Below are positions 1-64,000 of a stretch of DNA of 64,000 nt, one piece after another. Numbering within the stretch: position 1 is the stretch's first letter; each line of letters opens with the position of its first letter. The stretch spans positions 65,437,922 to 65,501,921 of the forward strand of contig CP142456.1 of the NCBI GenBank assembly GCA_038049695.1, written 5' to 3'. The notes under the pieces were generated by a model, which was not told the origin of the DNA, did not search any database, and was given only the letters and a program-made list of their open reading frames with translations. A program made the translations under genes and the position numbers. Origin of the DNA: Cinnamomum chago. Taxonomy: Eukaryota > Streptophyta > Magnoliopsida > Laurales > Lauraceae.

Positions 1-214
1 GTCCAAATTGAATGGTTTGGATAAGTGTATTTGAATATATGAATTATCATACGGTTGTAGTAAGTGAGAAACTACTCGAAACAGTCCTATAGACTTGGTA
101 AAGTTGGTAGAGATTTATTACAAACGATATAACCATTCAATTTACAAGACATGGGTTTAAAGTGAGATGGACTTAGAATATTCTCCATCACCCCTCTTAA
201 GCTGATGCGGATGA
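1..214 (-). pseudogene. Copia remnant: RNase H C-terminal tail and start of 3' LTR
   Basis: Read on the minus strand, this is the end of a Ty1-Copia RNase H domain (residues like LIRISLRGVMEN). A purine-rich tract, AAGAGGGGTGATGGA, and an LTR-like start, AATATTCTAAGTCC, follow. It is half of an older Copia copy; the other half is at 10373-10600, beyond the solo LTR. The TSD GGCTG at both junctions shows the solo LTR split it. The remainder of this LTR would lie left of the window. No open frame survives. Confidence 0.6.
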
Positions 215-219
215 GGCTG
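215..219. repeat. Target-site duplication GGCTG, left copy
   Basis: GGCTG directly precedes the LTR start TGTAACGCCCC. The same five bases follow the LTR end CCTTACA at 10368-10372. This pair defines the ends of the solo LTR. Confidence 0.85.
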
Positions 220-1161
220 TGTAACGCCCCAAAATCCGGGTGCCTCGAATCTCGGGACGCTACGAGAAAGTACAAAAGAGATGCGGAAAATTCAATAATA
301 TAATCAAGTGTGAATCTCATATGAGCAAGTAAATGGACAAAACCCTACAATTTTAGTTCACTTTAAGGGATTACAAGTTACTTTCCGTAATTAAATTAAC
401 TATTCAATCGTAGGCCGACACGGCCAGCTACAAGAAAAGGAGAGAATAGAGATCTAAGTGTCAGACGCCTCTCGATGCACCAACTGCATCATTCTCTGAA
501 CCCCGCGGCAACGGATCAGCCACCAAGCAATTCTACCAATCAAAGAAAGCAGAAGAGAAGATACCTGAAAACACCAAGGATTGGGCCAGGCTCGATGAGT
601 CAAGCAAATAAGCATGTTTAGATGACAACACATTATATTAATAAATAGAGAAGAAGACCATACCTGATCACAGTTGTACCTACGTGATTAGTATATCAAA
701 AGTAATATAGAATATCAGAGTGCAATGGAAAACAGTGTGGAGTGTAGTGCATGAACGAAAATCAAGATATTTATATAACAGATGTTTGATATGGCATATC
801 AGGTAGATAAGAGAACCCATCATCATTAAGACATCATATAAATCATATAAGCACATCAGAGTCACAAGTAGCGTAGATAACCTGAGGAAGTAACGTTACC
901 ATATACGTAACCATCGTATCCAGATCCAATCGTAACAATGTCGACAATTAAAGACAATAAACAATGGCATCCACAATACATAATAATCATACAGCCAATA
1001 TAGATCCACAAGATAATATAAAGGTACGTCCACAGTTAAAGTACAAGGGACGTGAGGGGTCAGAGACAGCTCATCGTCGTTGTCCCAACAACTGTCGATG
1101 GACATTAGCCATGGGGGTCATAGCCACATCGAATAAGAGCGTACAAGAGTCTATCAATGTC

Positions 1162-1385
1162 GATAGCCACTGCCAAGTCCCAGCCATTAGTCTTACGTGC
1201 TAGCTCTACCTCAACACTCATCCATAGTCACGGCCAAGTCCCAGTCATTGGTCTTACGTGCTAGCTCTACCTCAACACTCGTCCATAGCCACGACCAAGT
1301 CCCAGTCATTGGTCTTACGTACTAGCTCTACCTCAACCCTTATCCATAGCCACGGCCAAGTCCCAATCATTGGTCTTACGTGCTA
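1162..1385. repeat. 61-bp tandem repeat, about 3.6 copies
   Basis: Units begin TAGCTCTACCTCAAC at 1201, 1262 and 1323, exactly 61 bases apart; a partial unit precedes them. Each holds CACGGCCAAGTCCCAGTCATT and CTTACGTGC with a few substitutions. The array lies inside the solo LTR. 61 is not a multiple of 3 and there is no protein signal, so the short frames here are chance. Confidence 0.85.
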
Positions 1386-1759
1386 TATCATCATCAACAT
1401 CCATCCATATGTACCCAGTCCGAATACCAGCGGTCTCGGTACCTGATCACCATCGGTACCTACTGTACTCAACCACATCTCAATCACTCAATACTCAATA
1501 TTAATGTCCATGTCGGCATCATAACCCTCGGCAGACCAATCGTACATCCATAAATCCCACAGATCACTAGGTGGGGGTACTCCGAACTGGATAGCCTTGT
1601 TATCCTTAATATGAGACGATAATAGTCAAGGGTACGAGGCACGAAGTTCGAGTATAATTAATCCATCCTTGTGGTTCTCAACAGCTAATAATGCATACCC
1701 TTATAAACTCTGGTTCTCTATAGGCTTAATTGGTATTATCTCATTATACAGTCCATCTA

Positions 1760-1764
1760 TCAGT
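1760..1764. repeat. Target-site duplication TCAGT, left copy (Copia)
   Basis: TCAGT precedes the Copia LTR start TGTTGGGTTTTG and is found again at 8207-8211, right after CTTTCA. It fixes the outer ends of the Copia insertion. Confidence 0.85.
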
Positions 1765-2222
1765 TGTTGGGTTTTGTGTATGCCCTAAAGCCCACTGATT
1801 GCATTCACATCTCTGTTACTGGATATTTACTGGTTATTTATTAGAATTATTCTTTTCTCTTACTGCATGTATATATGTATGTTTGTGTAAGGTCCATTAT
1901 TTCTAGTAAATGACTTGGGTGTGTAGTGGCTACACACAGATAGGTCTGAGTCATAGACACTTGAAATAATAAACTGGTTCATAACTGAGAGATAGAGTTG
2001 GGCACTTCATCTTGGTATAAGTTATAGTGAGATGCTCTCCTATATTCAGGGTTACTTACCTTAGTCACGGGAGGCTTTTCCGGATTTATCTCATTAGTGC
2101 ATGTGACGTCATGCATTGAACAGGACCATTTGTAGGTATGATCTCTAAAATAGTACTATCACTGAGAGAGATCAAGTCACCTTATGCTACTGAGTGACCA
2201 GTACTCTTAATCTTGAGCATAT
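1765..2222 (+). repeat. Copia 5' LTR, 3' portion deleted
   Basis: It matches the first 457 bases of the 3' LTR with few differences, including a 4-bp indel near GTGACGTCATGC. Identity stops after GAGCATATGT. The corresponding 1.5 kb of the 3' LTR, with its TATA-like box and CA end, is absent, as is any TGGTATCAGAG primer site. One deletion therefore removed the rest of the LTR and the start of the leader. Confidence 0.8.
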
Positions 2223-2304
2223 GTTTTTCCTTCTATTACAAGCACCATATTCATGTTACATATATACTCCCCGTCTAATAATAAACCTTTTTGTATCCAG
2301 AGAG

Positions 2305-5300
2305 ATGACAGGGGGTTCTTTTAGCCCGTTGATGAGTATTTTACGTGAGAACAAACTTACTGGTCCGAACTACGTGGACTGGAAAAGGAATCTTGACATA
2401 GTACTTACTGCAGAGGAGTACAAGTATGTCTTGACGAAACCCTGTCCTGCGATTAATGATAATTCTACAGATGACCAGCAAGAGGCTGAAAAGAAATGGA
2501 AGAAAGCGAATAGCATGGCTAAATGCTACATGCTTGCTTCCATGTCCAACGTGTTGCAAACACAGCACGAGCATATGGACACAACTTCTGACATCATGTT
2601 GTCCTTGTCTGAGATATTCGCAGACAAAAATAGGTCAGCTAGGCAAGTTGCTATAAGGACAATCATGAATACTAGGATGGCCGAAGGAACACCTGTCAGA
2701 GAGCATATGCTCAAGATGATGGATTGCTTCAATGTGGCTGAGATCCTAAGGGCTGAGATTGATGCAGAGAGTCAGACTGATATGATTCTCGAAACTCTGC
2801 CGGACTCTTTCAACCAGTTCAAGCTCAATTTCAGTATGAGCAAGATGGACATGACTTTACCAGAGTTAATGAAAGAACTCCAGGCGGCAGAGGCTATCAT
2901 GAAGCCCAAAGCCCAAGCTCACTTTTTCCAGTCTTCCTCTAAATTGAACCCGAAAGGGAAGAAATTCAAGAAGAAGCAGGATAAGGGAAAGGGACAGAAA
3001 AAGGGCAATGCTGGTAAGAAGAAGGACAAGGGTACAGGTGAGAAGCCCAAAAGGAAATGCTTCAAGTGCGGCCTTAAAGGTCACTGGAAGAAAGATTGTC
3101 CCAAGTTCCTGGCCTCTACTAAGAAAGGTATATCTCTTTCCTACTACATTGAAACCTGTTTTGTGGTTGATTCTACTGATTCATGGATAGTAGACTCTGG
3201 AGCCACTAATCATATCTGCAACTCATTGCAGGGGTTTCAGATAATGCAGAAGCTTAAGAAAGGAGAGTTAGCCCTCAGAGTTAGAACTGGAACCAAAGTT
3301 TGGGCAGATGCAGTGGGAGATGTTACTTTACATTTCTTAAACAATAGGATATTGGTTTTAAATAATGTTCTCTATGTTCCGGACATGAGGAAGAATTTAA
3401 TTTCAGTTTCCAGTCTTATTGAATTTAATTATTCAGTTTCTTTCCATTTTGGTGTTGATATCAGTAGAGATGGAAACGTTATATGTTCCGGTAGAATGCA
3501 TAACAACTTATTTTATATACAACTAGAAAGCTCAACTTCCCTTAAGAGGAAGGTATCTTCAACCAATGACACTTATCTTTGGCACTTGCGTTTGGGTCAT
3601 ATTAACCTAAAACGGATTCAGAGGTTGGTAGAGGATGGGTCCTTGAGTTCATTAGATCTCGAACCATTGCCTCAGTGCGAATCTTGTCTCAAAAGAAAGA
3701 TGACCAAAAGGTCGTTCTCTTCAAAGGGACTGAGGTCGAAGGAATTGTTAGAATTGGTTCACACTGATGTGTGTGGTCCTATGAGCAAACCAGCTCGAGG
3801 TGGTTATGAGTATTTCATCACCTTTACTGATGATTACTCTAGGTATGGATATGTGCACTTAATGCGACGCAAGTCTGAGTCCTTTGATAAATTCAAGCAA
3901 TTTAAGGCTGAGACGGAGCTACAATTAGGTAAACATATCAAAGCCCTTCGATCTGATCGAGGTGGCGAGTACCTCCTGGGTGAGTTCAAAGAGTACCTCA
4001 CACAACATGGGATTGTGTCTCAGTTGACTGCACCGGGTACACCCCAGCAAAATGGTGTAGCAGAGAGAAGAAATCGTACCCTTCTAGATATGGTAAGGTC
4101 CATGATGAGTCATGCAACCCTACCCATATTTTTTTGGGGATATGCCCTAGAAGCAGCAGCATACATTTTGAATCTAGTCCCTTCTAAATCAGTGCCTAAG
4201 ACACCGCAAGAAATATGGACAGGTCGAAAACCCAGTTTAAGACATATCCACATTTGGGGTTGTCCAGCCTATGTACTGAATGATAAAGCTACTAAGCTAG
4301 AACCAAGATCAGAAATGTGCTATTTCATTGGGTATCCTAAGGGAACAAGAGGTGGCATCTTTTATCATCCAAAGGAGCAGAAAGTACTTATCAGCACTCA
4401 TGCTAGATACTTGGAAGATGATTGCATGATGCACCAAGAGCTAAGTTGTAAAGAAACACTTGAGGAGATTCTTCCGGGATCCCCTGCAACACCTGTACAA
4501 GATCCTAAGTCGGTAGATGAACAGGATATTCCTTTTAACACTCCGGAGCCTCGTCGTAGTGGGAGAATTCCTAGACAGCCAGACAGATATCTAGGAGTGT
4601 CTTTTAAGACAGACTCCGAGGATCTGGTTGAGGATCCTGCTAGTTACGATGAAGCAGTAACGGATACGGATGCTCACATGTGGCAGCAAGCAATGAAGTC
4701 TGAATTGGATTCTTTGTATTCCAATCAGGTCTGGGATCTTGTAGATGCACCTGAAGGAATTAAACTCATAGGGTGCAAGTGGATCTACAAGAGGAAGAGA
4801 GGAGTGGATGGGAAGGTTGAGACCTTCAAAGCGAGACTGGTGGCGAAAGGATATACTCAAAAAGAGGGTATCGATTATGAGGAAACCTTCTCGCCAGTGG
4901 CCATGCTCAAGTCCATAAAGATTCTCTTAGCCATCGCATGTCATTATGACTACGAGATATGGCAGATGGACGTCAAGACAGCTTTTCTTAACGGAAGTCT
5001 TAACGAATGCATCTATATGATGCAACCAGAGGGTTTCATTGCCAGTGGCCAAGATAACATGGTTTGTAAGCTTAAAAAGTCCATTTATGGACTTAAGTAA
5101 GCATCTAGAGCATGGAACATCAAGTTTAATCAGGCAGTCAAATCTTTTGGCTTTGATCAAAACGTTGATGAACCATGTGTGTATAAGAAAGGAAATGGAA
5201 ACGCAGTTGCATTTTTGGTTCTGTATGTGGATGACATATTGCTCATTGGAAATGATGTAGGTATGTTGTCATCCACTAAGGTTTGGTTATCATCTCAATT

Positions 5301-6209
5301 TCAGATGAAGGATTTGGGTGAGGCGAGCTATGTTTTAGGGATCAAGCTTTTGCGAGATCGCAAAAATAAGATACTAGCCTTATCTCAATCTTCATATATT
5401 GAGAAGATTTTGGTCAAGTTTAACATGCATGACTCCAAGAAGGGTTTATTACCCTCTAGACATGGAGTACCACTATCTCGAGATCAATGTCCTAAGACAC
5501 CTGAGGAGATAGAAAACATGAGGAGAGTTCCAAATGCATCCGCTGTTGGAAGCCTCATGTATGCAATGTTATGTACGAGACCCGATATTTGCTTTGCTGT
5601 TGGCATGGTTAGCAGATATCAGTCAAACCCTGGACCTGTGCACTGGACAGCTGTTAAGCATATATTCAAGTACCTTCGGAGAATGAAAGACTATATGCTA
5701 ACCTATCGAGCAGATGATCTGACGCCTCTGGCGTATACAGACTCTGATTTCCAGTCTGATAGAGATGCCAGCAAGTCTACCTCAGGATACGTTTTTACTC
5801 TGTCAGGAGGAGCTATATGATGGAGAAGTGTCAAGCAAGATTTACTGTTGATTCTACCATAGAGGCAAAGTATGTGGCGGCAGCGGAAGCAGGAAAGGAA
5901 GCTGTATGGCTCAGAAAATTCTTATTGGAATTGGGAGTTGTTCCTATTGTACAGAAACCGATTGTCATGTACTGTGACAATACCGGTGCCGTAGCACAGA
6001 GCAAAGAGCCAAGGAATCACGGGAAAGGCAAACACATTAAGAGAAAGTACCACTTGATCCGGGAGTTCATCCAAGAAGGAGAAATAGTGGTGGAGCAGAT
6101 TGCCTCTGCCAATAACTTAGTTGACCCTTTTACTAAGACTCTTACTGAGAAAGTGTTCAGTTCTCATGTTGAGTCTATGGGAGTTAGGTTAGGAAGTAGT
6201 GATCTTTAG
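2305..6209 (+). pseudogene. Copia gag-pol polyprotein, broken by two stops and a frameshift
   Basis: It encodes the single polyprotein of a Copia element. I start it at ATG 2305; an in-frame ATG at 2194 lies in the LTR. Domains in order: gag; a CCHC zinc knuckle ([14 protein letters not shown]); protease ([10 protein letters not shown]); integrase with an HH-CC finger (HLRLGH...CESCLKRK) and core motifs (HTDVCGP, SDRGGEY); reverse transcriptase with YVDDIL; and RNase H (DSTIEAKYVA, YCDNTGA). Lesions: TAA at 5098-5100 in the RT (usual Gln), TGA at 5818-5820 (usual Ser), and a frameshift near 5840-5850 just before the DST motif. Frames are otherwise open, so decay is moderate. Confidence 0.92.
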
Positions 6210-6210
6210 T

Positions 6211-6223
6211 GCTAGTGGGAGTT
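6211..6223 (+). other. Copia polypurine tract
   Basis: GCTAGTGGGAGTT lies just downstream of the pol stop and directly before the 3' LTR start TGTTGGG. This is the normal place and sequence type for the plus-strand primer of plant Copia elements. Confidence 0.75.
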
Positions 6224-8206
6224 TGTTGGGTTTTGTGTATGCCCTAAAGCCCACTGATTGCATTCACATCTCTGTTACTGGATATTTACTGGTTATTTAT
6301 TAGAATTATTCTTTTCTCTTACTGCATGTATATATGTATGTTTGTGTAAGGTTCATTGTTTCTAGTAAATGAATTGGGTGTGTAGTGGCTACACACAGAT
6401 AGGTCTGAGTCATTGACACTTGAAATAATAAACTGGTTCATAACTGAGAGATGGAGTTGGGCACTTCATCTTGGTATAAGTTATAGTGAGATGCTCTCCT
6501 ATATTCAGGGCGACTTACCTTACTCACGGGAGGCTTTTCCGGATTTATCTCATTAATGCATGTGTCATGCATTGAACAGGAACATTTGTAGGTATGATCT
6601 CTAAAATAGTACTATCACTGAGAGAGATCAAGTCACCTTATGCTACTGAGTGACCAGTACTCTTAATCTTGAGCATATGTGGATGAACTGACGAAGTCGA
6701 GTTCTTGTACTTTAATTCACTATGGGTGAGATCTTGTTCATGGGTCGACAGCTCTGTGTTTTGGGTACTCGAGCTTGATTAGTTGGGACGTGCAGATGCA
6801 ATATAGAATCTATGCCATCTTGTGATGGAGTATTCGTCCCCTTAGAATTATCCGATTAATCATCAAAATCTAAGATCTTAGTATATGGATGTTCCATATG
6901 GATATTGAACTTGTGGGTCGCTCCCTGGACCAAGAGAATGATATCCGCATGATGATTAAGTCAAGGATATGAAGTTCTAAGGTTGAGATATAATCAAGAA
7001 GGTTGATAGTACATCGGATAACCTGACTTGATTATGGATGTTACATAGAGGCGCATTTTGGTCATTTCACTTAGAAGGTCGAAGACGAATGTCATTACCT
7101 GACGAGCTTATTTCATATTTAATATTTGTCCCTAGAGTGCAACCATAACTCTTTAGTGGAATGAGTTAGAGTTAAAATGATCTTAAATGTTGCCATGGGG
7201 TTAGCATGGACATTTTGGTCATTTTGGGAGCCAAGGGCAAATATGTCTTTTGGTCCCTCTTCTAGCCATTTTCCTATATTGGCATGGTTTCCTAATTTAA
7301 TTAGATGAAATGAGGTTGAATTAATTTTTGTGGAAAAATAATTTTTAGTTTAAATTCAAATAGGCCTTTGATGGCATACATGAATTTAACTCTAGCTTAA
7401 TTATTTACTTGTGGGCCATGGTGCGTTTATCTATCTTGTGGGCCAGCCATAATGGGAGCCCCTTGTGTGAGGTTTCCAACTTTGACTAGGTATCTTTACT
7501 TGGAAGGTGGAATTCCTCATTGGGTAAGAAATGCTATGATTAAAGTTTACTAAATTTTAGTATCTATAATTAGGAAGTGTTGCACCCCTAAGGTAGTTGA
7601 TTGCTAATTTATGGGATGGTCATTCCTATTAGAGAGAACTAAAAAGGAATATAAAAATTTTACATAGATCTCTCTACCCTAGGTGTGTAACAAGAGGGAG
7701 TGAATAACAACCCTAGGCGTGCAACAATAAGAAGCCCCATTGGCTGCCCAAAAGAAATTGAAGAGACACACGTCCATGGTTCTCTTCTTCTTCATTCATT
7801 GAAGAGAGGAGATTAGGTCCTGGTTTTTTTCCACAAATTATATTTCAGAAAACCCATCTAGGAATCCATAGTTTGATCCCACAATCAAAGCCAATCAGAT
7901 TGGGTTGTGGAATAGAAGAGAAGATCAAAGCAAAAGCTACTGTAGAAAATTCCTGCAACTTGCATTGCTGACTGCAGGCTGAGATCAGACCTTTGGAGCT
8001 TTAGTTTCAGAGATTTGAGGCCTTCATATCATCAAGGTATTAGTCCTCTTTCATCTCCTTTCATTATACACATGTTGATCATGATTTCATGGAGTTTATA
8101 TGCTTTTTTATGGTTATTTTTCGCTGCCCAGTTCAGATCCTTTTGGACGTTCCATAAATCAGCCATGGATGTCCCTACATTCAGATTTGAAACACATAAT
8201 CTTTCA
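6224..8206 (+). repeat. Copia 3' LTR, complete (about 1983 bp)
   Basis: It starts TGTTGGGTTTTG, ends ATAATCTTTCA and is followed by the TSD TCAGT. Its first 457 bases match the 5' LTR. A TATA-like box at 7650 lies far into the LTR, consistent with a long U3 and a short R-U5. No gene lies inside it. Confidence 0.82.
7650..7657 (+). promoter_or_regulatory. TATA-like box of the Copia 3' LTR
   Basis: TATAAAAA is followed about 25-35 bases later by pyrimidine-rich ATCTCTCTACCC, a plausible start region. The deleted 5' LTR lacks this copy, so transcription from here would run into flanking DNA. Confidence 0.45.
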
Positions 8207-8211
8207 TCAGT
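8207..8211. repeat. Target-site duplication TCAGT, right copy (Copia)
   Basis: It follows the LTR end CTTTCA and matches 1760-1764. Confidence 0.85.
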
Positions 8212-8719
8212 ATCTACCATTAAGTTCTCAATATTACAAGTCAGGACTTCGAGTGTCATGTCCCGACATATCATCCAGTATGGACTGTGATCATAGATCA
8301 GAGCCTAAGTGCAATGCCCTGATTTATAATATCTCTCGAGGCCTACATCCAAGGATCGGATCTACCAGCCAGCCTTAGTGTCCGTTACCAAGTACCACAT
8401 ATCACAAAGACATCGGTGGCCGTTGTCCCTCTCTTCGGGTCCAGGGTCCCACTTTACCTAAGACTATGATCATGGAGTCCTAGATGCTTATTAAGTATCC
8501 ATGGTGCTCCTGTAGATATTTAGCATCATAAGACATCCATAACCATTGAATCAGGTTCCGTTTACAACCCAATACCCTACTTAAGTGGCTACACGAGTCA
8601 AAGTTAAGCTCGAGCCTTGACTCGTGTCTCGCGTATCCCAAACAGTCCAAATGGAAGGTCAACGGGGCCCACACATGATCAGATCATAAAAGGAAACTAA
8701 ATCTGGAAAATCACTATTT

Positions 8720-9005
8720 ACAGTGTACCGGGTCGACATCATGAATCCACGGGTCGACCTGGCATTCAGTGAAAGTGGACAGCTAACTGGGAGTCAGAAA
8801 ACACAGTCTGCAGTGGACCCTCCGGTCGACCGGGTGAACTACAGACATTAAATCAAACAGTTGGCAAATGGGGTGTTCCACAGTGTGGCCGGTTGACCGG
8901 GTACACTGTATCAAGTACCCTGAGACCATTTTCTACTCCTAGTTGAGGAGAAGTTCCCTGTGTGCCCGGTCGACAACCTTGGTGACCAGGTCGACCGGGT
9001 ATACA
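8720..9005. repeat. GTCGAC hairpin cluster in the solo LTR
   Basis: Several GGTCGACC-type palindromes lie in under 300 bases. The best hairpin pairs CCCGGTCGAC (8965-8974) with GTCGACCGGG (8990-8999), with outer GTGT/ACAC. Another is CAGTGT...ACACTG around 8881-8908 with an inner CCGG/CCGG. The related LTR at 28.8-29.3 kb has the same kind of cluster at a comparable place. Confidence 0.75.
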
Positions 9006-10367
9006 CGAAATCCATATTTTCAACATCCTGCCATCTTCCATTTTCCATCAAAACTACATCAAATGGATCCCAGATCTTCACCAAACACTTCCAAACATCA
9101 AACACACCTCCCTCATCATGATCTCATCACAAATAGGCCATTGATCTTCCAAATGGGGGATTCTCATCCATCAATGGCCAATAACAAATAAGAAAAGGTT
9201 TAGAACAACTATCCATGCATAATACCATCTAATTAACCATCTAAATACAGAAATCATACCAAAAAACCATAAAAGACAGTAAGTAGCAATCTAAGCATAT
9301 TAATCACTTTAATTAAAGAATCTAAGCATGTCTACTTGCCTAATTAGGAAGAAATCTCCTCAAATAGCTTGGGCTCCACTCTAATAGCTCTAAGATCACC
9401 CCAATAGCTGAATCTACAATCTCTACACCCATTCCCCAAAGAGAGAAATGCATAAGAAAGGGAACTTTAAGAGAAAGAGCTATACTATAAGGGAATTGGA
9501 AAGTGTGAATGGGGACTACCTTTACTTGGAGAGGAAAGAGAGATCTAGGAGATGAGATGAGCTCCTTAGCTTGTAGATGGCTAGATGTAGATGAGACCCT
9601 TGCTTCTAGTAATTGGAGGGCTAAGATTTAGAGAGAGAAATCATAATCTCTAACTTAGAAAGAGAGAGATGAGAGGGAATTGTAGTGACATGAGAAGAAG
9701 AAATAAGAGGGGTTTCTTTTATAGGGGTTGGTTGGATTATAGTCCAAAATGCCCTCTCTTGCTAGAGTAAGTTTATGATAAGGATGAGGGTATTTGGAGA
9801 AAGCTAAAATGGAATGACCAAAGGGTCCTTGGTTGCTAATAGAAATATTAAAGGATAAAGACTAGGATAGTTTAGGTATTCACATATAATGACTAAAGTA
9901 TCCTCAAATGAATGGTTGTAAATAAAGGAACCTTAGGGCAATAAAGGTAGGCTATTTATTATAACAAAAGTGCCCATGTTTACTTGGTAGAGAATAAAGG
10001 AGCCAATGTCATTTATGGTATTGGGATTTCCAAAAAGGAGGGAAAGGGTGTAGTAGGAAGGACTAGAGTACCCTCATATGATGAATGGGCTAATGGGTTA
10101 GGCTATAAGTAGTTAGGTCATTCTAAGATAAATTGCACCTCTCTAAGGGAAACACATCTATAATTAGGATTACAACTAAGACCTCTAATTGGTTAATTAA
10201 TTCTAAGAAAAGTACTATTAATCTCACAAGGGTCTCAATCCTATAAACTAGACTTAATTAATGGGAAATAATAACTTCTCATACTAATCGCCTCTTAAAT
10301 AGGATAACTTATGGTTGACTTGGTCAAATTGGGTCCCACTAGGTATTTGTAGGAACGGGTCCTTACA

Positions 10368-10372
10368 GGCTG
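10368..10372. repeat. Target-site duplication GGCTG, right copy
   Basis: It follows the LTR end CCTTACA and matches 215-219. Confidence 0.85.
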
Positions 10373-10600
10373 GACGCGAAGCTTGGCTTGGAGATCACAA
10401 ACACGAGTGGAATGAAGATCTTTGTAAAGATATCCGCTACCTGATCCAATGTAGAAATAAAATGAACCTCAAATTGTTAGTGGGCCACCTTCTTACAAGC
10501 AAAGTGGAAGTTGATCTGGATGTGATTAGTCGAATACCGGGTTGAAAGAAAAGATAAATTACACTAAGATTGTCACACCAAATGACTGGAATGGTGGACA
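10373..10600 (-). pseudogene. Copia RNase H remnant (5' half of the split copy)
   Basis: On the minus strand the region reads like a Copia RNase H: a WCDNLS motif near 10575, then HIQINFHFACKKVAH and EVHFISTLDQVADIFTK. The last matches the usual family motif before the C-terminal tail. It has a stop and at least one frameshift. The frame would continue into 1-214 if the solo LTR were absent. Left of the WCDN motif the similarity fades into unannotated DNA. Confidence 0.6.
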
Positions 10601-11558
10601 AAGAAATGTGAAGGCTAACCTTTTATTTTTAGGCTACTGGTTTAATGGTTAGGATTGACACTTCTGGAACAATTTTAGGGGAAGGATGTCTATGCAAGTT
10701 GGGACAGGCTTTTTTTTTTCTTTTCTTGTTTTGGTAAAAGTTGGGACAGGCTTGAGGTCCACAGACCACATTTACACATTTGCATGAGCCATTACGGGCG
10801 ACGATCATATTGTTGTCAACATCTATTTATAGCAAAATGCTATTTAGATAGGCAAGTTTTATCGCCTGCTGTTAGTTTTGCAAGACTAGGATGGAAATAG
10901 ATGGTGCAAATCAGCCCAGAGTACCTTATTCACTTGAACTGAAATTGATGGTGCACATCAGCCCATAGTACCTTATTCACTTGAATTGAAATCCCATGAG
11001 CCAACCTGAAATTGATCCTAGCATCTATGAGGTTTCATTTAGACTAGAAACATTGGGAACCTACAAAAAATATTGTTCATGTAACATGTGAGTGCCGGTT
11101 ACCCGAAAGTTTTCATTCCATAAAAGGGAGAATATTCATCTACATCCATCCCCCACCATAGAGCAAAAGACACTTATATAATTTGAAATATTCATGTGCA
11201 AAAGAAGAAAAGTCATATATGATTATATACAAAAACAGAATCTTCATGTGCAAAGAGGGAAAGCCATGTAAGTGTCCCTCACCCTACGGTGACGGGATGG
11301 ATGCACATGAATGTCCCCCCAACAAAAGACTTTGTTCTCGTTACCTTTCCTGTTCTTAGGTAGCCAAAAGTTTGTTTTGATGTATACTACCAGAACCCAG
11401 TGCTGCATTTGAGTCACTAGCCAAAATTACAATTTCAAATATCAAATTGTATTTTCTTTCATTTCTGCAGTCATATTCTTTAGTAAAATGAAATTGGAGC
11501 TATCTATCTGCTTATTGAATGTAAAATTTTGATATCTTCTGTATGTTGTCGGCCACAG
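10601..11558. other. Non-coding stretch, probably intron of the interrupted gene
   Basis: No convincing coding region. It holds a T-run (10711-10720), an imperfect direct duplication of about 47 bp around 10900-10995 (GGTGCAAATCAGCCCAGAG and GGTGCACATCAGCCCATAG), and a pyrimidine-containing stretch ending GGCCACAG at 11558, a good 3' splice site for the next exon. Confidence 0.4.
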
Positions 11559-11739
11559 AGATCTTCTCAAAGTGGACCCTTGAAACAAAAACTAGCTCGC
11601 GCAATCCATACATCACTAGTCACTATTCCTACTGTGTGCCAAGCGTATACGCTGAAGCAGATTAATACGAAGCTACGGCCTCATTTGTCAAGGGAGTACA
11701 TGGAAACAGATAAGCCGGTTGAGGAACCAGTATGCTGTG
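11559..11739 (+). CDS. Unrecognised host gene: 5' part of an exon split by a retrotransposon
   Basis: An open frame follows a splice acceptor (GGCCACAG|AGATC) and runs to the Tat insertion. It encodes a basic to mixed peptide including LKQKLARAIHTSL and INTKLRPHLSREYMETDK. Across the insertion, counting the CTGTG duplication once, the frame continues without a stop into 23025-23096 and ends at a GT donor. That is strong sign of a real exon of about 253 bases. I do not recognise the protein. The CTGTG target duplication at both ends supports a simple insertion. Upstream exons were not identified. Confidence 0.5.
11735..11739. repeat. Target-site duplication CTGTG, left copy (Tat element)
   Basis: It directly precedes the LTR start TGTAAGTGCC; its partner is at 23020-23024 after CCCCACACA. 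Confidence 0.88.
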
Positions 11740-12406
11740 TGTAAGTGCCTAAAAATTACGGACTTGGTTTGGAGAGGATTAAACTCTCAATTTGATGATT
11801 TTGGGAGAAGATCAGCCTCCGGTGACCTGAAAGGAAGGAAAAGAAGAACCAACGTCAGAGCCCCTGGCTGTAGGTAGCCGAGGGCACTCCGATGGCTAAG
11901 TTAGCTTAGATATTGAGAGAAGAAGTAGGAAAAAGAAGTATGGGTCAGGCTTATTGCATACCTCCTGTCGTCTTTCTCCATGCATTATATAGACGTGGGA
12001 GCCTTGTTGGAGTGGACCCTTTGGGGGAGATGAAAGTCCCATCAGCATGTACCTTTCTCTCCTGAGTGGGGTAGGTAAAAAGGGAACGTCCCATCAGACC
12101 ATCTCCCTATACCTATGGACGTGACCTTGAGATAAGGCGTGCCACTTATCTAGGTCCGGCGCCCACTCTATTTGTCAGTTCGCCGTCCCCGGCACGGCAG
12201 CGCATTTATAGCTGAGTGACAGGAGACCGAGATCGTGTTAAAGACCGAGACCGAGGTGGATACTTGTGAACATAGCCACCGAGATGGGATTCACGCTTGC
12301 CCTAAGATGGTGCTACTGCCGAGCTTGGACAACGCCGAGACTAAGGATAGTCCGAAATCGGGGAGTGGCCCCACATAAATCCGTGATTACAAAACGGCCC
12401 CACACA
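11740..12406 (-). repeat. Tat element 3' LTR (left copy)
   Basis: On the plus strand it reads TGTAAGTGCCTAAAAATT to CGGCCCCACACA, matching 22342-23019 nearly base for base. The right copy has a short extra piece, ATGGCTGCATTT, near 22810. The element is on the minus strand, so this is the downstream LTR. The purine-rich minus-strand run GAGCTAGGGGCAATTG next to it is the likely polypurine tract. Confidence 0.9.
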
Positions 12407-13040
12407 ATTGCCCCTAGCTCTCGATCTCTTTGGTTCTTTCCGAGGTCGGGAGTTAAGATCGAATGGATGTGCTGGCCCTGTCTTATCGTATCTTGTCGTC
12501 GTGTGATCCTCATCATGACGCCTTTTCATTTGCCTTAGGCAATAAATGTGGCATCATAATGGCTTCACCAAGATGGGCACGCGGACGTCGTTCCGTATGC
12601 CCGAGGTGATAAGTGTTGTACCAGAGGCGTGGCTGGGGATGAGTCGGTGCTGCCACGTGTAACCCTTCGTCTGGTCGTTCACCGGGATCGAAGCTGCGCG
12701 TGGTGAGCCCGAGGCGCTACTTCGCGTGCGTGGCAATCAAGAGGGTCGTCCCTCTATAAAATAGGGACGCTCCCCTCCCTTTCTCCTCTTACCTTAGCTT
12801 TCGTTTGAAGGAGATCCTGCTGAAGGAGATCTTTTGCCAAAAACAGAACCTCAACGAACCCCGAGTCTTCTCGCTTTTCACCCTTCACTTCTTACTCTTT
12901 GCAATTCGTCACACCTTTCCTATGAGTTTTCCTCTCTGTTTCTTTTTCCTTTTGTCCAAAGGTTTTCCACCGCTTAGGTTTTTCTAGGTCTTGTTTCTTC
13001 TTCTTTCCCTTCTACTCGCTTTCCTTTTAGCCTTTAGAAA
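12407..13040. other. Non-coding spacer and leader of the antisense ORF
   Basis: No supported gene. Going right, there is GC-rich sequence, then TCTATAAAATAGGG (TATA-like, 12753-12766), then a CT-rich stretch to 13040. This looks like a promoter and 5' UTR for the plus-strand ORF that follows. Confidence 0.45.
12755..12762 (+). promoter_or_regulatory. TATA-like box for the antisense ORF of the Tat element
   Basis: TATAAAAT lies about 280 bases upstream of ATG 13041 and is followed by a long CT-rich leader typical of plant 5' UTRs. Its place suggests that the antisense ORF has its own promoter inside the element rather than using the LTR. No expression evidence is available here. Confidence 0.45.
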
Positions 13041-15363
13041 ATGGGAATCTACAACCACTGGTTAGAGGGTCCCGCAGCCCTGGAGGGATTCAGGGTGGCG
13101 TATGAAATACCAGCTAATGTTCTGGTGAAGCCCGACGACCTCCAGGGTCTCTTTGATGGCCTCACCATGTTCAAGAAGTGGATGCCCTTCCCTCTGGTGT
13201 CGGTATGTGAGGGTGGGGTTAGGTTCCCAATCTACCTGCTTCTCTGATCCTGCCTCAGCACGTGGCGGATCTGCCCCTTCCAACTGATGCCTAATGGGTT
13301 CAAAATAATAATGGGCGTAGCGAAGTTGAACCATATCCTAGATATCAGCCTCGGGGTGTATGATATAGAGGATGTCTATGACATCTGCAAGTCCGTGGGG
13401 GGTGAGGATTCTTACTATCTTCGGGTGAAGGCTAGGCGCCGGCCCTTTATTAATGCCCTGGAGGATTCAAGCAAATACGCTGGGGATGACCGCCTGTTGG
13501 TTTCGGGGAACTGGGAGTTCGGGGCGTCCGAGACCGAGGTGGCTCCGAGTAAATACTCGCTTCCCCGGGCTACTTGTGTTTGTTTCACTGCTAATTAGTC
13601 AAGCTGATGTCCTTCATTCTCTACGCAGGTATTCAGCGAAGGAGGAGAGAAGCCGGACTCGATCGTTGGAAGAGGAACGACGCCTGGTTCGCGAAGATCT
13701 ACAAATACCACGACCACAACGATCGGGCAGCCTTCTCGCTGCTCAGGTATAAGCCTCGGTACCAGTCTTACACCAGGAAGACTGTCGATATCCCTCTTGA
13801 GCCGATTGGGGAGATCGTGCTTGTGCATGCGGAGACCAGCGGCCAGACCTCGGAGCCCCAGGGACCGATTTTAGTTGCAGACAGCTCCCCCGACCGAGAC
13901 CAAGCGGAAGAGGAGATGGACGGGCCGCGTCCTCCTTTGAACAATTTGGGGGCTGTGATTTTCGGAGGCCGAGTTCCCCCCACCCCGAAGCATGCCCCCG
14001 GCGGGCCTAGCGCTGCTCAAGGCTCTTCAGCCAGCGCCTCCTCCTGTTCCTCAGGCGCAGTAGGGACCTCCTCCTCTGCTAAAGGCAAGAGCGCGAGATG
14101 CCCCCCGCAAGAGAAGAGGAGGAGGTCAGAAGAGCCTTACAAGGATGCCCGGCCTCCCAAAGACTCGCGGCCGCCTAAGGAGGCTCGACCACGGGTAGCG
14201 AAGGCCGAGAAGGAGACTCCGTTGCCAAGAGAAACTCGGCCGCGGGCAACGGAGGCCAAGAAGGACGGTGAGGGGCCCCCACCCGAGAAGAGGTCCCCCG
14301 TGGGGGGCGAGGAAGAAAGGGTCCAGGAGGAGGATCCACAGGGCCGACCTCACAAACCGATGCCCTGGAGGCCCAATTTCAACCTCAACCCCTGCGAGCC
14401 TATGACCGTGGAGGATCGGATGGGGACCTACACTAGGACGCTCTCGGCGGTTGCCCAGGGATGTGCTCTCCCTTTGGACATGGAGAGGCACAATAAATTC
14501 GGGACAATGAGCCTGCTCTACTCGACGATAAAGGCGTCGCTCGAGGTGATTCCCGCTTCTTCTGCCTTTGAACTTTATGCCTTGGTTTTCTGCTCTGACT
14601 TCTTGCCCCTTTTATCCTTTTGCAGAATGTACAGAGGCTCCAAATAATACTAGAGAGGACGGAGGAGACAGCCACTCGGGTTATCGAGATGGACAAGGAG
14701 AAAAAGAAAATGGGGGATGCCCTGGAAGCCAGTGCGGCGGAAATAAAGAAGGCGGAGGAGAAGATCGCCGAGTTTGCAATGGTACAACAAGCGGCGAAGG
14801 CCGAGATAATCAAGTTGCGAGGCGAGAATAAGCATCTAAAGGGCGCAGCCGAGGACAAGGCGAGGAGGGTGACTCAGCTGGAGGCCGAGCTCGCCAAGAA
14901 TGAAACCGAGATGGCTGGAAAAGAGGCCGAGCTCGAGTCCTCCAGAAAGGAGCGGGCCGATGTCGAATCCACTCTGCGTGCTCAGGCCGCAAAGGCATAT
15001 CAAGAAGGAGTGCATTGGGCATCGGCGGAGTACGTGGCTCAAATCAAAGATCTGAGCCCATAGTTGTTGTACGAGATGGGATGCAGGGAGGCTCTTCGCG
15101 AGTATGGGGTTTCTGAGGATGACCCCATATTCGCGAATCTTCCCCAATTCCAGTTTGTCATACCGAGCCCAGAGTCAGAGCCTGACTCCAACCCTCTGGA
15201 AGCCCCTCCCGAAGTTCCAGGCCCTCCTCCTCCGCCCCTGACTCCTGCCGAGGGCGACAAGGCCCAGGCTTCCTCCATGGCTCCTCCGCCCGAGGCCTCA
15301 GGTGCCCCTGCTGCATCCGTACCTCCAGAGCCGAAGAATAAAGTTGCGGCGCCCGAGAAGTAG
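13041..15363 (+). pseudogene. Antisense ORF of the Tat element (plant transposon protein, coiled coil)
   Basis: It runs opposite to pol. The first part (13041-13580) resembles the plant mobile-element domain seen in Tat elements: GVRFPIYLLL, then CPFQLMPNGFKIIMG and YYLRVKARRRPF. A TGA at 13245-13247 breaks it. A likely intron ends at TCTACGCAG (13628). Next come a WKRNDAWF segment, a long Pro/Ser/Lys/Glu-rich region, a second likely intron ending TTTTGCAG (14625), and a clear coiled coil rich in Glu, Lys and Ala (about 14640-15060). There is a TAG at 15061-15063 and a Pro-rich tail to TAG 15361-15363. AATGAAAAATAA near 15457 may be a poly(A) signal. Its role is unknown in the family. Confidence 0.7.
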
Positions 15364-15990
15364 AGCAAATAGGAATCTGTCTTTTTTTTCCTTTCCTTGA
15401 TGTATTTTTTCTTTTTCCTGAGTGTACAGAGCTTTGTAATCATCTTTTCTTATCAATGAAAAATAATTTTTCTTTTAATTCTCCATCTATCTTTTCATTT
15501 CTATCTTCTTGCAATGGTGTGTGGATGTTCTGATGTTTTAAACATGACCAAAACCTGCAAGTGGCTGAGGTCGGCGAAGAAACTGGACTTTACCCTTCCA
15601 GTCTCAGGATATTGAATGAGAACGAGCCCCCCTTGTCTTTGAACTTTCCAAGTAGCTAAGGTCGGTGAGTCCGTAAGACCGGGTGATGACAAGGCCCGCT
15701 GTCTCTTGACCGATCCTTCAAACCATCAAGTGGGCGAGATCGGTGAACATCTGGCGCTAAGGCTGGGCTTTACCAACTTGCAACCGAGGGAATTTTTGGA
15801 GGGTCGAGGCCATGCCATCGACTTTGACAACCCGAGGGGGTTTGGCTGGATTCAAACATAGGCTGAGCTCTGAGACTTTCAGAGTGAATTTTTAGATACT
15901 TGATTGCTTTTGTCCCAAGGGGGATGGCCTGACATATGAACTCAATGAGGCGGCTGCGAGGAACAAGGTCCTGGCCCCATGGCCGATTTC
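15364..15990. other. 3' UTR of the antisense ORF and spacer
   Basis: T-rich sequence with AATGAAAAATAATTT near 15457, then GC-mixed DNA with imperfect copies of CAAGTGGCTGAGGTCGG, AAGTAGCTAAGGTCGG and AAGTGGGCGAGATCGG (about 15560-15740). These are degenerate repeats about 90-100 bp apart. No gene is seen. Confidence 0.45.
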
Positions 15991-15995
15991 AGGAA

Positions 15996-16262
15996 GGTTG
16001 GCGCGAGGGTCGGAGCCTTGGGAGCTGGTCCTATGACCGAACTCAAGGAGGCTGGTGCTAGGACCGGAGCCTTGGGAGTTGGTCCTATGACCGAACTCAA
16101 GGAGGCTGGTGCGAGGACCGGAGCCTTGGGAGCCGGTCCTACGACCGAACTCAAAGAGGCTGGTGAGAGGACAGGAGCCTTGGGAGCTGGTCCTATGACC
16201 GAAGTCTTGGGAGCTGGTCCTATGACTGAGCTCGAGGAGGCTGGTGCGAGGACCAAAGCCTT
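15996..16262. repeat. 54-bp minisatellite next to the integrase end
   Basis: Units of 54 bp (GGAGCCTTGGGAGCTGGTCC then TATGACCGAACTCAAGGAGG and CTGGTGCTAGGACC) occur about five times, one shortened to about half. 54 is 18 codons, so the array is open on both strands for over 100 codons. It lies between the integrase stop and the antisense ORF. I treat the long frames as a product of the repeat. Confidence 0.85.
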
Positions 16263-16349
16263 GATTCACAGCTTTGAAAGCTTTGAAGGATACAAAGGCA
16301 CACTTTTTCCAAAAGATTCCACTTTCATTGATTTATCACTTGAGTACAT

Positions 16350-17705
16350 TTAGAAGTAGTATTTCTTGAGGTGCGCGGCATTCCATGGTCGTGGCAATTC
16401 TCTACCGTCCATGCTCTCGAGCCTATAGGCCGACCTCCCGGATACCGAGACTACTTTAAAAGACCCGAGCCAGTTTGGGGCTAGCTTGCCTTCGTTGGGA
16501 TCTTTGTCCGCTGGAAGCGCCCTTTTTAAGATAAGTTCCCCGATTGAGAACTTCCTTTCTTTGAACCTCTGACTGTATCCCTTGAATAACTGTTGCGGGT
16601 AGGAGGCCAGGCGCACGGATGCTGCTTCTCTTCGTTCCTCGGCCAAGTCGAGCTCTTTGGCGAGATTTACTTCATTCTGCCCTTGGTTGAAGAGATCCGA
16701 CCTCAAGGTTGGAAGGCAGACCTCGAGAGGGATTACAGCTTCCATTCCGTAGGCCAAGGAGAAAGGAGTTGCCGAAGTGGACCGTCTCGGAGTGGTTCTG
16801 TATGCCCAAAGCACACTTGGCAGTTCTTCCACCCATCTGCCCCTAGCTCTATCGAGCCTCTTCTTGAGTCCGTCCAGCATCACCTTATTCAAGATCTCAA
16901 CATGTCCATTGCTCTGGGGGTAGGCCGGAGTTGCATAGAGGTTCCTTATACCGAGCCCCTGGCAGAAGTTCTTAAAGAAGTTGGAGTCGAATTGGGTCCC
17001 GTTGTCCGAGACCAGAGCTCGGGGAATCTCAAATCTCGTGACAATGCTTTTCCACACAAAATTCTTTGTGTCTTGCTCGGTGATCAAGGATAAGGCCTCT
17101 GCCTCTATCCACTTGGTGAAGTAATCGGTGGCCACTATCAGCCATCTTTTGTTTCCTGGAGTTCGGTGAAGAGGTCCTACGATGTCTAGCCCCTACTGAG
17201 AGAAGGGCCATGGGCTGGAGAGAGGACTCAAGTCCTGTGCTGGTTGGTGCAGGGAGTGGGAGAACTTCTGACATTTTTCATACCTCCTGGCGTAGAGTTG
17301 GGCATCCTTCTGCATATAGGGCCACCAATAGCCTTGATTGATGGCTCTGTATGCCAGCGACCTTCCTCCGATGTGGCTTCCGCAGATTCCTTCGTGAATC
17401 GCGAAAAGGAAGTCCTCTACCTTGCTCGGATGAACGCATTGGAAATATGGTCCCGTGTAGGACTTTCTGTAGAGCTTCTCATCTAGGGATATCCAAAAGT
17501 GAGCCGCTTTTATCCTGACCTTGTGGGCTTCATTCTTGTCTTCTGGGAGCCTATCTTCTTTGAGGAATGTTATGATTGGATCCATCCAGCTTAGACCGAG
17601 ATCAACGCAGAGGACTTGCCGAGCTGGGAGGAGTTCTATGCTTGGTTTTTTCAATGTCCCCACATCAACTGTCCTTCTCTTTCCTGCTTCTACGGCCGAG
17701 GCCAC
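16350..17705 (-). pseudogene. Integrase of the Tat element
   Basis: It encodes a Gypsy integrase. The N-terminal part has HEGICGSHIGGRS and YWWPYMQKDAQLYARRYEKCQ; the zinc finger seems to have lost its first Cys (tyrosine at that place). A TAG at 17193-17195 replaces the usual Trp before GLDIVGPLHRTPG. The core keeps Asp (GLDIVG), Asp (VSDNGTQF) and Glu (YPQSNGHVEILNK). The C-terminal part includes LAPNWLGSFKV and ends HLKKYYF. There is no chromodomain, as expected for Tat. Apart from that stop the frame is open. Confidence 0.88.
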
Positions 17706-18130
17706 GTTGGTTAGGTCGTCTACGTGGCAGTTGGACTCTCTGTCGATCTACTTGACTTCTGCTTTCTCAAACTAGGAGAGGAGTTGCTTCGTGTGGGCTA
17801 AGTAGGCTGCCATCCTTTCATCTCGGGCTTGATAGTCTCCGCTCAGCTGGTTCGTTACCAACTGGGAGTCACTAAAGACTACTAGCCGACGTGCCCCCAA
17901 TATTCCTGCGCTACCGAGACCCGCAATCAGTGCTTTGTACTCCACTTCATTGTTGGGGGCTTTGAAGTCAAGGGTTAGTACTTGCTCGATGATCAGGCCC
18001 TCTGGTGATTGGAGGACTACGCCGGCGCCAGCCCTTCTGGATGTCGAGGATCCGTCGACGAAAACCTTCCAGGCCGTCTCAAGGAACTGTTTCCAATATC
18101 GGTTTTGCTCGGTCTCGGCTGTCTCATTGT
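17700..18130 (-). pseudogene. Second (plant-type) RNase H domain of the Tat element
   Basis: On the minus strand a frame without its own start reads WKVFVDGSS, then AGAGVVLQSPEG, NNEVEYKALIAGL and VFSDSQLVTNQLSGDYQARD. These carry the Asp, Glu and Asp expected of an archaeal/plant-type RNase H. This second domain, besides the Gypsy RNase H after RT, is a known mark of the Tat lineage. It joins the integrase region through a linker with a stop near 17774. Confidence 0.8.
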
Positions 18131-18262
18131 CTCTGCTGCCCCCAGTTCGGTATCGAGTAAGGTCGATGCCGAACTAGGAGAGGTGAATTCAACGATGAAA
18201 TCCACCAGAATTTGTGCTTTCATCGCCGTTTTGGGTTGATATTGGATATCGAATTGCCCCAG

Positions 18263-19524
18263 TTAGACGACCCACTTGGAGACTCTGCCGGAAAAGTCCG
18301 CCTTCCGAAAAAGGGATTTGAGCGGGTACTCCGTGACAACCACCACCATGTATGTCTGGAAGTAGTGGGAGAGTTTGCGAGAGGCACTGATGAGGGCCAG
18401 CGCCAGTTTCTCAAGTGGAAGGTACCGGGTCTCGGTGTCAAGCAGGATCTTGCTAGTGTAGTATATGGGTTGCTGCTGCTTGTCGTTCTCCCGGACTAAC
18501 ACCGAGCTCACTGCGTGGTCCGAGACTGCTAGGTAGAGATAGAGGAGGTCGCCTTGTGATGGAGTGGACAACAGTGGTGGCGAGGAAAGGTACTCCTTGA
18601 GTTTTTCCAGCGCTTGATCACACTCAGGGGTCCACTGGAACTTGGAGTTCTTTCTTAGAAGTTGAAAGAAGGGGCGACATTTGTCCGAGGCTCGGCTGAT
18701 GAATCGATTAAGCGCAGCAGCCATCTCTGTGAGCCGCTGGACCTGCTTGGCCGAGGTCGGGCTCTGAATCGCCCGGATAGCCGAAATCTGTTCTGGATTA
18801 GCTTCGATCCCTCTTCTTGTTACCAGGCTTCCTAAAAATTTGCCAGAGCCGACGCCGAACGCACACTTGGAGGCATTTAGCTTGAGCTTGAACTTTCTGA
18901 GGACGACGAATATCTGGCGCAGGTCTGCAAAATAATCCTTTGACTTCTTGGACTTGACCACCATGTCATCGATGTAGAATTCTACTGTCTTCCCGAGGTG
19001 GTCGTGAAACATCTTCGTGACTAGCCTCTGGTATGTCGCCCCGACGTTCTTTAACCCAAAGGGCATCACTTTATAATAGTAGATGCCTCGGAGTGTTATG
19101 AACGCGGTTTTCTCCTCATCAGGCTCGTGCATGGGGATTTGGTGGTAACCTCGGTAGGCGTCGAGGAAGCTCATCCTATCGTGTCCCAAGGTGGCATCGA
19201 TCATCTGGTCGATCTTTGGGAGGGGGAAGTTGTCCTTAGGTTGAGGTCGGTGAAGTCCATGCAGACCCTCCACTTGCCATTCTTCTTCTTCACCACTACT
19301 GTGTTGGCTAGCCACTTCGGATAATGCACCTCGCGGATTGCTCCGGCCTCGAGGAGCTTATCTATTTCTTCGATGACAGCTTTTGTTTGCGGGACCCCTG
19401 TTCTGCAGGCCTTTTGCACTATGGGCTTGTGTCCGGGGTCCACATTTAGTTTGTGGCACATGATTTCGGGGTCGACCCCAAGCATCTCATATGGAGTCCA
19501 AGCGAAGACATCCTTGTTCTGCAA
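18263..19524 (-). pseudogene. Reverse transcriptase and Gypsy RNase H of the Tat element
   Basis: The RT starts in one frame (19524-19240: FAWTPYEMLGVDP, WLANTVVVKKKNGKWRVC). A small deletion right after TDLN shifts it into the next frame (PKDNFPLPKID, YRGYHQIPM, FGLKNVGATYQRL). The catalytic YIDDMVVKS is intact, and the connection and RNase H parts follow (FQWTPECDQALEKLK, YYTSKILLDTETRYLPLEK). The frame stops at TAA 18263-18265 after SKWVV; the minus strand goes on as QFDIQYQPKTAMKAQ. It would not be translated as one chain. Confidence 0.88.
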
Positions 19525-19567
19525 CAGGAAGTCGAGCAGTTCGGACTTCTCGTTGCCGGCATCGATC

Positions 19568-20350
19568 CTAACCCCCTAGTGGGAAATACCGCTCGGGGTC
19601 ATCGACATCGATCCTGACCTCGGTGAGCTCTTCTACACTCTTCTGCTCTGCTGAGCGACCGACGTCCTCGAGTTCGGCTTCGAGTTCGGTCATATGCACT
19701 TGTTGTGGCTCCGTTTCGCCAGGCACTATGGCTGTGAAGCACTGTCGGGCCATCTGCTGATCCCCCCGCACAGTTACTATCTCGAACACCCCTCCGGCCC
19801 TTTCTAGTGGAAACTTGAGCTTCTGGTGAAGGGTGGAGGGTACTGCCTCCATGGCATGCAGCCAACTCCGTCCCATTATTACATTGTAAGGGGACGATGC
19901 GTCCACTACCACAAAGTCGGCCATCTTCGTGGCGCCCCCTACTCTGACTTCAAGCGAGATCCTCCCTTTGGGGTACACTGGCTTAGCGCTGAAGCCTATT
20001 AAGGGGACGCGGGCTTCCTGTAGATCAGACTCGGTCAGGTCAAGCTCTTTGAAACAGCTAAAGTAGAGGATCTTGGACGAGCTCCCTGGATCTATGAGGA
20101 CGCGCTTCACGGTGTAATTGTTCAGCCGCGAGGTGAGGGTGAGTGCGTCATTGTGGGGGAGATGGACCCCTTCCAGGTCCTCGTCCGAGAACCAGATCTT
20201 GGACTTTCCCCTCTTAGCTTTCTTTGGTACAGGCTCTAGTTTGGCCGACATCACCTGTTTGCAATGGGCAGCCCTCCTGGCCTCTGACCGAGCTTGGTGA
20301 CTCCCTTGACTGGGGGTGGGGGCCAGGTGAATAACGTTGATGACTCCCAC
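19568..20350 (-). pseudogene. Aspartic protease region of the Tat element
   Basis: The frame covers the gag-protease linker and a retropepsin. Motifs: IWFSDEDLEGVHLPHNDALTL, VLIDPGSSSKILY (active site D-x-G-S-S, usual for Tat), and VVDASSPYNVIMGRSWLHAMEAVPS. The protease itself looks undamaged. The frame ends at 19568, and the RT frame begins about 45 bases further downstream. Confidence 0.85.
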
Positions 20351-20399
20351 TGGCCCGTCGCTGTCTGATCATCATTGGGTGGCGGTGGTGGAGCGCATT

Positions 20400-22287
20400 G
20401 ATGAGTCTGGTTGATCCTCTCTCATTCCTTGATGTATTGCCAAAGGTGCCCATCCCTAACGAGCTTCTCGAGGTGGGACTTCAGGGCCATGCAATCCTCA
20501 GTCATGTGCCCGTGTTGCTTATGGTCAGAACAGTTCTTGCTCCGGTCTCGGGTAGATGGGTTCGCCCTTCATCGGCTGCGGCCACTGGAAGTAGGGCTAA
20601 GCCTTGATCTTGTTCAGGAGTCTGTAAATGGGTTCCTTAAAGACAACATTGACGGCCCTGTAGGGATCTCCTGCTGACTTGACAGGTTTGAACTTCGGTC
20701 TCTTGCTACTGCCCGAGATCGAGGTGGAGAAGGTCACCGAACTGGAGGTGGCCCTCTTCTTATCTGGCCTCTGCTTGGGGAAAGTCCCCTCTCCTTTGGA
20801 GGTTTGGCCCTTCTGCGAGAGGCCGAACCGCTCCTTGCCATGAGCTTCGTCCTCCTCCTGTTCGATGTACTGATTCACCCTGGCCATCAATGCCTTCATT
20901 GTGGTTACGGGAGTTCGGACAAGGTCTTTATGGAGCTCATTGCCTGGGAGCAACGCCTGCCGGAAACACATGATGGCGATGTCGTCCTGGGCATCCGTGA
21001 TCTGGCTATAGATCGTCGAGAATCTTTTGGCGAACGCAGTGATGCTCTCACTGTCCTTCATTCGGATCGCCATGAGGTTGCCACCCGTCTTTGGGATGAC
21101 ACGGTGCGCTTGGAACTTCTTAACGAAGGAGCTTCGGAGCTGCCGCCAACTCGAGACCGATCCAGGGGGAGCGCGCATAACCATCAGAGTAGGAGGTCGC
21201 CTAGACTGGAGGAAGAGACCCTGCAGTTAAGATGGCCGACATCTCCCCACACCGACATCCGCTGAGTGAAATGTCGTAAGTGCGCTTCTGGATTCGAGGT
21301 CCCGTCATAGAGGACGAACCTCGACACGCTAAATCTCTCGGGGAGAGAGAAGTCTTTTATTTCATGGGGGAAGGGGGACATACCCTGATCTTCTACATCA
21401 CACGCCTCTGATTGGTCTCGGGAGAAGCCGATCTCTTCCATTCGGGCCTGGACCTCCTGTTTTACATAGTGGTCGAGCAGCTCCCTCAGGCCCGTCATGT
21501 TCTCTGGACTCGGGGATTCCGGCTCGCGACACGACCCCCCGAGATTGCTACGCAGATGGCTGCTGCTTGAGCGTTCTTCTTCGGAGTGGCTTCGTCTTCT
21601 GTCGTTGAGGATCTGTCTCGAGTCCCGGCTGTCCGAACGGTGTTGCTGTCACCTGCGAGGTGGAGCAAAAGTTCTTCTATCATTTGCCTCAAGCTGCTCT
21701 CGGAGACGGCGAATCAACTCCTCTTTTTCTTAGAGGACCCGATTCTGGGCATCGAGCTCCTCAAGCAGGGGGGCGTCTTCTCTTCCATGGGCCTGATGAA
21801 AGGACCGATCGTCATTGTGAATGCGATGATGAGAGTGATGGGATTTTGCCCGGACAGGGGTTTTGCCTCGTCGTCGAGGATCCGGTGGGGAGACATTCCG
21901 CTGCGGACCCCTGGGTGGCTGATCATCTAGGGGGTGAGTAGCCTCATGGCGGTCGTCACGCCGGGGGAGTGTTGTCGTAGGTCGAGATGAGGAATCCGAC
22001 TGGACAACACCCTCTGTGTACACGGGGCCGGATTTCCCTCCGGACTTTCTCTAGCGGGGTATCCCTGGCAACTCCTGTTGGACGGGGGGAACCTCCACTG
22101 GACCCAGAGGGGGAAGAAGAGAAGAGCAGACGCCAGTGGACAGTACTGAAGGTACTGGCTGGGGCGGCTAAGGTCGCGACTCCGGCTGTGAAAACGGTGG
22201 AAATGGGGGTTGTTCCGGCGGAGGAAATGATGACGCTCTCCGGGACTTTAACGATCCCTCACCGCCGTATCTGGTTTTTGGAGGCAT
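20400..22287 (-). pseudogene. Gag of the Tat element, with stops and frameshifts
   Basis: Gag probably starts at ATG 22287-22285 (MPPKTRYGGEG), where a proline-rich leader is soon broken by a stop. The core is recognisable: FVLYDGTSNPEAHLRHFTQRM (21330-21260) and, in another frame, PGSVSSWRQLRSSFVKKFQ, AFAKRFSTIYSQI and YIEQEEDEAHG (21180-20860). Near the 3' end a C-x3-H-x4-H-x4-C knuckle (CSDHKQHGHMTEDC) lies after a TAG at 20597-20599 and a frameshift. Several breaks make it non-functional. Confidence 0.78.
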
Positions 22288-22320
22288 GGCTTTCACTGGT
22301 CTGATTTTGGTAAAGATCCT

Positions 22321-22340
22321 ATCCCCACAGACGGTGCCAA
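22321..22340 (-). other. Primer-binding site of the Tat element
   Basis: On the minus strand TTGGCACCGTCTGTGGGGAT starts two bases inside the 5' LTR end (TTACA|G). It closely resembles the TGGCGCCGTCTGTGGG primer sites of Tat/RIRE2-type elements. It proves the element's orientation. Confidence 0.8.
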
Positions 22341-22341
22341 C

Positions 22342-23019
22342 TGTAAGTGCCTAAAAATTACGGACTTGGTTTGGAGGATTAAACTCTCAATTTGATGATT
22401 TAGGGAAAGGATCAACCTCCGGTGACCTGAAAGGAAGGAAAAGAAGAACCAATGTCAGAGCCCCTGGCTGTAGGTAGCCGAGGGCACTCCGATGGCTAAG
22501 TTAGCTTGGATATTGAGAGAAGAAGTAGGAAGAAGAAGTATGGGTCAGGCTTATTGCATACCTCCTGTCGTCTTTCTCCATGCATTATATAGACGTGGGA
22601 GCCTTGTTGGAGTGGACCCTTTGGGGGAGATGAAAGTCCCATCAGCATGTACCTTTCTCTCCTGAGTGGGGGTAGGTAAAAAGGGAACGTCCCATCAGAC
22701 CATCTCCCTATACCTATGGACGTGACCCTGAGATAAGGCGTGCCACTTATCTAGGTCCGGCGCCCACTCTATTTGTCAGTTCGTCATCCCCGTCACGGCA
22801 GCGCATTTATGGCTGCATTTATGGCTGAGTGACAGGAGACCGAGATAGGGTTAAAGACCGAGACCGAGGTGGATACTTGTGAACGTAGCCACCGAGATGG
22901 GATTCACGCTCGCCCCGAGATGGTGCTACTGCCGAGCTTGGACAACGCCGAGACTACGGATAGTCCGAAATCGGGGAGTGGCCCCACATAAATTCGTGAT
23001 TACAAAACGGCCCCACACA
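22342..23019 (-). repeat. Tat element 5' LTR (right copy)
   Basis: Near-identical partner of 11740-12406, ending CGGCCCCACACA before the TSD CTGTG. Differences are single substitutions and a short insertion near 22810. It is next to the PBS, so it is the upstream LTR. Confidence 0.9.
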
Positions 23020-23024
23020 CTGTG
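23020..23024. repeat. Target-site duplication CTGTG, right copy
   Basis: It follows CCCCACACA and matches 11735-11739. The exon frame resumes directly behind it. Confidence 0.88.
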
Positions 23025-23202
23025 TATGTGCCCCATGGTGGGAAGGCACCCTCATCTTCACAATGAAGGGCATCCCTGTTGGCCTGCAGATTACAGGTTA
23101 AGCATTGTCTACTTTCAGTTTTGTTCAAAATTTGTAGCATAAAACGTGTTGTTTGTATTTTTGGCAGCAGTTAGAGAGTCACCACCATCATCATCATCAT
23201 AA
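23025..23202 (+). CDS. Unrecognised host gene: rest of the split exon and likely last exon
   Basis: The exon frame resumes (VCAPWWEGTLIFTMKGIPVG) and ends at a CAG|GTTAAG donor (23096/23097). An intron of 71 bases ends TTTTTGGCAG (23167). In the matching phase the next exon reads AVRESPPSSSS and stops at TAA 23200-23202, so it is the probable C-terminus. The CCACCATCATCATCATCAT run explains the Pro/Ser end; a His-rich reading exists only in another phase. I do not know the family. With 11 kb of retroelement inside the exon, the allele is probably null unless the element is spliced out. Confidence 0.45.
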
Positions 23203-23315
23203 TTGGCTTATCCCATCAAAGGTTTGGTTTGATGTAAGTATTTTTAACTCTCTGGTTATTAGTGAAAACAGTCATTGTCAAGATGTTGAATGAAAAATTA
23301 TGAGCAGATCAGCCC

Positions 23316-23890
23316 TGCTCCCGCCCGAGCACGCTTAACTTCGGAGTTCTTACGATTTCTGGGGCCGTACGGTTTTAAAAAACCTCATGCTAAGTTAATA
23401 CGGGGTTTAACTTATAAGTCCATGGTCAGGACTTGGATATTTCCGATGCGGGCTAACTGAGACTCGCCGTTTGAAGTCTATGGTTGACACGCTATGCCCC
23501 GTGGTTAAGGGTACTGCCCGGCCAAGTTCTCACATTCTCCCCCACTAGAAATAGAGTCGTCATCAGCTCTGATATCAACTGTCACAGCCCCGCCCAACTC
23601 AGCATGAAATTGTCCGCTTTGGCCCATGTGCAAGCACGAGGACTTCCCGAGAGGTCACCCATCCTAGTACTGCTCCCGCCCGAGCACGCTTAACTTTGGA
23701 GTTCTTACGATTTTCGGGGACGCATGGTTTTAAAAAGCCTCATGCTAAGTTAATACGGGGTTTGACTTATAAACCCAAGGTCAGGACTTGGATATTTCTT
23801 ATGCGGGCTAACGGAGACTCACCGTTTGAAGCCCGTGGTTGGCACGCTACGCCCCGTGGTTAAGGGTATCGTCCGGACCAAGTTCTCACA
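23316..23890 (-). mobile_element. Cassandra TRIM retrotransposon (5S-derived LTRs), one LTR truncated
   Basis: A very small LTR element on the minus strand. The right LTR (5') is 23580-23890, TGTCACAGCCCCGCCC to CAAGTTCTCACA. The left LTR (3') is 23316-23534 and lacks the end that holds most of the 5S-like part. Between them are a polypurine tract (CTCCCCCACT on plus) and an initiator-Met-tRNA primer site (GCTCTGATATCAA on plus, 23566-23578). 5S rRNA-like sequence in the LTR and almost no internal DNA are the known hallmarks of Cassandra. No TSD is visible because the left end is cut. Confidence 0.88.
23628..23708 (-). other. 5S rRNA-derived segment with Pol III promoter region in the Cassandra LTR
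   Basis: The minus strand carries GTTAAGCGTGCTCGGGCGGGAG and GTACTAGGATGGGTGACCTC, close to the 3' two thirds of plant 5S rRNA, including its internal promoter region. It lacks the 5' third and is embedded in an LTR, so it is not a true 5S gene. Confidence 0.85.
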
Positions 23891-24420
23891 GTAGCAGAGA
23901 CTGAGAGAGGTAGGTGTACCTGGCGGTGGCAGACTCCTGGATGGAGGATGATGGGCACAGATGATGGTGATTAGTGATGGTGGTTGCGTTTGGGAGTTCT
24001 AGGCGAGAGAGACTGAGAGAAGTAGAGATGAGAGGGATCACTGATCAGGGATGGGTCTGCACTGCGTGTGTTGATGGAGGGTGATGATGATTGATGGGGG
24101 TCAATGGGCCATGGGGCTGCTGCCTGAGACGATGGGTGGGAGATGTTAGAAAAGGGTTTTGGAAAATGGGGAAAAGGGTTCTTCTTTCCTCTTCTAGAAA
24201 AGGGTTTTGGAAAAGGGGGAAAAGGTTTTTGGAAAAGAGATACCGGGATAGATGGAGGGACAAAGGGGGAAATGGCTTTTGGAAAAGGGGCGTTGGATTG
24301 GGGGGGGGGGGGGGGGGGGATGGACGTCGTTAGGGCCTGGGGGAACCATTTTAGTCATTTTAAAGGCTTTTCCAAAACAATACTTGTAAGAGATGAATAG
24401 GCTCAAGTGCGAATGAAATT
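23891..24420. other. Non-coding region with G-run and GGAAAAGG repeats
   Basis: Purine-rich DNA with repeated GATGATGG-type words, several copies of AAAAGGGTTTTGGAAAA (24150-24290) and a pure G-run at about 24300-24319. Frames here come from low complexity. It may be internal sequence of the CACTA element that ends at 25343, but I see nothing that proves this. Confidence 0.4.
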
Positions 24421-25343
24421 AGCGCCATATTTTGTTAGCCGAAATATTTTCGCCTTCCACAACTTATCCTTATTAGTGACGAATTACGTTCGTTGCAAAA
24501 ATAAATTATATTTTGTGACAAAAATGTTCATCTCCAATGAGCTAAAATAATTCGCGCCAAAGCAAATGAAATTGGCGCCTTATTTTGGTGACGAAATATG
24601 TTCGTCTTCCATAACTTATCCTTATTAGTGACGAATTACGTTCGTTGCAAAAACAAATTATATTTTGTGACAAAAATGTTCATCTCCAACGAGCTAAAAT
24701 AATTCGTGCCAAAGAAAATGAAATTGGTGCCTTATTTTGGTGACGAAATATGTTCGTCTTCCATAACTTATCCTTATTGGTGACGAATTACGTTCATCGC
24801 AAAAACAAATTATATTTTGTGACAAAATTGTTCGTCTCCAATGAGCTAAAATAATTCACGCCAACGCAAATGAAATTGGCGCCTTATTTTGGTGACCAAA
24901 TATTTTCGTCTTCCATAACATATCCTTATTAGTGACGAATTACGTTCGTCACAAAAACAAATTATATTTTGTGACAAAAATGTTCATCTCTAACGAGCAA
25001 AAATAATTCGCGCCAATGAAAATGAAATTGGCGCCTTATTTTGGTGACGAAATATGTTCGTCTTCCATAACTTATCCTTATTGGTGACGAATTACGTTTG
25101 TCGCAAAAAAATATATTTTGTGACAACAATGTTCGTCTCCAATGAGATAAAATAATTGGCGCCAACGCAAATGAAGTTGGCGCCTTATTTTTGCAGACGG
25201 AATTTTTGCAAATGAAGTTGGCACTTTTGAAAAAAATGAGAACAAATGACAAAATTTTTATTTTGTCCTCTTTGGGTGTTCTTTTAAGACAAAAAAATTT
25301 TCGTCATCAAATTTCGTCACAACAGCCTAGATTTCTTGTAGTG
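24421..25343. mobile_element. Right end of a CACTA (En/Spm) DNA transposon with 152-bp tandem repeats
   Basis: The terminus TTTCTTGTAGTG (25332-25343) is the inverse of CACTACAAGAAA, the classic CACTA end. Inside it are about five 152-bp repeats: GTGACGAATTACGTTCGT recurs with GTGAC ending at 24480, 24632, 24784, 24936 and 25088, exactly 152 apart. Each unit includes TTCGTC/TTCATC words. Subterminal repeats of this sort bind transposase in CACTA elements. No matching left CACTA end and no transposase were found, so this is a fragment or non-autonomous copy. Confidence 0.75.
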
Positions 25344-26848
25344 AGTTAAAGAGAATAATAATGGTCCATAGTCTAGGCAGTTGAGCAAGATAAAGCAATT
25401 AGAATCAGGATAAATAAGTAATATATTCTACATAAATCAACCTTGGCCCTCCGATGCTGAACACAGTCGCGGTGGGGAAAACTCACCAGTGCTGGGGAAT
25501 GACGAGCCCATCCATCTCAACACTCATCACTCATTACTCAGAAGGCCAGACCCGGTATCACACCATTCACCTATAACATAGCTTATCATGATAGCTTACT
25601 CAACACTCATAAATAGCTCCTACCAGTAATGATCAGTTAAAAGGCTGAGCTTAGAACAACTGAGTAAATGTTCGTGCCGACTCAAAGAAATAATAAAGGT
25701 CTGTGTCTATCTAGCCTTTGCCTTGCGTGAACAAGGTCCTCACAAAGTCCCTATGAAGTCCAAATACCAATTCAACCTATGAAACATAGTCGATGTCCAA
25801 GTCCAATCATTGGATCCACACTAAGGCCCACCAAATACATGGCCTGGTCTAAAACAGTCCAAATGAGGTAATAAGTTCATTTCCAATATTAAACAGTCTA
25901 TACACATCCATAATGAGTTATAAGTCCATAGCAAACAACCTCTCCAACATAGGGTATCATACATCCATACTTAATGATTGTGCCCCAAGTGTAGGGTCGT
26001 CGCGATTATAGTAATAACCGGTGAAACAGGGTCAATCCACAGGGAGCCAATGATCGCGATGTAACTGTCCTATTGGAAAAGTAGTGCTAGTCTATCAAAA
26101 ATCTATAAAAATCACAACTCCTACTTTAATTAAAAATTAATTACAAGTCTGACTAAAATTAATTACAACCCGATTTAAAGAAAAATCATAAACTAGAAAC
26201 CTAGTCTAACTATACTAAAAACTGCATCCACCATAAAAATAATCAGACAACCAATTGGAGATGTTAAAAATTCAGAAATAATTAAAGTGAAATTCAAGAT
26301 TAAATGAGAGCCTTGCAATCTAAGGGTCAGGGTTCAATTTTTTTCTAAATACTGAAAATATGGGCGATTTCATTAAAGTCCCAAAATCTGGAAAAACAGA
26401 TTTATTAATATTTCAGAAATTTCAGAAATACTCTAGTCTCCTAATATTTTCAGTATTTAGCAGCCTTTAGGCATGCAATATATCATTCAAAAATAAGGCA
26501 TCAAAAATACATAAATAAATAAAATAGATTAATAAATTAACAATCAAATTTTGAATTAAAATTGCTCACCCATAATAAATCAACTTACACCCTTTTTCCT
26601 TAGATTACAAGTAGAAAATCTACCCTTCCATCCTTCTTCTTTTTCCTTCTCACACATCAATTTTTTTCTTTGGCCTCATATAATAAGTGAGTAAGGGACG
26701 TAGGAGATAGAGAGAAATAAAATGGAAAGAGATTAATGGGAGAGAGAAGAATGCATGTGAGAGAGAGTGGAGATGGAAGAGAAATAAAAAGAGAGATGGA
26801 AAGTAGTTAATGGCATAGAGAGAGATTGGAGGTGAGGGAGTGGAGAAT

Positions 26849-26849
<1 letters not shown>

Positions 26850-26886
<37 letters not shown>
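26850..26886. repeat. (GA)n microsatellite
   Basis: A GAGAGAGA run within a longer purine-rich stretch (26690-26890). The serine/leucine-rich frame on the minus strand across it is low complexity, not a gene. Confidence 0.85.
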
Positions 26887-26894
<8 letters not shown>

Positions 26895-27855
26895 TCTCAC
26901 GTGAGGGAGAGATAGGATTCCTGCCCATCAGATTCTAGGAGTGAGGCATTTTTTTTTGGGGGATTTGCGTGAGATGGAGATAGGAATGACAATTAGAGAT
27001 TGAGAGGGAGAGGGAGATATCAAGGGGAGGAGAGAGTTCTCTTGTTCTAGGACTTTGCTTCCCAAGTCATGTGGACTCTCCCTCCCTTATGTAGGTGACG
27101 GGCTGAGGAGTTTAGGCCAGGTCTTGGGTCAGGTTGAGTTGGGTCAGAGCTTAGGTGCGTTAGGTTCATGTGGGTTTTGGAACTTAGGCTGGGTTTAGTA
27201 GGGACTATGGGTCAGGTTAGGTTCGGTGGGATTTTGGACTTGGTTTAATGGGTTGGAGTTTATTGGGCCAAAGTCAGGGTCTAGATTAGAGATTTGGGAC
27301 CCAAAAGGTGGGCCGCAATGGGGTTTGGTCCAAACCATCATTGCCAGGACCCAGGTTTCGCATTTTTCGATCCGCTCATCGGATTTCGGAGTTCTACACA
27401 TCAGTGGAAAACTCTCGGCCAATAGGTCACGATGAGCCAACTTTCGAGGCAATCAGAGGTCCAGAAATGATAGGTGCTTCTTTTCAAGTGAGCACCGTTG
27501 GGGCGTGGGACCCGCTGCTATGATTTTTGACATCTTCTTAATTCTTCCTTCTTGTGGGTCCTGGTTTCTGGATTTCTACAAAACAATTAAAATAATTCAG
27601 GAACAATAATTTTTATTAAAATGAGTGATGTCACGCATGGGGCCCAAAAATGCAGAATTTGATAATTTCACCAAGACATGCATTTTATGAGATTTTTACT
27701 TAAATTCAACCAAAAGAGTCTAATTGCATGATTTTGTGAAAATTTATGAATTAAATGCATTTCGTTTTAATTAAGTCCACAAATTTATGTCAGATAATGA
27801 ATTAAATATGTGATATTGTGGACTTACCACTTAGGCCATAAAAGCGCCCGCCTAG

Positions 27856-28345
27856 CATAGTTGTTAATATCGTTTCGGACCCCATTTCGGTATGTCCTCT
27901 AGAATGAAAATTTTCGGCCGATTCGGAATTTCGACGAAACTTTTCGGATTTACATTTCGAAAAAATATTTAAAATAATATATATATATATAAATAAAAAG
28001 ATAAAAATTAAAAATATTAATGCTGGATTTAATCCATTCTAGTAAAATAATACTATAACACACACGCATAATATTCAAACACATATTAAATATCCTAATA
28101 TCCTTCAGTTTTTTTTTTCATTTAACCCCGTCCAGTTTTTTTTTCTTTTAAATATCCTAAAACCCCATTTCGGCCGATATTCAGATTTCGTAAATATCGG
28201 CCGAAATCTAACATTTCGGTCATTTCGGCCGAGATTGACCAATATTCAAAATGAAAAGTTTTAAATGTCATTTCGTCTCGGCCACTTGACCGAAACAAGA
28301 TTTTTCGACAATTTCGGCCGAAACGACACGAAATTGATAACTATG
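27856..28345. mobile_element. hAT-like MITE with TTTCGGCCGAAA motifs
   Basis: The ends are inverted: CATAGTTGTTAATATCGTTTCG on the left and CGAAATTGATAACTATG on the right. The flanks CCGCCTAG and TCGCCTAG agree at 7 of 8 bases, an 8-bp TSD of hAT size. The 490-bp body is AT-rich and dotted with TTCGGCCGA palindromes (around 27910, 28170, 28195 and 28315). It has no coding sequence. Confidence 0.75.
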
Positions 28346-28849
28346 TCGCCTAGCCACAGACACGGGTCAAAAGTTCACTCAATCACATCAGCGGGTCTCT
28401 TCTAAGTAATCTTAAGTTTAGGTCATCCATTTTCCATTTAATTAACAGGTATAAACAACAGTAAGGATAAAAGAGTGATAGTGATGCAATAAGTGTAATA
28501 AATCTCAAAGTACGAGAATCAATGTGAAATATCAATAGGCCAACCTATGTATCAATCTACATTCAGGTCTAGGGTCCATCTCAGTTAATTTGATCTCTAA
28601 ATGAAGTCTCAGATGCCAATAGATACTGTGTTTGGTGCTCTAGAAGTTACAGGCATCTTCGACGACATTTAAGGATCGAATCATAATCAAATCTACAACC
28701 TAGACCCTACTTGGAGGTCCCCACGAGTTAAGGTTGAGCCACACCATTGTCTCGTGCATTGCACATCAATAGAAGTCTTTTTGGATGGTCAATGGGCCCC
28801 ACAAACGATCACAACCTCATAAAGCTAAAAGCTATAAAATCACTAAATA

Positions 28850-29295
28850 CAGTGTGCTCGGTCGACCTGGAACAGGGTCCGGTCGACCGAGTACACTGGA
28901 CTGTCAAGATGTTGGCTTCCAAGTCGACCCTTGCATAGTGTGCTCAGTCGACCTCCTAGCTTGGTCTGTTGATCGAGACCTTTGGAAAGATAGGAGTCAA
29001 GCACCTAGCATGCATGGCCTGATCTCAGAAATTCACTGTGTGTCTAGTCGACCGCCCACTCGACCTCCTAGCCTGGGCGGTCGACGGCATACACATAAAA
29101 CATGAGGAAATGATGTCCCAGCTCTTAGTCATTTTTCCCTGGAATTCTTGTGTGCTCAATCGATCTGGAACACGGCCCGGTCGACCAAGAGCACAAAGTT
29201 TCTATGTCTGAGGGAGAAGTCCAACTCCTAGATAATTCTTACAATTCATGTGTGCCAGGTCGACCTAGAACAGGGGCTGGTCGACCACGCACACT
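28850..29295. repeat. GTCGAC hairpin cluster, second copy
   Basis: Hairpin 1 pairs CAGTGTGCTCGGTCGACC (28850-28867) with GGTCGACCGAGTACACTG (28881-28898), with one G-T pair and a 13-base loop TGGAACAGGGTCC. Another, near 29250-29295, pairs GTGTGCCAGGTCGACC with GGTCGACCACGCACAC (two mismatches), loop TAGAACAGGGGCT. A more decayed one lies near 29150-29195 (loop TGGAACACGGCCC). Loops stay alike while stem flanks differ. Confidence 0.8.
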
Positions 29296-30475
29296 AGACC
29301 TGCAAAACTTGCAGAACCTTAATTGAGACTTGAATTTCTCTTAAACATCATAAAACATGAAAAGCACTTCAATACACATCCAACCATCCATCCTTGTGCC
29401 ATTGATCTTCCAAATGAGATGAAACCCATCCATTAATGGCCAAAAACCATGAAAACAAGATCAAAAGGTAGATCTAGCATTTATACATCAATTGAATTGA
29501 AATTGTAGAATCAAAATGAAGGAAAACATGCATTTTATGCTAAATAGGTATATTGCACTTACCTCTATCCAAAAGCAAAGGAAAATAGAGAGAGAAAGAG
29601 AAATCCAAGCTCCAAATGCAAACACTCAAATCAGTTCAAAAACTCAAATCTAAGAAGATCTCTAACACCTACACCCACATCCACAAGAGAATTGCAATAA
29701 GGAAGGAGATCTAGAGAAAGAGAGATTTCTAAAGAAATTGAACTAGAAGAGGGTACATACTTTGATTAGAAGAGGGAGAAGAGATTAACAAGATGGAGAG
29801 AGATATCCTTAGGATAAATTGCAGCTGAGATTGTAGATGATCCTCTTCTTCTTCTTGGAGTTCTAGATCTAAGGCTTCTAGAGAGAGAAAAGATAGAGAT
29901 GGGAGAATTTGAGGGAAATTGAGAGAGAAGAGAGAAAAGAGAGGGAAATGAGAGTGGGAAGAGGTAGCATACGTATGGAATGGGAGGGGAAATTGTAGTT
30001 ATATAGGTTGGGTTTGGGTGGCTAATGACCAAAAGGTCCTTCTTAGTTTAGTAGGAATGAGGATAAGTAATTGGGCTTTTAGGTCATTAGTAGAATATTT
30101 AGAAGATTCTCATGTGGAAACCCCTCCTATTAATTTTAATTAGTAGATAGGACCTCTAACTACTAACAAACTCTAGCAAATTATAAAAGACACCTTATGA
30201 AGTCAACAAAATACACAAAAGGCTTAATTAGACTAAAACTTAGGAAAATACTTATCTACCCTTACTAATCCCTATTAATTAGTATGATTAGGTACTATAG
30301 GCTATATTTATAGTATTCAAATTCAAATTGAGGGCCCGCAAGGGGTGGGGCCTCACACACCCCTTCTAAGGCGAGTAGAGTTAGCCCAGTTTTAGTCTCA
30401 TATTCTCTCTTTGTTCTAGAGATGATTCTCATATAAATAAAAAATATTGTTGTCTTCTATTTTCTATTTTATTAG

Positions 30476-30634
30476 ATTCTTCCTCAGAGCCCAGATGCCA
30501 TCGACATTGTCTTTTCTCTTTTGACCTTTTTTAATACCACATTTGTTTTTTGGATTGCTCTGTTTTCCTTTTACTTCATGGAGAAGCACTATGTTCCTAG
30601 TGTGGGACATAAATATCATTTTTTAGATTCCTAG
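30476..30634 (+). CDS. Possible terminal exon of an unknown membrane protein
   Basis: After a splice-acceptor-like TTCTATTTTATTAG, an open frame of 52 codons runs to TAG 30632-30634. It reads ILPQSPDAIDIVFSLLTFF, then a very hydrophobic stretch NTTFVFWIALFSFYF, then MEKHYVPSVGHKYHF. One or two membrane helices are plausible. It lies between two retroelement LTRs, so it could be leftover host sequence. It has no start, partner exons or recognised family, and a chance AT-rich frame cannot be excluded. Confidence 0.25.
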   Translation: MLPQSPDAIDIVFSLLTFFNTTFVFWIALFSFYFMEKHYVPSVGHKYHFLDS

Positions 30635-30683
30635 TCTCCTTAAAATAAACTTCATTTTTTTTAGAATGCAACATGACTATTAT

Positions 30684-31069
30684 TGCCACGCCCTGAGCCC
30701 GAGATTACACCTATCTCGAGGCGCGATGTACGCCCGCATGGGAATTGGAGTCAAACCCTTTGACTTTTAGTCCCCACGAATGGGTTTACCCATGGGATAT
30801 TACGTGTGAGATTAAATTTCCATAAACCTATGTAATTCACCTATATAGTTCAACAATAGATATCCATTCATGTTCATCAGTTATTGCACATTAATCATGC
30901 TATAAGAGCATCAACTAGTCCATGAACATAAGTTAAGAGTTCAAGTTTGAAAGTTTAAGAAAATAAGAAAAGTAGTGGAAGAAAATATTAGTTAAGTTTT
31001 ACAATCCAAAATAAAACATCTAAATCAAGGTCTAATAATGTGGCAACCAAGCCACGGTTATGGGAAAAT
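30684..31069. mobile_element. Possible LTR start (TGCCACGCCC family), interrupted
   Basis: TGCCACGCCCTGAGCCCGAG resembles the TGTAACGCCCC LTR start at 220 and lies in a stretch without genes. The Ogre-like solo LTR inserted at 31070-31074 cuts it; some of the right side may continue at 42795-43120. No end or TSD was found, so the bounds are approximate. Confidence 0.35.
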
Positions 31070-31074
31070 GTTAC
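31070..31074. repeat. Target-site duplication GTTAC, left copy
   Basis: GTTAC before TGTTGGATGTG; its partner is at 42790-42794 after GGTGTCTACA. Confidence 0.8.
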
Positions 31075-32339
31075 TGTTGGATGTGAATTTCGACCCTCAC
31101 GCCCCATGGCTTGGGAAATCTCCATTCATCTATATATGCTATTTAAATTTTACATCGAAAATGAGGATTCCAACTACCCTCAAAATCGATGGATCATGAT
31201 CGCTAATTACGGTAATGGTCGTAACACCGTTCTTCGACGAAAGCCGAAAAAATGTGGGGAGAAAATAAGTGGGTGGGTTCTTCCTCTCGTCTAATGTGCT
31301 GCCGACAACACATGATGGTTTTCCTGTCACATTAATTTGGGTCTCTTTGGGTCTCTTTAATATAGGGCCAATTCAGGGTCATGAGTTAAAGTCCAAATAA
31401 AGGTTAATCCTCACACAGCTTAATCATAGTGGATCCAAGTAAGATAAAATAATTAAAATAAAAGAAAATAAAAGGGGGAGGTGCCAAATATTTAAGAAGA
31501 GGATCGGCTCCGTTCCCGGGTACCCCCTTCTAATCCCTTGGCAAAATAGGGTTTAAAGGCTAACTTTGCAAACCAAAATGATGATGCAAATGAGACTTTG
31601 ACTTATGATTTCTGTGTTTTTTGTGTGCGATACACAAGTGATAAAAGTGAAAGGCCAATGGGCAGTAATTGATTGGAGGTGGCCGATGGGCCGGTTTTTG
31701 TTTTAGGGAGGCTGATGGGCCATGATTGTTTAAAAGTGTCTGCGAAATCACTCATCTCATCTTATCATTCTCATTTATTCAATTTTAGAAATCAGTTCTT
31801 TATTCCCTTTTATCATTAAGTTCGATTAAATATCTGGCACCTGGGGTGGAGGAAAAAATAAAGGAAATATCTTTCTGGGTTTATTTTGTTGGTTTTATAG
31901 TTTTTATGGGTTTTTGATATTTAGTGCTAGAAAGGCCTAACTAGGGGATTTTTACTTGGAATTACGTGATTAATGCATTATTACTGATCATCGGATTAAC
32001 CCTAACCTAAGGTCCTAGACCGCCCACATTAGCTCTCCCGGTCCCCTAACGGAACATGAAAAGTAATGGAACGAAGCCTAATGCTCTAATCTATCTAATA
32101 GAGAAATCTGATCTAATCCTAGGATGTGGACAACCTAAGTTCGATAGTTCCCGCGCCTAAGCACTTTGTTGAGTATGGTCTTTATTGATTTATTTTGAGT
32201 CGTGGTTTGGTTAAGAATTATTTAGGGACGGATTAGAGGTGTCTTAAGGTTCTGTTTAATGTGTTGAAGGTTCTAGAATTTCAGGTTTTACTTCAAATGA
32301 TGAAAAGATATTGAAATCAGCGAAACTGGGGTGGTGGAG

Positions 32340-33480
32340 GACTTGGGCGCACCTATAGTGGCGCCTAGGTGATTGGTGATTTGGGCGCACCCACAATGGC
32401 GCCTAAGTACCAGGTTTTGTATGATTTGGCTAGTGATGACAGTATCAATGTTAATTTCGAAATTTGGGGACTTTTGCTAAGTGTAAGTTTCTATTCTGAT
32501 GTTGTTTTAAGTTTTGGGTTGGTTTATTTTAATAATCTTAAGTCCAGAACTTGAAACTCAACTAGAGTTCACAACTTGGATCTGATAAAGGACTTAGGCG
32601 CACCTATGTGTGCGCCTAAGTGGTTCTATGCACCCAAGTCAAAATTTGATATTCTTTGGTCGTTCGACCTTGGTTCGGGGTTCTTGGGCGCACCTGTGGT
32701 GGCGCCTAAGTGCTTTTGGGTGACTTGGGAGCACCTACAGGGGTTTTGGTTATTTTCGGGATTCGCTCACTTGAATTTGGAAGTTTCAGGTGATCTATGT
32801 TAACAAATTCAGAAATTGGAATTGGCTTTGAGTCTCTGGACCTTAAGTGTGATTGGGGTTTGTGCTTGGGAGTCGAAACGCAACCGAAGCGCGTCCCGGG
32901 ATTGGACCAGGGAGTTGGGTGCACCCAGGTATGTTGGGTGACTTGGGCGCACCTCTGATGGTGCCCAGGTTATGTTTCGATGCTTTTTTATCGTCTGTCT
33001 TCTGTTCGAGAATCCGAATGGTTTTAAGTTGATTAAATTTTCGATTTCAGGACTATTATTGGTTCTATGATGGTTATGGGGTAGTGATTTCGATCAAGAT
33101 AGGAGATGAATAGGGACTCGGTGATCCCAGGGAATGGAAATAGACTTGGGCGAACCTGTGTGGGCGCCTAAGTCTTTAAGGTGACTTAGGTGCCCCTGTG
33201 GTGGCGCCCAAGTGTTCGGTTCGTGGGTGTTGGTTATTTCAGGGATTCGTTCAATTGGATTTGGAATTTCGAGTGATCTATATCAATAATTTTGTATCCC
33301 GAATTGGTTTTGAGTCTATAAACCTTAAGTGTGGCTATGGTTTGGGTTCAAGAGTTGAAACATGACCGAAGTGCGCCTCAGGATTGGAATAGGGAGTTGG
33401 ACACACTTGTGTGTGCGCACAGGTTTCTAGGATGACTTAGGCGCACCTGTAGGGGCACCCAAGTGTCCGTCTGTTGGGTG
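32340..33480. repeat. GGGCGC hairpins and 484-bp tandem duplication
   Basis: Words of the type CTTGGGCGCACC...GTGGCGCCCAAG recur at about 32347, 32380, 32592, 32680, 32940, 33146, 33185 and 33425. The best pairs ACTTAGGCGCAC (32592-32603) with GTGCGCCTAAGT (32610-32621), 12 of 12. The stretch from GGGATTCGCTCAC (32759) recurs 484 bases on as GGGATTCGTTCAA (33243), so two copies of a longer unit lie side by side. Confidence 0.75.
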
Positions 33481-34199
33481 GTTTCGAGTTTGTCCGATTC
33501 TAGGGTATTTCCAAGTCAGATTCGGGTATTCTAACTCGTTTCATGGTTGAGGGATGTTTTTAATCCTCTGGTTATGACTTGTCTTTTGTTTTAATTAAGT
33601 TTTGACTAGGGTCTTAATTAGGGATTGGTGATTAGGGTTACTAAAGTTTGATTAAGGTTTAAGGTTTGAATACGATTTTGTTAATCGGACCTTGTTAATT
33701 AGGGTTTGAATTAAAGGTTTGTTGTTTAAATTTATTAATCGGGATTTTAATTGGAGCTTTGAGTGATTAAGATTTATTAATCAGGGTTTTCATTAAGGTC
33801 TTGTTAATTAGGGTCTTGTTTGTTAGGGATTGCTTGAAGGTTTTTAATTTGGGGTTTTAGTTAATGTATTTTATTAGGGTTGATTAATTTGCTTAGGCAC
33901 AACTAGAATAACCTAGGATTATTTACCTAATATCTATTTTTAGATTTTCTAGGTATCTTACAATTTGTTTTTGGTTTCTTCTCCAATTTACTAGAGAGTA
34001 AGGAGAGAGAAGAAGTGACTTTTTATGTTTTATGATTTTTTTTTATTTTTTTAGGTATTTTATGCAAAAGCAAAGCAACGTAACCTAACCTAAAGTGTGA
34101 CGATTCAATAGTTCAAAGTCCAAAAGTTCAGCAATCAATCATAGTCATCACAGAGATGCAACAACAAGTTAAATGAAATGCAAAATGTAGAAAATGTAG

Positions 34200-34915
34200 G
34201 CCGGAAGACGAACTGGGGACTTGGGCGCACACAGGGGCGCCCAAGTGCCTTTGCACTACTTGGGCGCACACATAGTGACGCTCAAGTGTCTCCCTGTGGG
34301 TTGTGATGCACTTGCAATTTTCAACGATATTCCAACTCGACTTCCAACACTTCGTGGCTAAATACAGGGTCATAATATGAATTACTGATACAAGAGCTTT
34401 CGTATTTGATGGTAATGACGCGAAGATCAAAGTTCAAGGGACGGGTCTCTTTGGCAGAGACTTGGGCGCACCCACAGTGGCGCCCAAGTGCACTATCTTT
34501 TCTTTTTCCTTTTCTTTTCCTTTTGGTAATATATTTGGTATTCTTTCGATGTCTTTTGCATGATTCAGAATGCAAAGTTACAGATCCGAAGGTCTTGATA
34601 CCAACTTATATGAAGAGAAATCCGAATTTGAGAGACAGAATGCAGGCAAGACGACAACCAGGTCAAAACCCTAACTTTGGACTTGGGCACACCTGCAGTG
34701 GCGCCCAAGTGCTTTTTTGCGCTTTCTTCTTCTTTTGCTTCTTTTTCCAATGCTTTTCGTATGATTTTGAATACAAAGTCACAGATCCGTGGTTCTGATA
34801 TCAACTAGTTTGAGGATGAATTCGGATCTAAGAAACGAAGTACAAGAGAAACGAAAATCGGGGCTGAAACCTTGCCCCTGGACTTGGGCGCACCCATAGT
34901 GGCGCCCAAGTGCTT
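34200..34915. repeat. Tandem units of about 200 bp, each with a GGGCGC hairpin
   Basis: Stems ACTTGGGCGC / GCGCCCAAGT occur at 34460-34469 with 34480-34489 and at 34882-34891 with 34902-34911; a version with one mismatch lies at 34681-34710. Flanks such as ACAGATCCG...GATACCAACT and TTTTCTTTTTC also repeat at about 200-bp spacing. Two more hairpins lie at 34215-34290. No coding role is seen. Confidence 0.75.
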
Positions 34916-35546
34916 TGTTGCACTTTTCTTTCTCAAATTCGGATTTTTCCCACTAAAATGATATGAATGCAAGATCTATTCTAGTCACGAGTTCAAGATG
35001 ATGAAAATGACGCAGATCTACAAACTACAAATGATCCTAAGCATGTTTCTAATGATGGATGAATACTAAATATCAGATCTACTGTAAAATACTACTATAA
35101 AGGCAGATCTACGATGTATGGATGATCCTAAGCATGTTTCTAACTACTGATGATACTGAATACTAATCAAAAGAACTAGATCTAGAAATACCAGTTTGGA
35201 TTGCGTCTTTCAAGTCTTAGATTGAAGCTTTTATGCAAATCCATGGCTTTTGGAGGCTTTCTCCATTGCTGATCTTGAAAACCAGAATGTTCCTTCTTCT
35301 CCATTCTTCTTGATCTAAGGCTCTCTCTATAATAGCTACTTCTTCTCTTCATTTATTTCTATTTTTCTCTCTTTTTGGTAGCCTCCCCTTGCAAATGGTG
35401 TAAAAGATCCTTATATATAGGTTTCTGGCGTGCAAGAGGGGTTAGGGTTGCTGTTTGCACGAATTTCTAGAAGTTTCACGCACTCTAAGGCAAATTTAGG
35501 GTTTTTCTGGACTTGGCGCGCCTAAGTGGGTCCCATGAGTTAGGCG

Positions 35547-35551
35547 CATAT
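35547..35551. repeat. Target-site duplication CATAT, left copy
   Basis: CATAT before TGTTAGAATTTTG, repeated at 42048-42052 after GACTTTTCA. Confidence 0.85.
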
Positions 35552-35945
35552 TGTTAGAATTTTGTAGATTGCAATTTGATGGATGCATAATCATTCAAGC
35601 ATCATTTGATTTACACTCATATGCATTGTTTTAAGAAATCTTGAAATCTTGTTTTATACATGCATTAGTTTTTAAGTCTTGAAGATATATTGATTTATGC
35701 ATGATTTGTTTTTGAATCTTGGATGCATTTGTTTTTTAAAAGAGTTTTAGAAAATCAAGCTAGCCTATGAGTTTTAAATCTTTCAAAATGTTTTAGGCTT
35801 TTTATGGTTCATGTTTTAAAACCCTTAGAATGATTTAAAATATGTTTTTTAAGATTGATTTAATGGCCCAAAAATCCCCTCCAAGAAAAACCTTCAAATA
35901 TGCAAAAGTTAGGGATTTTGGTCCCAGGGGGTCAATCTGCCATAT

Positions 35946-36120
35946 GGCCGGTCGACCGGCCCAGGGGACCCGGTCGACCCGCCACACTGTGCAGGTTGAC
36001 TGGGGCAAAGAGCCGTTGCTCTTCCAACGGTCACTTTTATGACCGTTTATAGCCAGGTCGACCGGGCCCTATTACCAGGTCGACCGGGGACTAGCCGTTG
36101 GGCTGTTTTGGCTATAAATA
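35946..36120 (+). promoter_or_regulatory. U3 promoter: GTCGAC palindromes upstream of a TATA box
   Basis: A perfect 16-bp palindrome GGCCGGTCGACCGGCC (35946-35961) is followed by CCCGGTCGACCC and two more CAGGTCGACCGGG words (36055-36090), then TATAAATA at 36113-36120. Spacing fits an upstream activating cluster of the LTR promoter. The right LTR keeps only the first palindrome. Confidence 0.6.
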
Positions 36121-36280
36121 TGAGTTCTTTCCTTTGCCAAAAGTTGGGAATTTTAAGGCCCTCCTTGAGGGGTTTTGAGGCAAATCAAAGGGAAATGAAC
36201 TAAGGATGAAGGGGATCATTAGGAAAACTAAAGCTTGGATTAATGAAGTTAAATCACCAAGTAGGCTCTACTTTCCTTAA

Positions 36281-36896
36281 TCATATGTTTTCATGCTTTG
36301 TTTTACTTTTGGTAAATCTTGTGTAGCATGATAAACTATGTATGAAGTGTTGTGTCCTTAACATGTTTTATGTTTTGAGTTGATTTATTGTTTTGGATAC
36401 ATCACCATTTGATTCAATCCAAGTAGTACTTTATTTTTGGTAAATCTAAGTAGATCATGTTAATGGAAGAATCTTTGAAATTATATGTAACATGATTCCT
36501 ATACTTAGTTGAATCTATGGTTGTTGTTTTTCAATATAAGAAAATCACTTTCAAAACTATCTTATGTTTTGGATTCAACATCTTTACAAATCATATGTTT
36601 TCATGTTTTTGCTTTATCTTTAGTAAAACTTTAGTAGCATGTTAAACTATGATGTGTTGTGTCCTAAGCATGTTTTATGTTTTGAATTTATCTATTGTTT
36701 TGGATGCATCACCATTGATTCAATCCAAGTAGTACTTTATTTGGTAAATCTAAGTAGATCATGTTAATGAAAGAATCTTTGAAATTATATGTAACATGAT
36801 TCATATACTTGGTTGAATCTTTGGTTGTTGTTTTCCATCATAAGAAAATCTCTTTCAAATGTATCTTATGTTTTGGATTCAACAAACTTTACAAAT
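36281..36896 (+). repeat. 310-bp tandem duplication in the LTR
   Basis: TCATATGTTTTCATG at 36281 recurs at 36591 and the following 300 bases match closely (CATCACC...ATTCAATCCAAGTAGTAC and so on); a third start, TCATATGTATT, lies near 36897. It is absent from the right LTR because of the deletion there. Confidence 0.85.
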
Positions 36897-37389
36897 CATA
36901 TGTATTATTGTTTTAAAGTTTCACAACTTGCCTTACTTTGATAGGTATATCATTTTCAAGTTGTATTTATAATTACATATGATTTGTCCCCTATTTTCAA
37001 TCAAATTTATTTTTATTTTTATGAGCTACATTGTTGATTTGATTGACATCCTTATGCTTCACATGTTTTGGTCTTTGAATTTTCACAACTTGTTTAGGAT
37101 ACAAATGTATATCTTTTACAAGTTAGTTTTAACATGTAATTAGCATTTCCTCAATCATAAATGTGTTATGAGCTAAAACTTTCAAAAGCCTTAGGCATAC
37201 ATTTATGAGCTTTCATTTTCAAAATGATTGAGGACATCACACACACACATCATGAGCATACATCTTTGCATTCATTTAGTGTTTGTATGAGTTAGTTTTT
37301 CACTTCCATATCCGCCTAATTAAGAGGCATTGTAATGAGCTTAATTGAATCTCCATTAAGTGTATTATAGACACTAATTAGAGAGATAA

Positions 37390-37545
37390 CCAACCTTGTG
37401 GTTGAAGAGGTTATTGCTTAGCCTTGCAAAGGATAATGTATAGGTTGATGTTAAGCCTTGAAAAACATCATTGTAAAGGTTATTGCTTAGCCTTGAAAAG
37501 CATATTGTAAAGGTTATTGCTTAGCCTATTGAAAAGCATAAATAG
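37390..37545 (+). repeat. Mini-array of hairpins with AGCCTTGAA loops
   Basis: Four to five hairpins in 150 bases: TTATTGCTT-AGCCTTG-type loops closed by AAGCATA, and GATGTT / AACATC closing the same AAGCCTTGAAA loop. The stem changes, the loop does not. The right LTR has the same set at 41655-41790. Confidence 0.7.
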
Positions 37546-37800
37546 TGGAAATCTGGTGGGGTATTGGATCACAAGCCAGTAGTGGATGTAGGCATTGAGG
37601 CCGAACCACTATAAATCCTTGTGTGATGGTGCTTGCTTTGTGGTGATTGTTTTCATTAAGCTTCCGCATTTTGTTTGAGAATCATCACTTGTGACTAGTT
37701 TGTTTTAAAGAAGTTAAAATTGGTTAAAATTGGTCATAAATGAAGCTCACCCTATTCACCCCCCCCCCCCCTCTAGGGTTCGGATCCCAGGACTTTTCAA

Positions 37801-37818
37801 TTGGTATCAGAGCGGGTT
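37801..37818 (+). other. Primer-binding site (initiator Met tRNA type)
   Basis: TTGGTATCAGAGCGGGTT lies one base after the LTR end TTTTCA. TGGTATCAGAGC is the standard complement of the plant initiator tRNA-Met 3' end. Confidence 0.85.
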
Positions 37819-37939
37819 ACTCCACTTTAGGGCTTAACAACCCGGAGTTGATCCTTGCTAGATTAGAACCCTGGTGTTGTGATTTATTGCATATTTTTGT
37901 GATGATTTCCACTATAATCGAAAATGAAATTTCCCCTAG

Positions 37940-40240
37940 CTTCTTGCACCACTCTAAGACTTTTTCAAGTTATATCTTCAAGAGTTGGTGAGTCCTCTAG
38001 TGAACTCTCAAGGACATCCTTTTCAAGAACTTAAGTGAATCTTCATTGGTACACATTTAGAATAACCTTAAGGCCTTGAACCTCTCTAGACCAACCTTTC
38101 CTTTATAGTTAAATCTTTGTGTTGGTTATGTTACATTTGCATTTCGTTTCTTTATAGTCACATCTTTTAAAATGCAATGTTTCTTTGTGATCATTTGATT
38201 TTGTCTTCATGAACTTTTAAGTTATATCTCATGGTTTTCAAAATCCTTTGATTGCAATATTTTCATGATAGATTTGCATTTTGTTCATATAGTTATATCT
38301 CTTGTAGTGCATATCTATTCATGATCAATTGATTGTGATTACAAAAGCTTTCATAGCTAGATTTTTCATGATCAATTGATGTTGGAAAATCATTTGATGA
38401 ATGTCTTAGTTAGATCCTTTTTGTAAATCAAATGATTTGAAGCAATTTAAGTTTTCCATTGATTTTCAAGTTATATCTCTTGGTATGGAAAATTCGTGAG
38501 TGTCTATTGTTTTACAAATTGAAAATTTTACAATAGTACACTTCTTGTTTTTCAAAATCACTTGCTCTTAATTCTCTAAATGATTCTTTATTGGAATTTC
38601 AAATATTGAAGTGATTTGAGAAACTTTGGAAAATGTTCTAAGCTTTATTGGTTGTATTTATAGAAGCATTTTCCTTGAATTTATTTCCTTGTGCTTATTT
38701 ATGATTATATCTTTTGAAAGGAAATAATTTTTACAAACAATTTGCATCTTTGCTCATTTAGTTACATTCTTTTTATGCAAATTGATTTTGATATCTTACA
38801 TTGCATGGTTGGATATATTTCATTGATTTGCATGTTTTTGCCTAACTTGGTATATTTTTTCATTAATGCAAATTGATGATTGTTTATGTGCTTTTTAGTA
38901 AAATATTTTGTTTTATTATCATTTGAGCCTAATAAGTACATATGCGATTTAATGTGCTAAGTTCATTTGGTATAAACCTCATATCCTTTTCCATTGCATT
39001 GTAAGCTTAGTACATTTGCTAAGAGTGGAGATGTTGCATGATAGATTGATCCCTTTAACTTCATACCTTCTTGTGCTTAAATAGTTATATTTTTTTTTCA
39101 TGATTGGTATGAGTTAGATCTTGAGTGTTGATTGATCCTCTCTATGCAAATGTCAAATCATTCTATGTATGGTTGTGATCTTAGTTATATTTGTAGAAAC
39201 CATACTAGAACTCAAATCCATCCTCTATGCACTCTAGTCATATCTTTTTGGATGGTTATGATGTTGATTCATGTATATTCTCTAAGTGATGTCATCCTTA
39301 TACATGTTTCAACTTCATAGTAGTGATCTTGATCATATGAAACTCTTTGAAATCCATTCCTCGTATTTTATATGTTTGATGGATATCTTAGATGTTGAAT
39401 TCATATGATTTAGTCACTTTGAAAATTGCATGCATTTCAAAGTTATATCCTTTTGCATTGCAATTAATCTTGTTCATCACTATGCTCAATAGTTATATCT
39501 TTAAAAGTGATGAATATGCATTTATGATGCTTGATGGAATTTTGTGTTTGTCTCATTCTTGCTCTCAATCATGTTGTCAAATTCAATTGATTTCAATTGG
39601 AATAATTTTCGATTGATTTGATTTCTTGTGAATGTGATAGACCTTGTGTACATTGGATTGAACTTGCTAAGTTATATGTTTTCATTCCATGTCACACACC
39701 ATTAGCATCATAATCTTCATGTTTGCCACCTCTCTTGCTCATATAGGTATATCTCATGACCACCATGTTTATGTGTTCATAATATTGGTTGGTTATTAGT
39801 TGAGGTTGGCTTCATGTTTGAACTTCATTTCACTCATCTTGCACTTAATAGTCATATTTTTTTGAATGAAATGATTTCAAAACTTACATAGCATATGTTT
39901 CTCATAGTTAAATTATTTGATGCTATGTTTAATAAACCCCATTTCATCATGGATAGCTCTAATTTGGATTTTTCCTAATAGTTATATTTTTAAATCCATT
40001 TTAGAGTGATTGTTTCAATAGAGTTATCCTTGAATCTCAATTGGTATTCTTTGTTTTTCCAATTGGTATCCATGATTGCTTTTCTCTTTGACCTTGCTCT
40101 CTTTTGGTAATTTGATCATATTGAGCTTTATAGTTATATGAATCTAATCTTTTCCTTGAAGTTGACCCTCATTTGGTTAAACCATCTTCTTCTTGCATCG
40201 AATAGTTAAATCTTTGTCAATATGTTGACAAAAGGAGAGA
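37940..40240 (+). repeat. Array of about 25-30 hairpins with conserved loop and variable stems
   Basis: No ORF. A loop core near TAGTTATATCTTTT, often preceded by TTGCTC/TTGCAC/GTGCTT, recurs about every 75-100 bases, and in most cases the sequences on both sides are complementary. Examples: AAATCATTTGAT 38387-38398 with 38427-38438; TTTTCCAT 38452-38459 with 38485-38492; TTATTTCCTT 38681-38690 with 38718-38727; CAATTTGCAT 38738-38747 with 38775-38784; CATTGATTTGCAT 38821-38833 with 38866-38878 (two G-T pairs); TTCATCACT 39473-39481 with 39506-39514; ACATAGCAT 39886-39894 with 39920-39928; CTCTAATTTGGATTT 39957-39971 with 39992-40006 (13 of 15). Function unknown. Confidence 0.8.
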
Positions 40241-40833
40241 ATGGAGTGAGGGGGAGTGTAAACCTTCATAGGAAGTATTAGTTTTGATCAAATTCACCCT
40301 TGGATTGCCTTTGAACCCTTAGAGATAACTTTCATACATGATAGCCTGTTATGTTTTTCATTTTCGATTTCTTTTGTTAACAGGTGCTACTAAAGGTATT
40401 TTCCTTATTTCATGTGTGTAGGTACCTTTGCAATTTAATGACAAAGGGGGAGAGAGAGCATTCAAGTTCTCAAAAGGGTGAAGAGACTGTCCAAGCTTCC
40501 TAAGGGGAGGTTTTGTATGATCTTCTACAGGGGGAGAGAATGCATATCTTGCCAAAGGGAGAGAGAGGCATGGTCAAAGGGGGAGAGCTAATAGAAGAAA
40601 GAAAGTTTGGAAGCTAAAGAAGATGCTTGGCTAAAGAAAGAAAGATTGAGGAATGATCAAGCTCCAAGCATCAAGAAGATTGAAGAGATTGAAGCCCAAG
40701 AGCCCAAGCTAAGAGAAGAAGCCTCCAAGAAGATTTCAAGACTTGTCCAGCTGAGGGGGAGCTGAAGACTAAGTGTGTCTATTCAGTGGTGAGTGTGGTG
40801 AGTGAGTTGTCATCAAATTGCAAAGGGGGAGAT
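40204..40833 (+). other. Purine-rich tail with repeated PPT-like motifs
   Basis: GGGGGAGA-type words occur at about 40250, 40443, 40529, 40556, 40577, 40752 and 40822, the last being the true polypurine tract next to the right LTR. Between them are AAGAAAG/GAAGAT-rich runs. No gene is supported; short frames are low complexity. Confidence 0.6.
40821..40833 (+). other. Polypurine tract of the hairpin element
   Basis: CAAAGGGGGAGAT directly precedes the right LTR start TGTTAGAATTTTG. Confidence 0.8.
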
Positions 40834-42047
40834 TGTTAGAATTTTGTAGATTGCAATTTGATGGATGCATAATCATTCAAGCATCATTTGATTTACACTC
40901 ATATGCATTGTTTTAAGAAATCTTGAAACCTTGTTTTATACATGCATTAGTTTTTAAGTCTTGAAGATATATTGATTTATGCATGATTTGTTTTTGAATC
41001 TTGGATGCATTTGTTTTTTAAAAGAGTTTTAGAAAATCAAGCTAGCCTATGAGTTTTAAATCTTTCAAAATGTTTTAGGCTTTTTATGGTTCATGTTTTA
41101 AAACCCTTAGAATGATTTAAAACATGTTTTTTAAGCTTGATTTAATGGCCCAAAAATCCCCTCCAAGAAAAACCTTCAAATATGCAAAAGTTAGGGATTT
41201 TGGTCCCACGGGGTCATTCTGCCATATGGCCGGTCGACCGGCCCAGGGGACCCTATGCTTGTTGTTGAGCTACATTGTTGATTTGATTGACATCCCTATG
41301 CTTCACATGTTTTGGTCTTTGAATTTTCACAACTTGTTTAGGATACAAATGTATATCTTTTACAAGTTAGTTTTAACATGTGATTAGCATTTCCTCAATC
41401 ATAAATGTGTTATGAGCTAAAACTTTCAAAAGCCTTAGGCATACATTTATGAGCTTTCATTTTCAAAATGATTGAGGACATCACACACACACACACATCA
41501 TGGGCATACATCTTTGCATTCATTTAGTGTTTGTGTGAGTTAGTTTTTCACTTCCATATCCGCCTAATTAAGAGGCATTGTAATGAGCTTAATTGAATCT
41601 CCATCAAGTGTATTATAGACACTAATTAGAGAGATAACCAACCTTGTGGTTGAAGAGGTTATTGCTTAGCCTTGAAAAGCATAATGTATAGGTTGATGTT
41701 AAGCCTTGAAAAACATCATTGTAAAGGTTATTGCTTAGCCTTGAAAAGCATATTGTAAAGGTTATTGCTTAGCCTATTGAAAAGCAAAAATAGTGGAAAT
41801 CCGGTGGGGTGTTGGATCACAAGCCGGTAGTGGATGTAGGCATTGAGGCCGAACCACTATAAATCCTTGTGTGATGGTGCTTGCTTTGTGGTGATTGTTT
41901 TCATTAAGCTTCCGCATTTTGTTTGATAATCATCACTTGTGACTAGTTTGTTTTAAAGAAGTTAAAATTGGTTAAAATTGGTCATAAATGAAGCTCACCT
42001 TATTCACCCCCCCCCCCCCTCTAGGGTTCGGATCCCAGGACTTTTCA
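40834..42047 (+). repeat. 3' LTR of the hairpin element, 1 kb internal deletion
   Basis: It matches the left LTR at both ends (TGTTAGAATTTTG, GACTTTTCA), but at 41250 it jumps from CCAGGGGACCC directly to GAGCTACATTGTTG, skipping about 1.05 kb that holds most GTCGAC words, the TATA box and the 310-bp duplication. Since LTRs are identical at insertion, the loss happened afterwards in this copy. Confidence 0.88.
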
Positions 42048-42052
42048 CATAT
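42048..42052. repeat. Target-site duplication CATAT, right copy
   Basis: It follows GACTTTTCA and matches 35547-35551. The Ogre-like LTR resumes behind it with more GGGCGC-type words at 42150-42270. Confidence 0.85.
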
Positions 42053-42789
42053 ATGGTGGCACCCATGTCTAACTTTAAGGCTTAATGGATCTAGGGTTCG
42101 AGTTTGGGTAGTTTTCGGATTGAATTAGGACTAAAACAGTGGAAACTGGGCTTAGGCACACCTGTGGGGGTGCCCATGTGTATTTTCAAGGTGACTAGGG
42201 ACCTGGGCACACCTGTGTGTGTGCCCAAGTGCATTCTTGGACATGGGCGCACCTGTAGTGGCGCCCAGGTGTGTTTTTAGCTGGGCCGTTTGGGCAGTCT
42301 TCCGAGGGCCATATCTTTTGATCCATTTGTTGGATTTAGACGTTCCATATATCGTCGGAAAGCTCTCAAAACATAGAATCTTTTGGTCCATACATCATAA
42401 TTATTAGAGGTTGGGAAAAAAGGGATACTTGGATCAATGATCCTAGCCTCCTAATTCATGCTAATCATATCGTACTTAGGCAAACTAAGTATAATCTCTC
42501 TAGGATCAACCTAAGTGTGTTCTAAGTAGTCCGGAAGAGGTTTGAATAGTGTCGTGGTCCATTCTTTGTATGAGTTGTAGGTTGGACTCGAGATCTTGAC
42601 GCGATTCGGCTTTTCTTTCACGAATTTCTATGAATCGTCGAACTAAGTCAAAAATCATCAACAAGCATCTTCATCGTCATTAATTAATCTAAATTATGCC
42701 ATTAACCATTCACTTATGGGTGAAACAGTGGCACCGTTATATATGACAGGTGTTTTATACTATCGTAGCGGCCAAATGAGGTGTCTACA

Positions 42790-43124
42790 GTTACGTCAAT
42801 CCACTCAACAAACATATTTAAAAAAGGCATCTTCTGGGGCCCACTCAGCTAATTGTTGAGAAGTCTCCTCCGCTATCTCCAGGGCGGAGGTATAGTGGTC
42901 CTCACTTGTAACGCCAAGTGTAGCACCATTATACTAAGGTAAGCCTGTATCAAGTGCAATAGTGGATCCAAACTTGAGATTGGGTATGCCGCTTTTCAAA
43001 GTTTTGTGGACTCCTTTTTCCACACATTATTGCTCAAGTATCACTGTTCGGCGGAAAGAAATGGAAAAAAAAATGAAGAGGAACTCTGTGACCAATCAAG
43101 TGCATAAAAAACTTTGATGATCTT
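42790..43124. other. TSD GTTAC and non-coding flank
   Basis: GTTAC (42790-42794) closes the Ogre-like LTR. The rest may be the right part of the interrupted TGCCACGCCC repeat (CCAAGTGTAGCACC near 42920). No gene is seen. Confidence 0.4.
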
Positions 43125-43345
43125 TTTGGTCTCCATGGGATTTATTGAAAATTTTCCGGTAAAAAAAAGGAGGATTTAACAGTAAAAAACACTTAATGCG
43201 CATGTGTGACGTGATCAAACATTTTAGATGGTGGTGCACCAATTAGAGCAACTTGGCCGAATTTTCTTCTTTTTTTTTTTTTTTTTTTACCTATTTGGCA
43301 CATCGTCGGTGCCAACCTTATTTACACTGCATAAGGTCGGTGCCA

Positions 43346-44758
43346 ACCCTATCTGCGAACCCTATTAGGGCGCGAAACCCTGTTTCTTCTCATTTTTTTT
43401 CCTCTCTTCCAGTATACTGCCGAGACCGACCATGGGCAACTGCTCCTGTATGGTAGCTGCCATTTCCACTTGCACCAGGCCTCAAACTTCCTCCTCAACT
43501 GCATCTCTTTGCTCCCGATCGGTCTTTTCATTTTCTGTTTTTCAAATCTTGACTGCAGAAGTATCTATCTCCTTCCATTTTTTAGTCTTTCTCTATGTTT
43601 TAGTATTTTCCTTCCTTTTGGTTCTCCCACCATCCCGCATAAGATATCGAAGTGCATAGGTACATGGGCTTCAACGTCATTATTGGATTTGTAGAATTGT
43701 TCGTTTGTATGGACTAGGGTTTGTAGGATTTCGAATTTGGGGTTTTCTAAGTTGGGAAGGACAATGATTCTAGCGCAGTTACCTTCTTTGGCAATTAGAA
43801 TGAATTTGTTCTCCTTGCTCATTTTTCTTGTTTTGTAAAATGGATTGAGTTGATTTTGGTCCCAAATCTCTATGATAACAGATTCATTCTATTTTTGGGT
43901 GTTCAGATGGATCTGTAATTAAATTAAGATTATGGTTTGATTAATTTCCTTTTATTTGATTGGTTCTTTTATCTACTGCCAAAACATACCTCATTGATGC
44001 AGCCCAAATGCATGGGATCCATGTGGAAGACATGTCTTAGTCAAGTGACCCAAAACTAGGCCATTTCGTGTTCCAAGAATGGTCACTAGTTTCTTTATGA
44101 AACCACATTTTAGTTTAACCAGGTCTGAAACTGTTATCAGTGAACCACCATAGGATCAATAATGAAACTCCTTTTAATCAGACTATTTATCAGAGGAATG
44201 GTTCATATACAAACATAAAGGTTATAAAATAAAAATGTTAGGATAATTTAACTAGAATGGTATTGGTTTCATACTTTACTAGCAAAGAGAAATCCGTGCA
44301 GAGCACGGGCAAGCATCCAACTAAATTTGTAATACGAAAATTGTAGAGAGAGTAAAAATTGGAGATGCACCAATTTTTTAGTGCATATTTTTTTTAACAA
44401 TGCAGTTAATAAGTAAAATCAACAATATTAACAAATGTAGTTGGTTGCAAATAACGGATAATACATCCTATACTTTCTTGCAAAATCAATAATTTACCCT
44501 TCATAAACTTTAACTATTGTGGTGTTAGACAAAGCTGTTTATCTCTTACTTCAAGTGGGTGTAATTTATCTTTAATATTGGATTGTTATGAAATGTACTG
44601 TTTTTAGTGTTCACTATTTCCGTCTTGTGAACATTTTTTTATGTATGCTTGCCTTCATAACATTCAATGCTATCATGTCTAATTTGGATGCACATAGATG
44701 TCTAAAGAAAATACAAGCAATGACAAATTGCCCCGCAACAAGGCTAGTACCTCAAATG
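43346..44758. other. Body of the inverted-repeat element, no clear gene
   Basis: A frame from ATG 43432 (MGNCSCMVAAISTCTRPQ, Ser/Thr-rich) looks a little like a transit peptide, and 43340-43660 could be a captured gene fragment, but it runs into T-rich low-complexity sequence and I do not recognise it. The rest to 44758 is AT-rich and non-coding. The word AGAGCACGGGCAAGC (44298) resembles common plant repeat DNA. Confidence 0.35.
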
Positions 44759-44763
44759 CATAA
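44759..44763. repeat. Target-site duplication CATAA, left copy
   Basis: CATAA before TGTTAGACCCCG; its partner CATAA is at 55263-55267 after GGTCGCGACA. Confidence 0.88.
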
Positions 44764-47611
44764 TGTTAGACCCCGACCCAAACCAAGTCGATTAGTGTGC
44801 GATTAGTATGTGTTTAGTCCTAAGTGGGTTTAGTTGGCGTGGGGTTAGAAGTAATGAGTTTTAGTCTTGGACATAGCTTTGGGAATTTTGAGAACGTTTA
44901 GTATTACTTAGACACACTCAGGAAGATTTGAGTGCACGTGTGAGCTTGGGAAGATAGTGTTGGGTTCCGTGTGATTGTGGTTTTGATTTCATTTGAATGA
45001 TGTTTCGACGTGTTGCAACTTTCGTTTTAAGCATATTCATATTTGAAGCCCAAAAACCCATGTTTTGGCACAAAGAGGGTAAAATTGTCTTTTGTGCACA
45101 AATCTGGACACAATTTTTGAGATCTCAAAATCATATCAAAAATATACTTTTTGGAAACTAGATATTTCGACGATCGTTTTATCCTTCTTCGTCGAAGTCA
45201 TCCAAGGCCAACAAGTTAGTGTTTTGGCCATTTCAAAGTTCAGGTTATTTGGGGCTCATTGCCTCACTAAAGCCCCATCTCCCTCTTCCTTTTTCATTCA
45301 TTTCCCCAATCTCTACAATCTCTTAACCTAGGGCAATGAAAGCTCTTCTTCTCTTCAATCTTCTTCATCTTGCATGCTTGGGCTAGAGAGCTCCAAAAAG
45401 AATTCCAAAGTCATCATCTTCTTCATCTCCTTGCAAGCTCTCTATCAATACAAGTTTCTTTGAGCTTCTTGTGGATCAAGCTCTACATTTCTCCATTTTC
45501 TTCTTGTTTAGCCATTGTTAGGTAAGAGTTTCAACTTATAATTTTCATGGAGTTATTTTGGTACCTTAAGATCTTGTTTTTCAATTTGGAAAACCCTTGT
45601 TGTTCAAATGGGTTCTTTGTTTTCATTGTTGAGTGAGTTTGTGTGGTTTTTCTCTTGGGTTTCTTGTAGTGTGAGAATAGCTTGAGGAAGAGTTTGAAGA
45701 GGAGTATTGTTAGCATTGGTTAAGGCAAGTAATCTCTATAGGAATGATGCATGTATATTTTGATTTCATTGTTGTTTTAGAAATTGTGCATAAAATTTGT
45801 TTACAAGCTTCATGAATATGTTTTATTTGATTTTGATGCTTGACATGGTGATAAATTAACCCTTGGTGAGCATGAAGGCTCAAGGGATTATGTGTGATTG
45901 ATGGATGAGAAGAAGAAGAAGAATGTGGTGAAAGATGTGTAAAAAAAAGACAGTTTCTGCACTCAGCGAGCACAGGCAGCAACTTGCTCGCTCGAGCGAC
46001 CCCTTGGTTCGCTCGAGCGACCAAGCCTCTATTTGGTCTGAGCGCAGACAGAGAGCTGTCCGCTTGAGCGACCCTATGGTTCGCTCGAGCGAACTTCCCT
46101 CTGTATTATTTGGAACAAGACAGTGAGCTGTCCATTCGAGCGCACCTTATATCCGCTCGAGCGAAGTGTCTCGCTCGAGCGAAGTGTCATCAGTTTATAA
46201 AGTTCGCTCGAGCGAACCTGCCAGATTCAGGAAGAAGAATTTATTTCTTTTCTGTATTTTCTCAAAGGTTGAAAACTAGACTATGTTAAGGGTTTTGACT
46301 TGACATTGTGTAAATGGGACTGCGAAATACAACCCAACTTCGGGGACACCAATTCTTATATATATTCCGACATTTGGAGTCTTAATTACACAAAGGTCAA
46401 TTAGCAGCCTTAACACATGCTTGTCAGACTTCGTGTTTGAATTCCGTTTTGGTGCGATAAATACCATCGTGTACTAGTTTTGGATTTCCAGTATAAGCTT
46501 GTTTTGAAGTTTTGTTTCAAGAAAAAGGGGATCACTTCCTAAGCGTGTTATGCATATTTATTATGCCCTTGCTAGTCGTGTTCATCGTGTTTTGATAAGT
46601 GATACCCCCTTTTTTTATCTCGACAAGTTTTGTTAATATCTCGCGTGTTTGTGCATTCATGAATTAAGTAAACACCACTGAGCGTAGACTGCCCTTTCAG
46701 TTTAATCCACTGTCTGGGGGTCTTTAAACATGTGGACTGTCTGCAGACTGGTCGTGTATTTATTACACATCGTCCGTGTCCGGTTCCGCGGCCGGAATTC
46801 CCGTCTTTGTGGGAAATCGTGTCGTGCTTATATTATGTATATCGTGCTTGTCGTGCGTGCTTGCTCTTTTCATTATATAAATGATAGAGAAATGATGGGC
46901 TCTTTGTGGATGATAATTATTCATGATATATTATGTACTCATGCTAGTTTGTTTTAGTATCTCAGCTCGATTAGATATTTTTGCAAATATACCTCAGTCA
47001 TCATAGTATTTCAATTCAAGGATTTGCTTACATGTTTTCTTCAAACGCTATTATTCATGTTCGTGCCTAAATTGATTACCTGCCAAACCGTTGTGTTTGA
47101 CCCTTATTCGTTGGTGCCCAGGTGCAGGAGACGTTACCTTTGAGGAGGAGCGTCAGGAGGAGGCTTCTGAGCCAACCCCTGTGAGAGAATGGCAGCCCGA
47201 CGATGTCATCTAGACGTCGGGCGGGTTCTTGAGTCTCGTCACCTTTTTGGTCATGGGGTTTCTTTTGGTTATATTTTGGAGATGTGTATTGGCCTCTATT
47301 GGCCTCTTATGGGTTGTAACAAAACTTAATTTACTTTCGTGTTAGTTTTATAACTTGAACTATGTCGGGAATGCCATTTCAACTTCTTCCTTTGATATTG
47401 TGTCTTGTTACTATTTATCAGGGCACCTAAATATGTTATTGGTGCTCATCTTGTGTGTTTGCTACACGCTTCCGCATATTTGATCGTGTGAGTTAGATTC
47501 GGCGTGTCTTTGGGAATCCTCACCGCGGAAACCTGTGGGAAAGCAAAATCTTCAATAGTAGTTGTAACAATCTACGTCGCGGGCCCGGGGTCTCGTTCCG
47601 GGGTCGCGATA
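44764..47611 (+). repeat. Tekay element 5' LTR (2848 bp)
   Basis: TGTTAGACCCCGACCC to GGGGTCGCGATA; the last CA has become TA here, while the 3' LTR keeps CA. It carries six TCGCTCGAGCGA-type palindromes (45988-46217). Short frames inside are not genes. Confidence 0.92.
45986..46217. repeat. TCGCTCGAGCGA palindrome cluster in the 5' LTR
   Basis: Perfect palindromes: TCGCTCGAGCGA at 45988-45999 and 46009-46020 (the latter in a 21-bp near-palindrome TTGG...CCAA), GTTCGCTCGAGCGAAC at 46079-46094 and 46202-46217, and GCTCGAGC cores at about 46154 and 46172. TTTATAAAG lies just before the last one. The 3' LTR has only four (53688-53867), some mutated. Confidence 0.85.
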
Positions 47612-47615
47612 GCAC

Positions 47616-47632
47616 TGGTATCAAAGCGGGAC
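47616..47632 (+). other. Primer-binding site of the Tekay element
   Basis: TGGTATCAAAGCGGGAC, four bases after the LTR end, fits the initiator Met tRNA primer (usual TGGTATCAGAGC) with one change. Confidence 0.8.
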
Positions 47633-47770
47633 ATGTTTCAGGCACTTAAAAGAAACTAGAAAGATCTTAGGAACGTGGCGAGGATTCGAGAGTTCGATGA
47701 TTCATTGGTATAGGGTCTTAGAAACCCTTGTACTATGTTATTGTGTTCTAACTCTTTGTTTTACAGCAAT

Positions 47771-48970
47771 ATGCCTCCAAGAAAAGCTTCAAATCATCAT
47801 GCTTCAGGCAGTAATCAAAATGAGTCAGATGCATATGAGACACCTACAGCCACACAGTTTCAGGAACTCATGCAAGCAATGATAGCACAGCAAAGGCAGG
47901 CTAATGAGAACCAAGCCAGGTTTCAAGAACAGTTGGCTAAGAAGGATGATGAAATGGCTCAAGTTCAGAGGCAGTTGTTGGAAGTACTTCAGAACAGGAA
48001 CGTAGCACCACCCGTGGATCCACGGATTGTTATTCAGAATAGGGATCCTGACCCTAATGCACTATTTGAAAATTTTAGAAAGAGGGCACCGAAGGAGTTT
48101 TCGGGCAATGAGGACCCGTTAGTGGCAGATGACTAGCTAGTCAATACGGAGAAGATCTTTGATGTCTTCATGTGCACGGGTATACAGAAAGTCAACCTCA
48201 CAGCTTCCTTATTCTATGGACTTGCAGATAGGTGGTGGCAAACAGTCAAGGATCCTTATGCAGTGATGGCAGATGAAAAGGCATGGGTGGGCAGCATTCA
48301 AGATACAATTTCAGGATAAATATATTCCCTCTCATGTCAAGAGGCAGAAGGCTATTGAGTTTCAGCAACTCAAGCAGGGTAGCATGACGGTTTTAGACTA
48401 CGTCACCAAGTTCGAAAGATTGGCTAGATATGCCACCGAGCTGATTGACACTGAAAGGAAGAAGATAACAAAGTTTTTGGAAGGATTGAACCCGATCATC
48501 ATGAGAGATGTCATAGGAGTAGTACCTCCAGCTACATATGATGAGGCAGTCAAGCGGGCTTATACCTTTGAAGATATTAACAACATGATTGTTCAGGACC
48601 GGAAACAGCAATATCAACGGCAGAATCAGAGGCAACAGCAGGGCAAGAAACCAAGGCAAGAACAAGGTCATGTGAGGCAGGGTTGTGGCCATTGTGGCAA
48701 GAATCATGAGACACACGAATGTTGTAAGGCCATGGGTGCCTGTTTCAAGTGTGGGGCTATGAACCATTCAATCAAGGATTGCCCACTACTTCAGAATCAA
48801 GGGAACAGAAACCAGCAGCAGAGACAAGTAGCTCCTCAGAACCAACCACCAATGCAGAATCAGATGAGACCACCTCAACAGCAACAACAGCAGGCTAGGC
48901 AACCAGCACAGAATCAGAATGCTCGTCCTCCACAGCAGAACAGACAAGGCCAAGGAAGGCAGAACCAAGT
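47771..48970 (+). pseudogene. Gag of the Tekay element
   Basis: ATG 47771 (MPPRKASNHHASG) starts a capsid/nucleocapsid protein. A helical Gln/Glu-rich stretch (47850-47990) is followed by the core (FRKRAPKEFSGNEDPL, then in another frame [36 protein letters not shown]) and two Cys/His clusters; [14 protein letters not shown] is a CCHC knuckle. A TAG at 48134-48136 (usual Trp) and a frameshift near 48285 destroy the frame. After 48273 the frame is open through to RT. A Gln-rich linker leads to protease. Confidence 0.88.
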
Positions 48971-50867
48971 ACCGAACAGACTACAGATGCATGGACGTTT
49001 GTACTATCTCAACCGTGCAGATGCTGAAGCTGCAGGAGACGTGGTAGAAGGTAAACTTCTTGTTTGTGGGGTAGAAGCCCAGATTTTATTTGATCCTAGA
49101 TCCACACATTCCTTTTCATCTCCTAGTTTTGCTAAGTTAATTGATGCACCATGTAGTGAGTTGGATTACATTTTGGTAGTGACCACTCCAGTAGGGAAGC
49201 AAGTTGTGTGTAGAAACCATTACCCTAGTTGTACAGTGTTGTTAGGAGATGTTAATTTACCGGCCAAGCTCATAGTTTTGGACATGCATGATTTTGATGT
49301 CATATTAGGCATGGATTGGTTAGAAGCATATCACGCCACCATGGATTGTTTTAGTAAGACCATCACATTCAGATTCCAAGGACCACAGGCAGAGTTGATA
49401 TTTCAGGGGAACAGGAGGAAATCTCAGGCAGGGTTTATTTCAGTTTTGAAAGCAAGCAGATTAGTGCAGAGTGGATGTCAGGCATTTATTGCGTTTATCA
49501 CGGAGGATAAACAGTCCCAAGGGGTGGAGGATATCCCCATTGTGTGTGAATTTCCGGATGTTTTTCCAGAAGAAATCCCGGGTTTACCACCAATTAGAGA
49601 AGTTGAGTTCACGATTGAGCTCCTTCCAGGGACAGCTCCGATCTCGATTGCACCATACAGGATGGCCCCAGCAGAAATGGGTGAGCTAAAGCTCCAATTG
49701 CAGGATTTGTTGAGCAAAGGCTTTATTAAGCCAAGTGTTTCACCGTGGAGAGCACTGGTGTTGTTTGTGAAAAAGAAGGATGGAAGTTTGAGAATGTGTA
49801 TAGACTACCGGAAGTTGAACCATGTGACTGTGAAGAACAAGTATCCATTGCCAAGGATAGATGAATTGTTTGACCAATTGCAAGGAGCAGCCTATTTTTC
49901 CAAGATAGACTTGAGGTCAGGGTACCACCAGTTGAGAGTTAGAGACTCAAATGTTCAGAAGACAGCCTTTAGAACAAGATATGGGCACTATGAGTTCTTA
50001 GTGATGCCCTTTGGTTTGACAAATGCACCCGTAGTCTTTATGGCTTTAATGAACAAGGTCTTTGCACCCTATTTGGATCACTCCACAGTAGTATTTATTA
50101 ATGATGTCCTTGTGTATTCCAAGAGTAAGAAGGAACACGAAGAACATTTGAGGACAGCGTTGCAGCTCTTGAGGGACAACCAATTATATGCAAAACTCAG
50201 TAAGTGCGAATTCTGGTTAGAGCAAGTCGTTTTTTTAGGCCACATCATCTCCAGAGAAGGTTTAGCACTTGATCCAGCTAAGATAGAGGCAGTTGTTAGT
50301 TGGGCAAGACCAAGCAGTGTGACAGAAATTAGAAGCTTTTTGGGGTTAGCAGACTACTACAAAAGATTTGTCCAAGGTTTTTCGTCCATTGCAGCCCCGT
50401 TGACAAAATTGACTAGGAAGAATGTTCCATTTGTTTGGACCGATCAGTGTGAAATCAGTTTTCAAGAGTTGAAAGGAAGGTTAACCACAGCCCCAATTCT
50501 TACATTACCCTCGAGCAGCGGTGGATTTATTGTTTATACAAATGCTTCGAATGTGGGACTAGGTTGTGTATTGATGCAGGATAGCAAAGTTATTGCTTAT
50601 GGCTCGAGACAGTTGAAGGACCATGAGAAGAACTATGCGACTCACGACTTGGAGTTGGCAGCAGTTGTTTTCGCATTGAAGATGTGGAGACACTATCTCT
50701 ATGGAGAGAAGTTTGAAGTTCATTTCGACCACCGAAGTTTGCAATACCTGTTTTCGCAGAAGGATTTGAACATGAGGCAGAGACGGTGGATGGAGTATAT
50801 CAAAGATTATGACTTTCATCAAATATCATCCAGGCAAAGTGAATGTGGTAGCAGATGCTTTGAGTAG
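48971..50867 (+). pseudogene. Protease, reverse transcriptase and RNase H of the Tekay element
   Basis: It is in the same frame as the 3' part of gag. The protease active site reads [10 protein letters not shown] where D-S-G is expected, so it is dead. The RT has [44 protein letters not shown] and [15 protein letters not shown], but the catalytic motif reads FINDVLVYS (AAT at 50100-50102 in place of Asp). RNase H has [18 protein letters not shown] (first Asp of the D-A-S motif also changed to Asn), [20 protein letters not shown] and [12 protein letters not shown] frameshift near 50815-50830 separates it from the integrase frame ([16 protein letters not shown]). Confidence 0.9.
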
Positions 50868-52431
50868 GAAATCAGTGGCTATGGCTAATTTGAGAGGAAT
50901 TAGTGTCTTACAGCAGTTTGAAGAGTTTGGTGTAGAGGTACAAACCCTAAGATTGGGTGCGATGTTAGCAAACATGACAGTTTCAGAACCTACCTTCATC
51001 TAGAAGATCAAGGAAAATCAGTTGCAAGACCCAAACTTGGCTAAGATAGTGGAAGTTATTGCAGAACGCCCCGATTTCAAGATGGTGAATGGAATATTGT
51101 ATTTTTGTGACCGGTTGTGTGTACCAAATGTGGATGATTTGAAGAATGAGATAATGAATGAAGCTCACAGCACTAGATATTCTATGCATCCGGGTAGAAC
51201 GAAGATGTACCATAATTTGAAGAATAGATTTTGGTGGAACAACATGAAGAGAGAGATAGCAGCTTTTGTGTCTCGTTGTCTAACTTGTCAGTTGATCAAG
51301 GCAGAGCATCAGAAGCCTCCAGGTTTGTTACAGCCTTTGGAGATTCCGGAGTGGAAATGGGAGCATATCACCATGGATTTCGTTTCCGGTTTGCCGAATA
51401 CTAAGAAGGGAAATAATGCGATTTGGATTATTGTGGACCGTTTGACAAAGTCTGCTCATTTCATTCCGATGAAGACAGGGAACATGATGCATATGGCACC
51501 ACTGGCGAAGTTATTTGTCGATGAGATTGTTAGTAAACATGGTCAGCCCGTCTCCATTACTTCAAACAGAGACAGTAGGTTTGTTTCAAAGTTTTGGAAG
51601 ACTCTTCATGAGTCGATGGGTACCAAGCTCCAGTTTAGCACAGCTTATCATCCTCAGACAAATGGTCAGTCAGAAAGGACGATACAGACTCTCGAAAACA
51701 TGTTGCGTGCTTGTGTATTAGATTTCAAGATTCAGTGGGATGAGTGCTTACCTCTTTGTGAATTTGCCTATAACAATAGTTACCACTCGAGCATCGGTAT
51801 GGCACCTTTTGAGGCACTTTATGGTAGAAGATGCAGAACTCCGGTTTGCTGGGAAGAAGTCGGTGAACGTAGTTTTCATGGACCGACGATAGTTGGAGAG
51901 ACAAGTGACAAGGTCAAGCTGATTCAGGAACGGTTGAAGATCGCCCGAAGTAGATAGAAGAGTTATGCAGATACTCACAGAAGAGAATTGCAGTTTCAGG
52001 TGGGTGACAAAGTGTTTTTGAAGATCTCACCAGCTAGAGCGACTTTGAGATTCAGATAGAAGGGCAAATTGTCTAAAAGGCTTATTGGTCCGTATGAGAT
52101 TTTGAGCAAGATTGGAGATGTCGCTTATAGACTTGCGTTACCGCCGGAACTCTCCGGGGTACACAATGTTTTTCATGTTTCGATGCTCAAGAAGTATGTT
52201 TCCAGTCCTACACACATTCTACAGCATGAGCCTTTGGAAATTCGGGAAGATGCCTCGTATGTGGAAAGACCGATCAAGATCATTGACACCAAAGAGCAAG
52301 AATTGAGAAACCGGACTATTCATTGGGTCAAGGTACTTTGGGAAAATCACGAGCCAGAGGAAGCCACCTGGGAATTGAGAGAACAAGTGCAGATGAAGTA
52401 TCCACAGCTTTTACCAGAGGTAATTGTTTGA
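50868..52431 (+). pseudogene. Integrase with chromodomain-like end of the Tekay element
   Basis: The frame holds the linker, an HH-CC zinc finger (HSTRYSMHPGRTKMYHNL...CLTCQ), then the core: first Asp in ITMDFVSGLP, second Asp changed to Asn (AAC 51565-51567, SNRDSRF), and Glu in HPQTNGQSERTIQ. The C-terminal part has KLSKRLIGPYEIL, GVHNVFHVSMLKKY and a chromodomain-like VKVLWENHEPEEATWE, typical of Tekay. Stops TAG at 51001, 51955 and 52057 break it. It ends at 52431. Confidence 0.9.
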
Positions 52432-52454
52432 TTTATTTGGTGGACCAAATATCC

Positions 52455-52468
52455 TAAGGGGTGGAGGA
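52455..52468 (+). other. Polypurine tract of the Tekay element
   Basis: AAGGGGTGGAGGA directly precedes the 3' LTR start TGTTAGACCCCG. Confidence 0.75.
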
Positions 52469-55262
52469 TGTTAGACCCCGACCCAGACCAAGTCGATTAG
52501 TGTGCGATTAGTATGTGTTTAGTCCTAAGTGGGTTTAGTTGGCGTGGGGTTAGAAGTAATGAGTTTTAGTCTTGGACATAGCTTTGGGAATTTTGAGAAC
52601 GTTTAGTATTACTTAGACACACTCAGGAAGATTTGAGTGCACGTGTGAGCTTGGGAAGATAGTGTTGGGTTCCGTGTGATTGTGGTTTTGATTTCATTTG
52701 AATGATGTTTCGACGTGTTGCAACTTTCGTTTTAAGCATATTCATATTTGAAGCCCAAAAACCCATGTTTTGGCACAAAGAGGGTAAAATTGTCTTTTGT
52801 GCACAAATCTGGACACAATTTTCGAGATCTCAAAATCATGTCAAAAATATACTTTTTGGAAACTAGATATTTCGACGATCGTTTTATCCTTCTTCGTCGA
52901 AGTCATCCGAGCCCACAAGTTAGTGTTTTGGCCATTTCAAAGTTCAGGTTATTTGGGGCCCATTGCCTCACTAAAGCCCCATCTCCCTCTTCCTTTTTCA
53001 TTCATTTCCCCAATCTCTGCAATCTCTTAACCTAGGGCAATGAAAGCTCTTCTTCTCTTCAATCTTCTTCATCTTGCATGCTTGGGCTAGAGAGCTCCAA
53101 AAAGAATTCCAAAGTCATCATCTTCTTCATCTCCTTGCAAGCTCTCTATCAATACAAGTTTCTTTGAGCTTCTTGTGGATCAAGCTCTACATTTCTCCAT
53201 TTTCTTCTTGTTTAGCCATTGTTAGGTAAGAGTTTCAACTTATAATTTTCATGGAGTTATTTTGGTACCTTAAGATCTTGTTTTTCAATTTGGAAAACCC
53301 TTGTTGTTCAAATGGGTTCTTTGTTTTCATTGTTGAGTGAGTTTGTGTGGTTTTTCTCTTGGGTTTCTTGTAGTGTGAGAATAGCTTGAGGAAGAGTTTG
53401 AAGAGGAGTATTGTTAGCATTGGTTAAGGCAAGTAATCTCTATAGGAATGATGCATGTATATTTTGATTTCATTGTTGTTTTAGAAATTGTGCATAAAAT
53501 TTGTTTACAAGCTTCATGGATATGTTTTATTTGATTTTGATGCTTGACATGGTGATAAATGAACCATTGGTGAGCATGAAGGCTCAAGGGATTATGTGTG
53601 ATTGATGGATGAGAAGAAGAAGAAGAATGTGGTGAAAGATGTGTAAAAAAAAGACAGTTTCTACACTCAGCGAGCACAGGCAGCAGCTTGCTCGCTCGAG
53701 CGAACCGAGCGCAGACAGAGAGCTGTCCGCTTGAGAGACCCTATGGTTCGCTCGAGCGAACTGCCCTCTGTATTATTTGGAACAAGACAGTGAGCTGTCC
53801 GTTTGAGCGCACCTTATATCCGCTCGAGCGAAGTGTCATCAGTTTATAAAGTTCGCTCAAGCGAACCTGCCAGATTCAGGAAGAAGAATTTATTTCTTTT
53901 CTGTATTTTCTCAAAGGTTGAAAACTAGACTATGTTAAGGGTTTTGACTTGACATTGTGTAAGTGGGACTGCGAAATACAACCCAACTTCGGGGACACCA
54001 ATTCTTATATATATTCCGACATTTGGAGTCTTAATTACACAAAGGTCAATTAGCAGCCTTAACACATGCTTGTCAGACTTCGTGTTTGAATTTCGTTTTG
54101 GTACGATAAATACCATCGTGTACTAGTTTTGGATTTCCAGTATAAGCTTGTTTCGAAGTTTTGTTTCAAGAAAAAAGGGATCACTTCCTAAGCGTGTTAT
54201 GCATATTTATTATGCCCTTGCTAGTCGTGTTCATCGTGTTTTGATAAGTGATACCCCCTTTTTTTTTATCTCGACAAGTTTTGTTAATATCTCGCGTGTT
54301 TGTGCATTCATGAATTAAGTAAACACCACTGAGCTTAGACTGCCCTTTCAATTTAATCCACTGTCTGGGGGTCTTTAAACATGTGGACTGTCTGCAGACT
54401 GGTCGTGTATTTATTACACATCGTCCGTGTCCGGTTCCGCGGCCGGAATTCCCGTCTTTGTGGGAAATCGTGTCGTGCTTATATTATGTATATCGTGCTT
54501 GTCGTGCGTGCTTGCTCTTTTCATTATATAAATGATAGAGAATGGATGGGCTCTTTGTGGATAATAACTATTCATGATTTATTATGTACTCATGCTAGTT
54601 TGTTTTAGTATCTCAGCTCGATTAAATATTTTTGCAAATATACCTCAGTCATCATAGTATTTCAATTCAAGGATTTGCTTACATGTTTTCTTCAAACGCT
54701 ATTATTCATGTTCGTGCCTAAATTGATTACCTGCCAAATTGTTGTGTTTGACCCTTGTTCGTTGGTGCCCAGGTGCAGGAGACGTTACCTTTGAGGAGGA
54801 GCGTCAGGAGGAGGCTTCTGAGCCAACCCCTGTGAGAGAATGGCAGCCCGACGATGTCATCTAGACGTCGGGCGGGTTCTTGAGTCTCGTCACCTTTTTG
54901 GTCATGGGGTTTCTTTTGGTTATATTTTGGAGATGTGTATTGGCCTCTGTTGGCCTCTTATGGGTTGTAACAAAACTTAATTTACTTTCGTGTTAGTTTT
55001 ATAACTTGAACTATGTCGGGAATGCCATTTCAACTTCTTCCTTTGATACTGTGCCTTGTTACTATTTATCAGGGCACCTAAATATGTTATTGGTGCTCAT
55101 CTTGTGTGTTTGCTACACGCTTCCTCATATTTGATCGTGTGAGTCAGATTCCGCGTGTCTTTGGGAATCCTCACCGCGGGAACCTGTGGGAAAGCAAAAT
55201 CTTCAATAGTAGTTGTAACAATCTACGTCGCGGGCCCGGGGTCCCGTTCCGGGGTCGCGACA
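52469..55262 (+). repeat. Tekay element 3' LTR (2794 bp)
   Basis: Near-identical to 44764-47611, ending GGGGTCGCGACA. The main difference is about 50 bases missing in the TCGCTCGAGCGA cluster at 53700, so it has two fewer palindromes. Confidence 0.92.
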
Positions 55263-55769
55263 CATAACCAGCCCGACTTTTGTGCTAGCAAGAGCATCAA
55301 ATTTCCGCTACTATCGAACGAGGTTTAATATACTCTCTTCTACACAACCACTAATCAATTGAACTTCCTTTCGATCTATGGCTAACGTTATTCAAACTAT
55401 CATTTTTCGCAAAGTGGTTATGTTTGAGTGCTTTATCCTAACCTCCCTCCACTCCAAGTCTTGCACTTGCAGTGAACATCCCCCTACATTTGTTGTGCTA
55501 TATGTGTTCTTGGATATAAATCCTAATGTAACTTGTAAGTGAAGTGGTTATAATGTGGATGTTGTCAATTTGTAACTTTAAAATTAGGAGATGTGCATGC
55601 AATTTAAGTAAATGTATATGGGATGTTGATGGATAGATTGAATGTCAATTAAATCCATGAAGTGTTTTTTTTTTTGTATTTAAATTTATAAATGTTGTAT
55701 TTGAAGCACATAGGGGGCTTTTAATGTAAATGTATTGGTCCCCTTCCTTAGGAATTTTTTTCCAAATTT
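55263..55769. other. TSD CATAA (55263-55267) and non-coding body of the outer DNA element
   Basis: CATAA is the right target duplication of the Tekay element. What follows is AT-rich sequence of the split DNA element without any supported gene. Confidence 0.5.
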
Positions 55770-56150
55770 ACATTGCGTTATCACCGATGCTATATCACTT
55801 ATTTTAGATTGCTAGGGTCATCACCACCTCGGACTTAGAATCTTTTCCAGAGAATGCCTGAAAAAAGTTACAACTTTTCGTCAGAAAAATAGAAAAGTAC
55901 GTATGTTGGTGATGACCGACCTTATTTTACACTACTAAGGTCATCACCGACCCCGACTTAATTTTTTTTTTTTTCTGAGAATGCCTAGGAAAGTTACAAC
56001 TTTTTGTAAAAAATATAGGAAGTCTGCGTTGGTGATGACCTTATTTTACACTGCTAGGATCATCACTAACCCTGACTTAAAATCTTTTTTCAAGAACAAC
56101 TGGAAAAGTTACAACTTTTAGTATAAATAAGGTCGGCACCAACGATGTGC
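55770..56150. repeat. About 120-bp tandem repeats, three copies
   Basis: TTTTAGATTGCTAGGGTCATCACC (55802), TTTTACACTACTAAGGTCATCACC (55924) and TTTTACACTGCTAGGATCATCACT (56044) recur at about 120 bp, each followed by GACTTA, an AT-run and GAAAAGTTACAACTTTT-like words. A partial relative lies in the left arm near 43320. They look like subterminal repeats of a DNA transposon. Confidence 0.7.
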
Positions 56151-56346
56151 CAAATATGTAAAAAAAATTGAAAATTTGGCCCAATTGCTTTAATTGGTGC
56201 ACCACCATCTAAAGTATTTGATCGCATCACACGTACACATTAAATATTTTTTCGATTAAATCCCAAAAAAGAAAAAAAAAGAAAGAATGAAAAAAAAAAC
56301 ATGGAGAGTCAAAGAGAGAGATAGACTTCATTTGGAGCAACCTTGA

Positions 56347-56852
56347 GGGCATGTTTGTGTAGCCCATTTTCGCGGAAAAGGTTATAGTTTTCTGCGGAAA
56401 ACTTCTTTTTCATGTGTTTGGTGTGGCAGTTTTCTGCGGAAATGATTTTTCGTCATGTCAGTTTTTTTTTTCCTAGGCATGGAAATAGACTTCCTATGAG
56501 GGGGTATGAGAAGTCTATTTCCACGGAAAACTGACCCCCAAATTTTCTCTCTCTCTCACCCTCACTCCACCCAGCCACCCTCTGTGTTCCTCTTCCCCTC
56601 CCAACCCCACCCACCCCATACACATACCAACCCACCCACCCAATAGTTTTCACTAAAAAGTGGTTTTCACTAAAGAAATCTATAGTTGTACCAAACAACA
56701 TTAGTACTAATTTATTGAGAAAAACCTTTTTGCACCAAACATAAAATTTTAATTTCCGTGGAATTTTTTTTAAAAATATTTAAAACTCATAAATTTTATT
56801 GACGTGACAATTTTCAATTTCTATAACAATTACAAATACACAAACGTGCCCC
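56347..56852. mobile_element. MITE with GGGCATGTTTGTGTA ends
   Basis: Left GGGCATGTTTGTGTA and right TACACAAACGTGCCC are inverse with one mismatch. The 500-bp body is AT-rich with inner inverted words (TTTTCTGCGGAAAA, AGTCTATTTCC...GGAAATAGACT). No coding sequence and no clear TSD. It lies 265 bases upstream of the 14-3-3 start codon. Confidence 0.55.
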
Positions 56853-57117
56853 AAACGTGCCGCAAACGTTCCAGTCTGATTCCCCGAAGTTCCAATCTAA
56901 TTCTCCAGTCATAAAACCCAAGGACAGGACGAAATGCACATGACCCGCACCCACTCTTCCATCCCTCTCCTAAGTCCTACCTAAGACCTACGTGGATGCA
57001 CCTCTTCGCCCCTGGCTGTCATAAACAGTCATCTGATTCCACACTCCCATTTCCCAATCTCCTTCTCCTTCTGTTTCTTCTTTGAGAATCAAAGACCAAA
57101 ACCTCTTTACTTCTCCA
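56853..57117 (+). promoter_or_regulatory. Upstream region and 5' UTR of the 14-3-3 gene
   Basis: Without MITE or LTR traits. A CT-rich run, CCCAATCTCCTTCTCCTTCTG (about 57053-57073), is typical of plant 5' UTRs. No convincing TATA box: TCATAAAACC (56909) and TCATAAACAG (57019) are weak. The core promoter may be TATA-less or use the MITE edge. Confidence 0.5.
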
Positions 57118-59731
57118 ATGGCTTCCCAAAGAGACCGCGAAAAGTTCGTCTACATCGCAAAACTCGCAGAGCAAGCCGAGCGCTATGAAGGTACTCTCAT
57201 CTCTCTCTATCTCTCTCTCTCTCCCCAATTTCTAGGGTTTCCTCTAACCTAACCTTGTCTGTATTGTATTGTGTTGCAGAGATGGTGGATTCGATGAAGA
57301 AAGTCGCGAATCTCGACGTGGAGCTCACGGTCGAGGAGCGGAACCTCCTCTCCGTCGGCTACAAGAACGTGATCGGCGCCCGCCGGGCCTCGTGGCGGAT
57401 CCTCTCGTCCATCGAGCAGAAGGAAGAGTCCAAAGGGAACGACCACCACGCGCGCCGGATCAAGGACTACCGGAACAAGGTGGAGTCTGAGCTTTCCGGC
57501 ATCTGCTATGACGTCATGGCCGTCATCGACGAGCATCTCATCCCCTCCTCCTCCGCCGCCGAATCCATGATCTTCTACTACAAGATGTGAGTGAGTCGCC
57601 ACCATTTGCCTCTAAATTTTGGATATCTAGGGTTTGGATTCATTTTAGTTGTTTGGTTGTGGGAATTCCCCATCTCTTATAAAGAATGTGAGGGATTTTT
57701 GCTGCTGCTGTTGTGGATTAAGATTGTTCCGTTTCGGATGCAGTTGAAATCTAGGGTTTAAGGGTTTTGATCCGATGGGGTCAAAATTGAGACTTTTTAG
57801 GGTTTTGATTTTTATTTTTTGTTTTTGGTTTCTGGAATCACGATCTTCTACCAAAAAAAAAAAAAAAAGATGCTACTTGTGAAATTTGCCTGTTGGCTTA
57901 GATTTGGATCGTTGTGTTATGAATGGGGTGGGGAATCTAGGGTTTGAATCTTATTTTAGATTCATGGATTCGAATGACATTTGCTGCTGTTTCAGATTTG
58001 GGTCGTTGTGTTTTGAATTGGTGGAAATTTAGGGTTTTAGTTTTTTTTCCTTTGTATTGTTAGAACACTCTCTTCTACTAAAGGGGAGTGATCTTTGTAG
58101 ATCTGGGAGGTTCGGATTATTGTGGATTTTGTTGCAGTGGGTATGTAGGGATTTTTGGGTTTGAATTTTTATTTTTTCTTTTGGCTGTGGGAATGGCTGG
58201 TGTTTCTTTTACTACACGATGTGAGAGATCTTTGTCATCATCGGATCTGGATCGTTGCGTTTGGGATGTTGTGGATATCATTGTGCTGTTGCTGATTTAA
58301 TCTTGGTGTTTTGGATGTCGTGGAATGTAGTGGATTTTTACTTTTTTCCTTTTGGTTGCAGGAAAGGGGATTACTTCCGTTACTTGGCGGAGTTCAAGAC
58401 TGGTAATGAGAAGAAAGAGGCTGCTGATCAGTCGCTAAAAGCATACGAGGTATCTGAATCTTCTCTCTTTTCTCTTTTCTTTAATACGACTTCTTTCTTT
58501 CTAGATATAGTAAGATGCTTTTATTTCTTTTGTCAGTTAAAAAAAAACTTCAGATATGGATGCACTTCTCATGTTTGCAAAACATCTGCTCCTTTTCTTC
58601 TTCTTCTTCTTTTCTTATTCTTCTTCGTTTTTCTTTCTTTTTAAGCTGTGGGAGGAGACTGTTGCAGTTTATTCTCTGGGCTAAATCACTGGATAGGTTA
58701 GATTGAATTTATACCTTTATTTGAATGGTGATGATTGTGCTAAAAGAAACAAATAATGCACTGGAGTGGAATTAATACCATTGTTGTAGTAGATTTGCTA
58801 AGTGTTACAATGGACCATATCTTGCATTTACACTTGTAGTGAAGATTTAAGGCATATTTGTAAAATTGGTTGAATCTCTAGATTTCAACAGTTTTCTATC
58901 AAAAGTGCTAAAAGTGAAGGATTAGAGGAGAAAGTTTGCATGGGTTCATCAAGTAATCTCTCTGTTCATAGAAATGATTATCCACCCATCACTCTACTAA
59001 ATCAAATCCTGAAAAAGTGATGGTCCAATCTACACATCTCCACCTCTTTTGATAAACCCCCTTTACTATGAATTCCCAAGAATTCAATATGGAGTAGCCT
59101 AATAAGTGATTCACAAAATTCGAAGCAGTTGCATTTTACACGAGTTGATATGTGTCTTGTGATTTTTCAAAGAAACTGTTACAATAATTCTGCATGATAC
59201 CTGATTAATGCTTTACATATATCAACTGAAAATGAATTCATGTTGATACGGCTGATATGGAATCTGATACTAATATTTGGAACCATGATTATTCTTGCTC
59301 CTCTATAATGAGGTCTGGATTTTATTTGTATGCAATGAAAAGTGTTCTGAATTCTGTTTCTGCTACCTACTTGTAGACGGCTTCGGGTACAGCTGAGACT
59401 GATCTGCCTCCTACTCATCCTATCCGATTGGGCTTGGCATTAAACTTCTCTGTCTTTTATTATGAGATTATGAACTCGCCTGAAAGGTTTGCATGCTTTT
59501 TTTTAACTTAAATTCTGAAATGAGATGCCTGTTCTTTTAATTTAATTTTGCAGAACTTGATGCCATGCAATTTATATTTCAGGGCTTGCCACCTAGCCAA
59601 GCAAGCGTTTGATGAAGCTATATCTGAGCTTGATTCCCTGAATGAAGAATCTTACAAGGATAGTACTTTGATCATGCAACTTCTGAGAGATAACCTCACC
59701 TTGTGGACTTCTGATATCCCAGAGGATGGAG
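57118..59731 (+). CDS. 14-3-3 protein, epsilon-type, five exons visible, last exon not seen
   Basis: 14-3-3 proteins are dimeric cytosolic/nuclear adaptors that bind phosphoserine/threonine motifs of client kinases, ATPases and metabolic enzymes. Exons: 57118-57190, 57280-57586, 58362-58449, 59377-59486 and 59583-59731, all with GT/AG ends and matching phase. Together they encode 242 residues. Start [15 protein letters not shown]; signature [11 protein letters not shown] in exon 2; phosphopeptide-pocket region [32 protein letters not shown]; second signature [18 protein letters not shown]. An N-terminal intron after ERYE and the sequence fit the plant epsilon group. Only the variable acidic tail of about 10-25 residues is missing. 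The exon ends EDG|G in phase 1; reading into the intron adds about 23 residues to TAA 59803-59805. Confidence 0.93.
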
Positions 59732-60688
59732 GTAATTGCTATTTCAGTTCATGCTACACCAATGACTCATATCATATGATTCTTAATTTCTCATTGCTTT
59801 TATAATATGAAGAGGCAAGTTTAGACTTAATGAAGAGTGCAGATGTGACTTATACCAGAATTTCTTATTATTTTAACATTCTGATAAATTTTGACTGCAT
59901 TCTTTGTGTGGGCTCATTTCTTATGAGTCTGCATTGACTACAATCAATCCTCAATCTGTCTGTTCCGTTTTCTGCTATATTATGGTTGTTTGTCCAGCTC
60001 ATGAACCATGTCAGTTGCGAATTGGGAGTTCTCAGGTAAAGAAAGAATGGATTAGTAAAACAGGATGGGGGAAGGATTAAAAGAGAAGAAAATAAGAACG
60101 GAGTGTTGGGATACGAAGTCACACGAAACAATTAACAATGGATAGCTCAAGTAGAGCAACCAAGTCAGGCCCTGATTCCGAGTGCTATACCTTGTTAATT
60201 AATCTGCACTGAATCAGCCCAAATTGTCATCCAACAAGACCGTGTACCATGTGGACTGATGGGCATGTCTGAAATGAAGTGAATTGGGATCCAGATGCTA
60301 GTAGGCCAACACCAAATCCACTTGCCAACATGAATCTACTGCTCCAACAGCAGGGATGAATTAATGTTTTAAATGAGGCAATGGGTTCATCCCTATGCCA
60401 AGGATAGCTATTGTTAAACTTGACATGTAATTTGAGCCATTTTTTATGCTCATCTGATGTCATTCTTTAAATCCAGTTCAACTATGGAATGAGAAAAATG
60501 GAGAGAACAGAGAATAACTTTGAACTTTTTTTTCTGAAAGCTTTAATGCTTCATCATCATGTGCATCGATTGAGCGGACAAGGTCAAAGACAAGTCATAC
60601 CTCCAAGATGATTTGAACTACCCTGCCCATCCAACATCTCTCAGGTTTATTTGGGACAATTTTCACTCCCCACTGCCTACTAATCTAG
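59732..60688. other. Start of the last 14-3-3 intron or 3' flank, no gene seen
   Basis: It starts with the donor GTAATT. No acceptor followed by an acidic 14-3-3 tail was found. Plain AT-rich sequence. Confidence 0.5.
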
Positions 60689-61322
60689 GAAGCACGGACA
60701 CCTCTCCGGGGCTGACATGTTATTGTCTGACACGTGTCGGCCCCTGACACGTGTCCAACACGCCAAAAACGGTGTCCTCTTTATTTTTTTATGTTTTATT
60801 TTCCGGACACACTGGGGACATGCTTGAGGTTGCGAATTACTCGCTTGATGAGCCAGAGTTGGAGACCGTGGTCTTTACAGATGATGTTGATTATGATCAA
60901 ATTGATGGTGATGATGAGGCAATTAAAGTTGCATCAATTGATTAAATTTTAGAAGGAAATTGACTTCTTTTTTGCTTTTTGTATTTTTGGAATGGAGGGG
61001 AAATTGATGATCCTCCATTTTCTTTGTATGGATTTTATGGAACTATGGAAATTTCATGTTTAATGATTATGAATTATGTTTCAATTTTGTATTGCTATTT
61101 GATAATTTGATATGTTTGTTAGTTGGTATACTGGTACACTGGTACTTGAATTTTTATTTATTTGATTGCTAAATTGATTACGAAGTTAAAATGATATTAT
61201 CTTTTAGTATATGATTAATTATTATTAAATATTAACGTGTCCCTGACATGTCCGTGTCCTATTTTTTTGAGAAATGCCGTGTCGGCGTGTCCATGTCGTG
61301 TCCGTGTCCATTTCCGTGCTTC
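60689..61322 (+). mobile_element. Non-autonomous hAT-like element with a transposase-tail fragment
   Basis: The ends GAAGCACGGACAC and the inverted TCCGTGCTTC, with many internal GTGTCC/GGACAC words, match a common plant type of hAT-related repeat. Inside, a frame from about 60810 to TAA 60943-60945 reads LEVANYSLDEPELETVVF and an acidic end DDVDYDQIDGDDEA. It looks like the C-terminal tail of a transposase, but the dimerisation domain is not present. No clean 8-bp TSD. Confidence 0.5.
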
Positions 61323-62218
61323 TTTGCTACCAATTTTTGTGTTCCTTTGGATAAGTTCTCCTTCCCTTGTCACATCACATCAATAAATATTCTGAGTTAT
61401 ATCTTTCCACATTATCACCCCTTGCTTCTCACTACATGCTTCAGAGTCAATCCCTACTGTCTTCTCCACAATAGCAATTACTCACCCTCATTGATCTTCA
61501 TGCTCCTCTCCAAATTTCCCCACCACCATATATAGATCCTAGTTGTTTATATATACAATTCGTTGGTCTGTTTTGTTGTTTTGTTTTGGGGGGAGGCCAC
61601 AACCACAATTCAATGGGCTATCCCAAAATTTTACTCTAGTAGAAGTTGTTCTAACTATAACATTGAGCATATGATGTTCTTAATCACATGCTTAATCATA
61701 GGGTGATACTAAATGTTATTGGAGAAAAGTTCAAGAATATCCCCCTGCAAGTAACGGCATTTGTTTTCGGCGGTTTGGATATTCCATAGACGGGCTCTAC
61801 TGTGGAGTTTCTCATCCCTCAGAAGCGTGAGTGAGACATTCAAGTTTGCATGCTCCTAACTTTTCAATAATCTACACTTTCGGGACTTCATGCAAGAATT
61901 TAAGTGATGCTCTATTTAACCATCCATGCCTACCACAACATTGTGACCCACCAAATGATCACAACTAACCAATTAAAGAATTTTCATAAATTGATTATAT
62001 TGGATTAGAAACAATCAGCAGAGGCCCTATTTTTATTGGAGAGAGATACAATCATTAGTGTTAAAACAAGGAGGAGATTATTTTGAGTGGTGTAATTCAC
62101 CATGATGAGCCATAGTATTTCTGTATTTTAACACGCCTACAAAGTTTTGAAAAAGTATATCTTGGAAAATGATTGGGCTATAATTCAAATTAAGGATTTT
62201 TCTTTGGATATTATTTTA
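61323..62218. other. Non-coding stretch
   Basis: AT-rich, without a supported gene, exon or repeat end. Confidence 0.5.
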
Positions 62219-63100
62219 AAATGGGAAATTTTCAAATAAGGCCTTAAGTTTTTGCCTTATTTAAAAAAGGGCAAGGCTCTCCTAAGCTCAAGCTGAGGTT
62301 AAGGTAAGCTCAAGTATGTGGTGGGGCCCACCTGGGGACATACATGGGAATGGGGATGGGGGGATTTCAAGGACTCCCTTGGACCCTCCTCTCTGCAAAA
62401 GATCAATCCCAACTATGATTTCTATTACCTCCATCTGGGCCCCAAAAGTTAAATGGTCAACAGTCCATTCGGATCGGTACACAGTCGATCCAATGGTCCA
62501 ATAAATTCAAATCTGACCAAAAGTTGGTGGACATGTGCACTTCAGGGGGTTTGTGTGTTTGGTCCATTTGGATGGACCAAGGGTGGGCCCCACAAGCGTA
62601 AGCTTACGGAATTTTATCCTAAGCTCAACCTTGCCCTTTAGAAAAAAGAACAAGTTTTAGAACTTCTCAATCTAGTCCCTAAGTTTTTAATTAAGGACAT
62701 CCAACCATTTAGTGGTATTTTTTTGTGACTTTCTCCCACAATTTTTTTTTCTTCTAAGATATCCAAAGTACCCTTCATTTAAAGCGATGACATGATTCTA
62801 GTAGCCACTAAATTCAGCCGATCGCCGTGGAGATACTAGTTATCCTCGATCACTATGAGGATGCAGTGAAGAAAAGGAAGAGAATATAGAGTAAATGAGG
62901 ATTTTATTTCAATGAAGGGTGATTTGGGTAATTTAAAAAACTTGAGGGAAAAAGTTTTCTGAAAAATAGCTTTAAATGGATGAATGTTCTTGATTGTGAA
63001 CTTCCTGAGAAATTTAGCGACTAATTTGAAAAGTTTTAAAACTTGTGTCCTATTTTGAAATAAGGCAAAAAATTAAGGTCTCATTTGAAATCTTCCCATT
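62219..63100. mobile_element. MITE with AATGGGAA ends, holding a nested MITE
   Basis: Left ATGGGAAATTTTCAAATAAGG and CCTTAAGTTTTTGCCTTATTT are mirrored on the right by AAATAAGGCAAAAAATTAAGG, TCTCATTTGAAATCTTCCCAT (63055-63099), an inverted repeat of about 40 bases. Body AT-rich, no coding. A second element is inserted at 62266. Confidence 0.65.
62266..62639. mobile_element. Nested MITE with AAAGGGCAAGG ends
   Basis: AAAGGGCAAGG (62266-62276) and CCTTGCCCTTT (62629-62639) are perfectly inverse; CCTAAGCTCAA occurs near both ends too (62280 and 62618 in the same sense). The body contains GGGGCCCACC and GGTGGGCCCC. It sits just inside the left arm of the outer MITE. Confidence 0.65.
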
Positions 63101-64000
63101 AAAAAAGAAGCCCTTAAAAATTCGCGAGCAGCGAGAGGGAAGGAAGGAGAGGGAGAGATAAGGATGGAGGGAAGGAGGGAGAGAGATAGAGCACGGGCGG
63201 ACGTGGGCAGGGAGAGGGAAGAGGTAGTTTGGACATTTCCTAGAGGGGTGCCTTGGTTTTGGAAAAAAAAAATGGATGTGAAGAAGGGATGTGCAAATAG
63301 CCGCTCTCTTAAAAAATTTGCAAAAACTAATGTGGTTTTTAAGTGATTAGTAATAAATTTATAGATATATAAAATAAACAGTGTTGATGGATGCTTTCCG
63401 GCCCAGGGGTTAGGAGAGCTCTAACTATTATGGTTTCTATTGTGATCTTTCTACCAAAATTTGACACCCACTGGTTTCCTTGTCACTGTCAGCAAAATCT
63501 CTAACAGTGTTATTATATTTTTCTTAGGCAAGCCCATTGCCTTCTGACTTTGGACATTATTCTTTTCGAAACAAATCAGAATCATATTTCCTTCAGCCTT
63601 TTTTAGTTGATATGTTCATCCAAAAAACTAGATTTTTTTTAATGATAAAAATAAATGACGTGTTTGTTTCTAACTTGGTTGATGCTTGACTGCACTCTCA
63701 TTTAGTAAAATTTGAAGTGGTCCGATAGTTACTGGGTTCTTCGAGGATATGGAAAGTTTGGAACACATGTTGAACAGTCCTTTTCCAAAAATAAAATTTG
63801 TTACTTTTCAATACGAATACATTAATATTCACATATCCAGAATTGTCATAACTGATTCGTACTTCAATGGCATCCTTCAGCTCAAGTCATCAAATGTTGT
63901 AGATACCGCCATTCTAGCACTGGAATTGATTAAATTTTTTTATTGTTGATCTAAGTGCTATAGTTGGAGAATGGGGTTTTGGCTTTGGCAATTTGTTAAT
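63101..64000. other. Non-coding right end of the window
   Basis: Purine-rich GAGGGAAGGAAGG at 63130-63220, then AT-rich sequence. No exon with a 14-3-3 tail and no repeat ends recognised. Confidence 0.5.

Follow-up and report, generated by a model that had tools for sequence, protein, structure and literature searches.

What maintains an array of hairpins, alike in their loop motif and mostly unlike in their stems, inside a non-coding LTR retrotransposon? The question is raised by a 64,000-nt stretch of Cinnamomum chago (GCA_038049695.1, contig CP142456.1), referred to here as the window, to whose positions all coordinates refer. A preliminary description of its letters had reported an array with a conserved loop and mutually unrelated stems at 37940..40240 and had interpreted it as the outcome of selection on, or of a copying process that makes, stem-loops, perhaps for RNA packaging, small-RNA production or protein binding. 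The observation itself is confirmed and the interpretation is partly supported: the array exists, is under selection and occurs widely across the host genome.

Anatomy of the host element

The host is a non-coding LTR retrotransposon with Sirevirus hallmarks (Table 1). The element is bracketed by the target-site duplication CATAT at 35547-35551 and 42048-42052, with the ends read directly, and pairing of the LTRs reveals that ~1.05 kb of the 5' LTR (35972-37021) is missing from the 3' LTR. The primer binding site is presumably of the initiator-Met tRNA type. The last of six polypurine octamers is followed by AT and then by the 3' LTR, and the AGGGGGAGATTG terminal junction (AGGGGGAG-AT/TG) is present at 40824-40835; outside the cluster of six, AGGGGGAG occurs elsewhere in the 64 kb twice on the plus strand and not at all on the minus strand. 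The RM box CGGTCGACCG has one exact match per LTR (35949 and 41231), with some inexact ones close to that of the 5' LTR, its copy number being low. Five stop-to-stop frames of at least 70 aa lie within the element (71-88 aa), and a Pfam scan of four of the five gave zero matches, in line with the non-coding character that had been claimed. Pol is absent from the element, and likewise from the array-bearing elements of its relatives as far as these were seen.

Table 1. Features of the host element and of its hairpin array, with stems written as left arm/right arm
Feature	Position	Strand	Evidence or remarks
Whole non-coding LTR element, 6,496 bp	35552..42047	+	LTR pairing, ends read directly
5' LTR, 2,248 bp	35552..37799	+	
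Similar unit in 5' LTR, ACAACTTG/loop with AGGTATATCATT/CAAGTTGT	36923..36964	+	
Primer binding site TGGTATCAGAGC	37802..37813	+	starts 2 bases past 5' LTR
Hairpin array, 21 annotated units, sense orientation	38089..40006	+	stem table, motif scan, flank-swap test, local fold
Unit GACCAAC/GTTGGTT	38089..38127	+	extra pairs in diverged copies: TGACCAAC/GTTGGTCA
Unit TTGCATTT/AAATGCAA	38137..38177	+	
Unit with imperfect stem, 19 positions	38185..38257	+	
Unit GATAGATTTGCATT/AGTGCATATCTATT	38267..38319	+	no stem in L022, L060, L182; weak in L009
Unit ATCAATTGATTGTG/CATGATCAATTGAT	38324..38380	+	
Unit with perfect 12-bp stem	38387..38438	+	remodelled version in L009: AAATCATTTGT/ACAAATGATTT
Unit AGTTTTCCAT/ATGGAAAATT	38450..38494	+	
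Unit GGAAAATG/CATTTTCC	38628..38674	+	core decayed in window copy, closer to consensus in L003, L004
Unit TTATTTCCTT/AAGGAAATAA	38677..38731	+	remodelled stem in L022, L059, L060, L009, L182
Unit CAATTTGCAT/ATGCAAATTG	38735..38787	+	L009 counterpart: CAATTTGCTT/GAGCAAATTG
Unit CATTGATTTGCAT, 14-position stem including two G-U	38820..38879	+	weak in L009
Unit TTCATACC/GGTATGAG	39060..39113	+	
Unit GTATGGTT/AACCATAC	39167..39205	+	
Unit CAAATCCATCC/GGATGGTTATG	39212..39261	+	
Unit GAAATCCAT/ATGGATATC	39349..39387	+	L022: near-exact core, longer perfect stem
Unit AATTGCA/TGCAATT	39424..39465	+	L009: extended on both sides, AAATTGCATA/TATGCAATTT
Unit TGTTCATCACT/AGTGATGAATA	39471..39516	+	core exact; stem identical in L022 and L060
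Unit TGGATTGA/TCATTCCA	39654..39689	+	weak in L022, L060
Unit TCATTTCACTCA/TGAATGAAATGA	39820..39878	+	L059, L060: longer stem, score 33.5
Unit ACATAGCAT/ATGCTATGT	39886..39928	+	end pair A-T in window copy
Unit CTCTAATTTGGATTT/AAATCCATTTTAGAG	39957..40006	+	
Polypurine octamers AGGGGGAG, six (40249, 40445, 40529, 40578, 40754, 40824)	40249..40831	+	
Inverted repeat at PPT/3' LTR junction, CATCAAATTGCAA (40811-40823)/TTGCAATTTGATG (40851-40863)	40811..40863	+	
3' LTR, 1,214 bp	40834..42047	+	98% identity with corresponding 5' LTR parts

Hairpin array of the window copy

The 21 annotated units, with 220 base pairs, form the working set for the analysis of the array, and weaker copies of the motif stretch it to about 37940-40240. 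A scan for the sense-strand core AGTTATATCTTT, allowing up to two mismatches, returned 18 sense matches in 37,900-40,260 and 12 in the remaining ~61.6 kb of the window; at the same threshold, antisense matches inside the array number 0. The location given in the preliminary description is thereby borne out, and 11 of the 15 stems that it listed recur in the computed stem table, whole or as their perfect part, with the letters at 37947, 38951, 39218 and 39957 being as described.

As had also been argued, the density of hairpins exceeds chance. Perfect Watson-Crick stems of at least 8 bp with loops of 10-60 nt number 18, compared with 3.4±1.8 and a maximum of 9 in 200 dinucleotide shuffles, and those of at least 10 bp number 5, against a shuffle mean of 0.35. 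The cognate flanks of the 18 motif sites pair with a mean score of 18.25, versus 11.7±0.9 when flanks are swapped between sites (z = 7.2; 0 of 20,000 permutations), and a stem score of at least 18 is reached at 11 of the 18 sites versus 6% of non-cognate pairings. In a looser form of the test, the mean is 19.8 against 15.1±0.6 for swapped flanks, and 9 of 28 sites score beyond the 95th percentile of the swaps made for that site. Control stretches upstream and downstream of the array gave no pairing excess (z = -0.9 and -0.6, respectively). With the loose motif, a weak excess was found in the Gag-type frame of the relative L022, used as a coding control (z = 2.8; 99 of 20,000). The loose search of the array's antisense strand gave z = 4.1; since the motif is close to a palindrome, most of these hits fall on the same sites as on the sense strand.

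In a local fold, the mean pairing probability of the 21 stems is 0.76, with 19 of the 21 above 0.5. Sliding-window folding energy, which the preliminary description had proposed as a check, is ordinary and does not distinguish it from the upstream control (mean z -0.98 in the array, -0.84 upstream, -0.34 downstream and -0.99 in the 5' LTR); the energy test alone would thus have missed the array. Rfam yielded no match at its curated threshold, and sub-threshold matches (E up to 1) to MIR395 (24.1 bits, cut-off 56) and SNORD51 (24.6 bits, cut-off 50) were treated as chance. Viral contigs returned at least 120 stretches with one exact motif in each among the matches listed, and these were likewise treated as chance.

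Conservation of stems and compensatory change

Comparison among copies indicates that the stems are kept by selection. Of 58 arrays, 40 were retained (37 main copies, the window copy, L022, and L009); those left out were L029 (the window's own copy), L005 (same locus as L009), L010, L026, and near-duplicates sharing >80% of their 12-mers. L002 showed no similarity. Across the 37 copies without the window, diversity is 0.0328 in the arms, 0.0794 in the spacer, and 0.0985 in the loop, the arms thus lying 2.4-fold below the spacer; when the annotation was shifted circularly, arm diversity never fell below 0.0538 in 2,180 shifts. Arms are less diverse than loops in 20 of the 21 units and, with the four bases taken one by one, less diverse than spacer every time, and 12 units defined from L060 alone behave in the same way (arm 0.043, spacer 0.0705, loop 0.093). 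By and large the other copies retain their stems, and free decay is not the rule, as expected from the selection on stems proposed in the preliminary description. Its conserved loop holds at particular positions only: A0, G1, T2, A4, and T7 are the least variable (0.033-0.057), whereas the core as a whole, at 0.092 versus 0.079, is about as variable as the spacer. The core of unit 38628..38674 was placed 6 bases too far upstream; leaving this unit out gives 0.0918 instead of 0.0921 for the core and 0.035-0.057 for the five positions.

The array is found in three subfamilies, and above-chance pairing repeats in four copies from two diverged subfamilies: the flank-swap test gives z = 7.1 for L022, 7.0 for L059, 7.6 for L060, and 5.8 for L009, each with 0 of 20,000 permutations. 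L022, L059, and L060 are close kin at about 94% identity (two pairs computed). Some stems in diverged copies are rebuilt on both sides. In unit 38185..38257, both sides are altered from T-A to A-T in 3 of the 37 main copies and from G-C to A-T in L022, and the end pair of unit 39886..39928 is T-A in 19 of the 37 other copies, A-T in 4, an unpaired T-T in 8, and a gap in 6.

Compensatory double changes modestly exceed slid controls, and the excess per event is small. Counted as cells, 42 of 52 double changes still pair, compared with 6-13 of the 15-24 both-changed cells in six slid controls; counted as distinct events, 15 of 25 are paired versus 4-10 of 14-22 in ten slides. Among main copies only, 6 of 8 distinct double events are paired, barely over the best slide (5 of 6), and in L009 four double changes are paired versus seven broken. 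One-sided arm changes to G-U show no clear excess over those to A-C (49 cells against 41, or 32 against 28 when distinct changes are counted), which counts against pairing in the sense RNA, where G-U should be favoured.

Native stems were also compared directly with chimeras made with the window copy; a sum-of-chimeras statistic was set aside, as its score floor biases it upward. The mean native stem scores above the mean chimera in L022 (20.1 vs 19.2), L059 (21.1 vs 20.0), and L060 (20.9 vs 19.8), contrary to neutral decay, which predicts the reverse. L009 has native stems slightly under its chimeras (17.9 vs 18.4). In three main copies the two kinds score alike, at 21.0-21.6 for native stems and 21.1-21.6 for chimeras. 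By unit, native stems lie above/below chimeras in 9/5 cases for L022, 8/7 for L059, 8/5 for L060, and 8/9 for L009.

Relatives with Gag-type reading frames

Four relatives (L022, L056, L057, and L009) have Gag-type reading frames adjoining the array. In the first three, a frame with a coiled coil, judged by eye, and a CCHC motif lies just upstream of the array, fragmented in L056; in L009 the coding sequence is broken, one piece holding Retrotran_gag_2 (E 4e-27) and another a zinc knuckle. L056 and L057, both with such frames, match the window at 94% and 92% identity, respectively, across the part of the array used as query. In the window copy and 29 other elements, the primer site runs directly into the array with no reading frame between. 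The array belongs to a large Sirevirus-like family, and certain members still have Gag-type frames alongside.

The frame is constrained, with dN/dS of 0.43 over 401 codons in one pair, L022 and L057. The L022 frame shares 65-66% identity with two database proteins; a search of viral contigs with the Gag-type protein found no relative, and a search of solved structures found none at E 0.01. L026 was considered as an autonomous relative and rejected: directly behind its RVT_2 frame come a PPT-like sequence belonging to it and an LTR that begins differently (TGTTGGG), and only then the array, so that we take the frame to be that of a neighbouring copia element.

Comparison with known systems

The accessible text of PMC2829016, on the Sireviruses of the Ty1/copia group, describes several features found here: repeated AGGGGGAG octamers before the 3' LTR, the AGGGGGAGATTG junction, an inverted repeat that borders the PPT and re-enters the 3' LTR, a poly-C tract close to the LTR end, and, at low copy number here, an RM box, CGGTCGACCG being the consensus given for the Vitis element. 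Its CCHC and coiled-coil-like proteins have candidate counterparts in the relatives only, the window copy being without Gag. The structures named in the same text are the PPT repeat and, where gag meets pol, an inverted repeat; the word "hairpin" occurs 0 times in it and it describes no array. The lack of pol, in the window and in array-bearing relatives as far as seen, is a further difference.

The window copy, in which a long internal domain without coding capacity is combined with LTRs, a PBS, and a PPT, has the features of a LARD, whose non-coding internal domain lies between LTRs, whose proteins are needed in trans, and whose RNA structure is described as well conserved (PMC7215508); the part of that source available to us describes no repeated loop motif and no array of separate stem-loops. 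The family as a whole differs from LARDs in not being wholly non-coding, given the Gag-type frames of L056 and L057. TR-GAG elements are defined by LTRs and a Gag reading frame without pol, and a hairpin array is not known to be part of the definition; L009, with its Gag domains in broken pieces, and, in part, L022, L056, and L057 may resemble them, and the window copy has no Gag.

RNA viruses and hepatitis B virus have dispersed packaging signals which, as presented in the available portions of PMC6281560, PMC3593212, and PMC7612645, likewise consist of several to many stem-loops distributed along the RNA, having a loop motif in common in the cases described. Those signals are read by a coat or core protein, whereas the present array is non-coding and lies in a plant retrotransposon, with Gag as its candidate reader. 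In the packaging and dimerisation region of Ty1, also of copia type, RNA structure is linked to packaging, but the cis-acting sequences named in the accessible parts of PMC5454406 and PMC4974528 are at its 5' end, whereas about 21 units are spread here across the internal domain. Searches of open-licence papers turned up no description of a hairpin array of this kind.

Function of the array

The stems are selected, probably because they help in the copying or packaging of the element's RNA. The reading towards which we lean, with somewhat less than even confidence, is that the array is a dispersed multi-site signal read by Gag for packaging, where we infer action at the RNA level, Gag as the reader, and packaging as the step. 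The array would act in cis as an RNA domain in a family of Sirevirus-like (Ty1/copia) elements, in which ~21 short transcript hairpins would each present the loop motif AGUUAUAUCUUU, the sequence of the stem being free and its pairing selected. The putative reader would be the CCHC/coiled-coil Gag-type protein encoded beside the array in relatives, and many weak sites would jointly lead to packaging of the RNA in virus-like particles or to its assembly on Gag. Such a role would account for the retention of LTRs, primer site, polypurine tracts, and array in copies from which all genes have gone. Against this reading stand the lack of a clear G-U preference over A-C, the ordinary windowed folding energy, and a loop core that, a few positions apart, is no better conserved than spacer; nor did any pol-carrying relative with the array come to light among the elements seen.

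A selected array of RNA hairpins with another job (dimerisation, localisation or export, control of translation or stability, or recognition of the loop by a host protein) is possible, if rather less likely. All of the structural evidence would fit it equally, and a place adjoining the Gag-type frame, as in four relatives, is plausible for translation or stability control. Translational control of the Gag-type gene is not the whole reason, however, as the frame-less copies (the window and 29 others) still keep the array, and a single dimerisation or export element would be expected to need fewer than about 21 dispersed copies.

Action on DNA, as protein-bound inverted repeats or cruciforms involved in chromatin or transcription, seems improbable. 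The lack of a clear G-U preference would suit it, as would the palindromic DNA boxes that Sireviruses have in their LTRs and near the envelope-like gene, according to the accessible text of PMC2829016; there, an LTR motif with a CGG-CCG core is present in at least 8 copies in 13 of 21 published elements, and the RM boxes are short, much alike inside one element, and mostly CGG-CCG (Table 3 of that paper). The present units, by contrast, have loops of about 25 nt and stems unlike one another, and their motif stands in one orientation only at up to two mismatches (18 vs 0).

That the hairpins feed, or are fed by, host silencing through small RNAs cut from the stems is very unlikely, even though the available part of PMC10760457 ties small RNAs to hairpin-forming regions in the genes and transposons of maize. 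Silencing would select against stems, yet the arms are conserved, and Rfam gives nothing at its curated threshold. Stems of 7-19 positions with loops of 20-40 nt are, moreover, poor Dicer substrates. Least credible is a by-product without function, whether chance palindromes, which do arise in AT-rich sequence, or arm-to-arm template-switch copying, with which double changes that are transversion pairs (A-T to T-A, T-A to A-T) without a G-U intermediate would agree: chance is excluded by the shuffles and flank swaps, and arm-to-arm copying should leave the arm substitution rate unchanged, yet the arms lie 2.4-fold below the spacer.

Packaging by Gag would bear on two poorly known matters, the choice of plant LTR retrotransposon RNAs for packaging and the spread of gene-less copies. 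The array is a compact repeated feature that offers about 21 natural variants of one hairpin per copy, the many copies are a natural record of tolerated changes, and a candidate reader adjoins the array in relatives. If Gag reads the array, the multi-site packaging idea would extend from viruses to plant retrotransposons; if not, a selected RNA structure in want of explanation remains. A broader version, in which about 20 Gag-binding hairpins package the family's RNA, the array alone is enough to let an internally deleted transcript parasitise Gag, and Sireviruses in general hide arrays conserved in structure and unconserved in sequence within their fast-evolving linkers, seems doubtful.

Similarity among units

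The stems, initially described as mutually unrelated, are so for the most part but not wholly: eight pairs of left arms share a 7-mer, compared with 3.4 expected from spacer segments, a number reached in 8 of 300 controls. These common 7-mers hint at the trace of an old duplication.

Flanks of the array units pair above chance

The array comprises about 21 annotated hairpin units (stem-loops with a common loop core and stem arms that differ from unit to unit), and the core, AGTTATATCTTT, occurs in the internal domain of the element at 18 sites with at most two mismatches, every one in the sense orientation. The usual unit runs arm, 8–14 nt, core, 0–7 nt, complementary arm. The excess of hairpins over shuffled sequence proposed in the preliminary description is borne out, with 18 perfect stems of at least 8 bp in the array vs 3.4 ± 1.8 in shuffles. 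The decisive test held the motif fixed and compared, across the 18 core sites, the pairing of each unit's own flanks with pairing to the right flanks of other units. Own flanks scored a mean of 18.25 vs 11.7 ± 0.9, a level matched by 0 of 20,000 permutations, as expected from the earlier claim that complementary flanks surround a shared core. A score of at least 18 was reached by 11/18 own-flank pairings vs 6% of pairings with other units, and by none of the nine core matches (at most two mismatches) in control stretches upstream and downstream. Four diverged genomic copies (L009, L022, L059, and L060) each passed this swap test separately. With high confidence, the array is a genuine feature on which selection acts.

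The host element

The array lies within a 6.5-kb LTR element, whose LTRs are 98% identical over the parts common to both. A primer site directly follows the 5′ LTR, and the 3′ LTR is preceded by six polypurine octamers. About 1.05 kb of the 5′ LTR (window 35972-37021), containing a ~310-bp tandem duplication that is 88% identical, is missing from the 3′ LTR (compared at 41253-41266). The two LTRs of an element are expected to be identical at the time of insertion, and the 1.05-kb difference therefore reflects later deletion or unequal exchange. Five stop-to-stop frames of at least 70 aa (71–88 aa) lie inside the element, and the four that were scanned gave no Pfam match. The element carries the polypurine octamers, the AGGGGGAGATTG junction, an inverted repeat around that junction, and a poly-C tract, as described for Sireviruses in the available text of PMC2829016; the CGGTCGACCG box, another Sirevirus mark described there, is rare in the element. 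It is taken as a Sirevirus-derived, non-autonomous element. Where the PPT meets the 3′ LTR (window 40811-40863), the inverted repeat known from Sireviruses has a long stem and a 27-nt loop, a geometry resembling that of the array units, although its loop is without the array motif; a common logic is possible.

Repeat-bounded elements and tandem repeats in the window
Feature	Position	Description
LTR element, 6.5 kb	35,552–42,047	Both sides flanked by 5-bp duplication CATAT
Copia element, repeat-bounded	1764-6680	gag-pol frame extending into RVT_2
Gypsy-type element, repeat-bounded	44763-55260	2.85-kb repeats
Third repeat pair	11740-23019	Broken gypsy-type pol pieces inside, minus strand
Tandem repeat	24412-25191	152 bp x 5.1
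Tandem repeat	45989-46188	Palindromic units of CGCTCGAGCGA
Tandem repeat	55798-56090	119 bp x 2.4

Stem covariation

The array stems covary, though modestly. Covariation is most evident where an entire stem has been rebuilt from one subfamily to another, as in unit 38,677–38,731, where the window stem is TTATTTCCTT/AAGGAAATAA, that of L022 is CATTTCCTTTTCT/AGAAATGGAAATG, and that of L009 is TACTCATTTCA/TGAAATGAATA. Free decay of stems in other copies, which would have told against the preliminary description, is at most part of the picture: of 52 cells with changes on both sides of the stem relative to the window, 42 still pair, above the slid controls (6–13 of 15–24 cells). In L009 seven double changes are broken vs four paired. 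Counted as distinct events, 15/25 double changes are paired vs 4–10 of 14–22 in ten slides; for the main copies alone, 6/8 are paired vs at most 5/6 in twelve slides.

Native stems were also compared with chimeras joining one arm of a relative to the other arm of the window copy. Mean native stems in L059 (21.1) and L060 (20.9) match the window's (20.9) in strength, that of L022 (20.1) is close to it, and all three exceed their chimeras; the L009 mean (17.9) is weaker than the window's and slightly below its chimeras (18.4). By unit, native stems were up/down in 9/5 (L022), 8/7 (L059), 8/5 (L060), and 8/9 (L009) comparisons, and the three main copies tested gave no native-chimera difference. 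Some units are lost in certain subfamilies, e.g., 38,267–38,319 in L022, L060, and L182.

Conservation across genomic copies

The 14-mer TAGTTATATCTTTT occurs 758 times in the 1.06-Gb host assembly vs 110 for a reversed control. Searches returned 4,505, 6,006, and 5,916 array-family candidates at first look, of which 40 were scored per search, and 58 loci were retrieved around motif or array matches. In 37 non-redundant main-family copies, window excluded, arms have a per-site pairwise diversity of 3.3%, compared with 7.9% for spacers and 9.9% for loop sequence other than the core, and they fall below spacers for every one of the four bases. Arms are less diverse than loops in 20/21 units, and remain less diverse when units are defined from another subfamily. 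Because the LTRs of the window element already differ by ~2%, much of the arm diversity may be post-insertion decay. Core positions A0, G1, T2, A4, and T7 are the least variable (together 0.049), whereas T3, T5, and T9–T11 are more variable than spacer. The diverged sample consists of five loci, three being close kin.

Gag-type frames and a possible role in packaging

In relatives L022, L056, L057, and L009 the array adjoins Gag-type genes. In L022 an open frame of 517 residues, which combines a long coiled-coil-like region with a CCHC knuckle, lies after the primer site and before the array; L057 and, in pieces, L056 have a frame of the same type, and over the part queried their arrays share 92% and 94% identity, respectively, with the window. 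For the single pair L022 and L057, dN/dS of the frame is 0.43. In L009 a Retrotran_gag_2 domain and a zinc knuckle are found in separate pieces, and in the stretch L009:4762-6779 (minus strand) they lie upstream of a region that matches the L022 frame; a long two-part Gag-type region is suggested for this lineage. At 31 of the 58 loci an exact primer site leads directly into the array; leaving out the window copy and counting only once an element that appears twice, 29 other elements are, as in the window, gene-less between primer site and array. Within the fetched stretches these retain LTRs, primer site, array, and polypurine region.

The array likely acts as RNA, since the motif is in a single orientation, the loops are long, and the mean local pairing probability of the stems is 0.76 (above 0.5 in 19/21). 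RNA is not favored by G-U over A-C substitution, for which the array stems show no clear preference, or by the sliding-window folding suggested in the preliminary description, which gave ordinary energies for the array. With loose motif searches, flanks on the antisense strand also paired in excess, though less strongly (z 4.1), as expected because the motif is nearly palindromic, and the coding frame of L022 gave a weak excess (z 2.8).

Multi-site viral packaging signals, as described in the available text of PMC6281560 and others, consist of many dispersed stem-loops with a common loop and free stem sequence, a pattern like that of the array. The hairpins may, tentatively, serve packaging or assembly on Gag, for which the CCHC/coiled-coil Gag produced by relatives would be the obvious candidate reader. 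An RNA function of the array other than packaging or assembly on Gag is a less likely alternative.

Head-to-tail runs of the array family

The array family also occurs in head-to-tail runs with near-constant spacing (G000:C1:60549363-60585832, C1:75936918-75978498, and C1:50552964-50574490), examples being eight motif matches spaced exactly 5,208 bp and nine array matches spaced about 5.0-5.1 kb. These are repeated LTR-internal units, such as the available text of PMC7215508 describes for Cassandra.
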